NCBI GenBank assembly: GCA_030706405.1
Contig: JAUZOO010000006.1
Span: forward strand, 124,001-188,000
Direction of reading: 5' to 3'
Length of the DNA stretch: 64,000 nucleotides
From: Bacteroidota bacterium
Lineage (GTDB): Bacteria; Bacteroidota; Bacteroidia; Bacteroidales; JAAUTT01
The notes under the pieces are model-generated. The model was given only the letters and a program-made list of their open reading frames with translations. It made no database searches and had not been told where the DNA came from. A program made the translations under genes and the position numbers. Position 1 is the first letter of the stretch, and each line of letters opens with the position of its first letter. Of the stretch, positions 1 to 64,000 are shown piece by piece.

Positions 1-1078
1 GGCGGCTAAAGGCGTCGTCGAGGTTTGCCTTTAGGTTGGTAGCCAGAATTACAACGCCCGGGAAATCTTCGATGCGTTGCAACAGGTACGACACTTCCTG
101 GTTGGCATAGCGATCGTTACTACTGCTGGTTTGGGTACGTTTGCCAAAGAGGGCATCGGCTTCGTCGAAAAATAAAATCCAATTTTTATGCTCGGCCTGG
201 TCAAACACATTGGAGAGATTTTTCTCAGTTTCGCCAATGTATTTCGAAACTACCATCGACAGGTCTATTCGGTAAACATCTAAGCCGGTTGTTTTTCCCA
301 ATAGCGAAGCCGTAAGAGTTTTCCCGGTTCCCGGAGGACCGTAAAAAAGTGTTCGGTAACCAGGTTTAATATGTTTTTTCAGACCCCAGTCGTTGAGCAT
401 GGTGTCGCCATGTTTGATCCAATCGCGAATTTCGAGCACTTCTTCGATGGTGGAGTCTTCAAGTATTAAATCGTTCCATTCCGCCTGAGAGGTAAGGTGT
501 TTTGCCGGAAAATTGATGTTAAAATCGGGCTTGTGAGAAACGCCTACAGTAAAATAGCTAAGGTATTCGGGCGAAAGGCTTAGTGCTCCGCTCAGGAATG
601 GTTCGTCGGCCTGTCCTGAGTTCAGTCTCAATATATCGAAACGGCGGAAGGGATGGTCGTCGGAGAATATGTTGAGCAGCCGGAAACGCTGCTCAAAGTC
701 GTTAGCTGCAAGGATAAATGCAGCGGTCTCGCCTGTGGGCAAAAAACCACCATGGTTTTGTCCTTTGATACCGCCAAACTCAGTAAAATTGCGGTCGTAG
801 TCGGCATTTTTGGTAAAAAATACATCGAGCAGGTGAGGCTGTACATGGGGTGCAAGGGCCAGCAACAGCACCACGCGCTCGGCAGGTCCAAAGTGATAGT
901 GCAGCATAATGTCGGCATAAGTCGAGGAATTGTCAACTAGCGAAGGAGGGGACAGTTCCCATATCTCCGTATACTCGCATGGCTGACTCCAGTATAATTT
1001 CATACGGATGTCGATTATTTGGGCTAGCCATTGCAGTTCGGCACTCAGCGTATCAGCGTTTGTTTTTAATATCATCAT
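1..1078 (-). CDS. eCIS AAA+ ATPase (Afp15/Pvc15-like), 3' end outside window
   Basis: This reading frame is open from an ATG at 1078 to the left edge (359 codons) and continues beyond it. The start overlaps the stop of the upstream tape-measure gene by four bases (ATGA). Visible motifs are a Walker A GPPGTGKT at residues 247-254, a Walker B ILFFDEAD at about 301-308 followed by the CDC48/spastin-type ALFGKR, and a sensor-1 LATN. The first 200 residues are a divergent N-terminal domain. In known extracellular contractile injection systems an AAA+ ATPase of this type is almost always encoded last in the structural operon and is needed for assembly, although its exact role is unsettled. The operon position and the motifs make the assignment secure; the C-terminal lid cannot be seen. 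Cytoplasmic, with no signal peptide. Confidence 0.93.
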   Translation of the reverse strand, partial: MMILKTNADTLSAELQWLAQIIDIRMKLYWSQPCEYTEIWELSPPSLVDNSSTYADIMLHYHFGPAERVVLLLALAPHVQPHLLDVFFTKNADYDRNFTEFGGIKGQNHGGFLPTGETAAFILAANDFEQRFRLLNIFSDDHPFRRFDILRLNSGQADEPFLSGALSLSPEYLSYFTVGVSHKPDFNINFPAKHLTSQAEWNDLILEDSTIEEVLEIRDWIKHGDTMLNDWGLKKHIKPGYRTLFYGPPGTGKTLTASLLGKTTGLDVYRIDLSMVVSKYIGETEKNLSNVFDQAEHKNWILFFDEADALFGKRTQTSSSNDRYANQEVSYLLQRIEDFPGVVILATNLKANLDDAFSR

Positions 1079-4000
1079 GTCCATTCTACAAATAAAGGTT
1101 TTGTCATCCACGAAAATTTAATAAAACTCAATCCCCATGGCAGAGTTTGAAGCAATATGTCGTATGCTCGTTGTTCAATTTTTAATGTCCAGGCTTCGTC
1201 CGATTCAGTGAGGGTTCCATTTCGTTGAAGAAAGGAAACCTGCAAACCTTGCAACGAAGTATTTTTAAGTTTATCCCAACTTTGAATAACGGCTGTGAGC
1301 AATTCGTTGGCTGTTTTTTTCTCGTCGTTGGTAAGTGTTACTGCATCAGGAATAGTTTCTTCGAGCGATATTCCGGATAATATTTTATTTAGAGGCATAG
1401 TTTGCTCAGCGGTATTTTCGGTATTGTCGACGAGGTATTGAAGCAGATGAGTGGCACGTTGCTGCGCTTCGTTGTTTACAAATTTTCCATTTTCTGCAAC
1501 CCCGGTACGCATAAAATAGGTGCTTATAAAGGGATTAAGTAGCACAAGTCCGGCATTATTTACATATATCTTTTCACCTTCCGGCATTTTGGTTATTTTC
1601 TTCGAGGGTGCTTCGTTACTTGTTTTTACCGCTTCGGGTCTGACTACTTCGTGCATCGCTTTTCGTTCCATATCTTCGTGTGTTTTTAATGTTTGGAGGT
1701 ACGCAGCCTTTGAAGCAAATACTGCGCTGTTGCTTTGCATTTGTTGTAATAGTTCTTGCATACGCTCAGGTTTTGATGTTGCGAGTTTGGCTGGCAATGA
1801 AGTAAGTTGTGTGTGCAATTGCGATACATTCCAGTTTTTGCGTTGCGAAAGAAATTTTAGGAATTCGGGAAAGAAAAAAACATGCGATTGGGGCGACGTT
1901 ACCGAGAACCAGCCGAAACAAAACTCGCGAAAGAATAGTAACAAGTTTTCGCGATCGAACGAATTACCAACAGCAAGCCCCAGCACATAGCTGTAATCGT
2001 TGATTAATGAGCGTTCCTGCTCGTTTGCGATGTTGTTTAGTATGCGGGTAAATGCTTCGCCCTTATACTTAACTGCAGCCAAATGGGCTACAGACGGGGA
2101 ACTCATCAATGTATTATACATTTTTTTGCGTAAGCTTACGTTGGCGTTTTTTTCGATCCAGGCAAGGGCATCATCGAGCTGCGATGTTTGTTGTACTTGT
2201 GGCCATTTTTCGTTGAGGTATAGCAACGTGTCTCTTTCTACATAGGCTGAAAGTAAAAAGGCGATGTTCTGAGTTTCCTGGTCGTTGTGGTAGGCGAAAA
2301 TATCGTGAATACGCATGTGCGCTGCAACCGAAAAGTTATTGCAATCGAAAAGGTTTTTCAACCGAGCCTTATCTTGCTGGTAAATGAGTAACACCATGCG
2401 GTGCAGCAGAAAATTAGTCTGAGCTTTGGCTTCGATATGAACGTGTTTGGGAAACCGATTGTGCAACAGGAAATATTCCACCAAGGCAATTACGGATGAA
2501 TATTGTTCATCAGGCGGAAAGCTTGTCAGGGCTTGGCCTTCAATCAGAATGGTACGTTCGTCAAAGGATCGAAAGAAGTGGTTGTCGTTTGTCCGTAATT
2601 CAATTTCTTTTTTGTTGGCAATGGTTTCGGTAAATGCTTTAATATCTTTTTCTTGGAAATTGGCCTTTTTGTTTTTTAGCGTGGAAACAATATGCGTGGC
2701 AATTAAATTTGACGATAAGCCCGACAATTGTTGAAGGCGAGCGGATAGTATAAAGAGAAAGCGAGACCTGTTGAAAGTCTCGAAGTGATTTTCGTTATAT
2801 GTTTCCAGCACTGCGGCCAGCAAGATTTCGTAAATATCCTCGTGGCTGATTAAATTGTTTTTTGGAAGTGTTAGCTGTTCCAGGTTTTTGATGCTCGATA
2901 TTGCAATGTTACCATCTGTAGCCTGTTGTAAAATGGTAATTAATTGCTGAGATATAGTCCTCAGTAAAACTGTTTTGGCAATTCCTTTTTGTAAAGCCAA
3001 TTGCAACAGCAGCAAAGCTTCCTTAGGTTTTGATAATGCAAAACGTAATAGAAGTTGTGCCGGCTCGGTATTGTATACATTGTCCGCCCACCAGGGCATG
3101 TATCCGTGTATTAGCCAAAATAATAATACATCGCGGGTAAATGTGCTGTGCCGTATTGTTTCGTCTATTATCAGTGAAGTTTTCCCAGAGGTAAAAGATT
3201 CTTTGTTGTTGCTCTGTTTATGTTGTTCGCGCAATATTTCGGAGAAGAGATAAAAAAGTGTAGAGTGTTTACTAATTATGGCTAATTCTTCTCCCATTCC
3301 CTGAGTGAGAAAAAGTAGAAGATCCATAAAGCTCATGTTGTAATGCCTAGCTAGCTGACGGATGTTGCTTTCTACAAAGGCTTTTGTATTGAACATAGTG
3401 CCACGATCATTCAGGAGAAAGGTGAAGATGAACTCCCAGAGAGACTTGCCGAATTCGCTTTCTTCGCTTTTTACAATGTTTTTTTTCTTTTGCAGCCCAA
3501 GTACAGATGCATGATAATTTGTTATAAACCCCGATTGTACCGGCTCTGTTAAATGGATAAGCTCAATAATGAGAGCTTCCGAAAAAACATGTGTCAGCCT
3601 TTTTAGGAATTGTTGCGAGCTTCCTTGTTTATCGAGCAACTGCCGAACCCGATCGGGTTTCTGTTTTAGCATGTCTCTTAGCAATGATTCGATGTGCAAT
3701 GCCGAATAATGTTGACATCGGGAAGGTAGTGAACCGTAAAAAAGGAAGTGAAGCAAGATTTCGTCGTTTCTGAGCTCAATCTCCTGCACTGAAAATGATT
3801 CGGTAATAACGGGAGACGTTGTTTCTTCTCTAAGTTCCAAAATGAGCGACGGAAGGGAGTCGCTTGCCCGAAGCATATCTGGATGTTTTTGTGCTGTTTG
3901 CGAAAAAAGAAAGAGTAGTTGTTCGTAAGAAAGATTATAGTGAGCGGCCATTTGTTCGAATGAGTGTTTTACGAACATTTTGCGATGAAACCGGCTTTCC

Positions 4001-4710
4001 TTTTCTATAAAAATGTACGTAAGGATAAAATACCAGAGCAATTTTTCGAATGAAGCAGATTCGGCTTTAACCAATTGTTTTTTTTGTTGCAATATCGAAA
4101 TGTCTTTATGATAAGCAAAAATGAAATTGGACTGAGTCGGTTCAACCAAGGTGACGACTTCTTTTATAGCTTGTTCGGGGAATTGGTAGACCAATCGTTT
4201 TAGCACCAGGTTATTGGAGCCTATTTGCAATAATAGTTTTTTGAGGCTATTGCTATCTTCGGACAAATGTGCAAAAAAAGTTTTGGTAGGGTCTGTTGTT
4301 GTTTCGTTGTTGGCCCACCAAGGTAACGTTCCTTTTAGCAGGAAATGCTGTAGCAACGTGGTGTAACTCAGTTTAAAAATTTCGTCTTGTTTTTCGTCGA
4401 CAGTTTCAATGGTTGCATTGTTTATTTTTTTTATCCTTAGAGATAATGCTTTTTCCAGTGCAAATTCATACTTATCGGCGAATTCCGTTTCGCTAAAAGG
4501 ATAGGAAAGCGTTTTCATGTCAACCTCTAATTGGTCGATGAGGATAAACATATCGGACGGTACAGTTCTGTCAAGTACGCGGTTGGTAATGTCGCCAAGT
4601 TGTGCATTAAACAGTGTGCTCATTTCCTGAAACAATTGTTGCACTCCGGCCCGGTTGTTAAATCCAACCTCGGCAACCTGCTTATGAATGATGTGATTAT
4701 GACGCTCCAT
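1075..4710 (-). CDS. eCIS tape-measure protein (CIS_TMP, Afp14-like)
   Basis: A 1211-residue protein with the two hallmarks of the CIS_TMP family: an N-terminal block near residues 7-65 (HIIHKQVAEV ... LIDQLEVDM) and a C-terminal block containing NAGLVLLNPF, then a cysteine-free leucine-rich stretch ending PWGLSFIKFSWM and VEW. In characterised systems (Afp14, AlgoCIS) this protein is a ruler setting the length of tube and sheath. The middle is built of about four copies of a roughly 200-residue unit: an LPWWA-type motif recurs near residues 129, 328 (degenerate) and 538, with a fourth weak copy after about 730. The blocks at 191 (QSNFIFAYHK) and 390 (QSGFITNYHA) align over more than 80 residues. 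It lies 15 bases after the baseplate gene and overlaps the ATPase start. Confidence 0.9.
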   Translation of the reverse strand: MERHNHIIHKQVAEVGFNNRAGVQQLFQEMSTLFNAQLGDITNRVLDRTVPSDMFILIDQLEVDMKTLSYPFSETEFADKYEFALEKALSLRIKKINNATIETVDEKQDEIFKLSYTTLLQHFLLKGTLPWWANNETTTDPTKTFFAHLSEDSNSLKKLLLQIGSNNLVLKRLVYQFPEQAIKEVVTLVEPTQSNFIFAYHKDISILQQKKQLVKAESASFEKLLWYFILTYIFIEKESRFHRKMFVKHSFEQMAAHYNLSYEQLLFLFSQTAQKHPDMLRASDSLPSLILELREETTSPVITESFSVQEIELRNDEILLHFLFYGSLPSRCQHYSALHIESLLRDMLKQKPDRVRQLLDKQGSSQQFLKRLTHVFSEALIIELIHLTEPVQSGFITNYHASVLGLQKKKNIVKSEESEFGKSLWEFIFTFLLNDRGTMFNTKAFVESNIRQLARHYNMSFMDLLLFLTQGMGEELAIISKHSTLFYLFSEILREQHKQSNNKESFTSGKTSLIIDETIRHSTFTRDVLLFWLIHGYMPWWADNVYNTEPAQLLLRFALSKPKEALLLLQLALQKGIAKTVLLRTISQQLITILQQATDGNIAISSIKNLEQLTLPKNNLISHEDIYEILLAAVLETYNENHFETFNRSRFLFILSARLQQLSGLSSNLIATHIVSTLKNKKANFQEKDIKAFTETIANKKEIELRTNDNHFFRSFDERTILIEGQALTSFPPDEQYSSVIALVEYFLLHNRFPKHVHIEAKAQTNFLLHRMVLLIYQQDKARLKNLFDCNNFSVAAHMRIHDIFAYHNDQETQNIAFLLSAYVERDTLLYLNEKWPQVQQTSQLDDALAWIEKNANVSLRKKMYNTLMSSPSVAHLAAVKYKGEAFTRILNNIANEQERSLINDYSYVLGLAVGNSFDRENLLLFFREFCFGWFSVTSPQSHVFFFPEFLKFLSQRKNWNVSQLHTQLTSLPAKLATSKPERMQELLQQMQSNSAVFASKAAYLQTLKTHEDMERKAMHEVVRPEAVKTSNEAPSKKITKMPEGEKIYVNNAGLVLLNPFISTYFMRTGVAENGKFVNNEAQQRATHLLQYLVDNTENTAEQTMPLNKILSGISLEETIPDAVTLTNDEKKTANELLTAVIQSWDKLKNTSLQGLQVSFLQRNGTLTESDEAWTLKIEQRAYDILLQTLPWGLSFIKFSWMTKPLFVEWT

Positions 4711-4725
4711 TATGCGTTTGGTAGG

Positions 4726-7617
4726 TTACATTTGTTTTTGAGGATTGTGATTGTTCAGCCAGCTGACAATTGCTGCCGAAAGTTTATTCCGATCCTTGCC
4801 GGGTGTTTTTTCTCTTAATACGTCGAGCCATTGAAAGTATAAGTTTTCGAACTTTTTCATTTGCGAAACCCCTAACCATCTGAAATGAAAATGCAGGTAA
4901 GCCGGGGCTATGGAGCAAAATAAATTTTCGGCAAATAACCTAAAATCTGTATCTTGAAACCGCGCAGGCCAAGCAGGCATGATAATGGTTACCTGTAAAT
5001 TATACAAATTTTCGGTCTGTACAGTTCCATCGGGTAACTGCACCAATAATTCGAAGCGCGGAAACATACGTGTTTTATCTACATTCAACTTCTCAAGTTC
5101 GGCTCTAATCATTTGGAGTTCTTCGCGAAGTTCTGTATTTATAAGATTATCGGTACTTATCACTTCCCACTCATTCGTTTCTTTCGTTTTTTTAATTTGA
5201 AAGGAACCCGCACTGGAGTTTTTAATTTCTTTCGGTTGATCTGTTGGCCAGTTTCCTGTTTGAACCGCTTGTTTTATTTGGGAAAGGATGTTTTCCCTTT
5301 CTTCAAAGCTTGTCCACTGGTCATTTTGAAAGATAATTTCCCCTTTTCCTGAATAAAACCGAAAACCAAAAGAAGGTTGATTAAGTTCGGGCCGTAGCAA
5401 TAAATGCTCCAACACATGAAAGCCTTCCGACTCCATGCTGAGTTTTCGGAAGTAGGTAATTAATCTGTTTAACGCCTTAGTCGCGGCTAGTTTATCGGGA
5501 TGCCGGCTGATGACTTCCCATTTTTTTGTTACAGACGATTTGATAATAATAACAAAGCCTTCTTCGTTGTTGGGCGCAGGGCCTATCTTATAATTTTCGA
5601 TATTGAGGCCATATTTCAATATGTCAATTTTTTGGTTACGTAGAATATAAGCCTGGTTCTGATGAATGCCTCCTGCAATTAGTTTTCCAATTTCACTTAA
5701 CCCAATAATTTCGTCCGAACCTCCAACGATGTTAATGTCTTCATCATCCCACTTTGTTTTAAGTGGAATATCCTGATTTAAAGGGCCCAGATTATTGTCC
5801 TCGGATACCAAAGCAATCTTCCCATCGTCGAAAATCGATGAGAATCTCTGCCGTCGATCGTTTTGATTTACGTGCAGGTAAATGGCTGCCATTTTTTCAA
5901 AACCTGAGATGTCGTTAGTTTGTGCTAAATAATTAAAAGCTTTATTTTTTTTTTGATCAATTTTTGTAAGGTTGTCGAGAATGGAAGCTTTCCATTGCAG
6001 AATAAATGCCGCCCGCTCTTTATTGCTGCCCTGTACATAGAGGTTGAAATATTGTAAAACCGGCAGCCCTGCCAGTTTCCTGTTGAAACGGGCCAATAGA
6101 TGATCGAATATTTTGTTTTTTCGATCCATGTATTCTTCCAGAGTCTCCATGGATGTATTCAACGTATTGAGGTAGCCGTTTTCAGGGTTGGTAATAAATT
6201 CCTTCCAATGGCTTTTATTCTCGTTCTTTTTAACCGATGTGTAAGGTTTTAGCAGATCCTGTATGCCTGGGACATCGTATAGTGGTTGATAATAATAGGA
6301 GTGGCGGTTGTTTTTATTGGTGTTGGTTGAATATAATTGGCCGATATTTTCGAGCTGAGCCAGGTAATTAGCCAGTATCTGTTCGAAAAACAGTAGATAT
6401 GCCTTTAATTGGTGAGCTGCAGCTTTTCTTTGGTCCGACTCATGAGGTGAAAGCCCTTCGGTTCCGATACCATAAGTGATAGGAAAATTGTTCTGCAAGG
6501 AATAGTATTTGCCGGGATTGCGATACATTCCCCTTTTAATAGAGTCACTTGGTGATATAACAGCTTTTCTTTTCTGCGACCTAAGTTGTGCAGTTCTGTT
6601 GATGAGGTCGAAAAAAGTGTTTTCTTTTAATTGAAGTTCGTATTCGTCGGTGTACAGGTTAACATTTTTGAAAAACGAAGTGATATCTAGTAACGGGAAG
6701 TGGTTTTTATTCAACAGAAAAGGTTTGCCTTTACTGCATTCGTCGTCATCATTAATGCCAATGTTTTGAACAAAAACAACGCCCTCCACCTGCATAATGG
6801 CATTGGTAAGTTCTATGGGGTCAATCTCCGTTTCAATCGGTTTAAGTTCGCTGTCGGGCAAAAAGCCGTTTTTTAGTAATGGCCCACAGTATATTTCTTC
6901 AATCTTCATTCCGCTGCCAAGGAGTTCCTCTTCGGTGTAGAAATTGATTTTTGGATTTAAAATTGATTCCAGTTTGTTGTAGATGTTTACCAGTATCTCT
7001 TCCGGGGCAATGTTATATTGGATAATGATATCGGCATGCATATCAATTCTTTGTGGCTCTAAAACGGTAACGTCAATCATATCCTCGCCAAGGTTCCGTT
7101 TTTCGAGGTAACAGTGCGCCACTTTTTCTTTAAGTTGAATTTTAAGCTCTGGCTGCTGTAAAATTTTTTGAGCTACTTTACTATTTACCCTGATTAGAAT
7201 TTTGTACAAACCTTTAATATAATCCGAGCTGTGTTCGGAGGTTGTCGGTACAAGCATCACATTATTGAGTTCTTTCATTTCGTCCAGTATTACCTTTCTG
7301 AAATCGTTGATGGTAACCGGATTGCATGTAAGGATTTTTTCTTTACTGAAAAAACAGTGTTGCGTCCGGTTTATAATGCCGTTAATGTCAGTAAGGATGT
7401 CTTCGACCGGGAAATTGGTTTTATAAGCAAGGTCGGTCATGGCAAAGCACACCTGCTCAAGAATGGTAACGCCCGGATCGTGGAGGTTATAATCTGTCCA
7501 GGTATGTCCGGTGAGACGTTGCACTAAATCCATAGCCTGTGCCACTAAGAACTCGAAATCGGAGGGTGAATCTTTCGTTTGCTTTTTTTCAATAAACTGT
7601 GCTTCATTTATACTCAT
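4726..7617 (-). CDS. eCIS baseplate wedge protein (Afp11/Afp12, gp6/gpJ-like)
   Basis: A 963-residue cytoplasmic protein without signal peptide. Near residues 33-63 it carries the baseplate-type signature WTDYNLHDPGVTILEQ followed by AMTDLAYKT, which is typical of phage gpJ/T4 gp6-like baseplate wedge proteins and of the paired large baseplate genes of Bacteroidota injection systems. The centre (about 330-560) is charged and asparagine-rich, and the C-terminal quarter ends in FHFRWLG plus a helical tail. Such proteins join into the ring that anchors sheath and tube to the hub. It lies between the fibre-like gene and the tape-measure gene in the operon. Whether it matches Afp11 or Afp12 cannot be decided by eye, because the 1269-residue protein encoded upstream is the other large wedge candidate. 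Confidence 0.8.
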   Translation of the reverse strand: MSINEAQFIEKKQTKDSPSDFEFLVAQAMDLVQRLTGHTWTDYNLHDPGVTILEQVCFAMTDLAYKTNFPVEDILTDINGIINRTQHCFFSKEKILTCNPVTINDFRKVILDEMKELNNVMLVPTTSEHSSDYIKGLYKILIRVNSKVAQKILQQPELKIQLKEKVAHCYLEKRNLGEDMIDVTVLEPQRIDMHADIIIQYNIAPEEILVNIYNKLESILNPKINFYTEEELLGSGMKIEEIYCGPLLKNGFLPDSELKPIETEIDPIELTNAIMQVEGVVFVQNIGINDDDECSKGKPFLLNKNHFPLLDITSFFKNVNLYTDEYELQLKENTFFDLINRTAQLRSQKRKAVISPSDSIKRGMYRNPGKYYSLQNNFPITYGIGTEGLSPHESDQRKAAAHQLKAYLLFFEQILANYLAQLENIGQLYSTNTNKNNRHSYYYQPLYDVPGIQDLLKPYTSVKKNENKSHWKEFITNPENGYLNTLNTSMETLEEYMDRKNKIFDHLLARFNRKLAGLPVLQYFNLYVQGSNKERAAFILQWKASILDNLTKIDQKKNKAFNYLAQTNDISGFEKMAAIYLHVNQNDRRQRFSSIFDDGKIALVSEDNNLGPLNQDIPLKTKWDDEDINIVGGSDEIIGLSEIGKLIAGGIHQNQAYILRNQKIDILKYGLNIENYKIGPAPNNEEGFVIIIKSSVTKKWEVISRHPDKLAATKALNRLITYFRKLSMESEGFHVLEHLLLRPELNQPSFGFRFYSGKGEIIFQNDQWTSFEERENILSQIKQAVQTGNWPTDQPKEIKNSSAGSFQIKKTKETNEWEVISTDNLINTELREELQMIRAELEKLNVDKTRMFPRFELLVQLPDGTVQTENLYNLQVTIIMPAWPARFQDTDFRLFAENLFCSIAPAYLHFHFRWLGVSQMKKFENLYFQWLDVLREKTPGKDRNKLSAAIVSWLNNHNPQKQM

Positions 7618-7634
7618 ACTGTGCCGTTTTTAGC

Positions 7635-8435
7635 CTATCTGTCTTTTGTGGGGTAAAAACAATCTTGAGGAAGGAAAAGCTCGTCATCCCAGAGTTTACT
7701 AACGTTATAATAAATCTCCACATCTTTTCCGAAATTACTGTTTGACCTCAACTGTAATGTATAGTTGTGTGTATCTCCTCTCCAGCGGAGGTTAAGCTTG
7801 TTCCAAAAAAAACCATAGTGAGCACGTGTCTTTCTGATTTTACTGTGCGATCCACCATAAGCGCTCAAGGCTATAGCGTGCAGAATGGAAAATCTTCCGG
7901 AACCTTTTTTCCCGGCACGTGCTATAATTTCCAACGCCTGACAATTGTCAAGTTCGTCGGCAATTACGTGCCAATTTCCATCGGCGCGGATTTTACCGCT
8001 GAGGTAAGTGCCTGTTCTTCCTTGTGAAGCGGTAAAACCATTTACGTCCAGTTTAAAGTTTGGACTGCTTTTTTTGCCCAAACCCAGCCTTCCGTCCTGA
8101 TGCAGGAAGAAGGAAGCTTCTTCTTGCTGTTGAGTATTGCGGTTTGTAGTACCTGATTGAAATTTAAGGCTGGGGGAATCCTTCATGTCTTTTTCTACAT
8201 AGAAAAAAGGAGCGAGGCGATCCATGTTTTCGTAAAAGGTTATCAGCCGCGAAGATGATCCGGTAGGGGTAATGATATAACCATTTTCATCATCTTTCGA
8301 TATGCCGTCGTCGTGTTGTATAACGGCCGAGTCGATAAGGTGTGCAAAATGAGTTTCATCGGGTATTTGTCCGTTTCTGAAATATTTTTTTAGCTCTGCT
8401 CTGCCGTATAATTTTTTGTTTTCGATTTGTGCCAT
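7635..8435 (-). CDS. eCIS-associated fibre-like protein
   Basis: A 266-residue protein with no signal peptide, encoded between the two large baseplate genes with 5- and 17-base gaps. The middle (residues about 110-140) has FLHQDGRLGLGK followed by KLDVNGFTASQGRTGTYLSG, a glycine-rich pattern like the GIG...KLDVNG segments of phage tail fibre and S74-peptidase-type proteins. The following part is beta-rich and aromatic (WHVIADELDNCQALEII). I infer a receptor-binding or decorating fibre, or a baseplate-bound accessory protein. Genes resembling it occur in Bacteroidota eCIS loci, but I cannot name a characterised homologue. The N-terminal 60 residues resemble a short capsid- or baseplate-docking helix region. 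No enzymatic motif was seen. Confidence 0.55.
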   Translation of the reverse strand: MAQIENKKLYGRAELKKYFRNGQIPDETHFAHLIDSAVIQHDDGISKDDENGYIITPTGSSSRLITFYENMDRLAPFFYVEKDMKDSPSLKFQSGTTNRNTQQQEEASFFLHQDGRLGLGKKSSPNFKLDVNGFTASQGRTGTYLSGKIRADGNWHVIADELDNCQALEIIARAGKKGSGRFSILHAIALSAYGGSHSKIRKTRAHYGFFWNKLNLRWRGDTHNYTLQLRSNSNFGKDVEIYYNVSKLWDDELFLPQDCFYPTKDR

Positions 8436-8440
8436 GTTGC

Positions 8441-11400
8441 TTAAATATTGTGTGTGATAATTAAACTAAAATATTCATCGTCGTCTTCGCTGTCGTCCGA
8501 TGTTTTTTTGACTGTCGGAATATTTTGGCCTACGGTATCCGAAATCAACAATTCTTCTCCGATAATAAAATCGCCAATGCCTAAAGGCTTGGCCTGTTCA
8601 AATACAGGCATATCAAGTAATGTTATAATATGATTAGCTGAAGGAATGAGTACTGATGTAGGAGAGGAGCTGGCAATGTAATCTAATTCGTTTACTGCGG
8701 TATCCGTAATATGTGCGTTTATTTCGTTGGTTAGTATGTTTTTTGAGCTGGAAAAATGAATAGCAGAAAATGCGGAAACATACTCCACATAAGGTCTTGT
8801 TTTGATAAACAATAGAATATCAGATCTGTAAATACGGTTACCGATTTTAAGATATTCTTTTTCGCCAAACAGCCATGGGGCAATATATCTGTTAATGTCG
8901 GTAGTGAGTTGACGAAGGTAAAAGCCCGGGTTGTTTGAGGCTTTGGCAGAAAGCAGTACCTTGCAAATAATCTTCACTTTTTCATACACCGGGTTACCTA
9001 CTTCAATGTTAATGAAGGGCGAAATAATCCCCGAAAGGAAAGTTTTTACTTTATAAAGCATCGCCAAACTAACCCGGGGAGGTTCGCTCAGAACGTTACT
9101 GTTTTTAATTTCTTTGGGTACCAGTACTATATGGAGGTTACTACCGGGCGCTATCATAAAGTTTTCGGCAGAGGTGTTAAAACATTTCACCATCAGTATT
9201 TGCGGAAATTCTTCAAGTACCACCTGTATGATGTCGCGAGCCTGAACAGGCCTTTGTTTATGTCTGAGGCGTTCGCTAATGCGCACGTAATATTTGTCGG
9301 ATTTTTCGGGCGGCTTCCCATTAAACGAAGGAAAGAGTTGCCACACCTGTTGTACTCCTTTTAAGGCATGCGCAAAACCTTTGATTGTACCGGCTGGTAA
9401 ACGTAAGTCCAACTCGTCTTCTGCTACCGGGCCCGATGCCCTTACTGCTGTAGCCCCGTTAGTGCATATTCCGGTAATGTGCGGACGTTCGCCATTATTA
9501 ACCAAAGACGCTCTAATCCAGAAAAGTCCGGGATCTACAATCGTATTACCTGTTGGAAGTTCTTTGGGCAATCGTAATTTTACAATGCCGGAATTGATAA
9601 AATTATTAGTAGAATCAAAAAGTAATTCTTTTCTTCGAAAATTAACCCAGTTATTATTCTCCAGATAGCTCCATTTAATGGCATTGGGTTCATAAATGGT
9701 GTGATGAAAGGAATTGTCATCCAATTGGAAAAGAAGGCTGAGTTCAGTTCCTGGAATAGCATTTTTTAAGCCAAGAAGAAGGTTGCTTTCATCGTCAAAG
9801 CGGGGCATGAAATAAATGTTCTTTTTATCGTTGCCCGGATAAATGTATTCGAAACCAAAAGGGTAGCAATGGAATAGTTCGACATTGCGTTCGGTGGCAA
9901 TACTACTTTCGTTAAAGTTTTCGGAATACTCCAAGGTGTAATCTACCGATATTGATTTAATTTCCGGAATAAGCGGCTGGTTGGGAAGAGGGGTTTTCTT
10001 ACCTTTCTTTTTTGCATTCTTCAGCACAGCTTCCGGAAATATTTGCGGGAATAACCGATGCCCAAATGCTTCGGGAGGATTGCTAAGTTCCAGGCGTATT
10101 CCACCTTCGCGTAAAGCCGTATCGCTAAATTCGGTGGCAAGTGTTGGCCGATTCAGGAATTCAATTTTATTGAAATCGATATCGCTAATGCTGGTACAGT
10201 TTTCCATGTAGTCGCCACCTTTTTGCATAGCAAATAATTCCTTTTGCTGTTGGCTCTCAGGTTTTGGGGTATAACTTCCTCTGTTGATGGCGCTGATGCC
10301 GACAGTAAACGAATTGTTAGCAAATGGAGCTTCGTAACCCGTATAATATGTGGTTAAGCCTCCTTTTTCGCGCGGAAGGTTTAACCATTCGAGGTGAAGA
10401 GAAAAATCTTTTGTGAAGCAATTAAACAAATTGGCATTTTTAATATCGAGGAATGATCCGAGATCGGGTTGAGGTCCAAATGCCTGAAATGGACTGGCCG
10501 GGCTCAGAACGCCAATGTTATTTTGTAGCTTAACAGATTTAAAGTCTTTTACATCTACTTTAATAGTAATGCGTTCAATAAGTGTATTCTTCAGAAAACT
10601 GAAAGGATGATGTTCGGCATAATTATTTAATCCAATATGCAAAAGTGGCAATGCCGATTCAATTGAAAGTTGGTGAATATGCTGTCGATAAATATCAAAC
10701 GCCGGGTCTGAGCCCTTGAGCTGCAGAATAATCTCTAAAACTTTGTCCTTAGGTTTGTCAGTTTCGTTTATTTCGAATTTTACCGAGTAACTTTTTACGG
10801 TTCCCCAACTTTCGCTCGATGTGTAAATAATATTAAAGGCATTGGACAGCAGACTGTAAATTGTGGTTTCATAGCCTTCGCCTGCCAGCTCCGAAAAGTT
10901 GTGTACATAGTTAACCAGAGATTTAAAACTTTCGGGCTTAAAATGTATTTTAAGGTTGATGGTTCGCTCACCTTCCGGCAGATAAAAAAGTGGTGAGCTG
11001 ATAATAAGTCCAATATTCGAATCATCCATGGTGCGCATGTTGCCGGCCAGTTCGTGTTGGTCTTCGCCAAATGCAGCCCACGATGTAAGTAAGGCAGGAT
11101 TTTTTTGATATTGACCGGGGACAAAAATTGGATGCGAAGCTTGATATATCTGAGTTTCTACGACATCGAACCGTTGCGGTTTATTCGTAACGATTTGTAT
11201 AAAGTGACTTATCAAGATAGTTTTAATATCGGCTATTTGTGCCGAAGTTACCAGTAGATCAGATTCTAAGGCGTAATGGACAGGCTCGTCTTTCCCCGGA
11301 ATTTGTGCCAGTAAGAGATCGGCGGTAGTCACCTGTAATCTTTTCTGAGTCTGGTTAGATTCAATAATCAGATGTACCTGATCGGGACAACCTTCGTAAG

Positions 11401-12250
11401 GTTTAAGCGCGAGCAGATCTTTGAAATAAAAATCGAGGTGCCGACGATTTATGCCGTTTATCTCTTTCTGCAAATACGTGTACAACTCCAAAAAAGCGAT
11501 GAAAAGTCCTGTTTGTGGCGAAAATTGTTGCTCGGTACATTTATTCCTCGCAACATAGCGCTGCGAAGTTTCTACCAGACGGTTAAATTTAGCATTTAGC
11601 CTGTTAAATAATTCAATAAGCGGGGGTAACGAATTGGTGATTCGTTCGTTGATTGTATTGCCTGTAAAAAAAGACTGTTTTGTTTTATCAACGGCTTTGC
11701 GAAGACCTATGGAAGGAAATTGAAGCTCATATTCGAATATATATCCAAACTCGTCAACGGCTTCATTATAAAACTGCAACAGGTCATTCATTTCAGTATC
11801 CGTATCGGGTACACTTGCCAGCACTTCTTCGATCCGATTGGAAGGGTATACCTGCAAAAACTGGTCGCTGAGCATCGAGAGCTGGGTTTTCAGTTTCATC
11901 AAAAAAGAAAAGAGCTTTTTCAGGCTTTCCATTCGCTCCTCACCTGCGATTCCGACTCTAACCGCATTTAAATATTGGTTAAAAAGGTTGATGTTGCCCA
12001 TAATATCGAAACGACTAACCATGAGAGTTAGCAGGTACGGGTCGCTAATGAAGAGATCTTCCCATGTTCCGCCAGGTTTGTTGTTTGAATTGTAATAATT
12101 AATCTGAGAAGCAAATTCTGTTATAAATTTGAGGAGATCGGGCAGCTGGCGAGAATCAATTTGAACGTATTCGGGAACTAACATTTCGAGCCATCTTTCG
12201 GATTGACTAAAACCTTGATTAGTTATCATGAATGCGTTTTTACTACTCAT
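8441..12250 (-). CDS. eCIS large baseplate protein (Afp11/Afp12-like, baseplate J family)
   Basis: A 1269-residue protein. The N-terminus (residues 1-70) contains GTWEDLFISDP, a signature of this large baseplate family in Bacteroidota systems. The C-terminal third is characteristic of Afp12/baseplate-J proteins: LRLPAGTIKGFAHALKGVQQVWQLFPSFNG, then YYVRISERLRHKQRPV and IIQVVLEEFPQILMVKCFN at roughly 960-1060. It is predicted to form the wedge that links hub, gp25-like protein and sheath. The extreme C-terminus is acidic (SDDSEDDDEYFS). It begins nine bases after the gp25-like gene. The family match is strong; the number in Afp nomenclature is inference. Confidence 0.85.
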   Translation of the reverse strand: MSSKNAFMITNQGFSQSERWLEMLVPEYVQIDSRQLPDLLKFITEFASQINYYNSNNKPGGTWEDLFISDPYLLTLMVSRFDIMGNINLFNQYLNAVRVGIAGEERMESLKKLFSFLMKLKTQLSMLSDQFLQVYPSNRIEEVLASVPDTDTEMNDLLQFYNEAVDEFGYIFEYELQFPSIGLRKAVDKTKQSFFTGNTINERITNSLPPLIELFNRLNAKFNRLVETSQRYVARNKCTEQQFSPQTGLFIAFLELYTYLQKEINGINRRHLDFYFKDLLALKPYEGCPDQVHLIIESNQTQKRLQVTTADLLLAQIPGKDEPVHYALESDLLVTSAQIADIKTILISHFIQIVTNKPQRFDVVETQIYQASHPIFVPGQYQKNPALLTSWAAFGEDQHELAGNMRTMDDSNIGLIISSPLFYLPEGERTINLKIHFKPESFKSLVNYVHNFSELAGEGYETTIYSLLSNAFNIIYTSSESWGTVKSYSVKFEINETDKPKDKVLEIILQLKGSDPAFDIYRQHIHQLSIESALPLLHIGLNNYAEHHPFSFLKNTLIERITIKVDVKDFKSVKLQNNIGVLSPASPFQAFGPQPDLGSFLDIKNANLFNCFTKDFSLHLEWLNLPREKGGLTTYYTGYEAPFANNSFTVGISAINRGSYTPKPESQQQKELFAMQKGGDYMENCTSISDIDFNKIEFLNRPTLATEFSDTALREGGIRLELSNPPEAFGHRLFPQIFPEAVLKNAKKKGKKTPLPNQPLIPEIKSISVDYTLEYSENFNESSIATERNVELFHCYPFGFEYIYPGNDKKNIYFMPRFDDESNLLLGLKNAIPGTELSLLFQLDDNSFHHTIYEPNAIKWSYLENNNWVNFRRKELLFDSTNNFINSGIVKLRLPKELPTGNTIVDPGLFWIRASLVNNGERPHITGICTNGATAVRASGPVAEDELDLRLPAGTIKGFAHALKGVQQVWQLFPSFNGKPPEKSDKYYVRISERLRHKQRPVQARDIIQVVLEEFPQILMVKCFNTSAENFMIAPGSNLHIVLVPKEIKNSNVLSEPPRVSLAMLYKVKTFLSGIISPFINIEVGNPVYEKVKIICKVLLSAKASNNPGFYLRQLTTDINRYIAPWLFGEKEYLKIGNRIYRSDILLFIKTRPYVEYVSAFSAIHFSSSKNILTNEINAHITDTAVNELDYIASSSPTSVLIPSANHIITLLDMPVFEQAKPLGIGDFIIGEELLISDTVGQNIPTVKKTSDDSEDDDEYFSLIITHNI

Positions 12251-12259
12251 TTTGTTTCT

Positions 12260-12667
12260 TTATAAATTGGTTCCTTCCAGCAGGTAAAACGGAAAAACAA
12301 TATTGTGCCGTGTGTTAGTGATTATAATTGTGTAATTAACCTGTATGTGCAACACCCCATCCAGGTCGTTACGGCTAACAATACTAGCATCGATAAAATT
12401 TACCCGCGGTTCGAAGTTTAGAAGCGCCTGATAAATAATGTGGTTTAATCCGTTAATGAAGGTGGAATCTTGCCGTTCGAAGATAAATTGGCGCAGATTA
12501 CAGCCATAATCCGGGCGCATGAGTCGTTCTCCTGGTTCAGTGCTGAGTAATATATGGATGCTCTCGGCAATGTCTTCCTCGCCTGATGCCATACGAACGT
12601 CTTTTCCTGTTCTGTCGAAAGTGGGAGGGAACCCCCACCCTGTACCCAGAAAAGATTTTAATTCCAT
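12260..12667 (-). CDS. eCIS gp25-like baseplate wedge (Afp9-like, GPW/gp25)
   Basis: A 135-residue protein matching the GPW/gp25 lysozyme-like baseplate family. It has the short N-terminal GWGFPPTF segment, DIAESIHILLSTEPGERLMRPDYG (residues about 31-54), and a following helix-strand unit ending in an aliphatic beta hairpin. The EPGERLMRPDYGC pattern is the family signature. In phage T4 and Afp, gp25/Afp9 sits at the top of the baseplate and nucleates the first sheath ring. Spacing of four bases to the PAAR gene and nine to the large baseplate gene shows strict co-transcription. Length is normal for the family. Confidence 0.95.
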   Translation of the reverse strand: MELKSFLGTGWGFPPTFDRTGKDVRMASGEEDIAESIHILLSTEPGERLMRPDYGCNLRQFIFERQDSTFINGLNHIIYQALLNFEPRVNFIDASIVSRNDLDGVLHIQVNYTIIITNTRHNIVFPFYLLEGTNL

Positions 12668-12671
12668 GCAC

Positions 12672-12974
12672 TTATCCTCCTATTAGTACTGTTGGACATC
12701 CGAGAACAATGCTGCCTCCATGTGCGGTACTATCGCCCATACGAGCCGCAGGCTTCCCGCCAATAAGTACGGTAGCCGATCCTTTTACAATTGTATCCGG
12801 CGGGCCAACGCATACAAGCATATCGCCTACTACTGCGGCGGGCATCTTACCTATCAGTACCGTTGGTACGCCCGGGCCGGTAACTGGTCCTCCCACATGA
12901 GGTATAGGCGGTAAACCCGGTGTTTGCATTGGGCAAGTGTGCATATCTGTTAATCGTGCTGCAGGCGCTCCCAT
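12672..12974 (-). CDS. PAAR-domain spike tip protein (Afp10-like)
   Basis: A 100-residue protein made entirely of a PAAR domain. It opens MGAPAARLTDMHTCP and has repeated VLIGGKPAARMGD and PTVLIG strands, with the histidine and cysteine residues (DMHTCP, GDSTAHGG) that bind a metal in the sharp tip. PAAR proteins cap the trimeric spike and are the first component to breach a target membrane. There is no C-terminal extension, so this copy carries no fused toxin domain. It lies three bases after the VgrG-like gene, whose product it is expected to cap. Confidence 0.95.
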   Translation of the reverse strand: MGAPAARLTDMHTCPMQTPGLPPIPHVGGPVTGPGVPTVLIGKMPAAVVGDMLVCVGPPDTIVKGSATVLIGGKPAARMGDSTAHGGSIVLGCPTVLIGG

Positions 12975-12977
12975 AAT

Positions 12978-14774
12978 CTAATTTATCATTACAATGCCAC
13001 CTTTTACAGTAGTTTGCCCTGATGCAGAGATTTCGGCTGTGGCATTTCCTTTTGCAGTAAATCCTACTTGGGCCGTGTTGTTTACATTCATTCCTGATAC
13101 AGCCACATCCTGTTTGGCGGTGAGGTTTAACTTGCCGGTTGCATCGAGTGTGATATTCCCAGTGGCTTTAAGCGTGATATCTTTGTTGCTTTGTAGGTTG
13201 ATGCCGCTAGAAGTCATTTTTAACGAATTGCTGTTTTGGTCAACAATCTCAATCGATTTGGCTTCGTCGCTGAGGGTTATTGAGTTTCCTCCGGGGGTTT
13301 CTATTTTGAGAATTTTCTTTTCGTCGTCAAAACTTATTTTGAGTTTACTTTTGGTAATAATTGATTTTATGTAGTTGTTGTTGTCGGCTGGTTTTGCAGC
13401 TGCCGGCTTCGCGCTGCTGTAAAGCGACCCGAGTATAACCGGAAATCGTGGGTCGCTTTCGAGAAACCCAACCACCACTTCATCTCCCACTTCTGGAAAA
13501 AAAACTGTACCAGCCCCATTGGTAGCATAGAAGGTGGCCATGCGAGCCCACATACCATCCTGGTTTTCGGCACTCGACGGAAGACTGACCTGTATCCGAA
13601 AATGAGCCTCCGGGTCGTCAAATATTTTTTTCACCGTAGCCACTTGTAGACCTCTGATAGCAGGCAGTTGCCCAACACCTTCGGCGTATGAAAATCCGGG
13701 TTTTTCGTATGTAAACTTTGCTTCGAGCCCAAATTTTACTGTACTAAGCCAGGTTCCATGCTCAATGGTATGCGTAACTGCCGATACATAAGCATTCCCG
13801 TTAAATCGGTCGCCAACACCCTCGAGCTGGATTATACTGTTGGTTTTGGCACTGGCATTACCGTTAAAGCTTACTTTTCCTTTAATTGCAGCCAATCTCA
13901 TTTTCAGGAGGCTCCCATCTGCCCACGATTTCAAATCGTCTTGTGTAAGCGGGGTATTACTTGTCAGATTTAGTTGCGATTGCGAAAGCTTGCCCGATAG
14001 CGCTTTTGCCGCCAGATTGCCTTGCGTGTTCAGCGTTGGTTCGCTTGCGTTGGCTTGCAGTAAGGCTTGGTTTTTAATGTTCCACCCTGATGCTTGTAAG
14101 GCTGTTGGCTGTTTTTCGGCATTAAGCTCGGCATTAAACGAGAGAATGGATTCTCCGAACGCAACGCGCAACACCGCGCTCCCGTCCACCTTAGGTTTTC
14201 CGATAATTATTTTGTCTGCATCAAACGAGATGACGAATCCGTAGAAATCGGCTCGTGATAAGATAAAATCCCAATCTGTGGCCTGTTTCTGAAAAATTAC
14301 TTCATAGGTTTGAGAAGTAGCGTCAATAGTGGCACTCAAGTTGTAGTTACCAACAATACTTTTTATAATATCGCTGTCGCTTTTGTTGGTAAATTGCGCT
14401 TCTTTTTTGTTGAAGCTCATCGTTACTGCTTTATGCTTACACGTAACCGCCAGACAGAATGCTTGGTCTGCCTCGATGCGAATAGCCTGTTTTACCACCA
14501 CTCCGTTAAATATTGGTTCCTCGGCATCTGATCCGTAACCGGCTGTTATCTCCACGGTATTGCCCGGGATGAAATCATTACTCTCGCTAATGGGAAAATC
14601 GCCTGTCTCGACAGTTCCGTCCACCAATACAATTTCGGCATATGAAATTTTGTTTATTTCATGGGTAATGTTTATCGACACTACCGGATAATAATCTTTT
14701 ATAGGAGCTCCGTTTACTTTTACCGTAAATCGAAGCGTAGGGTCTGTTATGTCTGAAGGTGATTTAACGGGCAT
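12978..14774 (-). CDS. VgrG-like hub/spike protein (Afp8-like)
   Basis: A 598-residue protein. Residues about 10-330 form the gp27-like hub (phage late-control D/VgrG fold, e.g. EITAGYGSDAEEPIFNGVV and WDFILSRADFYGFVISFD). Residues about 375-455 are the gp5 OB-fold with EVGDEVVVGFLESDPRFPVILGSLYS, the VgrG signature. The remaining 110 residues form a repetitive strand-rich needle with alternating polar and hydrophobic residues (GNITLDATGKLNLTAKQDV). The trimer plugs the inner tube and carries the PAAR tip. It is encoded three bases after the LysM adaptor gene. The long needle resembles type VI secretion VgrG, but no type VI membrane-complex genes are present. Confidence 0.93.
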   Translation of the reverse strand: MPVKSPSDITDPTLRFTVKVNGAPIKDYYPVVSINITHEINKISYAEIVLVDGTVETGDFPISESNDFIPGNTVEITAGYGSDAEEPIFNGVVVKQAIRIEADQAFCLAVTCKHKAVTMSFNKKEAQFTNKSDSDIIKSIVGNYNLSATIDATSQTYEVIFQKQATDWDFILSRADFYGFVISFDADKIIIGKPKVDGSAVLRVAFGESILSFNAELNAEKQPTALQASGWNIKNQALLQANASEPTLNTQGNLAAKALSGKLSQSQLNLTSNTPLTQDDLKSWADGSLLKMRLAAIKGKVSFNGNASAKTNSIIQLEGVGDRFNGNAYVSAVTHTIEHGTWLSTVKFGLEAKFTYEKPGFSYAEGVGQLPAIRGLQVATVKKIFDDPEAHFRIQVSLPSSAENQDGMWARMATFYATNGAGTVFFPEVGDEVVVGFLESDPRFPVILGSLYSSAKPAAAKPADNNNYIKSIITKSKLKISFDDEKKILKIETPGGNSITLSDEAKSIEIVDQNSNSLKMTSSGINLQSNKDITLKATGNITLDATGKLNLTAKQDVAVSGMNVNNTAQVGFTAKGNATAEISASGQTTVKGGIVMIN

Positions 14775-14777
14775 TCG

Positions 14778-15443
14778 TTATTTTTTTATAGGTGGAAAGT
14801 AGATCTGATCGCCAGGTTTAATGGCATGTACGCTTTTAAGTTGGTTTATCCTGGCCACTTCCATGTAATATGCGCTGTCACCGTATATGCGGTAAGTCAT
14901 CAGAGGCAGGGTGTCGCCTGCTTTTACCGTTCGCATGTGCGTAAGGTCGGGCGATTGCTTCTGCGCTTCTTTGGCTTTGGTCTTAAAATCGATGGTTTGA
15001 GACAGGTTAAGTTCGATTGTTGCACGTAACGCACTGCCGTCTTCTTTAAAAAGAGAATAATTAACTTTAAAAGAGGTGCATACGCAAATGAAAGACAGGC
15101 TACCCCACATTACTTTGAGAAAATTGGGTCTGTGATTGGGGCCATGAAAAGAACATGCAACATCTTTTACCTTTTGGATGTATCCATCTACATTGGTAAT
15201 GCCTTGAGGTAAGGGAACTACACCTGTACCATCGGCGATTAATTTGAGATTCATGTCGCTTCCGGGCATTCCTTTGAAAATCAGAGTTGTATCATTTTCT
15301 CCGATCACCTCCGATTTGTGGTACTCTACTTTGTAGTTGCGTGAATAGGTGTCGGGATTAAACATTGCCACAACCGAATTGCCTGTAGACGTCGTACAGT
15401 TTGGATCGGTAAAAGCTTCAATTTTAAGTTTAACTAAGGCCAT
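14778..15443 (-). CDS. LysM-containing tube/baseplate adaptor (Afp7-like)
   Basis: A 221-residue protein. Its N-terminal 150 residues belong to the contractile-injection tube-initiator family (VVAMFNPDTYSRNYKVEY). Its C-terminus is a LysM domain (VKAGDTLPLMTYRIYGD ... IKPGDQIYFPP) at about 168-218. In Afp/PVC systems the equivalent protein joins the VgrG-like hub to the first tube ring. Here LysM is probably structural rather than a cell-wall targeting signal, because the protein has no signal peptide. It starts one base after the DUF5908 gene and ends three bases before the spike gene. Confidence 0.92.
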   Translation of the reverse strand: MALVKLKIEAFTDPNCTTSTGNSVVAMFNPDTYSRNYKVEYHKSEVIGENDTTLIFKGMPGSDMNLKLIADGTGVVPLPQGITNVDGYIQKVKDVACSFHGPNHRPNFLKVMWGSLSFICVCTSFKVNYSLFKEDGSALRATIELNLSQTIDFKTKAKEAQKQSPDLTHMRTVKAGDTLPLMTYRIYGDSAYYMEVARINQLKSVHAIKPGDQIYFPPIKK

Positions 15444-15444
15444 T

Positions 15445-15606
15445 TTATCTGTCCGAAATATTTTCGAGTTTGGTTAGTATCTTTTCCGTACATTCTTTCA
15501 CAATCGTGTTTTTGAGGTCTTGCAACACTTTGCTATCGAGAGTGGCTTTGGTGCTGGTTTCTTCAAGAACTACCTTTATAACTAATTCGCGTATTTCAAC
15601 AGGCAT
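15445..15606 (-). CDS. Small eCIS protein, DUF5908/Afp6-like
   Basis: A 53-residue protein when started at the ATG at 15606. The same frame is open to a GTG at 15627, but the family begins at MPVEIREL, so the internal ATG is chosen. The opening PVEIRELVIKV is the DUF5908 hallmark; the rest is one amphipathic lysine-rich helix. DUF5908 proteins sit in most Bacteroidota contractile-injection operons between the second tube and LysM genes. Their function is unknown; Afp6-type peptides have been proposed to help tube or baseplate assembly. Easily missed because of its size. Confidence 0.85.
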   Translation of the reverse strand: MPVEIRELVIKVVLEETSTKATLDSKVLQDLKNTIVKECTEKILTKLENISDR

Positions 15607-15655
15607 AGTACTAATTTTTGATGTCACATTCGCTATCCTTATAACTTAAATCGAA

Positions 15656-16108
15656 TCAGTAGACCCGGGTAAAGTAAGCGTACGAAAGTTCAAGGGTTTC
15701 TAAAACAATGGCATTGTCTTGTGCTTTTAAGTCGGAAATTTTAAGGCTTACCGGGTAAGCATTTTTGAACGACCAAGAAGCTAAAGGCGCGGATGTGTCG
15801 TCTATTAGGTTTACAATCACGTTTTTAGGTTTGATGGTAAAATTTTCAACAGCATCGCGGGCCCAGGTGATGAGTTTCGAATTAAGGATCATTCCTCTCT
15901 TTAGTACTAGGTTTTCATACTTTGGAGGATTAGGTAAACGGTGCTCAAAACGATTTTCTCCACCTTCCTTAATTGATATGGAACCTAGTTTTATGCTGAT
16001 GCCACTAACTTCCTGGAAACTGCCTTCGTAGGAACCATTTATCCCAACCACATTTACCTTAAAGGAAAATGCAGCTGGGTAAAATGGAGGATCTTTGGGT
16101 ATGTCCAT
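15656..16108 (-). CDS. eCIS inner-tube protein, initiator type (Afp5-like)
   Basis: A 150-residue T4 gp19-like tube protein. It has AAFSFKVNV then GSFQEVSGISIKLGS, the exposed loop GGENRFEHRLPNPPKYENLVLKRG, and the terminal strand NAIVLETLELSYAYFTRV. These blocks align throughout with the neighbouring tube protein (GLSSETQVIEYRGG, KFSNVTLKKGMF, ESLELAHEGL), so the two are paralogues. In Afp and PVC a second tube paralogue forms the ring that contacts the hub. Its position next to the DUF5908 and LysM genes favours that role. Cytoplasmic, with no signal peptide. Confidence 0.92.
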   Translation of the reverse strand: MDIPKDPPFYPAAFSFKVNVVGINGSYEGSFQEVSGISIKLGSISIKEGGENRFEHRLPNPPKYENLVLKRGMILNSKLITWARDAVENFTIKPKNVIVNLIDDTSAPLASWSFKNAYPVSLKISDLKAQDNAIVLETLELSYAYFTRVY

Positions 16109-16123
16109 TCCGGGTTCAGATTA

Positions 16124-16576
16124 CTATACTATTTTTAACCCTTCGTGAGCCAATTCTAAACTTTCTACGGCGATTTCGTTTCCGTCCGATTTCATGTCGG
16201 TAACGGTAATCTTCACTGGAAAGGCATTGGTGAGTTTCCAACTCATGGCTACACCCTGCGATTCATCGAGCAAACTTATAACGATCGATGATCTCTTATA
16301 AGTATTCATCTTGATGAGGTTGTATTTATCCCATAGGTTTTTATCGCCTTTAAACATGCCTTTTTTAAGGGTTACATTCGAGAATTTCTGAATGCCTGGC
16401 ATTTTAACTGTCGAATAAACAGGGCTGCTACCTCCTCGGTACTCAATAACTTGCGTTTCGGAAGATAATCCTGATACTTCCTGAAAAATAAATTCTGCAT
16501 CATCCCATTTTACCTGAAAGGAGAATTTTACAAGTGGCCATGTGGCCGCTGATTGTGCTGATCCATCTTCTGCCAT
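16124..16576 (-). CDS. eCIS main inner-tube protein (Afp1-like, T4 gp19 family)
   Basis: A 150-residue protein of the phage T4 gp19-like tube family. Diagnostic segments are VKFSFQVKWDDAEFIFQEVSGLS (residues about 16-40), VTLKKGMFKGD, and the C-terminal beta strand AVESLELAHEGLKIV. Hexameric rings stack to make the lumen through which cargo is delivered. It directly follows the sheath gene (44-base gap), as expected for the abundant tube subunit. It shares the family fold with the protein encoded immediately downstream, which is probably the adaptor ring. Confidence 0.93.
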   Translation of the reverse strand: MAEDGSAQSAATWPLVKFSFQVKWDDAEFIFQEVSGLSSETQVIEYRGGSSPVYSTVKMPGIQKFSNVTLKKGMFKGDKNLWDKYNLIKMNTYKRSSIVISLLDESQGVAMSWKLTNAFPVKITVTDMKSDGNEIAVESLELAHEGLKIV

Positions 16577-16620
16577 AATGCAATATTTTTTATGTTTTAA
16601 AGAATGAGTTAATTAAGGAA

Positions 16621-18129
16621 TTACGATTGTTGCATTTGTTGTTGGAACGTGATTACGATAAACTCTGCCGGGCGAACAATAGCTACTTTCACGGTAATAA
16701 GCATTTTGCCGTCGAGGATATCGGTTGGAGTCATAGTAGTACCTAATCCTATCTGTACGTCAAATGCCTGTTCAGGTACCGATCCGGCCAATGCTCCCTG
16801 TTTCCAAAGATTGGTAAGGAAGTTCATTATCATACATTTCACTGTAATCCACGTGTTAGCGTCGTTAGGTTCGAATACATAAGCACGGGTAGCCAGTTTT
16901 AGCGATTGTTCAATCATAATCAGGGTTCTTCGTACATTGATGTAACGCCAGTCCTGACTGTTACCATCGAGCGTGCGACCGCCCCATACCAATGTTCCTA
17001 TTCCGGGGAAAGAACGAATGACGTTGATAGATTTTCCGGCAAGAACATCGACGTTAAGATCTTCCTGCTGCTCGTGCGAGATATTTACGGTTGGAGCATT
17101 TACCATGCTTACTGAAACGTTAGCCGGAGATTTCCAAACACCACGACTATTGTCTACTGCCGTATATAAACCAGCCATAGCCGGGGCTGCCGGAAGTTCG
17201 TTGAGCTTGGCGCGTACTTCTTCGAGTATGTTGTTGTAAGTTGGGCTGGTGGCCTTAAGTGCTTGATGATAATTTAATTTATCGTTATCGTCTGGAGTGG
17301 TTTTTGCTTTGAAATTTTTTACTACTCCAAGCGCAGCTACTTCAGTGGCTGGTAATATTGTAGATAAGTCTACAGTGTCGTCGAGACTTTCGAAGGTAAC
17401 CTCACTGGGTTGTACTATTGATGTTTTTAACCATGGATAATAAGCTGCTCCATATTTCAGGTCGTTCATTCCTATATTGTCCCTAAAGGCACCAACAACA
17501 TTGGATGTTTCGTCTGATGGCAATTGTTTCACCAAATCGAATATTCCAAAACGGCTTTGCATTTTAGCACAATGAGCAAGAATTTTTGTATAGATGCTGC
17601 TGTAACACTCTTCGCCTAAGGCAATAGCATCGGGTACAAGCACCAATGTGGGTTCAAACTCTTTTTTAAGAATCTCGAACGGATCGGACTTAGTTGCAGA
17701 TCCAATAAAGTCCTCCGCTTTTATTTCCAAGCCGTCTTTTTTATCCTTGTATGTATCAACTGATAAGATATAACAAGGACCACCACCATTGGCATAAAAC
17801 AGGCGGATACTATTGAAAAGGTAAAACGTGTGGTTTTTAGTTATTTCTACAACCATCTGTTTACCATCTAATGCAAACGTTTCTTGTTTTGCGGCCGGGT
17901 CTGCGTCTGCCAGGGTAAATTTGGCGTTAAATCCTGCACCGAAGCGTTCTACATACTCGGCAAAAGAAGTAATACGGGTAGGTTTCTCAATAAGCGATTT
18001 ACCGTTCCATTCAGCTTTTTCGGTATATCCAATAAATACCGGAACTGCTGTTTCTACTGCAACGGCGGAACTGGGAAAGGCGTTTTTTTCTTCAATGTAA
18101 ACGCCGGGAGTCATTAATTTTGTTGGCAT
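16621..18129 (-). CDS. eCIS contractile sheath protein (Afp2/3-like)
   Basis: A 502-residue sheath protein. The N-terminus LMTPGVYIEEKNAFPSSAV and AVPVFIGYTEKA is typical, with GGGPCYILSV near residue 115. In the conserved C-terminal sheath domain RSFPGIGTLVWGGRTLDG, YINVRRTLIMIEQSL, FEPND and VAIVRPAEFIVITFQQQMQ are visible. The terminal strand after VRP provides the handshake to neighbouring subunits that drives contraction. Only one sheath gene is present, as in other compact Bacteroidota systems, whereas Afp and PVC encode three. It lies between an unrecognised operon protein and the main tube gene. Confidence 0.97.
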   Translation of the reverse strand: MPTKLMTPGVYIEEKNAFPSSAVAVETAVPVFIGYTEKAEWNGKSLIEKPTRITSFAEYVERFGAGFNAKFTLADADPAAKQETFALDGKQMVVEITKNHTFYLFNSIRLFYANGGGPCYILSVDTYKDKKDGLEIKAEDFIGSATKSDPFEILKKEFEPTLVLVPDAIALGEECYSSIYTKILAHCAKMQSRFGIFDLVKQLPSDETSNVVGAFRDNIGMNDLKYGAAYYPWLKTSIVQPSEVTFESLDDTVDLSTILPATEVAALGVVKNFKAKTTPDDNDKLNYHQALKATSPTYNNILEEVRAKLNELPAAPAMAGLYTAVDNSRGVWKSPANVSVSMVNAPTVNISHEQQEDLNVDVLAGKSINVIRSFPGIGTLVWGGRTLDGNSQDWRYINVRRTLIMIEQSLKLATRAYVFEPNDANTWITVKCMIMNFLTNLWKQGALAGSVPEQAFDVQIGLGTTMTPTDILDGKMLITVKVAIVRPAEFIVITFQQQMQQS

Positions 18130-18148
18130 GAATTGATTTGTTTAAGGG

Positions 18149-18982
18149 TTAATAAATGAAAATATCTGAATAAATTTTGTCATTCCTGATGTTGCTAATA
18201 GTTGAAATATTTGCAGGGTTTGGAGTAGGCAACAAGCGCATCACTACACGATAAGCCGGAGATCCTTTTTCGTAGTTTTCCACCAGTTTAAAATGTTTCA
18301 ACGGCGATTGACTGAGGCTGATAGGGATATTAGAGGTAAAATATAAAGCTTCTTGTTTATTGGGAAGCTGTATGTTGTCAGGACCAATAAAGATTTCCTG
18401 TTCCCCGAGTATGGCCGGTTGTTGAAGATTTTTGAGGTACTCGCTTACCAATACATAACGCCAATATGTCTGCTTTTCTTTGAAAATAAGACTGTATTCG
18501 GTCAGTAACTCTTTGTTGAGGTGTATATCTATGATTGCAAATGGTTTAATGGAAAATGTTTCACCAAAGCTCTTGCAAGAATAAATATCCGCTTTCGAAA
18601 CAAACTCATCTAGGTGCAGCAGGCTTCCCAAAGACGGTTTCGTTCGGTTGTCGTTAATGTTATGCAAATAATATATCGAATCGACAAGGTTATCCATGCC
18701 GCCATCAGTGTAGTTAAAGAAGTTATTGTCGGTAAGTGTCAGATAATAACGAAGTGTGATAGAGCTATCGAGGATTTCAACTCTCTCGCGACGTTGTCCG
18801 TTGCTATATGCTTCGTAGAGTAAAACAAATCCGTCTTTAAACGGTTTAAATATTAAACCATTGTTAAGCATCACATCTTCGGAGCTTTTGTCAGGGTGTA
18901 TAGAAAAGCATTCCAACTTTAGGTTTGAAAAGTACCGGTGACGGTAAATTACGTTAGTTAGTATATCGTATTCAACCTGCAC
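18149..18982 (-). CDS. eCIS operon protein of unknown function
   Basis: A 277-residue protein starting at a GTG nine bases after the DUF4255 stop. No signal peptide, membrane segment or enzyme motif is visible. The composition is strand-rich and aromatic (ILTNVIYRHRYFSNLKLECFSIHPD; FKPFKDGFVLLYEAY). Its place between the tube-terminator and sheath genes suggests a structural or assembly role, such as a cap or sheath-associated factor. I know no characterised function for it; similar unannotated genes occupy this slot in Bacteroidota eCIS operons, as far as I can recall. Confidence 0.8.
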   Translation of the reverse strand: MQVEYDILTNVIYRHRYFSNLKLECFSIHPDKSSEDVMLNNGLIFKPFKDGFVLLYEAYSNGQRRERVEILDSSITLRYYLTLTDNNFFNYTDGGMDNLVDSIYYLHNINDNRTKPSLGSLLHLDEFVSKADIYSCKSFGETFSIKPFAIIDIHLNKELLTEYSLIFKEKQTYWRYVLVSEYLKNLQQPAILGEQEIFIGPDNIQLPNKQEALYFTSNIPISLSQSPLKHFKLVENYEKGSPAYRVVMRLLPTPNPANISTISNIRNDKIYSDIFIY

Positions 18983-18991
18983 GTTAGTCGT

Positions 18992-19567
18992 TTAATTTAG
19001 GTTTGGATAGTTGTCGTTTTCCATTTTTGATATTGCGGGCCTGAACTCACGAATAACAGACTCGTCGAAGCTGAGCATGCGCATCTTGTATAAAACTGAA
19101 GGCATATATTTGGCCCCAAGTGTTGACCAGATATTGCTTAACATGTCGGGGTTTACGTCGGTTATTTCGAAAGTTAACTTTTCAATTTTCGGATCAAGAC
19201 CGGGGGTGTTACTTTGGTTAAACACAGTTTTGTGCTGAAAGTAGGCAATAATAAACGATAGAAAACGTAAAGCCTCCGGATAATTGCCACTGCTAAAGTA
19301 AGCCGAAAAAAGCACATAGATGTTAAGACGCAACGGTGGAGCCTGGTTGCCAAATGTTGTAGATAAGCTTTTCCCGTTTCCTTTTTGAGCCGTTTCTTTT
19401 TCGATATTAACCAACGTTATAATAATTTTATTTTCTTCCTGTATAGCTATACTTCCATCCTGATTCACCAAACCCGATAAAACGATTTTCTCTTCGTTGA
19501 TTTTTAGTTTATTCCTAAAATACTCATTCATTTCTTCGGTTAAACACGATAAGGCTTCGTAGATCAT
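18992..19567 (-). CDS. eCIS tube terminator/cap (DUF4255, Pvc16/Afp16-like)
   Basis: A 191-residue protein of the DUF4255 (Pvc16 N-terminal) family. It begins MIYEALSCLTEEMNEYF, has KIIITLVNIEKE, and contains PPLRLNIYVLFSAYF followed by YPEALRFLSFIIAYFQ and LTFEITDV, the diagnostic run at about 80-150. In Afp/PVC this protein binds the distal end of tube and sheath and stops elongation. It is the first gene of the minus-strand operon. A perfect hairpin precedes the start by 24 bases. Confidence 0.93.
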   Translation of the reverse strand: MIYEALSCLTEEMNEYFRNKLKINEEKIVLSGLVNQDGSIAIQEENKIIITLVNIEKETAQKGNGKSLSTTFGNQAPPLRLNIYVLFSAYFSSGNYPEALRFLSFIIAYFQHKTVFNQSNTPGLDPKIEKLTFEITDVNPDMLSNIWSTLGAKYMPSVLYKMRMLSFDESVIREFRPAISKMENDNYPNLN

Positions 19568-19590
19568 ACCTTGTATTATAAAAAGTTTAT

Positions 19591-19606
19591 CTTTCGCTAA
19601 CGAAAG
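19591..19606 (-). promoter_or_regulatory. Perfect 6-bp palindrome in the eCIS operon leader
   Basis: CTTTCG and CGAAAG flank a four-base loop, 24 bases upstream of the first eCIS start codon. It may be an operator or a 5'-leader hairpin. No poly-T run follows in either direction, so it is not a typical terminator. The rest of the 228-bp divergent region to 19795 is A/T-rich. Confidence 0.35.
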
Positions 19607-19737
19607 TGTTTTGTTAAATTAATCAATAGGAAGAACGTCTGCACGATATAATTGTCAATGTAAAAAGTGTATATTTAATTGCATCTAAGTATTAACAAAC
19701 TTAATCTTTTTTATTAAAAAAATGGGTTTGAGAAAAA

Positions 19738-19745
19738 TATTTTTG
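19738..19745 (+). promoter_or_regulatory. Possible Bacteroidota -7 element before the GH18-like gene
   Basis: TATTTTTG fits the TAnnTTTG -7 consensus about 50 bases before the ATG. No TTTG is found at the expected -33 spacing, so the assignment is weak. Confidence 0.3.
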
Positions 19746-19795
19746 TATAAAATAAACATGTCTGCTTTTTTTTGTTTTATTTGATTGTTCTATTC

Positions 19796-21484
19796 ATGAT
19801 GAATTATTTCAGGACAATGCGTTTTGCTTTTTATCTTTTGTTAGGTATTTGCTTGTTTTCTATCGATGGGTTTTCTAAAATTGGTTTACCGGAAAAGAAA
19901 CACCCAGTCGTCAATTCTATTAATTACCTTATCGATCGAACGGTTGAACAGAAAGTTGAGCCAAAAGAAAAGCAGAAGAAGATCGAGGTAGTACGTAAAA
20001 TTTTACAACATCCCGAAGGAATTGCCGACTCTATAAAGCAAAACGATACAATTCTTAAAAGATTTACATTATGCTTGAGGAAGCGATGCGAAGTGTTTGG
20101 TTATTTGCCGTATTGGATGAATAATAATTGTCACGATCTTAATCTTAGCTTATTCACAACCTTGGCTTTTTATGGTTACGAACTTGACGAAAAGACCGGT
20201 GGTTATAAAACACTAAATGGCTGGGATACCATAACTGTGATAGATGCGGCCCGCAAAGCGAAATGTAAAATCTCTTTGTGTGTATATAGCAAAAATAAAG
20301 ACAAATTAAAAATATTTCTTAAAAGCAAGAATTCGCAAAAGACCCTGGCTTCCAAAATATGTACTCAACTTGAAAAACGAAAGGCCGACGGTGTAAATAT
20401 TATGTTTGATGATATTGACTCAACCTGTCGTCAATCGTTTACTAAATTTGTCCAATCATTTTCGCAAAGTTTAAAATCGGTTAATGATAATTATCAGATA
20501 ACAATTACCGTTCCTGTGATAGACCAAAGTCAGGTCTACGACATTCAACGACTCGACTCATGTACCGATCGCTTTGTTATCGATTTTACAAAACGAAAGG
20601 ATTACGGAGCCATTGCGCCATTGAGAGGCGTTGATTATAGTTTGGAAGCAGGCATTGCACGTTATCTTAGCTCTGGAGTTTCTTCTTCAAAATTTATAGC
20701 ATGCGTGCCTTATTACGGAGCTCTTTGGGATTTTCAAACAAAAGAATTTATTAAGTATGTTAAGTATAACCGGGTTATGAGCGATTATGCTTCTGATTAC
20801 GGATCAATTTCCGACAAAAATGGAGTTCGGATTGATGCGTTTGAAGAACTGGATTCGTCACAATTATGGTACGACGATGCTCGGACCCTTTCTGAAAAAT
20901 ATAATCTTATACTGCAGAATAAATTGGGCGGTGTCGGCATTTGGGCGTTGGGTTACGATAATAATCAGTCTGAATTGTGTAATGCATTAATAGATAATCT
21001 GATTTATGTTGACTCAACAAACGTAACGGTAATCTCAACAAAACTATTTACGATATGGGACGGCGTTAAAAAAGAACTAGCGTTGTATAAATTTCTATTT
21101 CAACATCCTTGCCAGTTTAATGATGAAATGCGCCGCGAAATGAAGTTGGATAATTACATTGGTTATATAACTTTAACGATGGTGATATTGCTAATGCTGG
21201 TGACAGTATTCTATATTGCAAGAATTCGGGTGCTCGATGATGATTGGGTATATCGAAAAATAGTTTTGCGTTTACTCATTTTTATGGTTGTCATCACTAT
21301 GATTTCAGTGTTGATGTACTGTTTTCTAAGCCCCGATATAGAATCTTTTGGCATTAGTGATCCTGACAAATGCGAAACCAGTTTCGGTGTCATTTTGCAA
21401 ATACTTGGGATTGGATTTATCATTGGTTTACTTGCCATGAAGTTATTGGTAGTTCCTCTGACTAAGCCGAAGGATACTCCTTAG
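19796..21484 (+). CDS. Membrane-anchored GH18-like protein with altered catalytic motif
   Basis: A 562-residue protein from the ATG at 19796 (another ATG follows at 19799). It has an N-terminal hydrophobic segment that may be a signal peptide or anchor (FAFYLLLGICLFSI). A GH18-like barrel spans about residues 95-410, with VFGYLPYWM, ISLCVYS, FIACVPYYGALWDF and GVGIWALGYDN. Three predicted transmembrane helices follow near 454-476, 488-510 and 530-552. The catalytic strand, normally DGxxIDxE-like, reads DGVNIMFDD at 198-206: the second Asp is Met203 and the Glu position is Asp205. Chitinase activity is therefore doubtful; glycan or peptidoglycan binding is possible. It is transcribed divergently from the eCIS operon 228 bp away, so a role in release, anchoring or cell-envelope passage is conceivable but unproven. 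Confidence 0.75.
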   Translation: MMNYFRTMRFAFYLLLGICLFSIDGFSKIGLPEKKHPVVNSINYLIDRTVEQKVEPKEKQKKIEVVRKILQHPEGIADSIKQNDTILKRFTLCLRKRCEVFGYLPYWMNNNCHDLNLSLFTTLAFYGYELDEKTGGYKTLNGWDTITVIDAARKAKCKISLCVYSKNKDKLKIFLKSKNSQKTLASKICTQLEKRKADGVNIMFDDIDSTCRQSFTKFVQSFSQSLKSVNDNYQITITVPVIDQSQVYDIQRLDSCTDRFVIDFTKRKDYGAIAPLRGVDYSLEAGIARYLSSGVSSSKFIACVPYYGALWDFQTKEFIKYVKYNRVMSDYASDYGSISDKNGVRIDAFEELDSSQLWYDDARTLSEKYNLILQNKLGGVGIWALGYDNNQSELCNALIDNLIYVDSTNVTVISTKLFTIWDGVKKELALYKFLFQHPCQFNDEMRREMKLDNYIGYITLTMVILLMLVTVFYIARIRVLDDDWVYRKIVLRLLIFMVVITMISVLMYCFLSPDIESFGISDPDKCETSFGVILQILGIGFIIGLLAMKLLVVPLTKPKDTP

Positions 21485-21516
21485 TGCTTGTTTTACACAA
21501 TTTTGAGAAAGGTCGT

Positions 21517-22704
21517 CTAAATCACCTTCAACTCTTTTCCTACTTTTATAAAAGCTTCCACGGCCTTGTCCAGATGTTGTTTTTCGTGGCCGGCGGAGAG
21601 TTGTACCCTGATGCGGGCCAATCCCTGCGGCACCACCGGATAGTAAAATCCGGTAACATAAATGCCTTCGTCGAGTAAACGGGCCGCAAAATCCTGCGAT
21701 AGTCGGGCATCGTATAGCATAATGGCTATAATGGCCGACTGGCTTGGCTTTATGTCGAACCCGGCTTTTTGAATGGCTTCTTTAAAATAAGCGGTGTTGG
21801 CAACCAGATTGTCGTGAAGTTCGGTGGAACTTTCGAGCATGTCGAACACGGCAATACCAGCCTTTACCACTGCCGGAGGAAGTGAATTTGAGAACAGGTA
21901 AGGACGTGAACGTTGGCGCAAGAGCTCAACGATTTCTTTGCGTCCGGAGGTAAATCCCCCAACGGCGCCACCAAAAGCTTTGCCCAAGGTTCCGGTGATG
22001 ATGTCAACCCGTCCGGCTACGTTAAAGAGCTCCGTGAGACCATGTCCGGTTTTGCCTACTACGCCGGCTGAATGACATTCGTCGATCATTACCAGGGCAT
22101 CATATTTTTCGGCGAGGTCGCATATCTTGTCCAACGGAGCCACGTTGCCATCCATGGAGAATACGGCATCGGTAACGATGATGCGAAAGCGTTGCTCCTG
22201 GGCTTTTTTCAGGCATTCTTCAAGTTCGGCCATGTCGGCATTGGCATAGCGGTAGCGCTGGGCTTTGCAAAGCCGTACCCCGTCGATGATGGAGGCATGG
22301 TTGAGTGCGTCGGAGATGATAGCGTCTTCTTCGGAAAACAGCGGCTCAAAAACTCCGCCGTTAGCATCGAAGCAGGCTGCATATAATATTGTATCTTCTG
22401 TTTTAAAATAACGGGCAACGCGTTGTTCCAATTCTTTGTGAATATCCTGGGTGCCACAGATAAACCGCACCGACGACATGCCGAAGCCGCGATCGTCGAG
22501 TCCCTGCCGGGCAGCTTCAATTACTGCGGGGTGAGCGGAGAGCCCAAGGTAGTTGTTAGCACAGAAGTTGAGTACTTCGCGGCCGTCGCTGAGCGTTATG
22601 GCGGCTGACTGCGGCGAGGCTATTATTCGTTCGTTTTTGTACAATCCGGCTTCTTTAATGGACGATATTTCTTGCTGAAGGTGAGTTTTGAAATTTGTAT
22701 ACAT
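21517..22704 (-). CDS. kbl: Glycine C-acetyltransferase (2-amino-3-ketobutyrate CoA ligase)
   Basis: A 395-residue PLP enzyme of the alpha-oxoamine synthase family. It opens MYTNFKTHLQQEISSIKEAGLYKNER, has NFCANNYLGLSAHP and FGMSSVRFICGTQDIHKELE, and the PLP lysine lies in ITGTLGKAFGGAVGG. DECHSAGVVGKTGHG is the cofactor-contacting loop. It cleaves 2-amino-3-oxobutyrate with CoA to glycine and acetyl-CoA. The upstream gene 51 bases away encodes the threonine dehydrogenase that makes this substrate, so the two form a threonine-degradation pair. Length and motifs are normal. It converges with the GH18-like gene, separated by 32 bases. Confidence 0.96.
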   Translation of the reverse strand: MYTNFKTHLQQEISSIKEAGLYKNERIIASPQSAAITLSDGREVLNFCANNYLGLSAHPAVIEAARQGLDDRGFGMSSVRFICGTQDIHKELEQRVARYFKTEDTILYAACFDANGGVFEPLFSEEDAIISDALNHASIIDGVRLCKAQRYRYANADMAELEECLKKAQEQRFRIIVTDAVFSMDGNVAPLDKICDLAEKYDALVMIDECHSAGVVGKTGHGLTELFNVAGRVDIITGTLGKAFGGAVGGFTSGRKEIVELLRQRSRPYLFSNSLPPAVVKAGIAVFDMLESSTELHDNLVANTAYFKEAIQKAGFDIKPSQSAIIAIMLYDARLSQDFAARLLDEGIYVTGFYYPVVPQGLARIRVQLSAGHEKQHLDKAVEAFIKVGKELKVI

Positions 22705-22755
22705 GGTAGAAGTGACTAGGTAATTAAGTAATTATGGGATTATGAGGTTGATGAT

Positions 22756-23718
22756 TTACAGCTTTGTTGTTCCGAATTTTTTCTGTACTTCTTGTATCAT
22801 GATTTCGGTCATGGATTCGAGATTGTAAGTGAATGAGCAGTCCCAGTCGTTTTTAGCAATCGAATCGTCAAGACGACAGGGCCACGAATTGGCAATGGCC
22901 TGGCGAAAATCGGGTTTATAGCTTATATTAAAATCAGGGATGTGTTTTTTTATTTCTTCGGAAAGCTGTTTGGGCGTAAAGCTCATTCCTCCTATGTTGT
23001 AGCTCGATTTTACCGACAGGTTTGCGGCCTCTGCTTCCATCAGGTCGATGGTGGATTTGATCGCATCGGGCATGAATAGCATGGGCAGGGCAGTATCCTC
23101 GCTCAGAAAGCAGTTGTAACACCCGTGTTTTACCGCATCGTAAAAGATCTCTACGGCATAATCGGTAGTGCCGCCGCCGGGTTCGGTTTTGTAGCTTATC
23201 AGCCCCGGGTAGCGGATGCTGCGGATATCGAGCTTATACCTCCGGTTGTAATATTCAACCCAGCGTTCTCCAGCTTGTTTACTGATGCCGTAAACGGTGC
23301 GTGGTTCCATAATGGTAAGCTGCGGAGCTGAATCGTGTGGGGTTGTGGGGCCAAACACAGCTACGGAGCTTGGCCAGAATACTTTTTTTATATCCTCAAC
23401 CTCTTTGGCCAAATCGAGGATATTCATCAAACTGTCCATGTTGATGTGCCACGCTTGGATGGGAATTTTTTCGGCATTGCCCGAAAGTACTGCTGCCAGG
23501 TGGTATATCTGTGTAATTTTATGGCGAATAACGAAGTGGATCAGTCGTTTGTCGTCCATCACATCCAGAATTTGGAACGGGCCGCCATCCATAATATCGG
23601 GTGCAGCTTGTTTGAGGTCGGTGGCAAACACATGTTCAGCACCATAAATTTTGCGTAAGGCAAGGGTGAGTTCCGATCCGATTTGTCCGGCTGCCCCGAT
23701 TATCAGAATATTGTCCAT
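22756..23718 (-). CDS. L-threonine 3-dehydrogenase, short-chain (epimerase-like) type
   Basis: A 320-residue NAD-dependent protein with a Rossmann motif ILIIGAAGQIGSELT at the N-terminus and an extended-SDR active site YGISKQAGERW (YxxxK) near residues 138-148, followed by SIRYPGLIS and the GGTTDYAVEIFY block typical of UDP-galactose-epimerase-like threonine dehydrogenases. The ATG at 23718 is preferred over one three codons upstream because homologues start directly before ILIIG. It oxidises threonine to 2-amino-3-oxobutyrate, the substrate of the kbl product encoded next. Confidence in the specific substrate comes from both the motif and this pairing. Confidence 0.9.
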   Translation of the reverse strand: MDNILIIGAAGQIGSELTLALRKIYGAEHVFATDLKQAAPDIMDGGPFQILDVMDDKRLIHFVIRHKITQIYHLAAVLSGNAEKIPIQAWHINMDSLMNILDLAKEVEDIKKVFWPSSVAVFGPTTPHDSAPQLTIMEPRTVYGISKQAGERWVEYYNRRYKLDIRSIRYPGLISYKTEPGGGTTDYAVEIFYDAVKHGCYNCFLSEDTALPMLFMPDAIKSTIDLMEAEAANLSVKSSYNIGGMSFTPKQLSEEIKKHIPDFNISYKPDFRQAIANSWPCRLDDSIAKNDWDCSFTYNLESMTEIMIQEVQKKFGTTKL

Positions 23719-23845
23719 GAGAAGCATTTGGGTTTGTTAAAATTACATATTCCAAATGTTCTTCAAACTGATATTTAGCAGTCTTTATTGACGAAATTGA
23801 TGTTTAAGGGCATAAAAAGTTTGAAGTTTATAATGGTACTATAAA

Positions 23846-23871
23846 CAAAAAAACCCGACTATGAGCCGGGT
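23846..23871 (-). terminator. Rho-independent terminator of asd
   Basis: Read on the minus strand, ACCCG and CGGGT pair around a nine-base loop and are followed by a run of seven or more T, 25-50 bases after the asd stop. On the plus strand the stem is preceded, not followed, by the A-run, so it is oriented for asd. Confidence 0.75.
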
Positions 23872-23895
23872 CTTTGTTTATGAAAAGCGTATGGA

Positions 23896-24903
23896 TTATA
23901 ATAAATTGTTCTTAATCAGGTATTCGGCAATCTGAACAGCATTCAAAGCGGCACCTTTCTTGATCTGGTCGCCAACGCACCAGAAAGTCAATCCGTTAGG
24001 GTTAGCGATGTCTTTACGCAGACGACCAACATAAACGGGATCTTTGCCGGCAACAAACCAAGGCATTGGGTAAGTGCTGGTTTCCGGATTGTCTTCAACA
24101 ACAAGTCCTTCGGCTTTTTCCATCTGAGCACGAACCTGCTCAACTGAAAGTTCTTTTTCGGTTTCAACCCAGATTACTTCCGAGTGGGCACGATAAACGG
24201 GAACTCTTACGGTTGTGGCGCTAACAGCGAGGTCGGCGTGCATAATCTTGCGGGTTTCGTTGTGCATCTTCATCTCTTCTTTGGTGTAGTCGTTGTTGTA
24301 GAATACATCAATTTGAGGGATGAGGTTAAATGCCAATTGATATTTGAATTTATCAACTAAAACAGGGTCGTTGTTTACGATTTGTTTTACCTGATTTTCG
24401 AGCTCCTGCATACCTGCGGCCCCTGCACCACTGGCAGCCTGATAGGTAGCTGCGTGAATGCTTTTGATGGGAGAAAGGTCATGAATAGGTTTCAACGCTA
24501 CTACCATAATGATGGTAGAACAGTTGGGATTGGCAATGATATTGCGCGGACGCACCTTGCAATCCTCGGGGTTTACTTCGGGAACAACCAGGGGAACATC
24601 CTCGTCCATACGGAATGCACTTGAGTTGTCGATCATTACTGCCCCGTATTTGGTGATGGTAGGTGCAAATTCTTTTGAGATACCTGCTCCTGCCGAAGTG
24701 AGGGCTATGTCAATGTCTTTAAAGTCGTCGTTGTGTTTAAGCTCTTTAACAGTAAGGCTTTTACCTTTGTATTGGTAAGATTTTCCGGCACTTCTTGCTG
24801 ATCCGAAAAGGACCAGTTCGTCTGCGGGAAAGTTTCTTTCTTCAAGAACCTTCAGGAACTCCTGGCCTACGGCCCCGCTTGCTCCTACTACTGCAACTTT
24901 CAT
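23896..24903 (-). CDS. asd: Aspartate-semialdehyde dehydrogenase
   Basis: A 335-residue protein of the semialdehyde dehydrogenase family. The NADP-binding N-terminus is [41 protein letters not shown] is the conserved loop, and the active-site cysteine lies in [10 protein letters not shown] (about residue 130). [13 protein letters not shown] contains the catalytic histidine. It reduces aspartyl phosphate to aspartate semialdehyde at the branch to lysine/peptidoglycan diaminopimelate, threonine and methionine. Monocistronic as far as visible, with its own terminator; 241 bp separate it from the divergent lipoprotein gene. Confidence 0.97.
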
Positions 24904-25144
24904 GTCTTCTGTTATATTAAATTTTGGAGGGTAAAATTAATATAAATGTGTTAAATAACATATTGAATGTAGTTTTTTATTAATAAGGCTTCCTGAAGTA
25001 ATGTTATTAGGTGTGAAATAAGATTTTAGATTAATCAATATCCAGTTCTTTCAATTGTGTATAAATTTATTAATTTCAGGCAATTATGTATATACTAATT
25101 AGGTAATTAGCATACCTTTACTATATGTATTAATAATTTGACTT

Positions 25145-25453
25145 ATGAAAACGATTAAGAGGTATTTACCAGTTGCCATTTTAACGGCTTTTTTGTTGCT
25201 GCTTTTTTGTGGATGTGTTAATAAGGAAATTATTGAACCTTGTTTAAAAGGTCATACCTATGGTTTTTGGGGAGGATTATGGCATGGAATAATTGCCCCT
25301 GTAGATTTTGTGGGGATGCTGGTTGGAAAGGATGTGGTGGTGTATGCGCAAAATACTAATGGTGCCTGGTATGCTTTTGGTTTTCTGCTGGGTAGTGGCG
25401 GATGGGGCTTTCTAGGTGGCAAAGGATTGTTTGGAGATAGGAAGTGTAAGTAG
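25145..25453 (+). CDS. Small predicted lipoprotein, function unknown
   Basis: A 102-residue protein with a lipoprotein signal peptide: MKTIKRYLP, a hydrophobic stretch, then LLFCGC, giving a lipobox cysteine at about residue 24. The mature part is glycine and tryptophan rich (GFWGGLWHGIIAP, GFLLGSGGWGFLGG) and could be a short membrane-associated hairpin. Similar FWGGLWHG proteins are widespread small hypothetical lipoproteins of Bacteroidota. No function is known to me and no operon partner is nearby. Spacing on both sides exceeds 240 bp. Confidence 0.8.
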   Translation: MKTIKRYLPVAILTAFLLLLFCGCVNKEIIEPCLKGHTYGFWGGLWHGIIAPVDFVGMLVGKDVVVYAQNTNGAWYAFGFLLGSGGWGFLGGKGLFGDRKCK

Positions 25454-25788
25454 ATAAAGGATTTCATAATAATACTATTAAATAAGAACAGAGGATTTGG
25501 CCTTTGGCGCAAAACGCTTTTAAAAAATGCAGTTTGGAGGTTATGGTGTGTAATGCGCTTTAATAGATTGTGTTAGTTGCTATTTTGAAGTGGGCGTTGT
25601 GTTTGGCTCTTGATTCTTCATTTTTATTCGTTAAGTTCAAAATATATTCATGAAATGATAAAAAAGTATTACAGTTGTAGCTGTTTGTGAATCTATATTT
25701 GTCTTTATAGATAAATGACCTGAAAGTGCTTTTTTATGAGGGGAAAATCATAAAAAAGTCATTGCGATGGATTAAATGATAACAAATT
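25454..25788 (+). promoter_or_regulatory. Upstream region of the mannobiose cassette
   Basis: A 335-bp non-coding stretch. A -7-like TATATTTG lies at 25694-25701 and is embedded in a 7-bp inverted repeat, ATCTATA at 25691-25697 and TATAGAT at 25706-25712, a possible operator. The -33 TTTG is absent at ideal spacing. No small gene was seen in the remainder. Confidence 0.4.
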
Positions 25789-26970
25789 ATGAACAACGAA
25801 TTTAAGGAGAGACTCCGGCAGTTAGAAAACGCCCATTTAGCATTAATAACCCGTAAGAATGAAAAACTGCCTTTAGGAAATGGGATTTTCGACAGGTATG
25901 CTTTTCCTATTCTTACCAATCAGCATGCCCCGCTGATATGGCGTTACGATTTAAACCCGGAGACCAACCCTTATTTAATGGAGCGGATTGGGATTAATGC
26001 TGCCTTAAATTCCGGAGCTATTAAGTTTAACGATAAATATGTGCTTGTTGTACGCGTGGAGGGCAACGACCGTAAATCATTTTTTGCTATTGCCGAAAGC
26101 CCTAATGGAATTGATAATTTTAAGTTCTGGGACTATCCGGTAACCTTGCCCGAAACGGATAATCCGGATACCAATGTTTATGATATGCGTCTTACGGCTC
26201 ACGAGGATGGATGGATTTATGGTGTATTCTGCTCGGAACGGAAGGATCCCAATGCCCCTCCGGGCGATTTGTCGTCAGCCGTAGCAACTGCCGGGATAAC
26301 CCGTACCAGGGACCTGAAAACATGGGAGCGCTTGCCGGATTTAAGAACTAAGAGCCAGCAACGTAACGTAGTTTTACATCCCGAGTTTGTGAACGGGAAA
26401 TACGCCCTTTACACCCGTCCGCAGGATGGTTTTATTGATACCGGCAGTGGCGGAGGTATTGGCTGGGCTTTGGTTGACGATATCTCCCATGCCGAAATTT
26501 CGGAGGAAAAGATTATTAATTTCCGTTATTATCATACCATTAAAGAAGTAAAGAATGGCGAAGGACCACATCCTGTTAAAACGCCAAAAGGATGGCTGCA
26601 CCTTGCACATGGGGTTAGAGGCTGTGCTGCCGGGTTGCGTTATGTGCTTTACCTGTATCTGACTGATCTTGAAGATCCATCGAAACTGATTGCCGAACCG
26701 GCAGGGTATTTTATAGCCCCGGTAGGCGAGGAGATGGTAGGCGACGTCTCGAATGTGGTATTCTCCAACGGATGGATTGCCGATAGCGATGGTACTGTCT
26801 TTATCTATTACGCTTCGTCGGATACGCGTATGCATGTTGCTACATCAACCATTGATAAGCTTTTGGATTACTGTCTTAACACTCCTGCCGACGGGTTTCG
26901 TTCGGCAACTTCGGTCGAAACGCTGAAAGAACAAATCTCGCGTAACCTCGATTTTTTAGCGGGTAAATAG
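25789..26970 (+). CDS. GH130 4-O-beta-D-mannosyl-D-glucose phosphorylase
   Basis: A 393-residue cytoplasmic enzyme of glycoside hydrolase family 130. [58 protein letters not shown] and the GGGIGWAL segment match the MGP subfamily (GH130_1), whose Bacteroides fragilis member is the founding enzyme. The expected acid is the Asp within YDMR. It phosphorolyses Man-beta-1,4-Glc to mannose 1-phosphate and glucose. It is the first gene of a cassette with a symporter and a 2-epimerase, the same order as in B. fragilis, which supports a mannobiose-to-Man-Glc pathway. No signal peptide, as expected. Confidence 0.93.
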
Positions 26971-27029
26971 TCGGGGAGTGAATATAGTACAAAGAAAAGG
27001 CTATATAAATACATAAAACTATACATATA

Positions 27030-28394
27030 ATGATTACGGACAAGCCTAAGATGAGGGAAAAGATTGGGTATGGCTTTGGTGATGCCGCTTCCTCCATGTT
27101 CTGGAAGCTTTTTTCGATGTACCTTATGTTCTTCTATACCGATATTTTTGGTATTCCAGCCGTGGTTGTGGGTACCATGTTTCTGGTTACAAGAATCTGG
27201 GATGCGGCCTTTGACCCTATTGTTGGCGTAATTGCCGACCGTACTGAATCGCGATGGGGAAAATTCAGGCCTTATTTATTGTGGGTTGCCATACCTTTCG
27301 GGATTGCCGGGGTATTGACATTTACCACGCCGTCGTTCGGGCTTACGGGGAAGATAATCTATGCCTACGCCACATATTCACTCATGATGATGATATACTC
27401 CCTGATAAATGTTCCTTATGCATCGTTGCTGGGGGTGATGTCGGCCGACGGCAGGGAGCGCACCGCTTTTTCATCGTTTCGTATGGTTTTTGCATTCATG
27501 GGAAGTATCTTGGCTTTGGCCTTGGTAAACCCATTGGTAAACTTCTTTGGAGGAAATATTAAAGGGCATGAACAGCATGCATGGCAGATGGCAGTTACAG
27601 TTTTTGCCATTATCACCACAGGTTTGTTCTGGCTTACTTTTTCGTGGACCCGCGAACGTATAAGACCTATTAAAACAGAGAAGACGAGTTTGCGTTCCGA
27701 TATAAAAGATTTGCTGGCTAATCGCCCGTGGTGGATATTGCTTGGTTCTGGCATTGCTGCGCTTATATTCAACTCCATTCGTGACGGAGCAGCCATCTAT
27801 TACTTTAAGTATTTTATTCAGAATCAGAATCTTGTTTCTGCTTATTTGGTTTTGGGACAAGCTTTTAATATTGTAGGGATTGTGTTCGTTACCCCGCTTG
27901 CCAATAAAATCGGGAAAAAGGCCACGTACCTTTCCGCAATGGCTATTGCCACCGTGCTGAGTATTGTTTTTTACTGGCTGAATAAGGATAGTGTGGTGCT
28001 AATTATTGTGTTACAATGTCTTATAAGTATTTGTGCAGGAAGTATTTTCCCTTTGTTATGGTCAATGTACGCCGATATCGCCGATTACTCCGAGTGGAAA
28101 ACCGGACGCCGTGCTACGGGGCTGATATTCTCCTCCTCTTCCATGTCGCAAAAATTTGGATGGACCCTGGGTGGGGCGCTTACAGGCTGGCTTCTTGGGA
28201 TTTATGGATTTCATGCCAATGCAGTGCAAACAACCGAAGTGCAGTCGGGTATTCGTATGATGCTCAGTGTGTTTCCTGCTGTGGGTACGCTTTTGTCCGT
28301 CTTTTTCATCTTCCTCTATCCGCTTAACGAAAGGAAGATGACTGAGATAACGGCCAAACTTGCCGAACAAAGGGAACAAGGCGCACAACATTAA
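27030..28394 (+). CDS. GPH/MelB-type sugar symporter (probable mannobiose importer)
   Basis: A 454-residue inner-membrane protein with about 12 predicted helices. The N-terminus KIGYGFGDAASSMFWKLFSMYLMFFYTDIFG and the loop DAAFDPIVGVIADRTESRWGKFRPYLLW are the signature of the glycoside-pentoside-hexuronide cation symporter family. SMYADIADYSEWKTGRRATGLIFS is the second conserved loop. By context between GH130 and the 2-epimerase, it probably imports beta-1,4-mannobiose or related disaccharides with a cation. The B. fragilis cassette has an equivalent transporter gene at this position. The downstream epimerase gene begins 12 bases after the stop. Confidence 0.92.
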   Translation: MITDKPKMREKIGYGFGDAASSMFWKLFSMYLMFFYTDIFGIPAVVVGTMFLVTRIWDAAFDPIVGVIADRTESRWGKFRPYLLWVAIPFGIAGVLTFTTPSFGLTGKIIYAYATYSLMMMIYSLINVPYASLLGVMSADGRERTAFSSFRMVFAFMGSILALALVNPLVNFFGGNIKGHEQHAWQMAVTVFAIITTGLFWLTFSWTRERIRPIKTEKTSLRSDIKDLLANRPWWILLGSGIAALIFNSIRDGAAIYYFKYFIQNQNLVSAYLVLGQAFNIVGIVFVTPLANKIGKKATYLSAMAIATVLSIVFYWLNKDSVVLIIVLQCLISICAGSIFPLLWSMYADIADYSEWKTGRRATGLIFSSSSMSQKFGWTLGGALTGWLLGIYGFHANAVQTTEVQSGIRMMLSVFPAVGTLLSVFFIFLYPLNERKMTEITAKLAEQREQGAQH

Positions 28395-28406
28395 TAATGT
28401 CCGGCT

Positions 28407-29624
28407 ATGACGAATGAAAATAAAATCAGCTTACTAAAAGACGAATTAAAAGCAGAACTCATCAACAACATTCTTCCGTACTGGATGGATAAAATGGAGG
28501 ATGACGAGAACGGCGGTTTCTATGGACGTATCAGCGGGGAAGAGCAGTTAATGCCCCATGCCGAAAAGGGCGGAATTTTAAATGCCCGAATACTCTGGAC
28601 ATTCTCGTCGGCTTACATTGCCTTGCGTGATCCGGCTTACCTGAAAATTGCCACCCGTGCCAGAGATTATATTCTTGCTCATTTTTTCGATACGGAAAAT
28701 GGAGGCACTTACTGGAGCCTTACGTACGACGGTAAACTTCTTGATCCTAAAAAACAGATTTATTCCATCGCCTTTTTTATCTATGCCTTTTCGGAATATT
28801 ATCGGGCTACGGGCGATAAAGTGAGCTTGGATAAGGCGGTCGAACTGTTTCATCTGATTGAAAACTATAGCTTTGATCTCGATGATAACGGTTATTTCGA
28901 AGCCTACAGCCGCGATTGGAAACTGCTCGATAATTTGCGGTTAAGCGAGAAAGATGCGAACGAGAAGAAAACGATGAATACGCATCTGCATATCCTTGAG
29001 GCTTATACTAATCTGTATCGGGTTTGGAATAATTCTTTTCTGAAAGATCAGTTGCAGAACCTGTTGTTGGTTTTTCTTGATAAAATTGTTGATAACGAAA
29101 CCTGTCACCTTAACCTGTTCTTCGACGAAAAGTGGAAATGTAAATCGTCCGTCATTTCTTACGGGCACGATATCGAAGCCTCGTGGCTATTGTACGAAGC
29201 TGCTGAAGTGCTTGGAGATGAGAGCCTGAAGATCCGTACAGCTGAGGTGTGTATGAAAATAGTAAACGCAGCATCCGAAGGTTTGCAGGATGATGGCAGT
29301 ATCATCTATGAAAAAGACAAAATCAACGGGCATGTCGATCGCGACCGCCACTGGTGGCCTCAGGCTGAGGCTATTGTAGGGTATTTGAATGCGTACCAGT
29401 TAACTCAGGAAGATTCGTTTTTTGGAATGGCAGGTGGTAGTTGGGATTATATAAAGAAACATCTTATAGACCACAAGAATGGCGAATGGTTCTGGAGCAT
29501 TAAAGCTGACGGAAGCATAAACCGTACGGACGATAAAGCCGGATTTTGGAAATGCCCGTATCATAACGCTCGTGCTTGTTTGGAGACTGTACAAAGGTGC
29601 AATTCGTTAGGTTTAAGGAAGTAA
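28407..29624 (+). CDS. Cellobiose/mannobiose 2-epimerase
   Basis: A 405-residue cytoplasmic protein of the AGE/cellobiose 2-epimerase family, (alpha/alpha)6 barrel. Diagnostic stretches are ILPYWMDKMEDDENGGFYGRI, KGGILNARILWTFSSAY, MNTHLHILEAYTNLYRVW, SYGHDIEASWLLYEAAE and RDRHWWPQAEAIVGYLNAYQ; the histidines in these blocks are the catalytic pair. It epimerises the reducing end of beta-1,4-mannobiose to Man-beta-1,4-Glc, which the adjacent GH130 enzyme phosphorolyses. With no signal peptide it acts inside the cell after import. Co-transcribed with the symporter. Confidence 0.92.
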   Translation: MTNENKISLLKDELKAELINNILPYWMDKMEDDENGGFYGRISGEEQLMPHAEKGGILNARILWTFSSAYIALRDPAYLKIATRARDYILAHFFDTENGGTYWSLTYDGKLLDPKKQIYSIAFFIYAFSEYYRATGDKVSLDKAVELFHLIENYSFDLDDNGYFEAYSRDWKLLDNLRLSEKDANEKKTMNTHLHILEAYTNLYRVWNNSFLKDQLQNLLLVFLDKIVDNETCHLNLFFDEKWKCKSSVISYGHDIEASWLLYEAAEVLGDESLKIRTAEVCMKIVNAASEGLQDDGSIIYEKDKINGHVDRDRHWWPQAEAIVGYLNAYQLTQEDSFFGMAGGSWDYIKKHLIDHKNGEWFWSIKADGSINRTDDKAGFWKCPYHNARACLETVQRCNSLGLRK

Positions 29625-29805
29625 AATTTTACATGAAGGATGTATTCTGGCGCAGGTGGAGGTTATGCGTCACTGTGGGTAGGTGTGTTTGAATGTGATT
29701 TCGTGATGGACAGGGAGTTCGGATAACCTGTTTTTTGAAACTAATAACGTGTAACTAACAACTAATTAACTTACTAATACCAATCGGTTCTTTAAAACTT
29801 TGGTC

Positions 29806-32800
29806 ATGATTAAACCCTACTTGAAATTGATTTTCGCCACATTTTTAATGAGTGTTTCGCTAAATAATTACGGGCAAAACGCTATCACTAACGACACCCT
29901 TTTGACGTCGTCGCCCGGCATGTACGAACGGGCTAATTTTGAAATTAAGCTAACATCTTCATTCTCCAATGCGTATGATGCCGGCGAAATTGCGTTGGAC
30001 ATGGTTATATCCTCGCCTTCCGGAAAAGCGCTGGTGCTTCCATGTTTTTACGTTTCCGGAAATAGTACTGCTTCGGTATGGAATGCCCGGTTTCTTCCGC
30101 AGGAAACAGGTGTTTATTCGTATTATTTCCGATTGAGTAAAAATAGCGTTTCACTGGTTAGCTCTGTTCGTAAGAGTTTTAAGGCCAGCCCGACGGCTAA
30201 ACAGGGGATAATTCACAAAAACAATAATTGGACGTTTAAATTTGATAACGGAGAGCCATTTCGCGGCATAGGCGAGAATGTTGGCTGGGAAGCGCGCGAT
30301 TTTGAAAATCAAACCTACAAATACGAATATTTTTTGCCTAAACTGGCGGCTAACGGCGCTACTTTCTTTCGGTCATGGATGCATATTTTTAACATGCCAT
30401 TGGAATGGAAAGCCGTGGCAAACACCAAATTTTATACCAGCTCAGGCGAATATTTTAACCCCAGTGCCATCGCCCGGATTGACAAGTTTTTTGAACTTAT
30501 AGATACCTTGGGACTGCATGCGATGCTCTCGCTTGATGTGCATGGCGGACTTATGACAGCCAATAACTGGCCGGCGAGTAATTACAATGTTGCAAATGGC
30601 GGTCCGTGTTCAACGCCTTTGGATTTTTTTACCCTCGATGCCGCCAAGGCTAAGTATAAAAACCGTATCCGGTATATCATTGCCCGCTGGGGATATAGCG
30701 CCGGATTAGGGGCTTTCGAGTTTTTTAATGAAATAGATAATGCCTCTTATGCTTCGGGTTTCGGTTCGCTTACCGGTTCGGCCGCCGATGCGTCAATAAC
30801 GGCATGGCATACTGAAATGAGCAAATACATTAAGGATACCGATCCTTACGGACATCTTGTTACAACCAGTATTTCGCACCGCGAGATAAGTGGGTTAAAC
30901 AATGTTCCGGATATGGATTTTAACCAGAAACACATTTATTGGGGAGTGCTCGATATAATTAATCATATCAATAATTTTACGCAGCCCGACAAACCCTACG
31001 TGATCGGTGAATATGGATTTAGTGCCGACGGAGCTTATACCAACGATCCCACAGGGGCCGAAAATGATTTTACGTTTAAACGAGGTTTATGGTATGGCAT
31101 GTTTACGAATACACCTATTCTGCCAATGACGTGGTGGTGGGAGGCTTTCGATTCGCGCAATATGACCCTGTATTTCCGGGGTGTGCGGGATATTTCGAAC
31201 CAGATGCTCGGGGCGAGTAAAGGAAACATCACGAAAGCTACAGTTATAGCGTCAGGAGTGGAATCGTACGCTGTAAAATGCGGAAACCGTTACTTTATTT
31301 ACCTGCTTAATTCCGGTACCGGAAGTGTTACTACCATACCCCAGCTTACCGTTTCGGACAATGTTGCCTATACGGTCAAAACCTTTAATCCTTCCTCATT
31401 AGTATATACCAGTCTCAGCAATGTTTCCCCAATCGGTGGAACGATAATGTTACCAAGTTTAGCCATGGCGTCAAGGTACGAACTTGTTTATATTATAGCC
31501 CCTGTTGGTGATGAGCTTGGCGTTAAATTGCCTTATTCGGGAACTGCCATTTCCATTCCCGGAAAGGTTGAAGTAGAAAATTTTGACAAAGGAGGAGAAC
31601 TCGTTGCTTATCATGATTTTGATGCAACCAATGTGTCCGGTAAATATCGAACAACCGAAGGTGTTGATATTGATGCGGTAACCGATGGAGGATATTGTGT
31701 ATCCAACATCGTAAAGGCCGAATGGCTTAAGTATAGCGTTAATATTCAGAATGAAGGCGTTTATTCGATTGACGTGCGGGTGGCGGCTGCCGATACCGGA
31801 AAATCGTTCCGCATTCGCCTCGATAATCAGTATATCACTGGGAAAATAAGCGTCCCCAATACCGGTGGGCTTCAAAACTGGCAAACGGTAAGTGTCCCGG
31901 TTTCGGTGCCTAGTCTTACTGCCGGCGCTAAAACGCTGACAATAGAGATGGGTGCATCTGGTTTTGCTATCGACTATGTAAACTTTACGCTCACCAATAA
32001 GGCCCCCAAAGTATCCATAACATCTCCGGCAAACAATACTACCTATACATCGGCAGGAACCATTGATATTACTGCCAATGCCTCCGATGATGATGGCTCG
32101 GTTGCTAAAGTTCAGTTTTTTAATGGTTCCATAAAACTTGGCGAAGTAGTATCGGCTCCCTATCTTTTTCATTGGAGCGCAGGTGTAGGAACTTATAAGC
32201 TTGTGGCTGTTGTTACCGACGATAAGGGGCTTACCTCTTTGTCCGATACCATTAAGGGTTCGGTATCTTCTGTGCCGTCGTTGCCCGGAACAATTCAAGC
32301 CGAGGATTATGATCTGGGAGGAGAGGGCGTTGGATATCATGATTTATCCTCCGGAAATAAGTTCGGCAACTATCGCAGCGATGACGTTGACCTCGAACAA
32401 TGCACTGATACCGGCGGGGGGTACGATTTGGGCGATTTTCAAACCGGCGAATGGACTCAATATACGGTAAATGTATCGCAAACGGGAACGTACACCGTCG
32501 AGTTTCGGGTGACAACACAGATGGATGGAACAAGTCTGGCAATGCTTGTCGATGGTCAGAATGTAACGGGTACAATAAGCGTGTCCAATACCGGAGGGTG
32601 GCAGACCTGGACAACGGTTTCGAAAACAGGTATTTCGCTTACCAAAGGGCAGCACGTGATAAGGCTCTCGTCTGTTGTACAATATCTTAATATAAATTAC
32701 GTGACGTTTAGCCTCTCCACCGCAGTGAACGATGCCTTCCATGATAACACTGTTACCTGTTATCCGAATCCGGTAACAACAACGCTTTGGTTTAATAATA

Positions 32801-32982
32801 TGCCCGTGCAGGTAACTAAAATGTCAATTATCAATATGTTGGGAGAAGTGGTTAAAGCCTGTCCGGTTACCGATAAGTCGACAGATATGTCGGCACTCAG
32901 CCCCGGCATTTATAATGTAAATCTGATATCCGCTCAAAATGAAGTTCTCAGACGTTTTAAAATAGTAAAGGTTAGTAAATAG
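29806..32982 (+). CDS. Secreted multidomain glycosidase: DUF5060, clan GH-A-like domain, two CBM6-like domains, Ig-like domain, T9SS tail
   Basis: The ATG at 29806 is chosen because a signal peptide starts there (MIKPYLKLIFATFLMSVSLNNYGQ). Residues about 28-115 are a DUF5060 beta-sandwich. A TIM-barrel glycosidase follows, with the acid/base candidate Glu309 in FEFFNEIDN and the nucleophile candidate Glu402 in YVIGEYGFS. A CBM6/35-like module starts near 582 (VEVENFDKGGE), an Ig-like module near 731 (TSPANNTTYTSAGTIDITANASDDDG) and a second CBM6-like module near 825 (IQAEDYDLGGEG). The last 90 residues form a type A T9SS sorting domain (TCYPNPVTTTLW ... ALSPGIYNV). It is therefore expected to be secreted or surface-attached by T9SS. 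Substrate unknown; GH5-like mannan or glucan activity is plausible. Confidence 0.88.
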   Translation: MIKPYLKLIFATFLMSVSLNNYGQNAITNDTLLTSSPGMYERANFEIKLTSSFSNAYDAGEIALDMVISSPSGKALVLPCFYVSGNSTASVWNARFLPQETGVYSYYFRLSKNSVSLVSSVRKSFKASPTAKQGIIHKNNNWTFKFDNGEPFRGIGENVGWEARDFENQTYKYEYFLPKLAANGATFFRSWMHIFNMPLEWKAVANTKFYTSSGEYFNPSAIARIDKFFELIDTLGLHAMLSLDVHGGLMTANNWPASNYNVANGGPCSTPLDFFTLDAAKAKYKNRIRYIIARWGYSAGLGAFEFFNEIDNASYASGFGSLTGSAADASITAWHTEMSKYIKDTDPYGHLVTTSISHREISGLNNVPDMDFNQKHIYWGVLDIINHINNFTQPDKPYVIGEYGFSADGAYTNDPTGAENDFTFKRGLWYGMFTNTPILPMTWWWEAFDSRNMTLYFRGVRDISNQMLGASKGNITKATVIASGVESYAVKCGNRYFIYLLNSGTGSVTTIPQLTVSDNVAYTVKTFNPSSLVYTSLSNVSPIGGTIMLPSLAMASRYELVYIIAPVGDELGVKLPYSGTAISIPGKVEVENFDKGGELVAYHDFDATNVSGKYRTTEGVDIDAVTDGGYCVSNIVKAEWLKYSVNIQNEGVYSIDVRVAAADTGKSFRIRLDNQYITGKISVPNTGGLQNWQTVSVPVSVPSLTAGAKTLTIEMGASGFAIDYVNFTLTNKAPKVSITSPANNTTYTSAGTIDITANASDDDGSVAKVQFFNGSIKLGEVVSAPYLFHWSAGVGTYKLVAVVTDDKGLTSLSDTIKGSVSSVPSLPGTIQAEDYDLGGEGVGYHDLSSGNKFGNYRSDDVDLEQCTDTGGGYDLGDFQTGEWTQYTVNVSQTGTYTVEFRVTTQMDGTSLAMLVDGQNVTGTISVSNTGGWQTWTTVSKTGISLTKGQHVIRLSSVVQYLNINYVTFSLSTAVNDAFHDNTVTCYPNPVTTTLWFNNMPVQVTKMSIINMLGEVVKACPVTDKSTDMSALSPGIYNVNLISAQNEVLRRFKIVKVSK

Positions 32983-33019
32983 TGTTTTGATTAGTAGTGT
33001 TTTGGTTAGTGTGTTTAAT

Positions 33020-33067
33020 ACCCTCCACCTTAAAGGAAGAAGTAGTAGCCCTTCCCTGGTGGAGGGT
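33020..33067. terminator. Strong 10-bp inverted repeat, probable terminator
   Basis: ACCCTCCACC at 33020-33029 pairs with GGTGGAGGGT at 33058-33067, and GGAAG/CTTCC pair within the loop. It follows the T9SS-tailed glycosidase stop by about 38 bases. The T-rich tail is short (TTGTGTT), so termination is likely but not certain. Confidence 0.6.
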
Positions 33068-33241
33068 TTGTGTTAACGGGTTGTTATTCCTGCCTGTAAC
33101 CGTTGTTTGTGTTTAATTTTAGTAGTTAGTCAAATTTTGGGGACATCGTTTAGTGGTAATTGCCGGTATGTTAGTCAATATAGATATAGCAATATTTTTT
33201 TTATAGCTAACCCAATAGACCTATTTATATACTAGAGTAAT

Positions 33242-36200
33242 ATGAACCTTAGAACATTCTACTTACTAATGATCGTTTGGGGTTGCTGCTTAGCTGTAGG
33301 CCAGGCAGCTCCCAAACCTTCTAATTCATTTTACACCGAAAAGCCCGACGACGCACTTGCCGAGTATTTTATTCCGGGAACTAACAATATTACTGCCGAT
33401 GGCAAAACAGACGTGTCCGATCAGTTGCAGACTGCTATTAATCAGTTGAAACGGGATAAGAGTTTTGGTATTCTGTTTATCCCCGAAGGAACTTATATCA
33501 TTTCGAAAACGATTTATATTCCGGCTTCAATCCGGTTGATTGGTTATGGGAAGAAACGTCCCGTTATCGTTTTAAAGAAAAATTCTCCCGGATTTCAGGA
33601 ACCAGATATAAAGGATAAAGGTCGGGCCAGTTACATGTTCTGGTTTACAAGCAGTATTCCCGAAGCCGGCCGACCGGTTAACGATGCCGGAGCAGGTACC
33701 TTTTATAGTGCATTGTCTAATATCGACCTTAAAATTGAAGACGGAAATCCTGCTGCAGTGGCACTTCGGACCCATTTCGCCCAGCATAGCTATGTTGCGC
33801 ATTGCGATATTTACATAGGTAAGGGAAAAGCCGGTTTATTCGATGTGGGTAACATGATGGAAGACGTTCGGTTCTTTGGTGGAGATTACGGTATCTATAC
33901 CACTAAAGCCTCGCCGGGCTGGCAGTTTATGATGCTCGATACCTATTTTGAAGGTCAGCGCAAGGCGGCTGTCAAAACACAGGAAGCCGGTCTTACCATT
34001 GTTCGTATGAGTGTTAAGGATGTTCCTGCAGCTATTCTGGTTGAATCCAATTATTGGGAAAAGCTTTTTATGGAAGATTGCCGGTTTGAAAATATCAAAG
34101 GCTCGGCCATCGAAGTTAGTAACGAGGAAAATGCAAATATGCAGGTAAACATCCGTAACCTCGTCTGTAAAAACGTCCCGGTTTTGGTCAAATATCCTAA
34201 ACTAAATAAGCAGACAACTGGTCCTGCCGAGACTTACGAAGTAAAACGGTTTGTTTACGGACTACAGATGGACGACCTTGATGCCTCTGCTCAAGTTAAA
34301 ACTATTTACGAAACTAATATGTTGAAGGCAATGCCTGCTGAGGTTGCTTCCGATATTCCAAAACTTCCGGAGATGCGTACCTGGGTAAATCTTAAATCGC
34401 TCGGGGCCAAAGGCGACGGCGTAACCGACGATACCAAAGCTATTCAGGCCGCAATTGATAAATGCCCGGTTATCTACGTTCCCGAAGGTTCCTACCGCGT
34501 AACGGAAACTCTGAAATTAAAACCCAATACGGTTCTGATAGGGCTTCATCCGATGGCTACGAATTTTGCAATTGCAGAAAATGCCCCGGCTTTCGGTGGG
34601 TTTGGCGCGCCAAAGGCATTGGTCGAAGCTCCGCAGGGCGGGTCGAACATCATTACCGGGATTGGCTTATATACTGCCGAAAGTAATTATCGCGCCGTGG
34701 CCTGTAAATGGATGGCTGGCGCAAACTCGATGATTGATGATGTGAAATTTATCGGAGGACATGGAACTATGCGCCCGGGAATTAAACTTCCGTGGAAGTG
34801 GGAAGAACGTCAACCGCAACAGCAGCAGGATCGCCGTTCGTACGGTGGCTCAGAACAAACCTGGGATACCCAATACTGGAGTTTGTGGGTAACCAATAAT
34901 GGCGGAGGCGTTTTTAAAAACATCTGGTCGGCCAATACGTTTGCTACGTCCGGGTTTTATGCCTCCAACACGTCAACCCGAGGTCGTATTTATGCGCTTT
35001 CGGTAGAACATCATGTGCGCAATGAGGTTCGTTTCAAAAATGTGTCGAACTGGAATGTATATGCTCTCCAACTCGAAGAGGAAAGCCGCGAAAGCTTGGA
35101 ATGTCAGCCTATGGAGCTTGAAAAATGTAGCGCGATGACTTTTGCAAATCTCTATATGTTCCGTGTTATTCGCGTTAAAGTTCCTTATCCGTACTCGGTT
35201 CGGACGTGGGATTGCTCTAACCTTGAAATGTTGAATATTCATAATTACAGTCAGATAAAATACACCACCGATAATCCGTTATACGACATCAATACCGGTG
35301 TCGAAGTCCGTCCGGTTGAGCTTGCCCGTCTGTTTATTACCGGTAAAACTCCGAAAAACGGAACTGCCAGTGTTGGGACAGAAGTTCAATGTCTTGCTAA
35401 AGGATTTGAGTTTGCACTTGGGACATGTTCCGACTCGAAGGGAAACGTCTATTTTGCCGAGCAGCGCATGAAACGCGTTTACAAATGGTCGGCCGAAACC
35501 CGGTCACTAAGCCTCGTGGCCGATTTTCCTTGGGAACCGTTGTCGTTGGCCTGCGACTCTAAAGATAACCTCCTGGTTGTATTTCGTTATAATCCGCAGC
35601 CTGGGTTACTTGTAAATGGAGAGCCGGAGCGATTTCCGAATCCGCCAGATGCCGGAGGTACTTCGTTTAGCGGATGGGGTAATTCGGGCTTTGGTACGTT
35701 GGTATATGCTGTAAATCCTGATAATGCAGAGGAAACCATTCAAAAGCTCGATAAAGTTGCGATGGGGACAATCAATCCTGTTTATAAGGCTCTTTATCCT
35801 TCAAATCGTTGGCGTGATTATCACGATTTTAATGAGGTTTCGCTAAACCGCAGCGAAGAATGTTTTGTAGCGCCCGACGGAAAAACCATTATTCCGGTAT
35901 GCTATGATTTAGCCCGTTCCTGTGCTCTGGTAGAAGCTTTTCCCGGAAAACCGCTTTACGCCGTGGATGAATATGATAAGCGCACCGTGAAATATGCCGT
36001 TGACGCTAAAGGCTATATCTCCGACTTGAAATATTTTGCCGAAAAAGGTGAGTTTAGTTCAGTTCCTGACAATCAGGGTAATGTATACGTGGCCGATGGC
36101 GAAATTTATGTTTATGACCGCGATGGAAAACAAACGCAGATAATTCGAGTGCCGGAACGCCCTTCATCGATTGTATTTGACAGCGTAAACGGAAGTACGC

Positions 36201-36247
36201 TCTTTATTACCGGGCGTACGGCGTTGTACAGGGTGGCGGTTAAGTAA
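33242..36247 (+). CDS. Secreted double beta-helix (GH55/pectate-lyase-3-like) protein with C-terminal propeller
   Basis: A 1001-residue protein with signal peptide MNLRTFYLLMIVWGCCLAVGQA. Two copies of the pectate-lyase-3/GH55 opening motif are visible: NNITADGKTDVSDQLQTAINQ near residue 47 and LGAKGDGVTDDTKAIQAAID near 386, each followed by a strand-rich right-handed beta-helix. This two-helix layout is that of GH55 exo-beta-1,3-glucanases. From about residue 715 there are strand repeats resembling an SMP-30/NHL beta-propeller (GTCSDSKGNVYFAEQRMKRVYKW, LACDSKDNLLVVF, DNQGNVYVADGEIYVYD). It could be a beta-glucanase or a lyase; I cannot point to the catalytic residue. It sits between two clan GH-A glycosidase genes. 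Confidence 0.75.
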   Translation: MNLRTFYLLMIVWGCCLAVGQAAPKPSNSFYTEKPDDALAEYFIPGTNNITADGKTDVSDQLQTAINQLKRDKSFGILFIPEGTYIISKTIYIPASIRLIGYGKKRPVIVLKKNSPGFQEPDIKDKGRASYMFWFTSSIPEAGRPVNDAGAGTFYSALSNIDLKIEDGNPAAVALRTHFAQHSYVAHCDIYIGKGKAGLFDVGNMMEDVRFFGGDYGIYTTKASPGWQFMMLDTYFEGQRKAAVKTQEAGLTIVRMSVKDVPAAILVESNYWEKLFMEDCRFENIKGSAIEVSNEENANMQVNIRNLVCKNVPVLVKYPKLNKQTTGPAETYEVKRFVYGLQMDDLDASAQVKTIYETNMLKAMPAEVASDIPKLPEMRTWVNLKSLGAKGDGVTDDTKAIQAAIDKCPVIYVPEGSYRVTETLKLKPNTVLIGLHPMATNFAIAENAPAFGGFGAPKALVEAPQGGSNIITGIGLYTAESNYRAVACKWMAGANSMIDDVKFIGGHGTMRPGIKLPWKWEERQPQQQQDRRSYGGSEQTWDTQYWSLWVTNNGGGVFKNIWSANTFATSGFYASNTSTRGRIYALSVEHHVRNEVRFKNVSNWNVYALQLEEESRESLECQPMELEKCSAMTFANLYMFRVIRVKVPYPYSVRTWDCSNLEMLNIHNYSQIKYTTDNPLYDINTGVEVRPVELARLFITGKTPKNGTASVGTEVQCLAKGFEFALGTCSDSKGNVYFAEQRMKRVYKWSAETRSLSLVADFPWEPLSLACDSKDNLLVVFRYNPQPGLLVNGEPERFPNPPDAGGTSFSGWGNSGFGTLVYAVNPDNAEETIQKLDKVAMGTINPVYKALYPSNRWRDYHDFNEVSLNRSEECFVAPDGKTIIPVCYDLARSCALVEAFPGKPLYAVDEYDKRTVKYAVDAKGYISDLKYFAEKGEFSSVPDNQGNVYVADGEIYVYDRDGKQTQIIRVPERPSSIVFDSVNGSTLFITGRTALYRVAVK

Positions 36248-36300
36248 CCAAACGCATGAACCAATAAATCTTCAATTAATTATAAATCAAATAACGACAA

Positions 36301-37935
36301 ATGACACGGTTTGGAATAAAAGGATTTGTTTATTTTCTGTTTTTATTCTGCATAACAAAAGGAGCTTCGGCGCAGTCGTTTCTGCATACCGAAGGGCAGA
36401 ATATTGTCAATGAACAGGGTAAAAGGGTATTGCTTCAGGGCGTAGGCCTTGGAAACTGGATGCTTCCCGAAGGGTACATGTGGAAATTTGGTGAGCATGG
36501 CGACCGTCCCCGTAAAATAGAAAAGATTGTTGCCGACCACATTGGGCAGGAAAAGGCCGATAAGTTCTGGAAAGCTTTTCGCCGGAACTATATTACCGAG
36601 GCCGACATCAAACGTATTGCCGAGCTTGGCTTTAATTCTGTTCGTCCGGCGTTAAATGCCCGTTTGTTTCTTACCGAAGGCGAGAATAACCAGTTTGTCG
36701 ACGAAGGCTTTGAATTGCTCGATAACCTGATTAAATGGTGTAAAAAGTACCATTTGTATGTAATTGTCGATATGCACGGAGCTCCCGGAGGCCAAACCGG
36801 ACAAAACATCGACGACAGCCCTAACAATAAGCCCGAACTGTTCTCCGACCCTAAAAACGAAGACCTTCTGGTAAAATTGTGGGTGAAGATTGCCGAAAAG
36901 TATAAAGATGAGCCAACGGTAGCAGCTTACGACCTGCTTAACGAACCGCTGCCCGAACGTACCGGTGCTGCCGAGCAGTACAAAGACCGGCTTGTTCCGA
37001 TGTACCAAAAACTTATAGCTGCCATCCGTACGGTTGATAAAAAACACATGTTTACCCTCGAAGGTTACAACTGGGCCAACAACTGGTCGGTCTTTAATAA
37101 GGCTCTGGACAGTAATATGTTTTTTCAGTTCCATTACTATTGCTGGGATCGTCCGGATAATCTTAATGACATCAGCAATTACCTGAAAAAGCAGCAACAG
37201 CTGAACACTCCGGTTTGGGTGGGCGAAACAGGCGAAAAAAACAATGCCATTTATTTTGCTACCACTCAGTATTTTGAAAAACATAACATCGGATGGTCAT
37301 TCTGGCCGTGGAAAAAGATGGATACGCAAAATACGCCGTATTCGATTAAATCGCCCGACGGATGGAAGGAAATTGCTGCCTATTCCCGAAATGGCAAAGA
37401 CATTACTGCTACGGATGCCGAAAAGATTTTTAACCAGTTACTCGAAAATATTAAGCTCGAAAATTGTGTTTACTTCCCCGATGTTGTCAACAGCTTGTTC
37501 CGTTGCGCTCCGCTGAAACTCGAAGCCGAAAACTACGGTCACGATGGCTATTTGAAGTCGTATTTTGTTAAGGACACCCTTGCAATGTCGGCTCATTACC
37601 GCAAAAAGGAACCGGTAAAAGTAGTCGTAATCAACAACGATGAGCATTCACTCATTTCGGGCCAGGTGGTTGAATTAGGCGCAGGCGAATGGACTGCTTA
37701 CAAAATTAAATCGACTAAAAAGGCAGAATACAATGTGTCGCTACAGCTAAAAGCAATTGATTCTCCATCCTCAATTACCGTTGTGATAAATGGTAAATCG
37801 ACAAATTTAAAGGTTGAGCAAACCGAATATTCTGAGCTGAAACTTAATCCACAAGCTTTTAAACAAGGCGAAAACGACATTAAAGTTGAAGTGAAAACAG
37901 GTAGGATAGGTTTCGATTGGATAAATATTTATTAA
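36301..37935 (+). CDS. Secreted GH5 glycoside hydrolase with C-terminal carbohydrate-binding-like domain
   Basis: A 544-residue protein with a signal peptide (GFVYFLFLFCITKGASAQ). The GH5 barrel shows VLLQGVGLGNWMLPEG, FNSVRPALNARL, VDMHGAPGGQTGQN, acid/base Glu215 in YDLLNEP and nucleophile Glu309 in VWVGETGE. The N-terminal GLGNWMLPEG and GAPGGQ loops resemble exo-beta-1,3-glucanase-type GH5 members more than endo-mannanases. The last 130 residues (LKLEAENYGHDG to VKTGRIGFDWINIY) form a CBM6/35-like beta-sandwich. It lies 53 bases after the double beta-helix gene and 39 before GH30, so these genes are probably co-transcribed. It acts outside the cytoplasm, likely on beta-glucan or another plant or fungal polymer. 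Confidence 0.88.
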   Translation: MTRFGIKGFVYFLFLFCITKGASAQSFLHTEGQNIVNEQGKRVLLQGVGLGNWMLPEGYMWKFGEHGDRPRKIEKIVADHIGQEKADKFWKAFRRNYITEADIKRIAELGFNSVRPALNARLFLTEGENNQFVDEGFELLDNLIKWCKKYHLYVIVDMHGAPGGQTGQNIDDSPNNKPELFSDPKNEDLLVKLWVKIAEKYKDEPTVAAYDLLNEPLPERTGAAEQYKDRLVPMYQKLIAAIRTVDKKHMFTLEGYNWANNWSVFNKALDSNMFFQFHYYCWDRPDNLNDISNYLKKQQQLNTPVWVGETGEKNNAIYFATTQYFEKHNIGWSFWPWKKMDTQNTPYSIKSPDGWKEIAAYSRNGKDITATDAEKIFNQLLENIKLENCVYFPDVVNSLFRCAPLKLEAENYGHDGYLKSYFVKDTLAMSAHYRKKEPVKVVVINNDEHSLISGQVVELGAGEWTAYKIKSTKKAEYNVSLQLKAIDSPSSITVVINGKSTNLKVEQTEYSELKLNPQAFKQGENDIKVEVKTGRIGFDWINIY

Positions 37936-37974
37936 TAAGAGTTTTAATGTTTGTTTAATATAATTTGAAATAAT

Positions 37975-39438
37975 ATGATAAAATCTTGCAGTTCGATGCT
38001 AATGTTACTCCTTGCTTTATCGGGAGGAGTGTCAGCCCAGAAGAAAACCGCAGTACAGGCGCCAAAACCGGTAGTTCCGGAAAAAGCCCAGGTCTATCTC
38101 ACGGCCAAAGGAACCGATTACCGGATAACTCCTACACAGGACGTGGCGTTTGAAAAGTTTGGACAACCGTTGGAAACACAGGTTTGCGTGTTTGTTGATC
38201 CTTCGGTTAAGTTTCAGACAATGATTGGAATGGGAGGAGCGTTAACCGATGCTTCGGCCGAAACGTTTGCAAAGTTGTCCGAAGCTGCTCAAAAGGAGCT
38301 TCTTACCGCATATTATGATAAAGAAAAGGGTATTGGCTATAATTTTGCACGTACCAACATTGCCAGTTGCGATTTCTCGAGCGATACTTACGCCTATGTT
38401 AAGGATAACGATTCCCTGCTTACGTCGTTTAGTGTAGCTCACGACGAGCAGTTCCGTATCCCGTTCATCAAAAAGGCGATTACGGCTGCCGGTGGAAAAC
38501 TACCTTTGTTTGCAAGTCCGTGGAGTCCTCCGGCCTGGATGAAAGACAATAGCAATGTGTTGCGTGGCGGGAAACTTCTTGAACGCTATAAACAAGCCTG
38601 GGCTAACCACTTTGTTAAGTTCATCCGTACTTATGAAAAAACGGGGATTCCAATTTGGGGCATCACCGTTCAGAATGAGCCTATGGCAATCCAAAAGTGG
38701 GAGTCGTGCGTGTTTACAGCCACTGATGAGCGTGATTTTATCAAGAAGTATCTGGGCCCGACGCTCGTTAAAAACGGACTTCAAGGTAAGAAACTCATTG
38801 CCTGGGATCATAACCGCGATTTGCTTTATCATCGTGCATCTACTATTCTGAGCGACCCCGAAGCTGCTAAATACGTGTGGGGTATCGGATATCACTGGTA
38901 CGAAACATGGACAGGCAATGCCATGCAATTTAATAATTTACGACTTGTGCATGATGCATTTCCTTCTAAAAATCTGGTGTTTACCGAAGGCTGTATAGAG
39001 AAGTTTAAACTGGATCAGGTTAATGAATGGGGGCTTGGCGAAAAATACGGGAATTCGATGTTAAACGATTTTAATTCCGGAACAAGTGCCTGGACCGACT
39101 GGAACGTGCTGCTCGACGAAAATGGAGGTCCCAACCATGTGGGTAACTTCTGCTTTGCGCCTATCCATGCCGATACCAAAACCGGAAAGTTGATCTATAC
39201 CAATTGTTATTATTATATTGGTCATTTTTCCAAATTTGTTCAGAGCGGAGCTAAACGCATTGCTTGCTCTTCAAACCGCGATAAACTTCAGTCTACAGCA
39301 TTTCTTAATCCCAACGGCAAGGTTGTGGTTGTTGTGCTGAATACTTCTGACGATAAATTGGGATATAAGCTTTCGATTGCCGGAAAAGCAGCTAACCTCG
39401 AAAGTCTGCCTCATTCTATAATGACAATGGTTCTGTAA
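37975..39438 (+). CDS. GH30 glycoside hydrolase (probable beta-1,6-glucanase/glucosylceramidase type)
   Basis: A 487-residue protein with signal peptide (SSMLMLLLALSGGVSAQ). MIGMGGALTDASAETFAKLS, NFARTNIASCDFSSDTYAY, FASPWSPPAWMKDN are classic GH30 subfamily 1-3 blocks. The acid/base is Glu235 in ITVQNEPMA and the nucleophile Glu338 in VFTEGC. The extra beta domain of GH30 is completed by the C-terminus (FLNPNGKVVVVVLN). Enzymes of this group in Bacteroidota cut beta-1,6-glucan; glucosylceramidase or beta-glucosidase activities also occur. With the neighbouring GH5 and GH55-like enzymes it suggests a beta-1,3/1,6-glucan component in the target polymer. Confidence 0.9.
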   Translation: MIKSCSSMLMLLLALSGGVSAQKKTAVQAPKPVVPEKAQVYLTAKGTDYRITPTQDVAFEKFGQPLETQVCVFVDPSVKFQTMIGMGGALTDASAETFAKLSEAAQKELLTAYYDKEKGIGYNFARTNIASCDFSSDTYAYVKDNDSLLTSFSVAHDEQFRIPFIKKAITAAGGKLPLFASPWSPPAWMKDNSNVLRGGKLLERYKQAWANHFVKFIRTYEKTGIPIWGITVQNEPMAIQKWESCVFTATDERDFIKKYLGPTLVKNGLQGKKLIAWDHNRDLLYHRASTILSDPEAAKYVWGIGYHWYETWTGNAMQFNNLRLVHDAFPSKNLVFTEGCIEKFKLDQVNEWGLGEKYGNSMLNDFNSGTSAWTDWNVLLDENGGPNHVGNFCFAPIHADTKTGKLIYTNCYYYIGHFSKFVQSGAKRIACSSNRDKLQSTAFLNPNGKVVVVVLNTSDDKLGYKLSIAGKAANLESLPHSIMTMVL

Positions 39439-39546
39439 AAAATATACCTGTCGCAAACATAAATTAATGTTATAGTGTTGTGTGAATGTTTGTTATCGGG
39501 TGTTTGGCTTGTAGTTATTGGTTAATGGTTTTTGATTATTTGGTTT

Positions 39547-39636
39547 TAAATCGCTCCTTACCTGCTCAGATACAGGGATAAACGTAACTTTTGGGGTTGC
39601 TCTCCATTGTTGATGAGAGGGGAGGAGCGGTTTTTT
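39547..39636. terminator. Structured intergenic element, probable terminator, between GH30 and GH9 genes
   Basis: CGCTCCT at 39552-39558 pairs with AGGAGCG at 39623-39629, and flanking AAAT/GTTT can extend the stem; TTTTTT follows. An inner CTCTC/GAGAG hairpin lies within the roughly 64-base loop. The long branched loop is unusual, so a small structured RNA is an alternative. Confidence 0.45.
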
Positions 39637-39704
39637 ATGAATTATACTGATTCTGGAATTTTGTAAATCCAACACTAAATCTCCAACTCTCAATATTGCT
39701 GTTA

Positions 39705-41549
39705 ATGAGTTCTTTTCGACCTTTCTTCTTAGCTGCATTGATTATAAACATTGTTTTATGCGGACTCAATCTCAATGCTGAATCCCGAATTCAGAAACAA
39801 AAGAATACAAAAGAGCCAGCCAACGACACTTCCCTCGTCGGGGAGATTACAATATTGGCCAATCAGGTGGCCTATAATACCGACGCCCCAAAAACTGCGG
39901 TTGTAAAAAGTAATAAGCCGCTCCCACACAATACTTCTTACCAGATTGTTAATGCCCTTACCAACGAACCTGTGTTTAGCGGCAAGGTTCAAAAGTCGGA
40001 ACAGGTTAACGATTGGAGCACTTCAGTTTGGTACAGCCGTGTAGATTTTTCATCGTTTAAACGCCCCGGAAACTATAAAATACAGCTCTCACTTAACGCT
40101 AAAGAAGTTGATTCGTATCGGTTTTTCATTGACGCAAATGCATTGGGAAAGACGGTCATTCCTGCCATTGTCGGCTTTTTTCAGCATCAGCGGGCAAATT
40201 CGCCACAGGAACTGGAAGCCGATAAGCATTTGTTACTCTTCGGAAGCGATAAAACCGTCGATCTTCATGGCGGATGGTGCGATGCTTCGGGCGATGTCAG
40301 TAAGTATTTTTCGCATCTGGCTTATACCAACTATATGTCACCTCAACAGATTCCGATGGTTGCCTGGTCGATGATAAATACTTCGGAGCGTGTTTCGGAT
40401 TTGTTAACACGAATCGGGGCCAAGGAACCGCTGATGAACGAAGCGCTTTACGGTGCCGATTATCTTATGCGTTCACTCTCGCCCGAAGGCTATTTCTATA
40501 TGACGGTTTTTAGCTATTTTAATAAAGACCCGAAAGCGCGTCGCGTGGTAGGCTTACTTGCCGATAGTGAAACTACATCGGATTATCAATGCGCTTACCG
40601 CGAAGGAGGAGGGATGGCTGTGGCTGCCTTGGCGCGTATTTCGCAGTGGAACCGCGATGGAGATTTTACTTCAAAGCAGTACCTCGAAGCTGCAGAGCGG
40701 GCTTTTGCGCATCTCCAGAAATTTAGTACCCAATATGCCGACGATGGCAAGGATAATATTATTGATGATTACTGTGCCCTGATGGCAGTCTCCGAACTTT
40801 GGATTGCTACAAATAAGGATATTTATAAGGATGAAGCTCGTAAACGTGCTCAAAATCTGCATAAGCGTCTTTCTTCGCAGGGTTATTTCATTGCTAACGA
40901 TGCCAATCGTCCGTTTTGGCATGCATCCGACGCCGGGTTGCCGGTTATTGCACTGGCCCGTTACCTCGATAAGGAGATAGACCCGGCATTTAGAACTGTT
41001 GCCCTTAAAACGATTAAAACAGCCATTGATTATAATTTGAAAGTTACCCGCGAAGTTATTAATCCTTTTGGATATCCTCGTCAAAGCTTTCTTTATAAAG
41101 GACAGGTTAAGAATGGCTTTTTTATTCCGCATGAAAACGAAAGCGGCTGGTGGTGGCAGGGCGAAGATGCCCGTTTAGGATCATTGACGGCTGCAATTTT
41201 GGTGGGAGGCCGATTGGTTTATCCTGCCAACACACCCTTAGGCGTTACTCCAGAGCTCGCTGAATATGCCGAAAATATGGTGTCGTGGGTGTTGGGGTGT
41301 AATCCTTACAACATTTGCATGATGTACGGCTATGGAACCAATAACGTGCCTCACATGAGTTCGATGTACGGACATGGTTCGGGCAAGGGTGGAATCTCTA
41401 ACGGTATTACCGGAAAAGATGGCCGGGGCGATGGTTCAGGTATTGATTTTAAAATGGAAGATAACGGCAACGAATGGCGCTGGAGTGAACAGTGGATTCC
41501 GCACACAGGATGGTTTCTGCAAGCTATAACGGCTATGTGTACAAAATAA
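39705..41549 (+). CDS. Secreted GH9 glycoside hydrolase with N-terminal Ig-like domain
   Basis: A 614-residue protein from the ATG at 39705, which begins a signal peptide (RPFFLAALIINIVLCGLNLNA). An N-terminal CelD-type Ig-like domain (ILANQVAYNTDAPKTAVVKS to about residue 145) precedes the (alpha/alpha)6 GH9 domain. The nucleophilic aspartates are likely Asp193 and Asp197 in GGWCDASGD. The acid Glu is probably in the C-terminal NEWRWSEQW block, followed by IPHTGWFLQAI. SWVLGCNPYNICMMYGYGTN is the GH9 glycine/asparagine-rich loop. The motif spelling is closer to exo-acting Bacteroidota members than to classical endoglucanases, so cellulase activity should not be assumed. It begins a sub-cluster with two ThuA-like genes. 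Confidence 0.88.
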   Translation: MSSFRPFFLAALIINIVLCGLNLNAESRIQKQKNTKEPANDTSLVGEITILANQVAYNTDAPKTAVVKSNKPLPHNTSYQIVNALTNEPVFSGKVQKSEQVNDWSTSVWYSRVDFSSFKRPGNYKIQLSLNAKEVDSYRFFIDANALGKTVIPAIVGFFQHQRANSPQELEADKHLLLFGSDKTVDLHGGWCDASGDVSKYFSHLAYTNYMSPQQIPMVAWSMINTSERVSDLLTRIGAKEPLMNEALYGADYLMRSLSPEGYFYMTVFSYFNKDPKARRVVGLLADSETTSDYQCAYREGGGMAVAALARISQWNRDGDFTSKQYLEAAERAFAHLQKFSTQYADDGKDNIIDDYCALMAVSELWIATNKDIYKDEARKRAQNLHKRLSSQGYFIANDANRPFWHASDAGLPVIALARYLDKEIDPAFRTVALKTIKTAIDYNLKVTREVINPFGYPRQSFLYKGQVKNGFFIPHENESGWWWQGEDARLGSLTAAILVGGRLVYPANTPLGVTPELAEYAENMVSWVLGCNPYNICMMYGYGTNNVPHMSSMYGHGSGKGGISNGITGKDGRGDGSGIDFKMEDNGNEWRWSEQWIPHTGWFLQAITAMCTK

Positions 41550-41592
41550 GATAATTCCCTGAGTATTGAATATTTACCAGTTACCTTAAAAA

Positions 41593-42378
41593 ATGACTAA
41601 CATGAAACGATTATTGGCTAAATTAATGGCAATCTTAAGTCTTTGGGTGGTGCCGTTTATTACGGACTCCGGTTTATTTGCCCAAACTTCCCAATTTAAA
41701 GTTCTGGTACTTACCGAACGGGGAGGTCAGCATGAAGGCTTTGTGGTAGCTGCTCTCAACTGGCTCAAAACGTATGCTGCTGAGAAAAATTTTGAATACA
41801 CTGTTATCAACCACGCCAACGACATTGACGAGGCGATGCTGTCTCAATACAGAGTGTTTATTCAGCTGAACTATCCTCCGTATACATGGAATGAAAAAGC
41901 GCAGACTGCATTCATAAAATATATCGAAGAAGGCCGTGGTGGCTGGGTTGGGTTTCACCATGCCACCCTGTTGGGAGAGTTTGACGGGTATCCGATGTGG
42001 AACTGGTTCTCCGACTTTATGGGAGGAATTCGTTTTTCCAATTATGTGGCTGCTACAGCTTCGGGAACAGTCAATGTGGAAGATAAAAAACATCCGGTAA
42101 TGAAAGGCGTTCCTGCTTCGTTTGTAATCCCTGATGATGAATGGTATACATTCAATAAAAGTCCGCGAGCTAATGTTCACGTACTGGCTTCGGTAGATGA
42201 ATCGACCTATAAACCTTCATCAAACATTAAAATGGGCGATCACCCGGTGATATGGGTAAACGAAAAGATGAAAGTCCGTAATGTGTATTTCCTGATGGGG
42301 CACCACGCCAATCTGCTCAAAACAACAGAATTTAAAAAGATGGTTGGCAACGCTATTCTATGGGCTGCCGGTAAGTAA
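41593..42378 (+). CDS. ThuA-like secreted protein, copy 1
   Basis: A 261-residue protein. A signal peptide is visible whether translation starts at 41593 or at the ATG three codons later (MKRLLAKLMAILSLWVVPF...LFAQ). The mature part is one ThuA-like domain (class I glutamine-amidotransferase-like fold): FKVLVLTERGGQHEGFV, YRVFIQLNYPPYTW, GRGGWVGFHHATLLG and NVYFLMGHHANLL near the end. ThuA-like domains accompany sugar-modifying genes in Bacteroidota, but their reaction is poorly defined. It is followed 24 bases later by a divergent paralogue with the same domain order, so a tandem duplication or a heteromer is likely. Periplasmic or surface. Confidence 0.88.
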   Translation: MTNMKRLLAKLMAILSLWVVPFITDSGLFAQTSQFKVLVLTERGGQHEGFVVAALNWLKTYAAEKNFEYTVINHANDIDEAMLSQYRVFIQLNYPPYTWNEKAQTAFIKYIEEGRGGWVGFHHATLLGEFDGYPMWNWFSDFMGGIRFSNYVAATASGTVNVEDKKHPVMKGVPASFVIPDDEWYTFNKSPRANVHVLASVDESTYKPSSNIKMGDHPVIWVNEKMKVRNVYFLMGHHANLLKTTEFKKMVGNAILWAAGK

Positions 42379-42402
42379 TTCAAAATAGATAAAAATAAAA
42401 TT

Positions 42403-43203
42403 ATGAAACTTGAGAAAATAGTTGTTTATAGTGCATTCATTGTCTTGTTATTAGCTTTTGGAATAACGTCATTTGCCCAGACTCCGCGTTTCCCGCGGTT
42501 TAAGGTGCTGGCTTTTTTTAATAAACGTGTGGAACAGGCTCACGTTGAATTTGCTAACGATGCTATTAAGTTTTTCAAGGAACTTACCATTGGCAATGGT
42601 TTTGTGTTTGATACCACCAGCTCCATGGCCGATTTAAATGATGCTAAGCTTAAGGATTATCAGCTGGTGATGATGCTGAACGATTTTCCACACAACAAGG
42701 CACAGCAGGAATCATTTCAGCGTTATATGGAGAACGGTGGCGGATGGTACGGGTTTCACGTAGCGGCCTACAACGATAATGGAACCAACTGGCCCTGGCT
42801 GCTCGACTTTCTGGGCGGAGGTGTATTTTACCGGAATAACTGGCCTCCGATGCCCGCCAAACTGGTGGTTGACGATCCCAATCATCCCGTAAACAAAGGA
42901 TTGCCAGCAACATTTATTTCGCCAATTAATGAATGGTATCAATGGAAACCCAGTCCGCGTGAGCGAAAGAATATCAAAGTGCTGGTAACGCTGTCTCCGG
43001 ATAATTATCCGTTTGGGTTGAAGGATATTGTACCCGACGGTGATTTTCCGGTGGTTTGGACAAATACGAATTACCGTATGATTTATATGAACATGGGTCA
43101 CGGTACCCGTATATTCAGTGATGCTACCCAGTGTAAACTGATTATCGATGCGTTACGTTGGGTTATTGAAATCGACAAAAAAGGTAATGTGTTTTTGCGT
43201 TAA
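42403..43203 (+). CDS. ThuA-like secreted protein, copy 2
   Basis: A 266-residue protein with signal peptide (VYSAFIVLLLAFGITSFAQ) and a ThuA-like domain: FKVLAFFNKRVEQAHVEFANDA, YQLVMMLNDFP, GGGWYGFHVAAYND and RMIYMNMGHGTRIF. The overall blocks align with the preceding protein (GGWVGFHHAT, VYFLMGHHAN), but the mid-region differs, with an NNWPPMPAKLVVDD segment. Like its neighbour it is probably extracytoplasmic and acts on a carbohydrate or a sugar derivative, but no catalytic role can be assigned from sequence. The gene is followed after 12 bases by the membrane-protein gene. Confidence 0.87.
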   Translation: MKLEKIVVYSAFIVLLLAFGITSFAQTPRFPRFKVLAFFNKRVEQAHVEFANDAIKFFKELTIGNGFVFDTTSSMADLNDAKLKDYQLVMMLNDFPHNKAQQESFQRYMENGGGWYGFHVAAYNDNGTNWPWLLDFLGGGVFYRNNWPPMPAKLVVDDPNHPVNKGLPATFISPINEWYQWKPSPRERKNIKVLVTLSPDNYPFGLKDIVPDGDFPVVWTNTNYRMIYMNMGHGTRIFSDATQCKLIIDALRWVIEIDKKGNVFLR

Positions 43204-43215
43204 TAATTGTTACAG

Positions 43216-44415
43216 ATGAATAATTCAACGCGAAAAATAAGCAGGGTGCAGTCCATCGACATTATGCGCGGACTCACCTTATTTCTGATGCTGTTTGTTA
43301 ACGACCTTTTTGAACCCGGTGTTCCTCAATGGTTGGTTCACGCTAAAGCCAGTTTCGATGGCATGGGACTGGCCGACTGGGTTTTCCCGGGGTTTTTGTT
43401 CATGGTTGGCATGTCGATACCTTATGCGATAGAATCGCGTGTGCAAAAAGAACAATCTAAAATCCAGATTTTCGGTCACATCCTGCTTCGAACGCTAAGT
43501 TTGCTGCTTATCGGTATTTTTATGGTTAATTCGCACCGACTTAATGCCGATTTGTCCGGACTGGACGGATTACTGTGGATTTTTCTGGTATATATATCCG
43601 TTTTTTTGATTTGGAATAATTATCCCGCAAACGAGAATTTTAAGAAGCTTTTTTGGGGGTTGAAAGCTTTGGGGATTATAGGTCTAGCAACGATGGCCAT
43701 TTTATTCCGAGCCGGAGAACCGGGTCATGTAACATGGTTTGAAACCAGTTGGTGGGGTATTTTGGGTTTAATTGGCTGGGGATATTTTGTGGCGGCAACC
43801 GTAGGGCTGTTTATCGGACCCAGATTATGGGCTGCTATAACCTTATGGTTGTTTTTTGTTGCGCTGAATATTTTGTCGCAGCTTGGAATGCTCCGGTTTC
43901 TTCACTTCCTCAACCCTGTATTGGGAGTTATTATTGCCGGTAACATTCCTTCCATAGTTTTGTCCGGATTGGTGATAACCCTTATTCTGAAACAAAATAA
44001 GTTAAATCCAGCAACGAAGGCCCGTGTCATTATTCTTTTAGGAATGCTTTCGGTGGTTGCAGGATTTGTTCTTCGCCATTGGTTTATTATCTCGAAAATA
44101 TACGGAACTCCTAGCTGGGCTATGGTTTGTAATGGGATAAGTATGGTTGTTTTTTCGGTGCTCTATTGGGGAATTGATATAAAGGGCGTTGATAAATGGA
44201 CGGTAATTTTTAAACCAGCCGGTCGAAATTCTCTCACAACCTATCTGGCGCCCGATGTGATTTATTTTATAAGCTGGGGATTAAGTCTTCCGTTGTTTTT
44301 TTATAAGCAGGAAAGCAGTCAGTTACTTGCCGTTTGTGGCTCGTTGGGGTGGGCTTTGGCAATGGTGGGCTTTTCGGCATTACTTTCAAAGTTGCACGTT
44401 CGATTAAAGTTATAA
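43216..44415 (+). CDS. DUF5009-type integral membrane protein (HGSNAT-like acyltransferase family)
   Basis: A 399-residue protein starting at the ATG at 43216. It has about ten hydrophobic helices. The first cytoplasmic block RVQSIDIMRGLTLFLMLFVNDL and ADWVFPGFLFMVGMSIPYAI are typical of the DUF5009/heparan-alpha-glucosaminide N-acetyltransferase-like family, where the RGL and D-W-V-F-P-x-F motifs are conserved. The C-terminus has NSLTTYLAPDVIYFI. Such proteins are predicted to transfer acyl groups across the inner membrane to sugars. Its place between ThuA-like and GH20-like genes suggests modification or processing of an acetylated or amino-sugar-containing glycan. The next gene overlaps or abuts it (TAATG). 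Confidence 0.83.
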   Translation: MNNSTRKISRVQSIDIMRGLTLFLMLFVNDLFEPGVPQWLVHAKASFDGMGLADWVFPGFLFMVGMSIPYAIESRVQKEQSKIQIFGHILLRTLSLLLIGIFMVNSHRLNADLSGLDGLLWIFLVYISVFLIWNNYPANENFKKLFWGLKALGIIGLATMAILFRAGEPGHVTWFETSWWGILGLIGWGYFVAATVGLFIGPRLWAAITLWLFFVALNILSQLGMLRFLHFLNPVLGVIIAGNIPSIVLSGLVITLILKQNKLNPATKARVIILLGMLSVVAGFVLRHWFIISKIYGTPSWAMVCNGISMVVFSVLYWGIDIKGVDKWTVIFKPAGRNSLTTYLAPDVIYFISWGLSLPLFFYKQESSQLLAVCGSLGWALAMVGFSALLSKLHVRLKL

Positions 44416-44438
44416 TGTTTAATATTAATTGCTTAATA

Positions 44439-45521
44439 ATGAAAAGGATTGTCGTATTATTTGCTTTTTTGTCAGGTGTGATCTGTTTTGTTTTTGCTCA
44501 ATCAGAACAACTGCCCCTTAGAGGCTTCTGCATTGCAGCTCCGGATGCTGGTCATCTTGATGCTTTTGTGAAATTTATTGATGAAGAACTTGCTCCTCGC
44601 AAGGTGAATACTTTGGTTTTACGGGTCGACTATAATTACCAGTATACTTCACATCCAGAACTTAAAGATGAAGGAGGTTTGTCGAAAATTGATGTGAAGA
44701 AGCTGGTTGATATTTGCCGCAAGCACAGTATTCGGTTGATTCCGCAGGTTAATCTTCTGGGTCATCAATCCTGGGCCGGGCATGTCGGAAATCTCCTTCG
44801 TGTTTACCCCGAATTTGATGAAACACCCAATGTAAAGATGCCCGAGAAATACCACTGGCCCAATGCCGATGGACTGTATTGTAAAAGTTACTGCCCGTTG
44901 CATCCGGGAGTGCATAAAGTGGTTTTCGACCTGATGGACGAGATTTGCGATGCGTTTCAGACGGATGCTTTTCATGCCGGAATGGACGAGGTGTTTTATA
45001 TCGGTCACGACAGCTGTACGCGTTGTGCGGGTCATGATAAAGCCGAACTTTACGCCGGCGAGGTCAACGCAATCCGAAATCATCTGGCGCTTAAAAATCG
45101 TCAGCTTTGGATATGGGGCGACCGGCTGATTGACGGGAAAAGTACAGGGATTGGTGCGTGGGAATCGAGCATGAACAACACCTATCGTGCTATCGATTTA
45201 ATTGCTAAAGATGTGATGGTTTGCGACTGGCATTACGATCGCCCGGATCAGACTCCGGTTTATTTTGCCATGAAAGGTCTTTCGGTGGTTACCTGTCCTT
45301 GGCGCAAGCCCGATTGTGCTGTTGCCCAGACTCAGGATATGGTACGTCTGCGCAAATATTCAACTCCCGAAATGAAAAATCGTTATCAGGGAATGATGCA
45401 AACCGTATGGTCGGGAGCCAATTCATTCCTCGATGAGTTCTACGGTAAGAAAGAAGCTGGCCCCGAAAGTGAATCGGCTTGTTTTAAAGCTCTTTTTGAC
45501 GAGATTAATAAGACTCTGTAA
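44439..45521 (+). CDS. GH20-like secreted glycosidase
   Basis: A 360-residue protein with signal peptide MKRIVVLFAFLSGVICFVFAQ. The frame is open upstream, with an alternative ATG at 44415 overlapping the preceding stop; 44439 is preferred for the clean signal peptide. VNTLVLRVDYNYQY, IPQVNLLGHQSW and YCPLHPGVHKVVFDLMDEICDAF are barrel blocks, and Asp183-Glu184 in HAGMDEVF match the GH20 catalytic DE pair (usually HxGGDE). The rest is a single barrel ending in WSGANSFLDEFYG. It lacks the usual N-terminal GH20b domain, so it is a short, divergent member; hexosaminidase activity is a family-level guess. Confidence 0.78.
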   Translation: MKRIVVLFAFLSGVICFVFAQSEQLPLRGFCIAAPDAGHLDAFVKFIDEELAPRKVNTLVLRVDYNYQYTSHPELKDEGGLSKIDVKKLVDICRKHSIRLIPQVNLLGHQSWAGHVGNLLRVYPEFDETPNVKMPEKYHWPNADGLYCKSYCPLHPGVHKVVFDLMDEICDAFQTDAFHAGMDEVFYIGHDSCTRCAGHDKAELYAGEVNAIRNHLALKNRQLWIWGDRLIDGKSTGIGAWESSMNNTYRAIDLIAKDVMVCDWHYDRPDQTPVYFAMKGLSVVTCPWRKPDCAVAQTQDMVRLRKYSTPEMKNRYQGMMQTVWSGANSFLDEFYGKKEAGPESESACFKALFDEINKTL

Positions 45522-45523
45522 TG

Positions 45524-45558
45524 AAAATGAGGCTCTGATTTTCAGGGCCTCATTTTTT
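45524..45558. terminator. Bidirectional rho-independent terminator
   Basis: AAAATGAGGC pairs with GCCTCATTTT, and CTG/CAG close the inner loop, with a T-run on one side and an A-run on the other. It lies between convergent genes: the GH20-like gene ending at 45521 and the alcohol dehydrogenase gene ending at 45583. Confidence 0.85.
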
Positions 45559-45582
45559 ATTTATAGCTACAAATACTGCTGA

Positions 45583-46749
45583 TTACAACGCATTTTCGAG
45601 AATCTTTTGGCTTACTTCCAGCGTAATTTTTCCTGTTTCAGAAAGTGCCGTTAAACCATGAGCTTTTAATTGCTCTACTACCGCCGGAATTTTATCGACA
45701 GTTACACCATATTCTGAAAGGCGCGTCTTAATGCCGAGGCTCTCAAAGAATTCTCTGGTTTTCTTGATGGCCAGATCTATCTTTTCGTCATCGCTGCCAG
45801 TTGTAATATTCCAGACACGTTCGGCATATTGCAGAAGTTTAGTACGTTTTTGTCTGCGGCACACGTCGAGAACCGATGGGTAAACTATTGCTAAGGTTTG
45901 ACCGTGATCGATCCCGAACAAAGCGGTAAGTTCGTGGCCAATCATGTGAGTTGCCCAGTCCTGTGGAACACCAACGGCAATAATTCCATTGAGCGCCATC
46001 GTGGCACTCCAAACATGGTTAGCACGCGCAGCATAATTTTCGGGTTCGTTAACCGTGGTGGCTCCAATTTCTATTAACGTTTGTAAGATGCCTTCTGCCA
46101 TTCGGTCCTGAACTTTGGCATCAGCCGGAAACGTGATGTATTGCTCTGCCACATGAACAAAAGCATCTACCACGCCATTGGCAACCTGAATTTTAGGAAG
46201 CGTAAATGTTACGACAGGATCTAAAATGGAAAATTTGGGGTAAGCCAATTCGCTCATTACCGGAAATTTACCGTGTTCGTAACTGATTACTGCCCCGTTA
46301 TTCATTTCGGAACCGGTAGCCGGCAGCGTTAATACGGAACCAAACGGAACTACTTTTTCAACTACTTGGGATGTGATTGGAGCAAAACCATGTTTTAACA
46401 AGTCGCGTGCATCGCCTTTGTAATGACTTGCCAAACAGATGAATTTAGTTCCGTCAATTACAGAACCTCCGCCTACGGCAAGAATAAAATCAATATTTTC
46501 GTTGCGAACAACTTCTGCGGCTTTCATCAGGGTTTCGTAGCGGGGATTGGGCTCAATCCCTCCAAATTCGAGTACTTTGCGGTTGCCCAGATGGGTTTTA
46601 ACTTTGTCGATAAGTCCGCTTTTTTTAGCGCTTCCTCCTCCAAAGGTTATTAAAACCCTGGCATTGGCTGGGACGTTTTTATCAATTACATCAAGTCTGC
46701 CTTTTCCAAAGAAAATCCGCGTAGGATTATAAAAATCAAAATTAAACAT
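45583..46749 (-). CDS. yqhD: Iron-containing (YqhD-like) NADPH-dependent alcohol dehydrogenase
   Basis: A 388-residue protein. An AGGAGG Shine-Dalgarno lies a few bases before the ATG at 46749, so this start is preferred over an in-frame one ten codons upstream. It opens MFNFDFYNPTRIFFGKGRLD, with VLITFGGGSAKKSG and ILAVGGGSVIDGTKFI (nucleotide-binding) and the metal-binding histidines in HMIGHELTALFGIDHGQTLAI. Such enzymes reduce aldehydes, including lipid-peroxidation products, using NADPH. It is the last gene of a six-gene operon with aldo/keto reductases and a flavin reductase; an AraC-type gene at the other end suggests control similar to yqhC. Confidence 0.93.
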   Translation of the reverse strand: MFNFDFYNPTRIFFGKGRLDVIDKNVPANARVLITFGGGSAKKSGLIDKVKTHLGNRKVLEFGGIEPNPRYETLMKAAEVVRNENIDFILAVGGGSVIDGTKFICLASHYKGDARDLLKHGFAPITSQVVEKVVPFGSVLTLPATGSEMNNGAVISYEHGKFPVMSELAYPKFSILDPVVTFTLPKIQVANGVVDAFVHVAEQYITFPADAKVQDRMAEGILQTLIEIGATTVNEPENYAARANHVWSATMALNGIIAVGVPQDWATHMIGHELTALFGIDHGQTLAIVYPSVLDVCRRQKRTKLLQYAERVWNITTGSDDEKIDLAIKKTREFFESLGIKTRLSEYGVTVDKIPAVVEQLKAHGLTALSETGKITLEVSQKILENAL

Positions 46750-46780
46750 AGAAACCTCCTTATTTATGTTTTTAATCAAA

Positions 46781-47779
46781 TTACTTCTTTACAAATTTGT
46801 TTTCGCGGGCGCTGTAACGAGGCCCAATGTTGGGGAACATCCGAACAATAGCTTCAATATTCTCCAAATCCTTTGCAGTTAAAGTAACCTCTACTGCCCC
46901 GGCGTTTTCTTCTAGGTATTTTCTGCGTTTTGTTCCGGGAATTGGGATGATATTGTCGCTCTGAGCCATAACCCACGCAATTGCCAACTGGGCAGGCGTA
47001 CAGCTCTTACTTTCGGCATATTCAGCAAATGCCGCTGTCAGTTTCTGGTTATTGTCTAAATGTTCTCCCTGGTAACGAGGTAGATTGGCCCGAAAATCGT
47101 TAGAAGTCAAGGAGCTTACATCCAATTTGTTGGTGATCAGTCCGCGGCTTAGCGGCGAAAAGGGAACGAAAGTAATGCCCAACGCTTTTGTTAGCGGCAG
47201 GATTTCCTTTTCAACATCGCGCGTAAGCAGGGAGTATTCGCTCTGCAAGGCTGCAATTGGATGAACCGCACAGGCTCTTTTTAAATCATCGGGAGTGGCT
47301 TCGCTTAAACCCAAGTAACGAACCTTGCCTTCTTTTACCAGTTCGGACATGGCCCCAACAGTTTCTTCAATCGGAACATTGGGGTCGACCCGGTGGGCAT
47401 AATAAAGGTCGATTGTTTCTATTTTCAGGCGTTTTAAGCTTTTTTCAACGGCTTCTTTCATCCATTTTGGAGAAGCATCGACATAGGTTTCGCCACCAAC
47501 AAAAACATCTCCGTTGCCCCTTATGCGGAACCCAAATTTTGTGGCTATGAAAATCTTATCACGATTTGGTACGAGAACTTTGGATATCAGTTCTTCGTTG
47601 GTTCCATTTCCATAAATGTCGGCAGTGTCCCAGAAATTGATGCCTAAATCCAACGCATAATTTAATGTTGCAACACTCTCAACGTCATCGGCAGTGCCAT
47701 AGGCTGCGCTCATGCCCATGCAACCCAATCCTATTACGGATAGTTTTTCTCCTGTATTTGCTAATTCTTTGTATTTCAT
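46781..47779 (-). CDS. Aldo/keto reductase, operon copy 1
   Basis: A 332-residue TIM-barrel NADPH-dependent oxidoreductase. [37 protein letters not shown] and IFIATKFGFR give the catalytic Asp, Tyr and Lys; the fourth member lies in DLYYAHRVDP. IPIPGTKRRKYLEENAGAVE is the cofactor-phosphate-binding loop. It resembles the second aldo/keto reductase in this operon ([35 protein letters not shown]), an evident paralogue. Likely role: reduction of toxic carbonyls. It starts 20 bases after the CMD-like gene. Confidence 0.93.
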   Translation of the reverse strand: MKYKELANTGEKLSVIGLGCMGMSAAYGTADDVESVATLNYALDLGINFWDTADIYGNGTNEELISKVLVPNRDKIFIATKFGFRIRGNGDVFVGGETYVDASPKWMKEAVEKSLKRLKIETIDLYYAHRVDPNVPIEETVGAMSELVKEGKVRYLGLSEATPDDLKRACAVHPIAALQSEYSLLTRDVEKEILPLTKALGITFVPFSPLSRGLITNKLDVSSLTSNDFRANLPRYQGEHLDNNQKLTAAFAEYAESKSCTPAQLAIAWVMAQSDNIIPIPGTKRRKYLEENAGAVEVTLTAKDLENIEAIVRMFPNIGPRYSARENKFVKK

Positions 47780-47799
47780 CTGTTTATTTTTTTAGGTTC

Positions 47800-48552
47800 T
47801 TATTCCGGTATTACTTCATTGATACACCTTATGGCATTTAATGCCCTTGGGTATCCCACGTATGGCAATAATTGCGTAACGGTACTTAACAAAACGTCTT
47901 TGTCGTTGCCAACATTTGTATTGCCCTGAATATGTCCTTTCAACTGCGGTTCGCATCCGCCCAATGAAAGAAGCATGGAAAAGGTTAAGAGTTCTCTGGT
48001 TTTGATGTCTAATCCGGTTCGGGTTACATAATCGCCGAAACAATTAGCCGACAGGTATTTTTGGATATGAATTTGGTTGGCAGGGGCCGCCTGATACATC
48101 TTATCAATCATTTCACCAAAGATGGCCTTTTGTAACTCCAAGCCCTTTTCGTGCCGGGTTTCGGGCGAAGTGGTTGATTGTCCTTCAAGGGGAAGTTTTA
48201 TGCCCCTGTTTACCAGTATTTCGTTGGTGGCGTGAATAAAATCGAACACTTTGGCAATTCCGACGTAAGGTACGGCCTGATAAACAATCTCTTTTACTTC
48301 TACCGGGGTAACACCCACGTTAAGCGCACCGCCAAGCATCACTTTATATTCGCTTAAAGTCTGGCTGGCAATCATGGAGCCCAAAATCATCATCATTCTT
48401 GTTCGGGTATCTAAATTTCCGTAATTAAGAACTTCATCAAAGGCGAAATTGTCGAATACTTCTATCAATTCCGGGTCGGTAACCTTTAATGTCGACTTAT
48501 GATTAGGAAACAATTTCTCGTGGTTTTGGTTTGCAGCTTCACTAATTCTCAT
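47800..48552 (-). CDS. Carboxymuconolactone decarboxylase-like (CMD) protein
   Basis: A 250-residue protein with two CMD/AhpD-like helical units: one at residues about 40-110 (FDEVLNYGNLDTRTRMMMILGSMIASQ ... YVGIAKVFDFIHA), another at about 150-240 (FGDYVTRTGLDIKTRELLTFSMLLSLGGCEPQLKGHIQGN ... YVGYPRALNAI). There is no CxxC redox pair; a single cysteine lies in GGCEPQ of the second unit. CMD-like proteins are often linked with aldo/keto and flavin reductases in stress operons. A peroxidase-like or scaffolding role is possible, but no catalytic function can be stated from sequence. Confidence 0.88.
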   Translation of the reverse strand: MRISEAANQNHEKLFPNHKSTLKVTDPELIEVFDNFAFDEVLNYGNLDTRTRMMMILGSMIASQTLSEYKVMLGGALNVGVTPVEVKEIVYQAVPYVGIAKVFDFIHATNEILVNRGIKLPLEGQSTTSPETRHEKGLELQKAIFGEMIDKMYQAAPANQIHIQKYLSANCFGDYVTRTGLDIKTRELLTFSMLLSLGGCEPQLKGHIQGNTNVGNDKDVLLSTVTQLLPYVGYPRALNAIRCINEVIPE

Positions 48553-48569
48553 GGCCTATTTTTTAAGGG

Positions 48570-49109
48570 TTAAACTGTTTTGCCCATTTCCAAAGCCTGG
48601 TTCATAGCTTTGCTCCCTTTAATATCGCCAATGTTCCAGGCTCCTGTTCCGTAGATGATTCCCTTTTCGTTGGTTCCATTGAGGCAATCGGTAAATCCGC
48701 GGAATTCCTCGACGGTTCTTTCCATGGCTTGTTTATTCTGGTCTGCGGCCGTAAGAATGAAATAAAAGTCCTTATTGTTGATTTCGGTATAACGCGAGCA
48801 TACTCTGTCGATCATGGTTTTCATCTGTCCGCACATGGCATAGAAATAAACTGGAGTTGCCATAGCAATAACATCTGATGTAACCATTTTTTCTAAGATT
48901 TCGGACATGTCATCTTTCTGCGGGCAACGTTTGTTACGGGTGAAACAGGTTCCGCAACCTGTGCAGTAATTGATCTTTTTGTCTTTCAGGAAAATCTTTT
49001 CTACCTGATGACCTGCGGTTTGCGCTCCTGATATAAACTGATCGCAAAGCTGGTCGGAGTTTCCGCCCCTGCGTGGACTGGAAGATATTACTAAAACTCT
49101 TTTTGTCAT
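48570..49109 (-). CDS. NAD(P)H-dependent FMN reductase family protein with Cys cluster
   Basis: A 179-residue flavodoxin-fold protein. The N-terminal phosphate loop ISSSPRRGGNSDQLCDQF is that of NADPH-dependent FMN reductases. Cysteines in CTGCGTCF and at CPQKDD (residues about 49-65) are typical of the iron-sulphur-flavoprotein-like group but spaced as in simple NADPH:FMN oxidoreductases. ATPVYFYAMCGQMKTMIDR is the second FMN-binding segment. It probably supplies or accepts electrons with the neighbouring flavodoxin and reductases. Co-transcribed: 17-base gap to the CMD gene. Confidence 0.88.
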   Translation of the reverse strand: MTKRVLVISSSPRRGGNSDQLCDQFISGAQTAGHQVEKIFLKDKKINYCTGCGTCFTRNKRCPQKDDMSEILEKMVTSDVIAMATPVYFYAMCGQMKTMIDRVCSRYTEINNKDFYFILTAADQNKQAMERTVEEFRGFTDCLNGTNEKGIIYGTGAWNIGDIKGSKAMNQALEMGKTV

Positions 49110-49204
49110 TTTATTCGTTTTTGCTCTTTTGTTTCTGTATTTCAGTGTACTCCGTGGTTGATTTTGTCGTCAATTCCGGAATTGAAATAATTTCAGCAAC
49201 AGTA

Positions 49205-49762
49205 TTATTTTTTCATTTTAATTTCTTTTAACCATTTCTCTACATCGGGTTTGGCCGACTTTACATTACTGCCTCTGATTGGAAGTCCTTCCAAAACATT
49301 CGATTTCGGACAAAGTTTTTTGATATCCGAAACACTATGTCCCATACGGCTTCCTTCATGAGTTATAAATGGGATAATTGTTTTTCCTTCAAGGTTATAA
49401 CCCGACAGAAATGTTGCAACCGGAGGTGCAATAGTACTCCACCAGTTGGGCGAACCAACGAAAATTACATCATACAACTCGATGTTTTTTACTCGTGTTT
49501 TCAGAGCGGGTTTATAGTTCGCGGTTATTTCCTTTTTAGCCTGATCCACAACCGCATTGTAATCGCTCGGATAATCCTTTACCGGTTGAATCTCAAAAAT
49601 ATCACCGCCAGTGGCATTCTTAATTTGTTCCGCAATAACACGGGTATTGCCACTATGCGAGAAATATACCACAAGGATTTTTTTTGTTGCTGACTTTGTT
49701 TGCGATTGCATACCAATACTTGTAGTTAATATGCTGAATATGATTAATATTAAAGTTTTCAT
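49205..49762 (-). CDS. Exported flavodoxin-like protein
   Basis: A 185-residue protein with a probable signal peptide (MKTLILIIFSILTTSIGMQSQT), then a flavodoxin domain: ILVVYFSHSGNTRVIAEQI is the FMN phosphate loop, and FVGSPNWWSTIAPPVATFLSGYNLEGKTIIPFITHEGS the second flavin loop. Most flavodoxins are cytoplasmic, so export is notable, though secreted Bacteroidota flavodoxins of this sort are known. It may carry electrons in the periplasm to a partner such as a reductase. It lies 95 bases upstream of the FMN reductase in the same direction. Confidence 0.87.
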   Translation of the reverse strand: MKTLILIIFSILTTSIGMQSQTKSATKKILVVYFSHSGNTRVIAEQIKNATGGDIFEIQPVKDYPSDYNAVVDQAKKEITANYKPALKTRVKNIELYDVIFVGSPNWWSTIAPPVATFLSGYNLEGKTIIPFITHEGSRMGHSVSDIKKLCPKSNVLEGLPIRGSNVKSAKPDVEKWLKEIKMKK

Positions 49763-49810
49763 TTTAAAGGTATAAGAACTGTTATTGTCAATTTTATAGA
49801 ACTTGTCAAC

Positions 49811-50827
<1,017 letters not shown>

Positions 50828-50953
50828 TTAAAATTCAGAGAATAGAAGGTTTTGATATGCTGAAAGGGTTATTCGCAGTTCGCCTTTTTTTACGATGCAA
50901 AAATTGCCCGAATTTTTCGGGGAACAGTTATATAGATTACTGGTATTTGTACC

Positions 50954-50976
50954 CATATTACGGATATGTCATATTC
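50954..50976. promoter_or_regulatory. Candidate regulator-binding site in the divergent redox/AraC region
   Basis: CATAT and ATATG form a short inverted repeat around TACGG, and CATATT recurs 13 bases on, so half-sites GGATATG and CATATTCC face each other around one base. It lies between the divergent redox operon and araC gene, 58-80 bases before the latter's start. No perfect -7 motif is close. Confidence 0.35.
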
Positions 50977-51033
50977 CCTATAAATATATCCAAAACAAGA
51001 GGTAATTTTGGGCAAGAATTAAATTAAGTGTTT

Positions 51034-51930
51034 ATGGATGAAATATTAAAGTTAGAAAATGTATCTCAATATAACGCATTGATGGGGCAGGAAACTTTAC
51101 ATCCGTTAGTAAGTGTTATTGATTTTTCAAAGTCAAAATCGACAGAACATTTGCGGATGAATTTTGGGTTTTATACCATCTTTTTGAAAGATGTAAAATG
51201 CGGAGACTTAAAATATGGTCGTAATTATTACGATTACCAGGAAGGAACATTGGTTTTTATAGCACCCGGACAAGTGGTAGGTATTGAACGGAAAGGAGAA
51301 TATTTCCAACCTCAGGGATGGGCATTACTGTTTCATCCGGATTTGATTCGAGGAACCTCACTTGGGCGCAATATTAAAGAGTATACATTCTTTTCGTATG
51401 AGTCTTACGAGGCCCTTCATTTGTCAGAAAGAGAACGACAGGTTGTGTTAGATTGTTTAAATAAAATAGATTTTGAACTGAAGCATGCCATTGATAAGCA
51501 TAGTAAAGCGTTAATTGCAAATAATATAGAGCTGCTGCTTAACTACTGCCTGCGATTTTACGATCGCCAATTTATAACTCGGGGAAATGTTAATAAAGAT
51601 ATTTTGATGAGGTTCGAAAAATTACTGGACGACTATTTTCAGTCGGAAAAGACTCAAACAGAAGGATTGCCAACAGTTCGCTATTGTGCCGATCATCTTA
51701 ATTTATCCGCAAACTACCTGGGCGATTTGATAAAAAAAGAAACCGGGAAGTCGCCTCAGGAGCACATTCAATTAAAATTAATGGATATTGCCAAAGAAAG
51801 GATTTTCGACCGGAGTAAATCCGTTAGCGAAATAGCTTATGAATTAGGATTTAAACACCCACAACACTTTAGCCGTTTATTCAAAAAGAGTGTTGGCTAT
51901 GCTCCCAATGAATACAGGTCGAAAAATTAA
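51034..51930 (+). CDS. AraC-family transcriptional regulator (redox operon)
   Basis: A 298-residue protein from the ATG at 51034 (a GTG lies two codons upstream). Residues about 1-170 form a cupin-like effector-binding domain (YDYQEGTLVFIAPGQVVGIE). The C-terminal 100 residues hold two AraC helix-turn-helices: VRYCADHLNLSANYLGDLIKKETGKSPQ and VSEIAYELGFKHPQHFSRLFKKSVGYAPNEYR. It is divergent from a six-gene oxidoreductase operon, which it likely controls in response to a reactive carbonyl or similar signal. The arrangement recalls YqhC with yqhD and dkgA in E. coli; the effector is not known from sequence. Confidence 0.92.
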   Translation: MDEILKLENVSQYNALMGQETLHPLVSVIDFSKSKSTEHLRMNFGFYTIFLKDVKCGDLKYGRNYYDYQEGTLVFIAPGQVVGIERKGEYFQPQGWALLFHPDLIRGTSLGRNIKEYTFFSYESYEALHLSERERQVVLDCLNKIDFELKHAIDKHSKALIANNIELLLNYCLRFYDRQFITRGNVNKDILMRFEKLLDDYFQSEKTQTEGLPTVRYCADHLNLSANYLGDLIKKETGKSPQEHIQLKLMDIAKERIFDRSKSVSEIAYELGFKHPQHFSRLFKKSVGYAPNEYRSKN

Positions 51931-51956
51931 GAGAAGAGCCTCGTCCTAAAATAGAT

Positions 51957-51983
51957 TGACAGGTTCATACTAAATTCCTGTCA
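51957..51983. terminator. Inverted repeat between convergent AraC genes
   Basis: TGACAGG and CCTGTCA form a perfect 7-bp stem with a 13-base loop between two convergent regulators (stops at 51930 and 51999). T-tracts are weak, so it may be a modest bidirectional terminator. Confidence 0.4.
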
Positions 51984-51998
51984 CATTTCCAGCCAGTT

Positions 51999-52874
51999 TT
52001 AAATAAAAATCTTTTTTCCTACATAGTTTTTTCTGAAGTCCTTAGGAGTAAAGCCTTTTTTGCTTTTAAACGTTCGGTTAAAGTTGGCCATGTTGTTAAA
52101 TCCACATTTAAACGCTACTTCGGCGATGGACTGGGTGGTGTCGATGAGCATGCGTGATACGTGACCCAGGCGGATTTCGTTAAGGCTGTCGATAAAGCTG
52201 TAACCGGTATGCTTTTTAATGAAGCGGCTGAATGAGGCTTCGGGCATATTGGCAATTCGGGCAACTTCGGCCAGGGTAATCTGTTTGTTGAAATTATTGT
52301 TCATGTATTCGAACACTTTTTCAATCCTGCGGCTGTTGTAGTTGAATTGTTCCGGAGTAAAGGTAGAGTCGGAAAGGAGCTTAATATCTCTCGAAATTGA
52401 AAGGTCGTGGATGATGGATAATAATTCCAAAACCGAGTCAAAGCCGCTTTTCTTGCTAAGTTCCAGCAGGCGGGGCGCAATGGATTCGACCGTAGCCCTC
52501 GAAAATAACACGCCTCTTTTGGAATTCTCGAACATGTTGCGGATGTTGACCATCTGGTTTCTCTTCAGAAAACGTTCGTCGAACAGGTCTTTATGAAATT
52601 GAATGGTTACTTCCTTGATGTTTTTGCTTGTGCAGTTGTGCGTAAACCAGCTATGCGCGAGGTTGGGGCCTATACATACCAGCTCCCGATCGTCGATTTC
52701 GCCAATGTGATCGCCAACAATGCGCTGAGCCCCAGTAGCGTTAAGTATCAAATTAAGCTCCATGTCTTCGTGGTTGTGTAGCGGAAAGTCAAATTCTGAT
52801 TTTTCCCTCGAAAAGATGGTGAAACAATCGCCCGGAGTAAGTGGGGTAATCTCTCTTATGATATCCATTGTCAT
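51999..52874 (-). CDS. AraC-family regulator divergent from GH26 (carbohydrate type)
   Basis: A 291-residue protein. The N-terminal 100 residues are cupin-like (FDFPLHNHEDMELNLILNATGAQRIVGDHIGEIDDRELVCIGPNLAHSWF), a sugar-sensing AraC_binding domain with the HNHE metal-like motif. The tail contains VARIANMPEASFSRFIKKHTGYSFIDSLNEIRLGHVSRML and IAEVAFKCGFNNMANFNRTFKSKKGFTPKDFR, two DNA-binding helix-turn-helices. Its divergent placement from the GH26 mannanase gene suggests it activates that gene and perhaps the SusCD genes. No membrane segment is present, so it is not a hybrid two-component sensor. A second ATG lies two codons after the first. Confidence 0.92.
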   Translation of the reverse strand: MTMDIIREITPLTPGDCFTIFSREKSEFDFPLHNHEDMELNLILNATGAQRIVGDHIGEIDDRELVCIGPNLAHSWFTHNCTSKNIKEVTIQFHKDLFDERFLKRNQMVNIRNMFENSKRGVLFSRATVESIAPRLLELSKKSGFDSVLELLSIIHDLSISRDIKLLSDSTFTPEQFNYNSRRIEKVFEYMNNNFNKQITLAEVARIANMPEASFSRFIKKHTGYSFIDSLNEIRLGHVSRMLIDTTQSIAEVAFKCGFNNMANFNRTFKSKKGFTPKDFRKNYVGKKIFI

Positions 52875-53340
52875 TGCTGTTAGGTTAAAATATTACTATA
52901 TGTATTGTGTGGGTATTTCGTAAAAATGAGGTTAATGCCAGATTCTTATTATATGCAAATGTTAAAATAAAATTATAAATATAAAAGCTTTGTTTTAGAT
53001 AATTGTGCTTATTTATAATAAGTAATGTGGCTTAGTTTTTAAATAGTTAAGGTTATAGCGGTATTTTAGTATTATAAAATGTTAAAAAATTATGTATTCA
53101 TTGGTTAGTATTTAGTGAATTAATATAAGTAAATGTTTAAATACTATTAATAAAATAAATTACAGGCCTTTACTTTTGGTTTGTCGATGGCAGACTATCG
53201 CCATTAACTAATCGAATTTTAAAATCAGACCTGATTTATGCGAACATTTACAAAGTATTTATGCTGTCAAATGAATAGCATTGGATTGGACGTTAAACAG
53301 AAAGTAGTTTTGATAATATCTTTAAACTAAATGAATTAAA
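52875..53340. promoter_or_regulatory. Divergent regulatory region upstream of GH26 and araC
   Basis: A 466-bp A/T-rich non-coding stretch. A TAnnTTTG -7-like TACTTTTG lies at 53171-53178, followed by a short inverted repeat, ATGGC at 53187-53191 and GCCAT at 53200-53204. An A/T-rich 26-base block at 53064-53089 is nearly repeated upstream of susC. No small gene was seen. Confidence 0.4.
53064..53089 (+). repeat. Copy 1 of a 26-base upstream repeat
   Basis: Core TAGTATTATAAAATGTTAA. Twenty-four of 26 bases match the copy at 56507-56532, upstream of susC. A/T richness raises the chance of coincidence. Confidence 0.45.
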
Positions 53341-54336
53341 ATGTGGATTATGAAAAATACGTATGCTTTATTATTGATTGTTGCGTTTTTAGGTTCGGCA
53401 TTTACTTCCAATGCTCAGAAAAAAACAAAGTTTAAAACGTTAAATTACCTATATAGTATCTCCGGTTCTAAAACTGTTGCCGGGATTCATAACCGCGAGC
53501 CCAATGCCAGTCCGGCACGCTGGACTAATGCAATAGATTCCGTTACCGGGAAATATCCCGGATTATGGAGCGGCGATTTTCTTTTTCAGCAGGATAATAT
53601 CAATAACCGTCAACTGATGGTTGAAGAGGCTTTGCGTCAGTGGAAAAAGGGTGCTATTATCAATATTATGTGGCATGCCTGTAATCCGGCTATGCTGGAG
53701 CCTTGCGGATGGGATTCGAAAGGTGTGCTGAGTAAACTTACCGATGCTCAATGGAAAGAAATTACTACTGACGGAACTCCGTTAAACAAAAAGTGGAAAG
53801 AGCGGGTGGACGAGGTGTGCATTTATCTTCAGTTTTTAAAAGATAGAGGTGTAGAAGTGCTCTGGCGTCCAATGCACGAAATGAATCAGGGCGTTTTTTG
53901 GTGGGGCGGTCGTCCTGGCCCGGATGGCACCCTTAAATTATACCAAATGCTTCACGATTATATGACGAAGGTGAAGAAGCTTACCAACCTTATCTGGATT
54001 TGGGATATTCAGGATTTTGGCTCGTTGGTCAACGATGCAAAAGTGTACAATCCCGGCACTAAGTATTGGGACGTTGCCGCGCTCGATGTTTATGATAATA
54101 GCGGTTATACGCCCGAAAAGTATAATGTAATGCTGTCGGTAAGCAACGGAAAGCCAATAGCCGTGGGCGAGTGCGAAAAATTTCCTTCGGCGAAGCAGTT
54201 GCTGGCTCAGCCCAAATGGACGTTTTTCATGTGTTGGTCAGAGCTGGAATTTAAGAGCAATTCCGTTGAAGATATTAAGGCTATTCATAATGCTGCAAAT
54301 GTTATTACGCTCGATGAAATGCCGGGTTGGAAATAG
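53341..54336 (+). CDS. Secreted GH26 beta-mannanase
   Basis: A 331-residue protein. Signal peptide follows either ATG at 53341 or 53350 (MKNTYALLLIVAFLGSAFTSNAQ). The GH26 barrel is complete: GIHNREPNASPARWTNAIDSVTG, GAIINIMWHACNPA, the acid/base Glu180 in VLWRPMHEMNQGVFWWGG and the nucleophile Glu277 in IAVGECE. It hydrolyses beta-1,4-mannan, releasing mannobiose or oligosaccharides. In B. fragilis the equivalent manA gene sits beside the GH130/symporter/epimerase cassette; here it is about 24 kb away and has its own AraC-type regulator gene upstream. It lacks a visible lipobox and accessory binding domain. Confidence 0.95.
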   Translation: MWIMKNTYALLLIVAFLGSAFTSNAQKKTKFKTLNYLYSISGSKTVAGIHNREPNASPARWTNAIDSVTGKYPGLWSGDFLFQQDNINNRQLMVEEALRQWKKGAIINIMWHACNPAMLEPCGWDSKGVLSKLTDAQWKEITTDGTPLNKKWKERVDEVCIYLQFLKDRGVEVLWRPMHEMNQGVFWWGGRPGPDGTLKLYQMLHDYMTKVKKLTNLIWIWDIQDFGSLVNDAKVYNPGTKYWDVAALDVYDNSGYTPEKYNVMLSVSNGKPIAVGECEKFPSAKQLLAQPKWTFFMCWSELEFKSNSVEDIKAIHNAANVITLDEMPGWK

Positions 54337-54351
54337 AAATTATTAAAATAA

Positions 54352-54520
54352 ACAAATTTATCCGAAGTAGAGGATATGCATGAGCTGTGGGATAGAAAAA
54401 GGATCATGATGAAACGCATAATCTGGCTCAAGACCCGAAATGCGGCGAGATTGAAAAGAAAATGGCCAATGATTTGCTCGAAAATATCGGTGGTGTGCAA
54501 ATATCAATAAAACGAACCAT
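54352..54520 (+). pseudogene. Frame-shifted remnant resembling a sulfatase C-terminus
   Basis: Between GH26 and the esterase gene the frame starting at 54352 reads TNLSEVEDMHELWDRK. After a one-base slip in the A-run at 54396-54400, the next frame reads KDHDETHNLAQDPKCGEIEKK. The HELWD...DETHNLAQDP layout matches the tail of type I sulfatases (ELYDLxxDPxETxNLAxDP). No other sulfatase part, and no catalytic C/S-x-P-x-R, is present nearby. The second frame is open into the esterase gene. It may be a decayed 3' fragment left by deletion. The match is by eye and short. Confidence 0.45.
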
Positions 54521-54563
54521 GAAAAATTTGTGGGCGATTATCATCACCCTAATCAGTATTAAG

Positions 54564-55733
54564 ATGAAGAAAATTAATTTATTGATGTTTGGTAGTTTGG
54601 TGGTTGCGGTTTGTTTTTTTACGACAAACGCAATGGCACAGCAAACGCCTGTGAATACATATAGTATAAAAGGCTGGTGGGGGCCGCCATCTCCACCTTT
54701 TTCGCCGGTGGTAAATGCGGACAGGAGTATAACCTTTCGGGTAAAAGCTCCTAAGGCTGTAAGTGTAAATTTGTTATTCGGTGAATGGGATGTTAAGCCG
54801 CAACCATTAACGAAAGATTCTATGGGCGTGTGGAGTGTTACCATTAACTCCGTTCAGCCCGATATTTATTCGTATGTTTTTAATATTGATGGCGTTCAGG
54901 TGCCGGATATGAATAATCCTGTAACCAAAATTGGAACACAGATTTATTCAAGCATTGTGGAGGTGCCCGGTACTCCGGCACGGTTTGACGAAGTGCAGAA
55001 TGTGCCGCATGGTGTTTTACAGTCGTGTCGGTTTTGGTCATCGGTACTTAACCGCGTGCGGGCATTTAATGTCTATTTTCCTTCACAATATTTTACGGAG
55101 CCTAAGCGTCGCTTCCCGGTGTTATATCTTCGCCATGGCGGAGGTGATAATGAAACCAGTTGGAGCCAGCCTGCAGGGCGGGCTGATGTGATACTCGAAA
55201 ATCTTATTGCCCGGCAGAAAGCTGTGCCTATGATTATTGTGATGCCTAACGGCCTTACCGATGGCTCCTGGGCTGGCGGCAGTACTCCCGAGGGGATGAA
55301 GGCACTGGAGCAGGAACTGCTTTCGGATGTTATGCCATGGGTTGAAAAGAATTGCAGGGTATTGCCCGGTCGCGAAAATTGTGCCATTACCGGATTGTCG
55401 ATGGGTGGCGGACAGGCTTTTGTGATGGGGCTACGGAATCTCGATAAATTTGCCTGGGTTGGCGAGTTTAGTGCCGGCCTCCTGAGTGATAAAGATTTTA
55501 AGGTTGACGAGTTGCTGCCGGGAATTGTTAATGCTTCCAATTTGAATGATAAGCTAAAACTTTTTTGGATTGGCTGTGGAAAAGACGATCCTAGATATAA
55601 CGGGCATTTAGCTTTGATTGATTTGTTAAATAAACGTGGTGTTCGCAATGAATTTCACGATACGCCCGGCGGACACGAATGGAAGGTTTGGCGTGTTGAA
55701 CTTGCAGGATTTATGCAAAAAGTATTTCAGTGA
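54564..55733 (+). CDS. Secreted CE1-type esterase with N-terminal E-set domain
   Basis: A 389-residue protein starting at the ATG at 54564, where a signal peptide begins (KINLLMFGSLVVAVCFFTTNAMAQ). The frame continues upstream without a stop for about 50 codons, but that part looks like a sulfatase remnant. Residues about 45-140 form an early-set Ig-like domain (SITFRVKAPKAVSVNLLFGEWD); the alpha/beta-hydrolase follows with Ser279 in ITGLSMGGGQAF, Asp in WIGCGKDDPR and His in TPGGHEWKVW. This architecture is the family of Bacteroidota feruloyl/acetyl xylan esterases. By location beside a mannanase it could deacetylate mannan, an inference only. Confidence 0.9.
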   Translation: MKKINLLMFGSLVVAVCFFTTNAMAQQTPVNTYSIKGWWGPPSPPFSPVVNADRSITFRVKAPKAVSVNLLFGEWDVKPQPLTKDSMGVWSVTINSVQPDIYSYVFNIDGVQVPDMNNPVTKIGTQIYSSIVEVPGTPARFDEVQNVPHGVLQSCRFWSSVLNRVRAFNVYFPSQYFTEPKRRFPVLYLRHGGGDNETSWSQPAGRADVILENLIARQKAVPMIIVMPNGLTDGSWAGGSTPEGMKALEQELLSDVMPWVEKNCRVLPGRENCAITGLSMGGGQAFVMGLRNLDKFAWVGEFSAGLLSDKDFKVDELLPGIVNASNLNDKLKLFWIGCGKDDPRYNGHLALIDLLNKRGVRNEFHDTPGGHEWKVWRVELAGFMQKVFQ

Positions 55734-55780
55734 AATTAAGGTTGTTAGATTGATAGGTTAGTGAGTTTAGTCAAACATTT

Positions 55781-55839
55781 AAGGCTAAAGGTTTTTAATT
55801 GGAGTGCTCCGGCCTTCGGTTTTTAGCTTTTAGCCTTTT
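55781..55839 (+). terminator. Stem-loop downstream of the esterase gene
   Basis: AAGGCTAAA at 55781-55789 pairs with TTTAGCCTT at 55829-55837, followed by TT. A GGAG/CTCC hairpin lies inside the long loop. It begins 48 bases after the stop; probably a terminator. Confidence 0.5.
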
Positions 55840-56330
55840 GCGTAGAATTAGGTGTGGTATTTTGGTATGTGTTTTTGTTAAAATAGTATTATATGTAATA
55901 ATTGTTATGTTTGATGTTGTATTAGTATTATAATATTCTTTTTGCATCAGGTCATTGTTTGGTTAGACTTTGGGTGATAAAATATTAAGTACAATTGATG
56001 TATTGGTAGTTGATGAAATTGATGGTTAGGTTAATAACTGGAAGTGTGTTTGCTGTATTATGTCTTATTGAGTTTAAAGTGAGTTTGTTGAAGTAGATTG
56101 TAATGTTGTAGTAATTCATTTATTTATTGGTTGTTGCAGTTTTTTTAATACAAAATTTGAATATTGTTTAATGGGGTAGGGTGTCTGTGTGTATACAGAG
56201 TTGGGTAAATGTCAGTGCTTTGCATTATGAGTGACGGAGTTTGCCTATTTTGGTAGTTTTTGCAGGTTGCTAGTGCTTAACACTTGGTTTGTAAATGGTT
56301 CTATAGATATGTTGCATCGGATGGGTATTA

Positions 56331-56377
56331 TTTAAGCATCATGCTTTCTGAGCAAACGATTGCTTAAAAGTGATGCT
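56331..56377. repeat. Overlapping alternative inverted repeats
   Basis: TTTAAGCA (56331-56338) pairs with TGCTTAAA (56361-56368). AGCATCA (56335-56341), overlapping the first arm, pairs with TGATGCT (56371-56377). Smaller AGCAA/TTGCT and AAGCAT/ATGCTT hairpins lie within. The two long stems are mutually exclusive. Confidence 0.5.
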
Positions 56378-56506
56378 GTTGATGGGTTTTGAGTCTAAGT
56401 TGTTTGTAATAAATTAGTTGGCTTGATAGCGGTTTTTATTTATTGGAGTGTAACATGTTGAATTGTAGTTTATTGTGTTTTGTTGGCGGAATGGGTGTAG
56501 TTTGGT

Positions 56507-56532
56507 TTTTAATATTATATAATGTTAAAAAA
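56507..56532 (+). repeat. Copy 2 of a 26-base upstream repeat
   Basis: Core TAATATTATATAATGTTAA. It differs at two positions from the copy at 53064-53089 upstream of GH26 and ends 81 bases before the susC start. Confidence 0.45.
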
Positions 56533-56613
56533 GCATTAATTAATCGTATGTAAATGGATTAATATTGTTACATAAAACCGGAATCGGTTATCAACTATTA
56601 ATTAACTAAAAAA

Positions 56614-59600
56614 ATGATTTTTATGGAAAAATTACGAAGCACTTTTTTAGTGTGTATTATTTTTCTGTTGGGGAATGTCGGCCTGGCATTCGCGCAACCA
56701 AGGATAATACGAGGTACAGTCACGGATGAAAAAGGTGCAACTATGCCAGGTGTTAGTGTAATGATTAAAGGAACGTCAACTGGTACACAGACAGGTGTTG
56801 ATGGGAAATTTTCGCTTGGCGTATCGGCTGAAAAAGCTGTTCTGCAATTTTCGTTTGTAGGATTTGAATCTCAGGAACTCCCGGTCAACGCCACAACCAT
56901 TGACGTTGTAATGAAGGAAAAGGGCAGTGTACTGAGCGAAGTCGTTGTTATGGCTTTTGCCACCCAGAAGAAGGTGAACGTTACCGGCGCTGTTTCAACA
57001 GTATCGGGCAAGGATTTGGTAGCTACACCGGTTGCCAACATTACTAATGCACTTATAGGCAGTACCCCCGGCATAGGAGGTCTGCAAACCAGTGGTGAGC
57101 CCGGTCGCAATACTGCCGATATTTTTATTCGCGGGAAAGCAACCTATGGCAACACTACTCCGCTGGTTGTAATCGACGGGGTTGAGCAGGCCGCAGAGCG
57201 TGCTTTCGACGAGTTAAATGCCATTGATGCCAACGAAGTAGCCGGGATCAGCGTATTAAAAGATGCGTCTTCAACCGCTGTTTACGGTATACGCGGGGCT
57301 AATGGGGTTATTATTGTTACCACTAAAAGAGGAAAGGTTGGTAAAGCCCAGGTTAGCCTTTCTGCAAACTATGGAGTAACCAAAGCTACCAATTTCCAGA
57401 AGGGACTTACCTCTTACGAATGGGCTTCCATGCGTAACGAAGCTATTCAGAATGAAATGAAAGGCTTTTCGGGAAACACCGGTTTAACAGCTTATTTATA
57501 TAGTAACGATGATCTTTGGAAGTTTAAGAATAACCGCGATTTTACCGATGCTGAGGTTGCTGCTTATTCAGGTCTGACGGATCAACAAAGAACCACGTTA
57601 AAATCAAGTCCAGCCTTATATTATGGAAGCCATGATCTTTATAAAGAACAATTTGGCGAAGTGGGGCCGCAAAAACAGATAAACCTTAATATCTCCGGTG
57701 GAACCGAGAAGGTTAAGTACTTTACTTCACTTGGTTATTTTTCTCAAAAAGGGATTACCAATGTAACCGAATATTATGGTTCAAGCACACAGTCGAAATT
57801 TGATCGTTATAATTTTCGGTCGAACTTTGATATTCAGGTGCTTAAAAACCTTCAGGTTTCGGTAAATATTGCCGGACAGTTTGGAACTACCATAGGGCCC
57901 GGAAGCTCGAGTGCTGGTCCTTATGACTTGAGCGCGAGGTATAAAGTGATTATGCAATATATCTATGACGGCAATCCTTTTATGTGCCCGGGTATTGTTG
58001 ATGGTCATCTGATTAACGATTTTGCCGGTACTGCCGGAAGTATTCAGAATCCGTTGTCTACTAAGACTTCCAGCTCAATTGGACCTCAAAATGCAGTTTT
58101 CAACCTGCTCAATTCCGGAACGGGAACACTTTACAATACTTTGCTTGATAACAGTATTTCGGTTAAACATACCATGGATTACCTCACCAAGGGTTTAACC
58201 ATTCGCGGAACCGTTAGTTATCAGGATAATTATACAAAGTATGCGTCGTTTGTGCCCAGTTTGCCGGCATATTCGATTCAACGAAACCTCGCCGATCCTA
58301 CAAAATATGATTTCATGGGAGGCCGTATAACCAGTGCCAATTCGTTTACATCGTATGGCTATGGCACATGGAATAAGCTTTATATTGATGGAGGTATCGA
58401 TTATTCCGGAAATTTTAACGGACATAATATTACTGGTTTATTGTTGGGTAAAGCATCGAGATATACCATGCCTAACGATCCCAACAACACTCCCTCCGGC
58501 GTACTCGGGTTGGTTGGCCGCGTGGCCTACAGTTTCAAGGATCGCTATATGGCTGAGTTTAACCTTGGCTATAATGGTACCGAACAGTTTGCAGAAGGTA
58601 AACGTTTTGGATTTTTCCCTGCATATTCTTTCGGATGGGTTCCTACCAAGGAGTCGTTTTTTCCTGAAAACCCATGGGTAACTTTTCTCAAAGTACGTGG
58701 TTCGTACGGGGTAGTTGGTAACGATCTTCTCGGAAGTACCGGCCGCCGCTATCTGTACTTCCCCAATACCTATAATCTTAATCAAACCGGATATTATTTA
58801 GGAAATGGTAACGGTTCTTCTACAAATACATATTATTCAGGAGTAAATGAAGGTACACTTGGTAATCCCGATGTAACATGGGAAAAGGCCGAGAAATATG
58901 ATTTGGGTTTCGAATCCAAGTTTTTGTCCGACAGGCTTTCCTTTACCATGGATTTGTTTAAAGAAAACCGTAGTAATATTCTTACCACATTGGGTATAAT
59001 TCCTACAATCTACGGGGTGTCCTCCGGTTCTGTTCCTCCGGTCAATGTGGGTAAAACCATTAATAAAGGTTATGAAATATCATTGGGCTGGAGCGATAAA
59101 ATTGGTAAGGTAGGTTATTCGATTGACGGCGATATCAGCTATGCGCATAATAAAATTCTTTACCGTGCCGAGGCTTCCAATCCTTATCCATGGATGAACC
59201 AGACCGGTTTTAGCATTGGACAGAAATTTGGGTTAGTAAGCGACGGATTTTTCAATACACCCGAGGAACTGGCTAATCGCCCTTATAATAACTACACCAG
59301 CAACAAGGCAACGTTGGGAGATATTCGCTACAAAGATTTGAATGGCGACGGAATAATCAGCAATTATGATGTTTGTCCTATCGGTTATCCGAACCTTCCC
59401 GAGTATCACTTCAATGTTAAGCTTAGGCTTAATTATCAGGGATTTGATATGAGCGCTCTCTTTATTGGAACGGCTAATGGTTCGTATTACATGAACTCCG
59501 GATTGACCATTCCTTTCTATAAAAATGCCGGAAACGCATGGAAATGGGAGTATGACGGTCGCTGGACTCCCGAAAAGGCGGCCTCAGGTGCTAAGATTAC

Positions 59601-59901
59601 TTATCCGCGCGCCATGTACTCATATACAACTAGTGATCATGATTTCCTAAGCAGCGATTTCTGGGCAATATCCAATAATTTCCTGAAAGTTAAAAACGTG
59701 GAAATTGGCTATACTCTCCCTGAAAAAATGTTACGGGCATTTAAGATTAGCTCCCTGCGTATCTATGCCAACGGAAATAACCTGTTTACATTTAAAAATA
59801 AACTCACGGATATAGGAATTGATCCGGAAACTGCCGATGGTAACACTTACATCTACCCGATAACACGAGTGTTTAATATTGGATTAAACGTTCGTTTTTA
59901 A
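56614..59901 (+). CDS. SusC-like TonB-dependent outer-membrane transporter
   Basis: A 1095-residue protein; an in-frame ATG at 56623 is an alternative start. A signal peptide (STFLVCIIFLLGNVGLAFAQ) precedes a CarboxypepD-regulatory-like domain (IRGTVTDEKGATMPGVSVMIKGTSTGTQTG). The TonB plug follows from about 115 (GAVSTVSGKDLVATPVANITNALIG; DIFIRG; LVVIDGVEQ; ISVLKDASSTAVYGIRGANGVIIVTTK). The remainder is a 22-strand barrel ending in an aromatic residue (FNIGLNVRF). With the SusD-like partner encoded 33 bases downstream, it imports oligosaccharides through the outer membrane. Nearby GH26 and esterase genes point to mannan-type substrates. Confidence 0.97.
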   Translation: MIFMEKLRSTFLVCIIFLLGNVGLAFAQPRIIRGTVTDEKGATMPGVSVMIKGTSTGTQTGVDGKFSLGVSAEKAVLQFSFVGFESQELPVNATTIDVVMKEKGSVLSEVVVMAFATQKKVNVTGAVSTVSGKDLVATPVANITNALIGSTPGIGGLQTSGEPGRNTADIFIRGKATYGNTTPLVVIDGVEQAAERAFDELNAIDANEVAGISVLKDASSTAVYGIRGANGVIIVTTKRGKVGKAQVSLSANYGVTKATNFQKGLTSYEWASMRNEAIQNEMKGFSGNTGLTAYLYSNDDLWKFKNNRDFTDAEVAAYSGLTDQQRTTLKSSPALYYGSHDLYKEQFGEVGPQKQINLNISGGTEKVKYFTSLGYFSQKGITNVTEYYGSSTQSKFDRYNFRSNFDIQVLKNLQVSVNIAGQFGTTIGPGSSSAGPYDLSARYKVIMQYIYDGNPFMCPGIVDGHLINDFAGTAGSIQNPLSTKTSSSIGPQNAVFNLLNSGTGTLYNTLLDNSISVKHTMDYLTKGLTIRGTVSYQDNYTKYASFVPSLPAYSIQRNLADPTKYDFMGGRITSANSFTSYGYGTWNKLYIDGGIDYSGNFNGHNITGLLLGKASRYTMPNDPNNTPSGVLGLVGRVAYSFKDRYMAEFNLGYNGTEQFAEGKRFGFFPAYSFGWVPTKESFFPENPWVTFLKVRGSYGVVGNDLLGSTGRRYLYFPNTYNLNQTGYYLGNGNGSSTNTYYSGVNEGTLGNPDVTWEKAEKYDLGFESKFLSDRLSFTMDLFKENRSNILTTLGIIPTIYGVSSGSVPPVNVGKTINKGYEISLGWSDKIGKVGYSIDGDISYAHNKILYRAEASNPYPWMNQTGFSIGQKFGLVSDGFFNTPEELANRPYNNYTSNKATLGDIRYKDLNGDGIISNYDVCPIGYPNLPEYHFNVKLRLNYQGFDMSALFIGTANGSYYMNSGLTIPFYKNAGNAWKWEYDGRWTPEKAASGAKITYPRAMYSYTTSDHDFLSSDFWAISNNFLKVKNVEIGYTLPEKMLRAFKISSLRIYANGNNLFTFKNKLTDIGIDPETADGNTYIYPITRVFNIGLNVRF

Positions 59902-59934
59902 ACTAATCTGGACTAAAAATTTAAAACATATAAT

Positions 59935-61749
59935 ATGAAAAAGATATTGAATTTTTTGATAGGGGTAGGACTTTTAGGAGGAGTCTATTCATGTCAGGAA
60001 ACTTTTCTTCAAAAGCCTGATACTTCAGGGACGGTTAACCTGGATAAAGTTTATTCGTCGGCCTTAAATGCCAAAGCAGCATTGTTGTATTGTTATCGTA
60101 ACGTGCTTATTCAGGGCTGGCCCGGAGGTATTGGTATTGGACACGGAGCATTGGCTTCCATCTCGGGCGAGCGTTACCGTGGATATAACTGGCATGGTAC
60201 TTATACCATTGCAAATGCAGGGTTAACACCTAACGGAACCGATGGAAGTGACGGAGGCGCAGATAATTTTGGAACTAACTGGACTTGTATCCGGTCGTGT
60301 TTTTTGGTTTATCAGAATATAGATAAAGTTCCGGATATGGATGCCAATACCAAGGCCACCATTAAAGCCGAGTGTAAAGGCTTAATTGCTTACCGTTATA
60401 TGAATATGTTTTTTCGCTATGGCGGAGTTCCGATTGTTACCAAGGCATTTGATCCTTCAGATAATCTGAATATTAAACGTGCAACATTACAGGAAACGCT
60501 TGATTATACGCTTAAATTATGTGATGAAGCCATTGCCGGTTTGCCCGAGAAATGGACCGAAGATCAGACCGGCCGGTTAACCAAGGGCGCTGTAATGGCG
60601 ATGAAATCGAAACTTTTAATGTTTGCAGCACGCCCGTTGTTTAATTCGGCTACGCCTTATCTCGATTTTGGTAGCAATAACAACCTGATATGTTTTGGAA
60701 ATGCTGATCCTGAACGTTGGAAAACGGCTATTGATGCCAATGAAGCTGTGCTTACATGGGCTGCCACTAATGGATATAAACTAATTAATACCGGGGCTGC
60801 CGGAGCCGGAAATCCGAACCCTAACGCCGGAGACGATTATGGAACAGCTTGTTCTACCCCCGGAAACCCCGAAGTTATTCTTGCTTTTAAATGGGATAAT
60901 GCTTCTTCCGGAAATTTCTTTATCTTTTATTATTTAAACACCTCTCCTTACTGGTCAAACAGCCGGTATGATACCGATCAGGTGGGCTTGTTAAGCAACT
61001 TCTTATCCAATTACTGGAGAAATGATGGAAAAGACGAATCGTGGCCAAGTGCTGACAGTATTGGCGCCCGTAAAGCTGCCGACTGGATTGCACGTGTAAA
61101 TCGGCTTGAACCCCGCTTCCTGATCGACAATAACGTACCTGGCGTAGGGTCTAAAAGTAACCCCGGCGATAACAACTGGAACAACGTTGGATGGGGCCGT
61201 ACCCTGGGCAATTTTACCACCTCGGCTTACCCGGCAAGTGGCGGTAACGGACGCGGCTGCGGAAATCCTACCAAGTTCTATTATCATGCTTATTCAAGAA
61301 CCTGGTTCGAAGCTCCTTTGTTCAGAATGGCCGAGATATATCTTAACCTCGCCGAAGCTTATAACGAATACGGAAATACCACCAAAGCACTTGAGAACCT
61401 GAATTATGTGCATAATCGTGCAGGTTTGCCGGCTATCACCGAAACCGACAAGGTTAAGCTTCGGGCAATTATCCAACGCGAATGGGCAGTGGAGTATTAT
61501 AACGAAAGTCATCGTTATTACGACGTGAAACATTGGAAATTAAGCGACATCGGAAATGGAATTATTGGCGGACAGATGCGTGAAATGACCTGGCAATGTG
61601 CCTCCAGCAACCAGAACCTGGCAGCTAACGAATATTATTACTGGGACACTAAATCGTATGTTGCCTTTTGGAGTGCTAAAATGTTCCTGGAGCCAATTCC
61701 TCAGTCGGAAATAAACAAAGGGATACTGATTCAAAACCCCGGTTATTAA
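59935..61749 (+). CDS. SusD/RagB-like surface glycan-binding lipoprotein
   Basis: A 604-residue lipoprotein: signal peptide MKKILNFLIGVGLLGGVYSCQ with the lipobox cysteine at about residue 20. SusD-like TPR helices are visible (NAKAALLYCYRNVLI; AECKGLIAYRYMNMFFRYGGVPIVTKAF; LQETLDYTLKLCDEAIAGLP; GAVMAMKSKLLMFAARPLFN). The C-terminus has the RagB hallmark FRMAEIYLNLAEAYNEYG, REWAVEYYNESHRYYDVKHWK and EPIPQSEINKG. It caps the preceding SusC-like transporter and binds the incoming glycan. The aromatic-rich 360-420 region probably lines the binding site; ligand unknown. Confidence 0.96.
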   Translation: MKKILNFLIGVGLLGGVYSCQETFLQKPDTSGTVNLDKVYSSALNAKAALLYCYRNVLIQGWPGGIGIGHGALASISGERYRGYNWHGTYTIANAGLTPNGTDGSDGGADNFGTNWTCIRSCFLVYQNIDKVPDMDANTKATIKAECKGLIAYRYMNMFFRYGGVPIVTKAFDPSDNLNIKRATLQETLDYTLKLCDEAIAGLPEKWTEDQTGRLTKGAVMAMKSKLLMFAARPLFNSATPYLDFGSNNNLICFGNADPERWKTAIDANEAVLTWAATNGYKLINTGAAGAGNPNPNAGDDYGTACSTPGNPEVILAFKWDNASSGNFFIFYYLNTSPYWSNSRYDTDQVGLLSNFLSNYWRNDGKDESWPSADSIGARKAADWIARVNRLEPRFLIDNNVPGVGSKSNPGDNNWNNVGWGRTLGNFTTSAYPASGGNGRGCGNPTKFYYHAYSRTWFEAPLFRMAEIYLNLAEAYNEYGNTTKALENLNYVHNRAGLPAITETDKVKLRAIIQREWAVEYYNESHRYYDVKHWKLSDIGNGIIGGQMREMTWQCASSNQNLAANEYYYWDTKSYVAFWSAKMFLEPIPQSEINKGILIQNPGY

Positions 61750-61789
61750 ATTCCTCTTCAGTTTTATTACTCAAATTAAAAAAAGGATT

Positions 61790-64000
61790 ATGAATAAACG
61801 ATATATTATACGGGGCATACTACTCGGAAGCATGCTCACCACCTACATGGGCGGATTAACGGCGCAGGAAACAGTCGCCAAAGCCGATACCGCTGCTATA
61901 ACCGTGCCTGCTGATGTGCCTGGCCGATTGTTCGGTACGTTCAAGGATAACAATACCGGAGCTGTTTCGGTAGTATCGGGCAGTACTCTTTATCAGACAA
62001 CTACGCCTAATATTTCGAATACGCTTATTGGCCGTTTAGCCGGATTGACGGTAACCCAGGGGTCGGGCGAGCCCGGTAACGATAATGCCAGATGGCTAAT
62101 CCGTGGAGTAGGCAGTTACGGCTATGGCGGGTACAATGTCTGCAAACTTTTTGTTGATGGATTTGAAGTTAATGCAAATTACTTCACCAATCTTTCGGCT
62201 TCGGAAATCGAAAGCATATCGGTACTCAAAGATGCCGCATCGCTCGCTACCTTTGGGATGAGAGGCTCCAATGGTGTGATTTGGGTTGAAACCAAACGCG
62301 GAAAAGTTGGTAAATCAACCGTTCAGGTACAGCTCCGCTCGGGAATGCAGAGCGCTACCAAAATTAATAAACCGTTGGGCTCTTACGATTTTGCCAACCT
62401 TTACAATCAGGCCATAAGCAACGATAACGGCATGACTTGGACCCCTAAATATTCGACAACTGATCTGACTGCCTACAAAAACGGCACCGGGGTTAATGTT
62501 GACTGGTATGACAAGGCTATGAAAAACTATGGCGCTTATAACGACGCCGATGTGATTTTTAACGGAGGTAATTCGTCGGCACGCTATAACGTAGTGCTAG
62601 ACTATGCCAACCAACAAGGACTTTATAATGTTTCCAATACCGATCAGACGTCGAACATTAACCTGGCAAGGTACAACCTCAGGGCTAATCTCGATTTTAC
62701 CATGTTTGGCATCTTTGAAGCTAAAGTTGACCTTGGCGGAAGATTGGAAGATCGTAAACGACCGAATTACTCCACCTCGGGTCTTATGGACGACCTTTCG
62801 CGCTATCCTTCCAACATTTATAATGTATATGACGGTGATACAACTCTGTTCTCCGGTACGTCAGTTTATCCGAACAACCCTGTTGGATCTGTCAAAGGGT
62901 TAGGCTGGTATTCTACACATACCCGTATTTTACAAGGTAATTTTGGTCTTAAAGAAAAGCTTGATTTTATCACGAAAGGATTATATGTAAACGAGGCTGT
63001 TTCGTTTAATGCTTACGCATTAAGTACTTATAGTAAAACAAAAAACTATGCACGGTATTATAACGGAGCAACTACCACTACCGATCAGACCACAACAATT
63101 GTAGCCAGCGGTTATGGCTCGGGCGGACAGGAAATGTGGACGCAGGGCATTGTAACGTTGGGTTACGATGGTAAGTTCGGAGCTCATTCCATTGCTTCTG
63201 CTTTAAATTTTCATGAGTCCGATTATCGTGGTGACGGTTTCTTTGGTGATAAATATCATTATCAGAACATTAGTGGTCGTTTTAACTATAACTACGATAG
63301 TCGGTATGTGGCTGAATTTGGATTTTCGTACTTCGGTAACGACGCCTATGCCCCCGGAAACCAATGGGGATTTTATCCTACAGTATCCGGCGCATGGATT
63401 GCTTCAAACGAGTCATTTCTTAAATCGAGCAATGTTGTCAACTATTTAAAAGTTAGAGCTTCCGTTGGAACAACAGGAGGTTCGGATGCCGGAGCAACCG
63501 GAAATTTGTCGTCGTTTTCTTCAAACGGACGTTTTCTCTATCAGCAATATTATAGCTCAAGTCCGGTAGGCTCAACCTATTTCGGTAATGGTACCCCGTC
63601 GGGTCAGGGAACGCTCGCTCCGTTGTTTGTGGCTAACAAAAATGTATTTGCCGAAAAAAGCCTGAAATACAACCTTGGCGCCGAGGTTACCTTGTTTAAA
63701 AAGCTTGATGCCAGCGTAGATGTTTTTATGGACAAACGCAGCAATATCCTTACCCTTGATAACTCGCTCATGGGATACTATGGATATAACTATGCCTTCA
63801 ATAATATTGGTAAAATGACCAATAAAGGCATTGAAGTAACTGCGTCTTATACCGACAAGGTTGGTGAGGTTGGATATACCATTCACGGTATGGCTTCGTA
63901 CAACAAAAACAAGATCGATTACATGGCTGAAGTAACTCCTGCCAATGCATTCAATGCACAAACCGGCCGTGCTTTTGGTACGCCGATAGGTTTGGAATGT
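61790..64000 (+). CDS. Second SusC-like TonB-dependent transporter, 3' end outside window
   Basis: Open from the ATG at 61790 to the right edge (737 codons). A signal peptide (YIIRGILLGSMLTTYMGGLTAQ) is followed after a short linker directly by the plug: NNTGAVSVVSGSTLYQTTTPNISNTLIGRLAG, RWLIRGVGSYG, LFVDGFEVN and ISVLKDAASLATFGMRGSNGVIWVETKRG. The CarboxypepD-regulatory-like N-terminal domain found in the first SusC of this operon is absent. The barrel part is typical (RYVAEFGFSYFGND; NKGIEVTASY). It starts 40 bases after the SusD stop, so SusC-SusD-SusC is co-transcribed; its own SusD partner would lie to the right of the window. Confidence 0.93.
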   Translation, partial: MNKRYIIRGILLGSMLTTYMGGLTAQETVAKADTAAITVPADVPGRLFGTFKDNNTGAVSVVSGSTLYQTTTPNISNTLIGRLAGLTVTQGSGEPGNDNARWLIRGVGSYGYGGYNVCKLFVDGFEVNANYFTNLSASEIESISVLKDAASLATFGMRGSNGVIWVETKRGKVGKSTVQVQLRSGMQSATKINKPLGSYDFANLYNQAISNDNGMTWTPKYSTTDLTAYKNGTGVNVDWYDKAMKNYGAYNDADVIFNGGNSSARYNVVLDYANQQGLYNVSNTDQTSNINLARYNLRANLDFTMFGIFEAKVDLGGRLEDRKRPNYSTSGLMDDLSRYPSNIYNVYDGDTTLFSGTSVYPNNPVGSVKGLGWYSTHTRILQGNFGLKEKLDFITKGLYVNEAVSFNAYALSTYSKTKNYARYYNGATTTTDQTTTIVASGYGSGGQEMWTQGIVTLGYDGKFGAHSIASALNFHESDYRGDGFFGDKYHYQNISGRFNYNYDSRYVAEFGFSYFGNDAYAPGNQWGFYPTVSGAWIASNESFLKSSNVVNYLKVRASVGTTGGSDAGATGNLSSFSSNGRFLYQQYYSSSPVGSTYFGNGTPSGQGTLAPLFVANKNVFAEKSLKYNLGAEVTLFKKLDASVDVFMDKRSNILTLDNSLMGYYGYNYAFNNIGKMTNKGIEVTASYTDKVGEVGYTIHGMASYNKNKIDYMAEVTPANAFNAQTGRAFGTPIGLEC

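Follow-up and report, generated by a model that had tools for sequence, protein, structure and literature searches.

How a CIS makes contact with the cell envelope when the T6SS membrane complex is absent is an open question, and the described cases include the following two. In Streptomyces coelicolor, the available sections of the CisA report (PMC12237407) present a CIS-linked membrane protein with an extracytoplasmic domain of ligand-binding-like type that is needed for contraction; CisA encompasses a long cytoplasmic N-terminus, one helix and a solute-binding-like domain. In the thylakoid CIS of Anabaena, the accessible part of the description (PMC8894136) assigns the positioning of the system in its membrane to a transmembrane (TM) helix of Cis13. 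Three subtype Ib CIS (AlgoCIS, MAC and T6SSiv) have core parts in common with the operon analyzed here; no GH18 protein or membrane adaptor is mentioned in the available AlgoCIS text. The nearest prior report is that of Geller et al. (PMC8213781), which in its available part lists EAT3, an eCIS-associated toxin of Dickeya labelled 'Chitinase?', together with EAT10, predicted to be a peptidoglycan hydrolase; EAT3 is a cargo and not a membrane part. Across the open-licence literature, no GH18 protein or similar membrane protein was found reported as a CIS partner; a description may exist beyond it.

The window analyzed here is a stretch of 64,000 nucleotides from a member of the Bacteroidales (GCA_030706405.1, contig JAUZOO010000006.1, positions 124,001 to 188,000). 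It carries a gene coding for a GH18 barrel followed by three C-terminal helices, hereafter GH18-3TM, adjacent to a minus-strand gene cluster (Table 1). The joint presence of cap, sheath, tube, spike, baseplate and tape measure matches identifies this cluster as a genuine eCIS operon, in which the assignments of cap and cap adaptor derive from matches to chains of AlgoCIS 7adz and of 9r9n (SalCis16b). Two eCIS_core proteins are encoded past the ATPase gene, beyond the start of the window (contig C18; L043:14093-15310 and L043:12712-13860); one of them contains an EndoU nuclease domain and is a probable cargo.

Table 1. Features of the GH18-3TM gene and of the divergent eCIS operon, in window coordinates.
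Feature	Position	Strand	Evidence
GH18-3TM gene, 562 aa (stop 21482-21484)	19796..21484	+	ORF and translation, Pfam
GH18 barrel, aa 102-388	20099..20959	+	Pfam E 2.2e-21; AlphaFold model
Degenerate catalytic strand DGVNIMFD, aa 198-205	20387..20410	+	Translation, family alignment
TM helix 1, aa 451-469	21146..21202	+	Hydropathy
TM helix 2, aa 489-507	21260..21316	+	Hydropathy
TM helix 3, aa 530-548	21383..21439	+	Hydropathy
Codon of conserved C-terminal proline P562	21479..21481	+	Family comparison
Divergent gap, 228 bp, cap gene to GH18-3TM gene	19568..19795	.	ORF positions
CIS cap protein (Pvc16_N / DUF4255; AlgoCIS cap-like)	18992..19567	-	Pfam, AlgoCIS 7adz match
Cap adaptor (probable), by profile match to All3326, SalCis16b and AlgoCIS cap adaptor 7adz_1A	18149..18982	-	
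Sheath	16621..18129	-	Pfam
Tube protein 1	16124..16576	-	Pfam
Tube protein 2	15656..16108	-	Pfam
CIS_tube protein with LysM-like end	14778..15443	-	Pfam
VgrG-like spike	12978..14774	-	Pfam
PAAR tip	12672..12974	-	
gp25 baseplate protein	12260..12667	-	
Cis11 baseplate protein (AlgoCIS 7aeb_G, All3317, Pvc11-like)	8441..12250	-	Profile match
Short fibre-like protein, 266 aa, Cis13-like (All3316) N-terminus, no TM helix	7635..8435	-	
Cis12 baseplate protein (All3315/Alg12-like)	4726..7617	-	Profile match
Tape measure protein (CIS_TMP)	1075..4710	-	
AAA ATPase, extends past window start (460 aa in L043)	1..1111	-	

The divergent arrangement and its 228-bp spacing stand as originally predicted. 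The start of the GH18-3TM gene, which had been set at 19568, does not, as that position is the start of the gap; the open frame covers 19772-21484 and its likely ATG lies at 19796. The accompanying suggestion that the divergent pair is under shared control found no support. A Bacteroidetes-type promoter pattern presented three instances in the window (3.7 expected) and none in the gap, where no sigma-70-like site was detected either. The gap does hold one terminator-like stem (19591-19606), at chance level.

The protein encoded by this gene likely carries an N-terminal export signal and ends in KPKDTP. An AlphaFold2 model built on 25 family members (mean pLDDT 71.7) adopts the GH18 fold, with a best Z of 34.2 over 302 aligned residues and an rmsd of 2.1, so that superposition, Pfam and hydropathy concur in confirming the predicted GH18-like barrel with three C-terminal helices; the latter are helical in the model, at low confidence (pLDDT blocks of 45-67). 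The reported degeneration of the catalytic strand was also verified. Relative to the DxxDxDxE pattern of GH18 enzymes, the first Asp (D1) is kept, D4 is replaced by N, D6 by M and the catalytic Glu (E8) by D, and the beta-6 MxYD motif of most relatives (MGYDF) is missing, with the aligned columns gapped except for DF. The protein has diverged strongly, at 22-29% identity to its relatives, and retains the aromatic residues of the probable sugar cleft. Its structural matches include insect chitinases and animal chi-lectins (CHI3L1 and YKL-39, Z about 34), and the GH18 fold is common to the model and to CHI3L1, YKL-39 and Ym2 at Z 33-34. YKL-39 is non-catalytic according to the title of its structure entry, and the other matched chi-lectins are non-catalytic as well; they are animal proteins and are not known to have a membrane anchor or a CIS. 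The model of a Fulvivirga member matched active and inactive GH18 proteins alike, with Z up to 37.7, and the fold is therefore uninformative on activity.

To place this architecture in a wider context, 569 related GH18 loci were confirmed, and the best 80 of them were examined over up to 10 kb on each side. A three-helix tail was present in 29 of these best 80 loci. The remaining 51, tail-less Bacteroidota proteins of 396-1406 aa that are presumably secreted, are the closest sequence relatives of the barrel and differ from it in having no C-terminal helices. At least two eCIS core families, a linkage rule chosen after seeing the data, were found within 10 kb in 17 of the 29 three-helix loci and in none of the 51 tail-less ones. 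These best 80 loci overlap with other sets, since L105-L109 and L161 coincide with contigs that were hits in the order sample described below, five of them being profile seeds, and L149 and L158 stem from one genome. In 13 of the 29 three-helix loci, Pvc16_N is encoded on the same strand by the first or second ORF that follows, with examples of this same-strand layout in Fulvivirga, Sporocytophaga, Reichenbachiella, a Salinivirgaceae MAG and Flavobacteriales; the divergent layout of the window is the less usual one and recurs in L137. Of the 29, 12 have fewer than two eCIS families in reach, several of them on short contigs. No adjacent eCIS was found within the stretch examined in L114, L122, L129, L153, L161 and L168. 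L161 belongs to genome G030, whose eCIS is on another contig, and in L176 a cap gene lies 8 kb from the GH18-3TM gene. In genome G709, a distance of 270 kb separates the eCIS from the GH18-3TM gene (L187:8740-10509), which adjoins a gene for a two-helix protein, TM2, at 10516.

Two genome samples provided a second view of this association, using cut-offs that were likewise chosen after seeing the data: to count as full-length, a match had to extend to model position 560 or beyond out of 608 in the order sample, and to 520 or beyond out of 598 in the class sample. Among 395 genomes of the class, all 11 full-length matches fell within the 50 genomes carrying Pvc16_N; leaving out the window genome, the figures are 10/10 against 49/394 (p 4e-10, which ignores relatedness). 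Among 393 genomes of the order, seven matches including the window reached the model end and six of them were in the 28 Pvc16_N genomes, that is, 5/6 against 27/392 without the window genome (p 6e-6, again ignoring relatedness). The seventh hit comes from a genome that is 77% complete (G087), on a 4.5-kb contig that ends after the two-helix gene preceding Pvc16_N elsewhere. The class matches lie less than 1 kb from Pvc16_N in eight of 11 cases, window included, the exceptions being G709, G560 and G432. Tail-less GH18 proteins occurred in Pvc16_N genomes at the baseline rate (10/78, a control that counts G504 and G611, which are below the cut-off yet carry helices), and a link of GH18 proteins in general to eCIS was accordingly rejected.

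Most eCIS do without GH18-3TM, as 22 of the 28 Pvc16_N genomes of the order yielded no full-length match. Two of these (G085 and G188) hold an eroded copy, and searches of the remaining 20 with two profiles detected no full-length member. The only controls for hidden copies were G085 and G188, which are seeds of one profile and which the other profile recovered only in part; in these 20 genomes, copies eroded to the same degree but of a different kind could therefore have escaped notice. In G039, a stretch of 99 aa matched the helix part, in a frame overlapping an ORF for a PP2C-like protein; this match is probably compositional. The linkage of the GH18-3TM architecture to eCIS loci is firm: homologs of the same architecture lie preferentially beside eCIS genes, both among the best 80 of 569 loci and in the class sample. 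It had been anticipated that finding homologs mostly away from such loci would count against the original interpretation, and this is not what was observed.

The association extends to the phylogeny of the injection system. A sheath tree of 50 rows included 28 systems positive for GH18-3TM (24 in the same locus and four elsewhere in the genome) and 22 negatives, taken from the order genomes with a sheath of at least 400 aa, except G366, and from five of the 37 remaining class genomes with Pvc16_N. All 28 positives, the window system among them, fell in a single clade of 31 rows with support 98/98, and 19 of the 22 negatives fell outside it, so that among the sampled systems GH18-3TM is restricted to one CIS clade. 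The three negatives inside the clade are G039, which is fragmented, and G335 and G125, which seem to be systems of this clade without GH18-3TM.

Gene content follows a similar division. In the extended positive loci, no ORF separates Cis12 from the tape measure in eight of nine cases, L229 being the exception, and a short protein of about 250 aa is encoded between Cis11 and Cis12 in seven of nine. Positive loci have a long tape measure of 1068-2279 aa, represented in L229 by a pair of ORFs (1011 and 850 aa). Negative loci present an ORF of 926-1462 aa in the fibre slot in eight of ten cases, with none in L238, and a tape measure of 387-505 aa (771 aa in L236), which was not found in L234. The negative locus L236 also holds a relative of the short protein, and G335, negative yet within the clade, has gene slots of the positive type. 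Positions 4-40 of the short protein profile match Cis13 (All3316) of the thylakoid CIS in Anabaena, with E 4.8e-6. No TM helix was detected in any of the seven versions checked (that of the window and six relatives), and a separate anchor provided in trans would fit a Cis13-like protein devoid of such a helix. The arrangement would thus differ from that of Anabaena, where the helix is on the fibre-like Cis13 itself, in that the candidate anchor is the GH18 protein. A profile comparison between the 266-aa short protein and the GH18 protein returned nothing. The slot for a large fibre is mostly empty across the clade. Because the middle part of the 266-aa protein is fibre-like, the view of the positive clade as devoid of a fibre was abandoned.

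To determine which features of the window protein are general, a family set of 44 GH18-3TM proteins was compiled, window included (42 distinct, L170 and L186 holding an identical protein). The catalytic Glu is kept in 40 of the 44 and D6 in 31. E8 has become D in the window protein, P in both L217 and L219, and Q in L191, and the D4 position holds N in 16 members and D in only five. The designation of the protein as a pseudo-GH18 therefore holds for the window protein but fails as a trait of the whole family, whose ancestral member was enzyme-like. Catalytic losses appear to have taken place independently at least twice and perhaps three times, a count that is uncertain given the long branches of the GH18 tree, for which every second of the 51 tail-less GH18 proteins was taken and L108 and L158 were omitted.

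The C-terminal end is the other salient feature of the family. A terminal proline is present in 43 of the 44 proteins (41 of the 42 distinct ones), L195 ending in K; it is found in 55 of the 1947 remaining ORFs called mechanically in these loci and in two of the 51 tail-less GH18 proteins. In an alignment of 25 members it is the sole invariant column past D388, and the only invariant residue of the helix part, which is less well conserved than the barrel. The same 25 members, window included, have invariant W107, Y307, W311, W358 and W383, and three of these (W107, W311 and W383) are also invariant across a wider set of 16. By analogy with GH18 structures in general, the invariant aromatics of the barrel probably line the sugar cleft. 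The conservation of the barrel and the retention of Glu in most members indicate that a sugar-related task, catalytic in most of them, is likely under selection. The charges of the loops place the C-terminal tail in the cytoplasm in all 41 proteins scored out of 44, a topology predicted from the positive-inside rule. Two members inside eCIS loci (L217:5112-7142 and L219:6251-8290) consist of two tandem, eroded half-GH18 units with no Pfam GH18 match, yet they preserve the three helices, the terminal proline and the position in the locus. Together with the residue losses, this erosion indicates that helices, tail end and genomic place outlast the catalytic residues. The terminal proline is also carried by L114, L122, L129, L153 and L168, which have no eCIS in the stretch examined, and the Aquimarina members reach 946-948 aa (L145:9686-12532 and L160:9686-12526), with two Pfam GH18 stretches in L145.

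In one subclade (L103, L104, L102, L025 and L026, from genomes G073, G176, G087, G020 and G030), GH18-3TM forms part of a longer Pvc16_N-linked module. Assembled as a composite, since not every part is present on each contig, the module encompasses a lipoprotein-like protein of about 180 aa, GH18-3TM, a PP2C-like protein with a C-terminal helix, a TPR lipoprotein and the two-helix protein. In G030 the PP2C-like protein also bears a LysM domain, and a SpoIIE/HATPase protein joins the module. The composition of this module hints at regulation. Searches of the window genome, run with no positive control there, returned no match to TM2 or to the PP2C-like protein.

A barrel, membrane helices and a fixed tail, inherited with one CIS clade and often encoded beside cap genes, fit the profile of a membrane adaptor. 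We tentatively propose, with a little less than even confidence, that GH18-3TM is the membrane adaptor of one Bacteroidota CIS clade, holding or licensing the particle at the inner membrane. The export signal would send the barrel to the periplasm, where it would probably hold a GlcNAc-containing glycan of the producer's own wall, such as peptidoglycan. The three helices would span the inner membrane, and the short basic cytoplasmic tail with its fixed proline may dock on a part of the CIS, be it the cap, the cap adaptor or the baseplate; once docked, the tail would hold or license the particle at the envelope. The barrel would descend from a GH18 hydrolase, a few lineages, that of the window included, having lost the catalytic residues and kept architecture and linkage. 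GH18-3TM may in this manner act as CisA is thought to, with another fold and another topology: the single helix and cytoplasmic N-terminus of CisA are replaced here by a predicted export signal, a GH18 barrel followed by three helices, and a very short tail predicted to lie inside, and no membership in the CisA family is claimed. A stronger version, in which the adaptor constitutes a cell-wall checkpoint carried in trans, its periplasmic barrel reading the producer's own wall and its proline tail docking on and licensing the particle, is a possibility we regard as doubtful. We consider it equally doubtful that, on the checkpoint reading, these systems make up a distinct Bacteroidota class of membrane-tethered CIS with a barrel catalytically dead in some lineages.

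The retention of E8 and D6 in most of the family also bears on a different explanation, in which GH18-3TM of the relatives, together with the holin-sized TM2, cuts the producer's peptidoglycan for the release or firing of particles. In most relatives catalysis may indeed be the job, given that 40 of 44 keep the Glu and that the barrel is better conserved in sequence than the helices. TM2 sits between the GH18 and Pvc16_N genes in several loci, and the spore GH18 proteins YaaH/SleL (4s3k) and YdhD (3cz8) are the third- and fourth-ranked of the seven PDB entries that match the window protein in sequence. These are soluble spore enzymes with catalytic residues. Endolysins do not as a rule carry a membrane tether made of three helices and a fixed tail. 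Holin and lysin genes are found together in R-tailocin clusters, according to the available part of PMC10598620. The window copy has lost E8, D6 and MxYD and thus departs from the intact peptidoglycan hydrolase of a holin-endolysin cassette, TM2 found no match in its genome in searches that had no positive control there, and the barrels of L217 and L219 are retained in spite of their erosion. We therefore regard wall opening as rather unlikely, and just as unlikely the corresponding view of the window copy as a degenerate descendant or a regulator.

Less probable still is a role as a periplasmic glycan sensor that, as a muropeptide checkpoint, would regulate the expression or firing of the eCIS with no part in tethering. 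In its favour, CisA has itself been proposed as a sensor in the available sections of PMC12237407, and the subclade module includes a PP2C-like membrane protein, a TPR lipoprotein and, in one genome, a SpoIIE/HATPase protein. Against it, the PP2C-like protein and TM2 found no counterpart in the window genome (positive controls were again lacking there), and the predicted cytoplasmic tail is of only about 15 residues. A role in immunity, shielding the producing cell against the particles or cargo that it makes itself, appears very improbable: the gene does adjoin the eCIS, codes for a membrane protein and has a probable eCIS_core/EndoU cargo encoded nearby past the ATPase, but its inheritance goes along with that of one clade's structural genes, and an EndoU nuclease would presumably call for cytoplasmic immunity. 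Equally improbable is a bystander decaying beside the eCIS genes, or a cargo or effector, since the divergent orientation and low identity to relatives are outweighed by the linkage and clade restriction in the Bacteroidota and by an intact 562-aa frame ending in the conserved proline; an export signal and three helices would moreover be ill-suited to a cargo. Of the three roles originally offered, anchor, immunity and release, the data thus best agree with the anchor, which would operate as outlined above; immunity fares poorly, and release is weak for the window protein in view of its lost catalytic residues and of the unmatched TM2, for which the window genome offered no positive control.

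Overall, these results suggest that GH18-3TM is an undescribed component of a known machine, firmly linked to it and with a proposed role at the membrane. For the question of how a CIS devoid of a T6SS membrane complex contacts the envelope, GH18-3TM provides a concrete gene and a concrete tail to probe, as it is inherited along with a single clade and combines a domain of glycan type, predicted to be periplasmic, with a fixed cytoplasmic end. If the membrane adaptor reading is true, one branch of the systems known as extracellular may operate, or be retained, in a cell-attached state.
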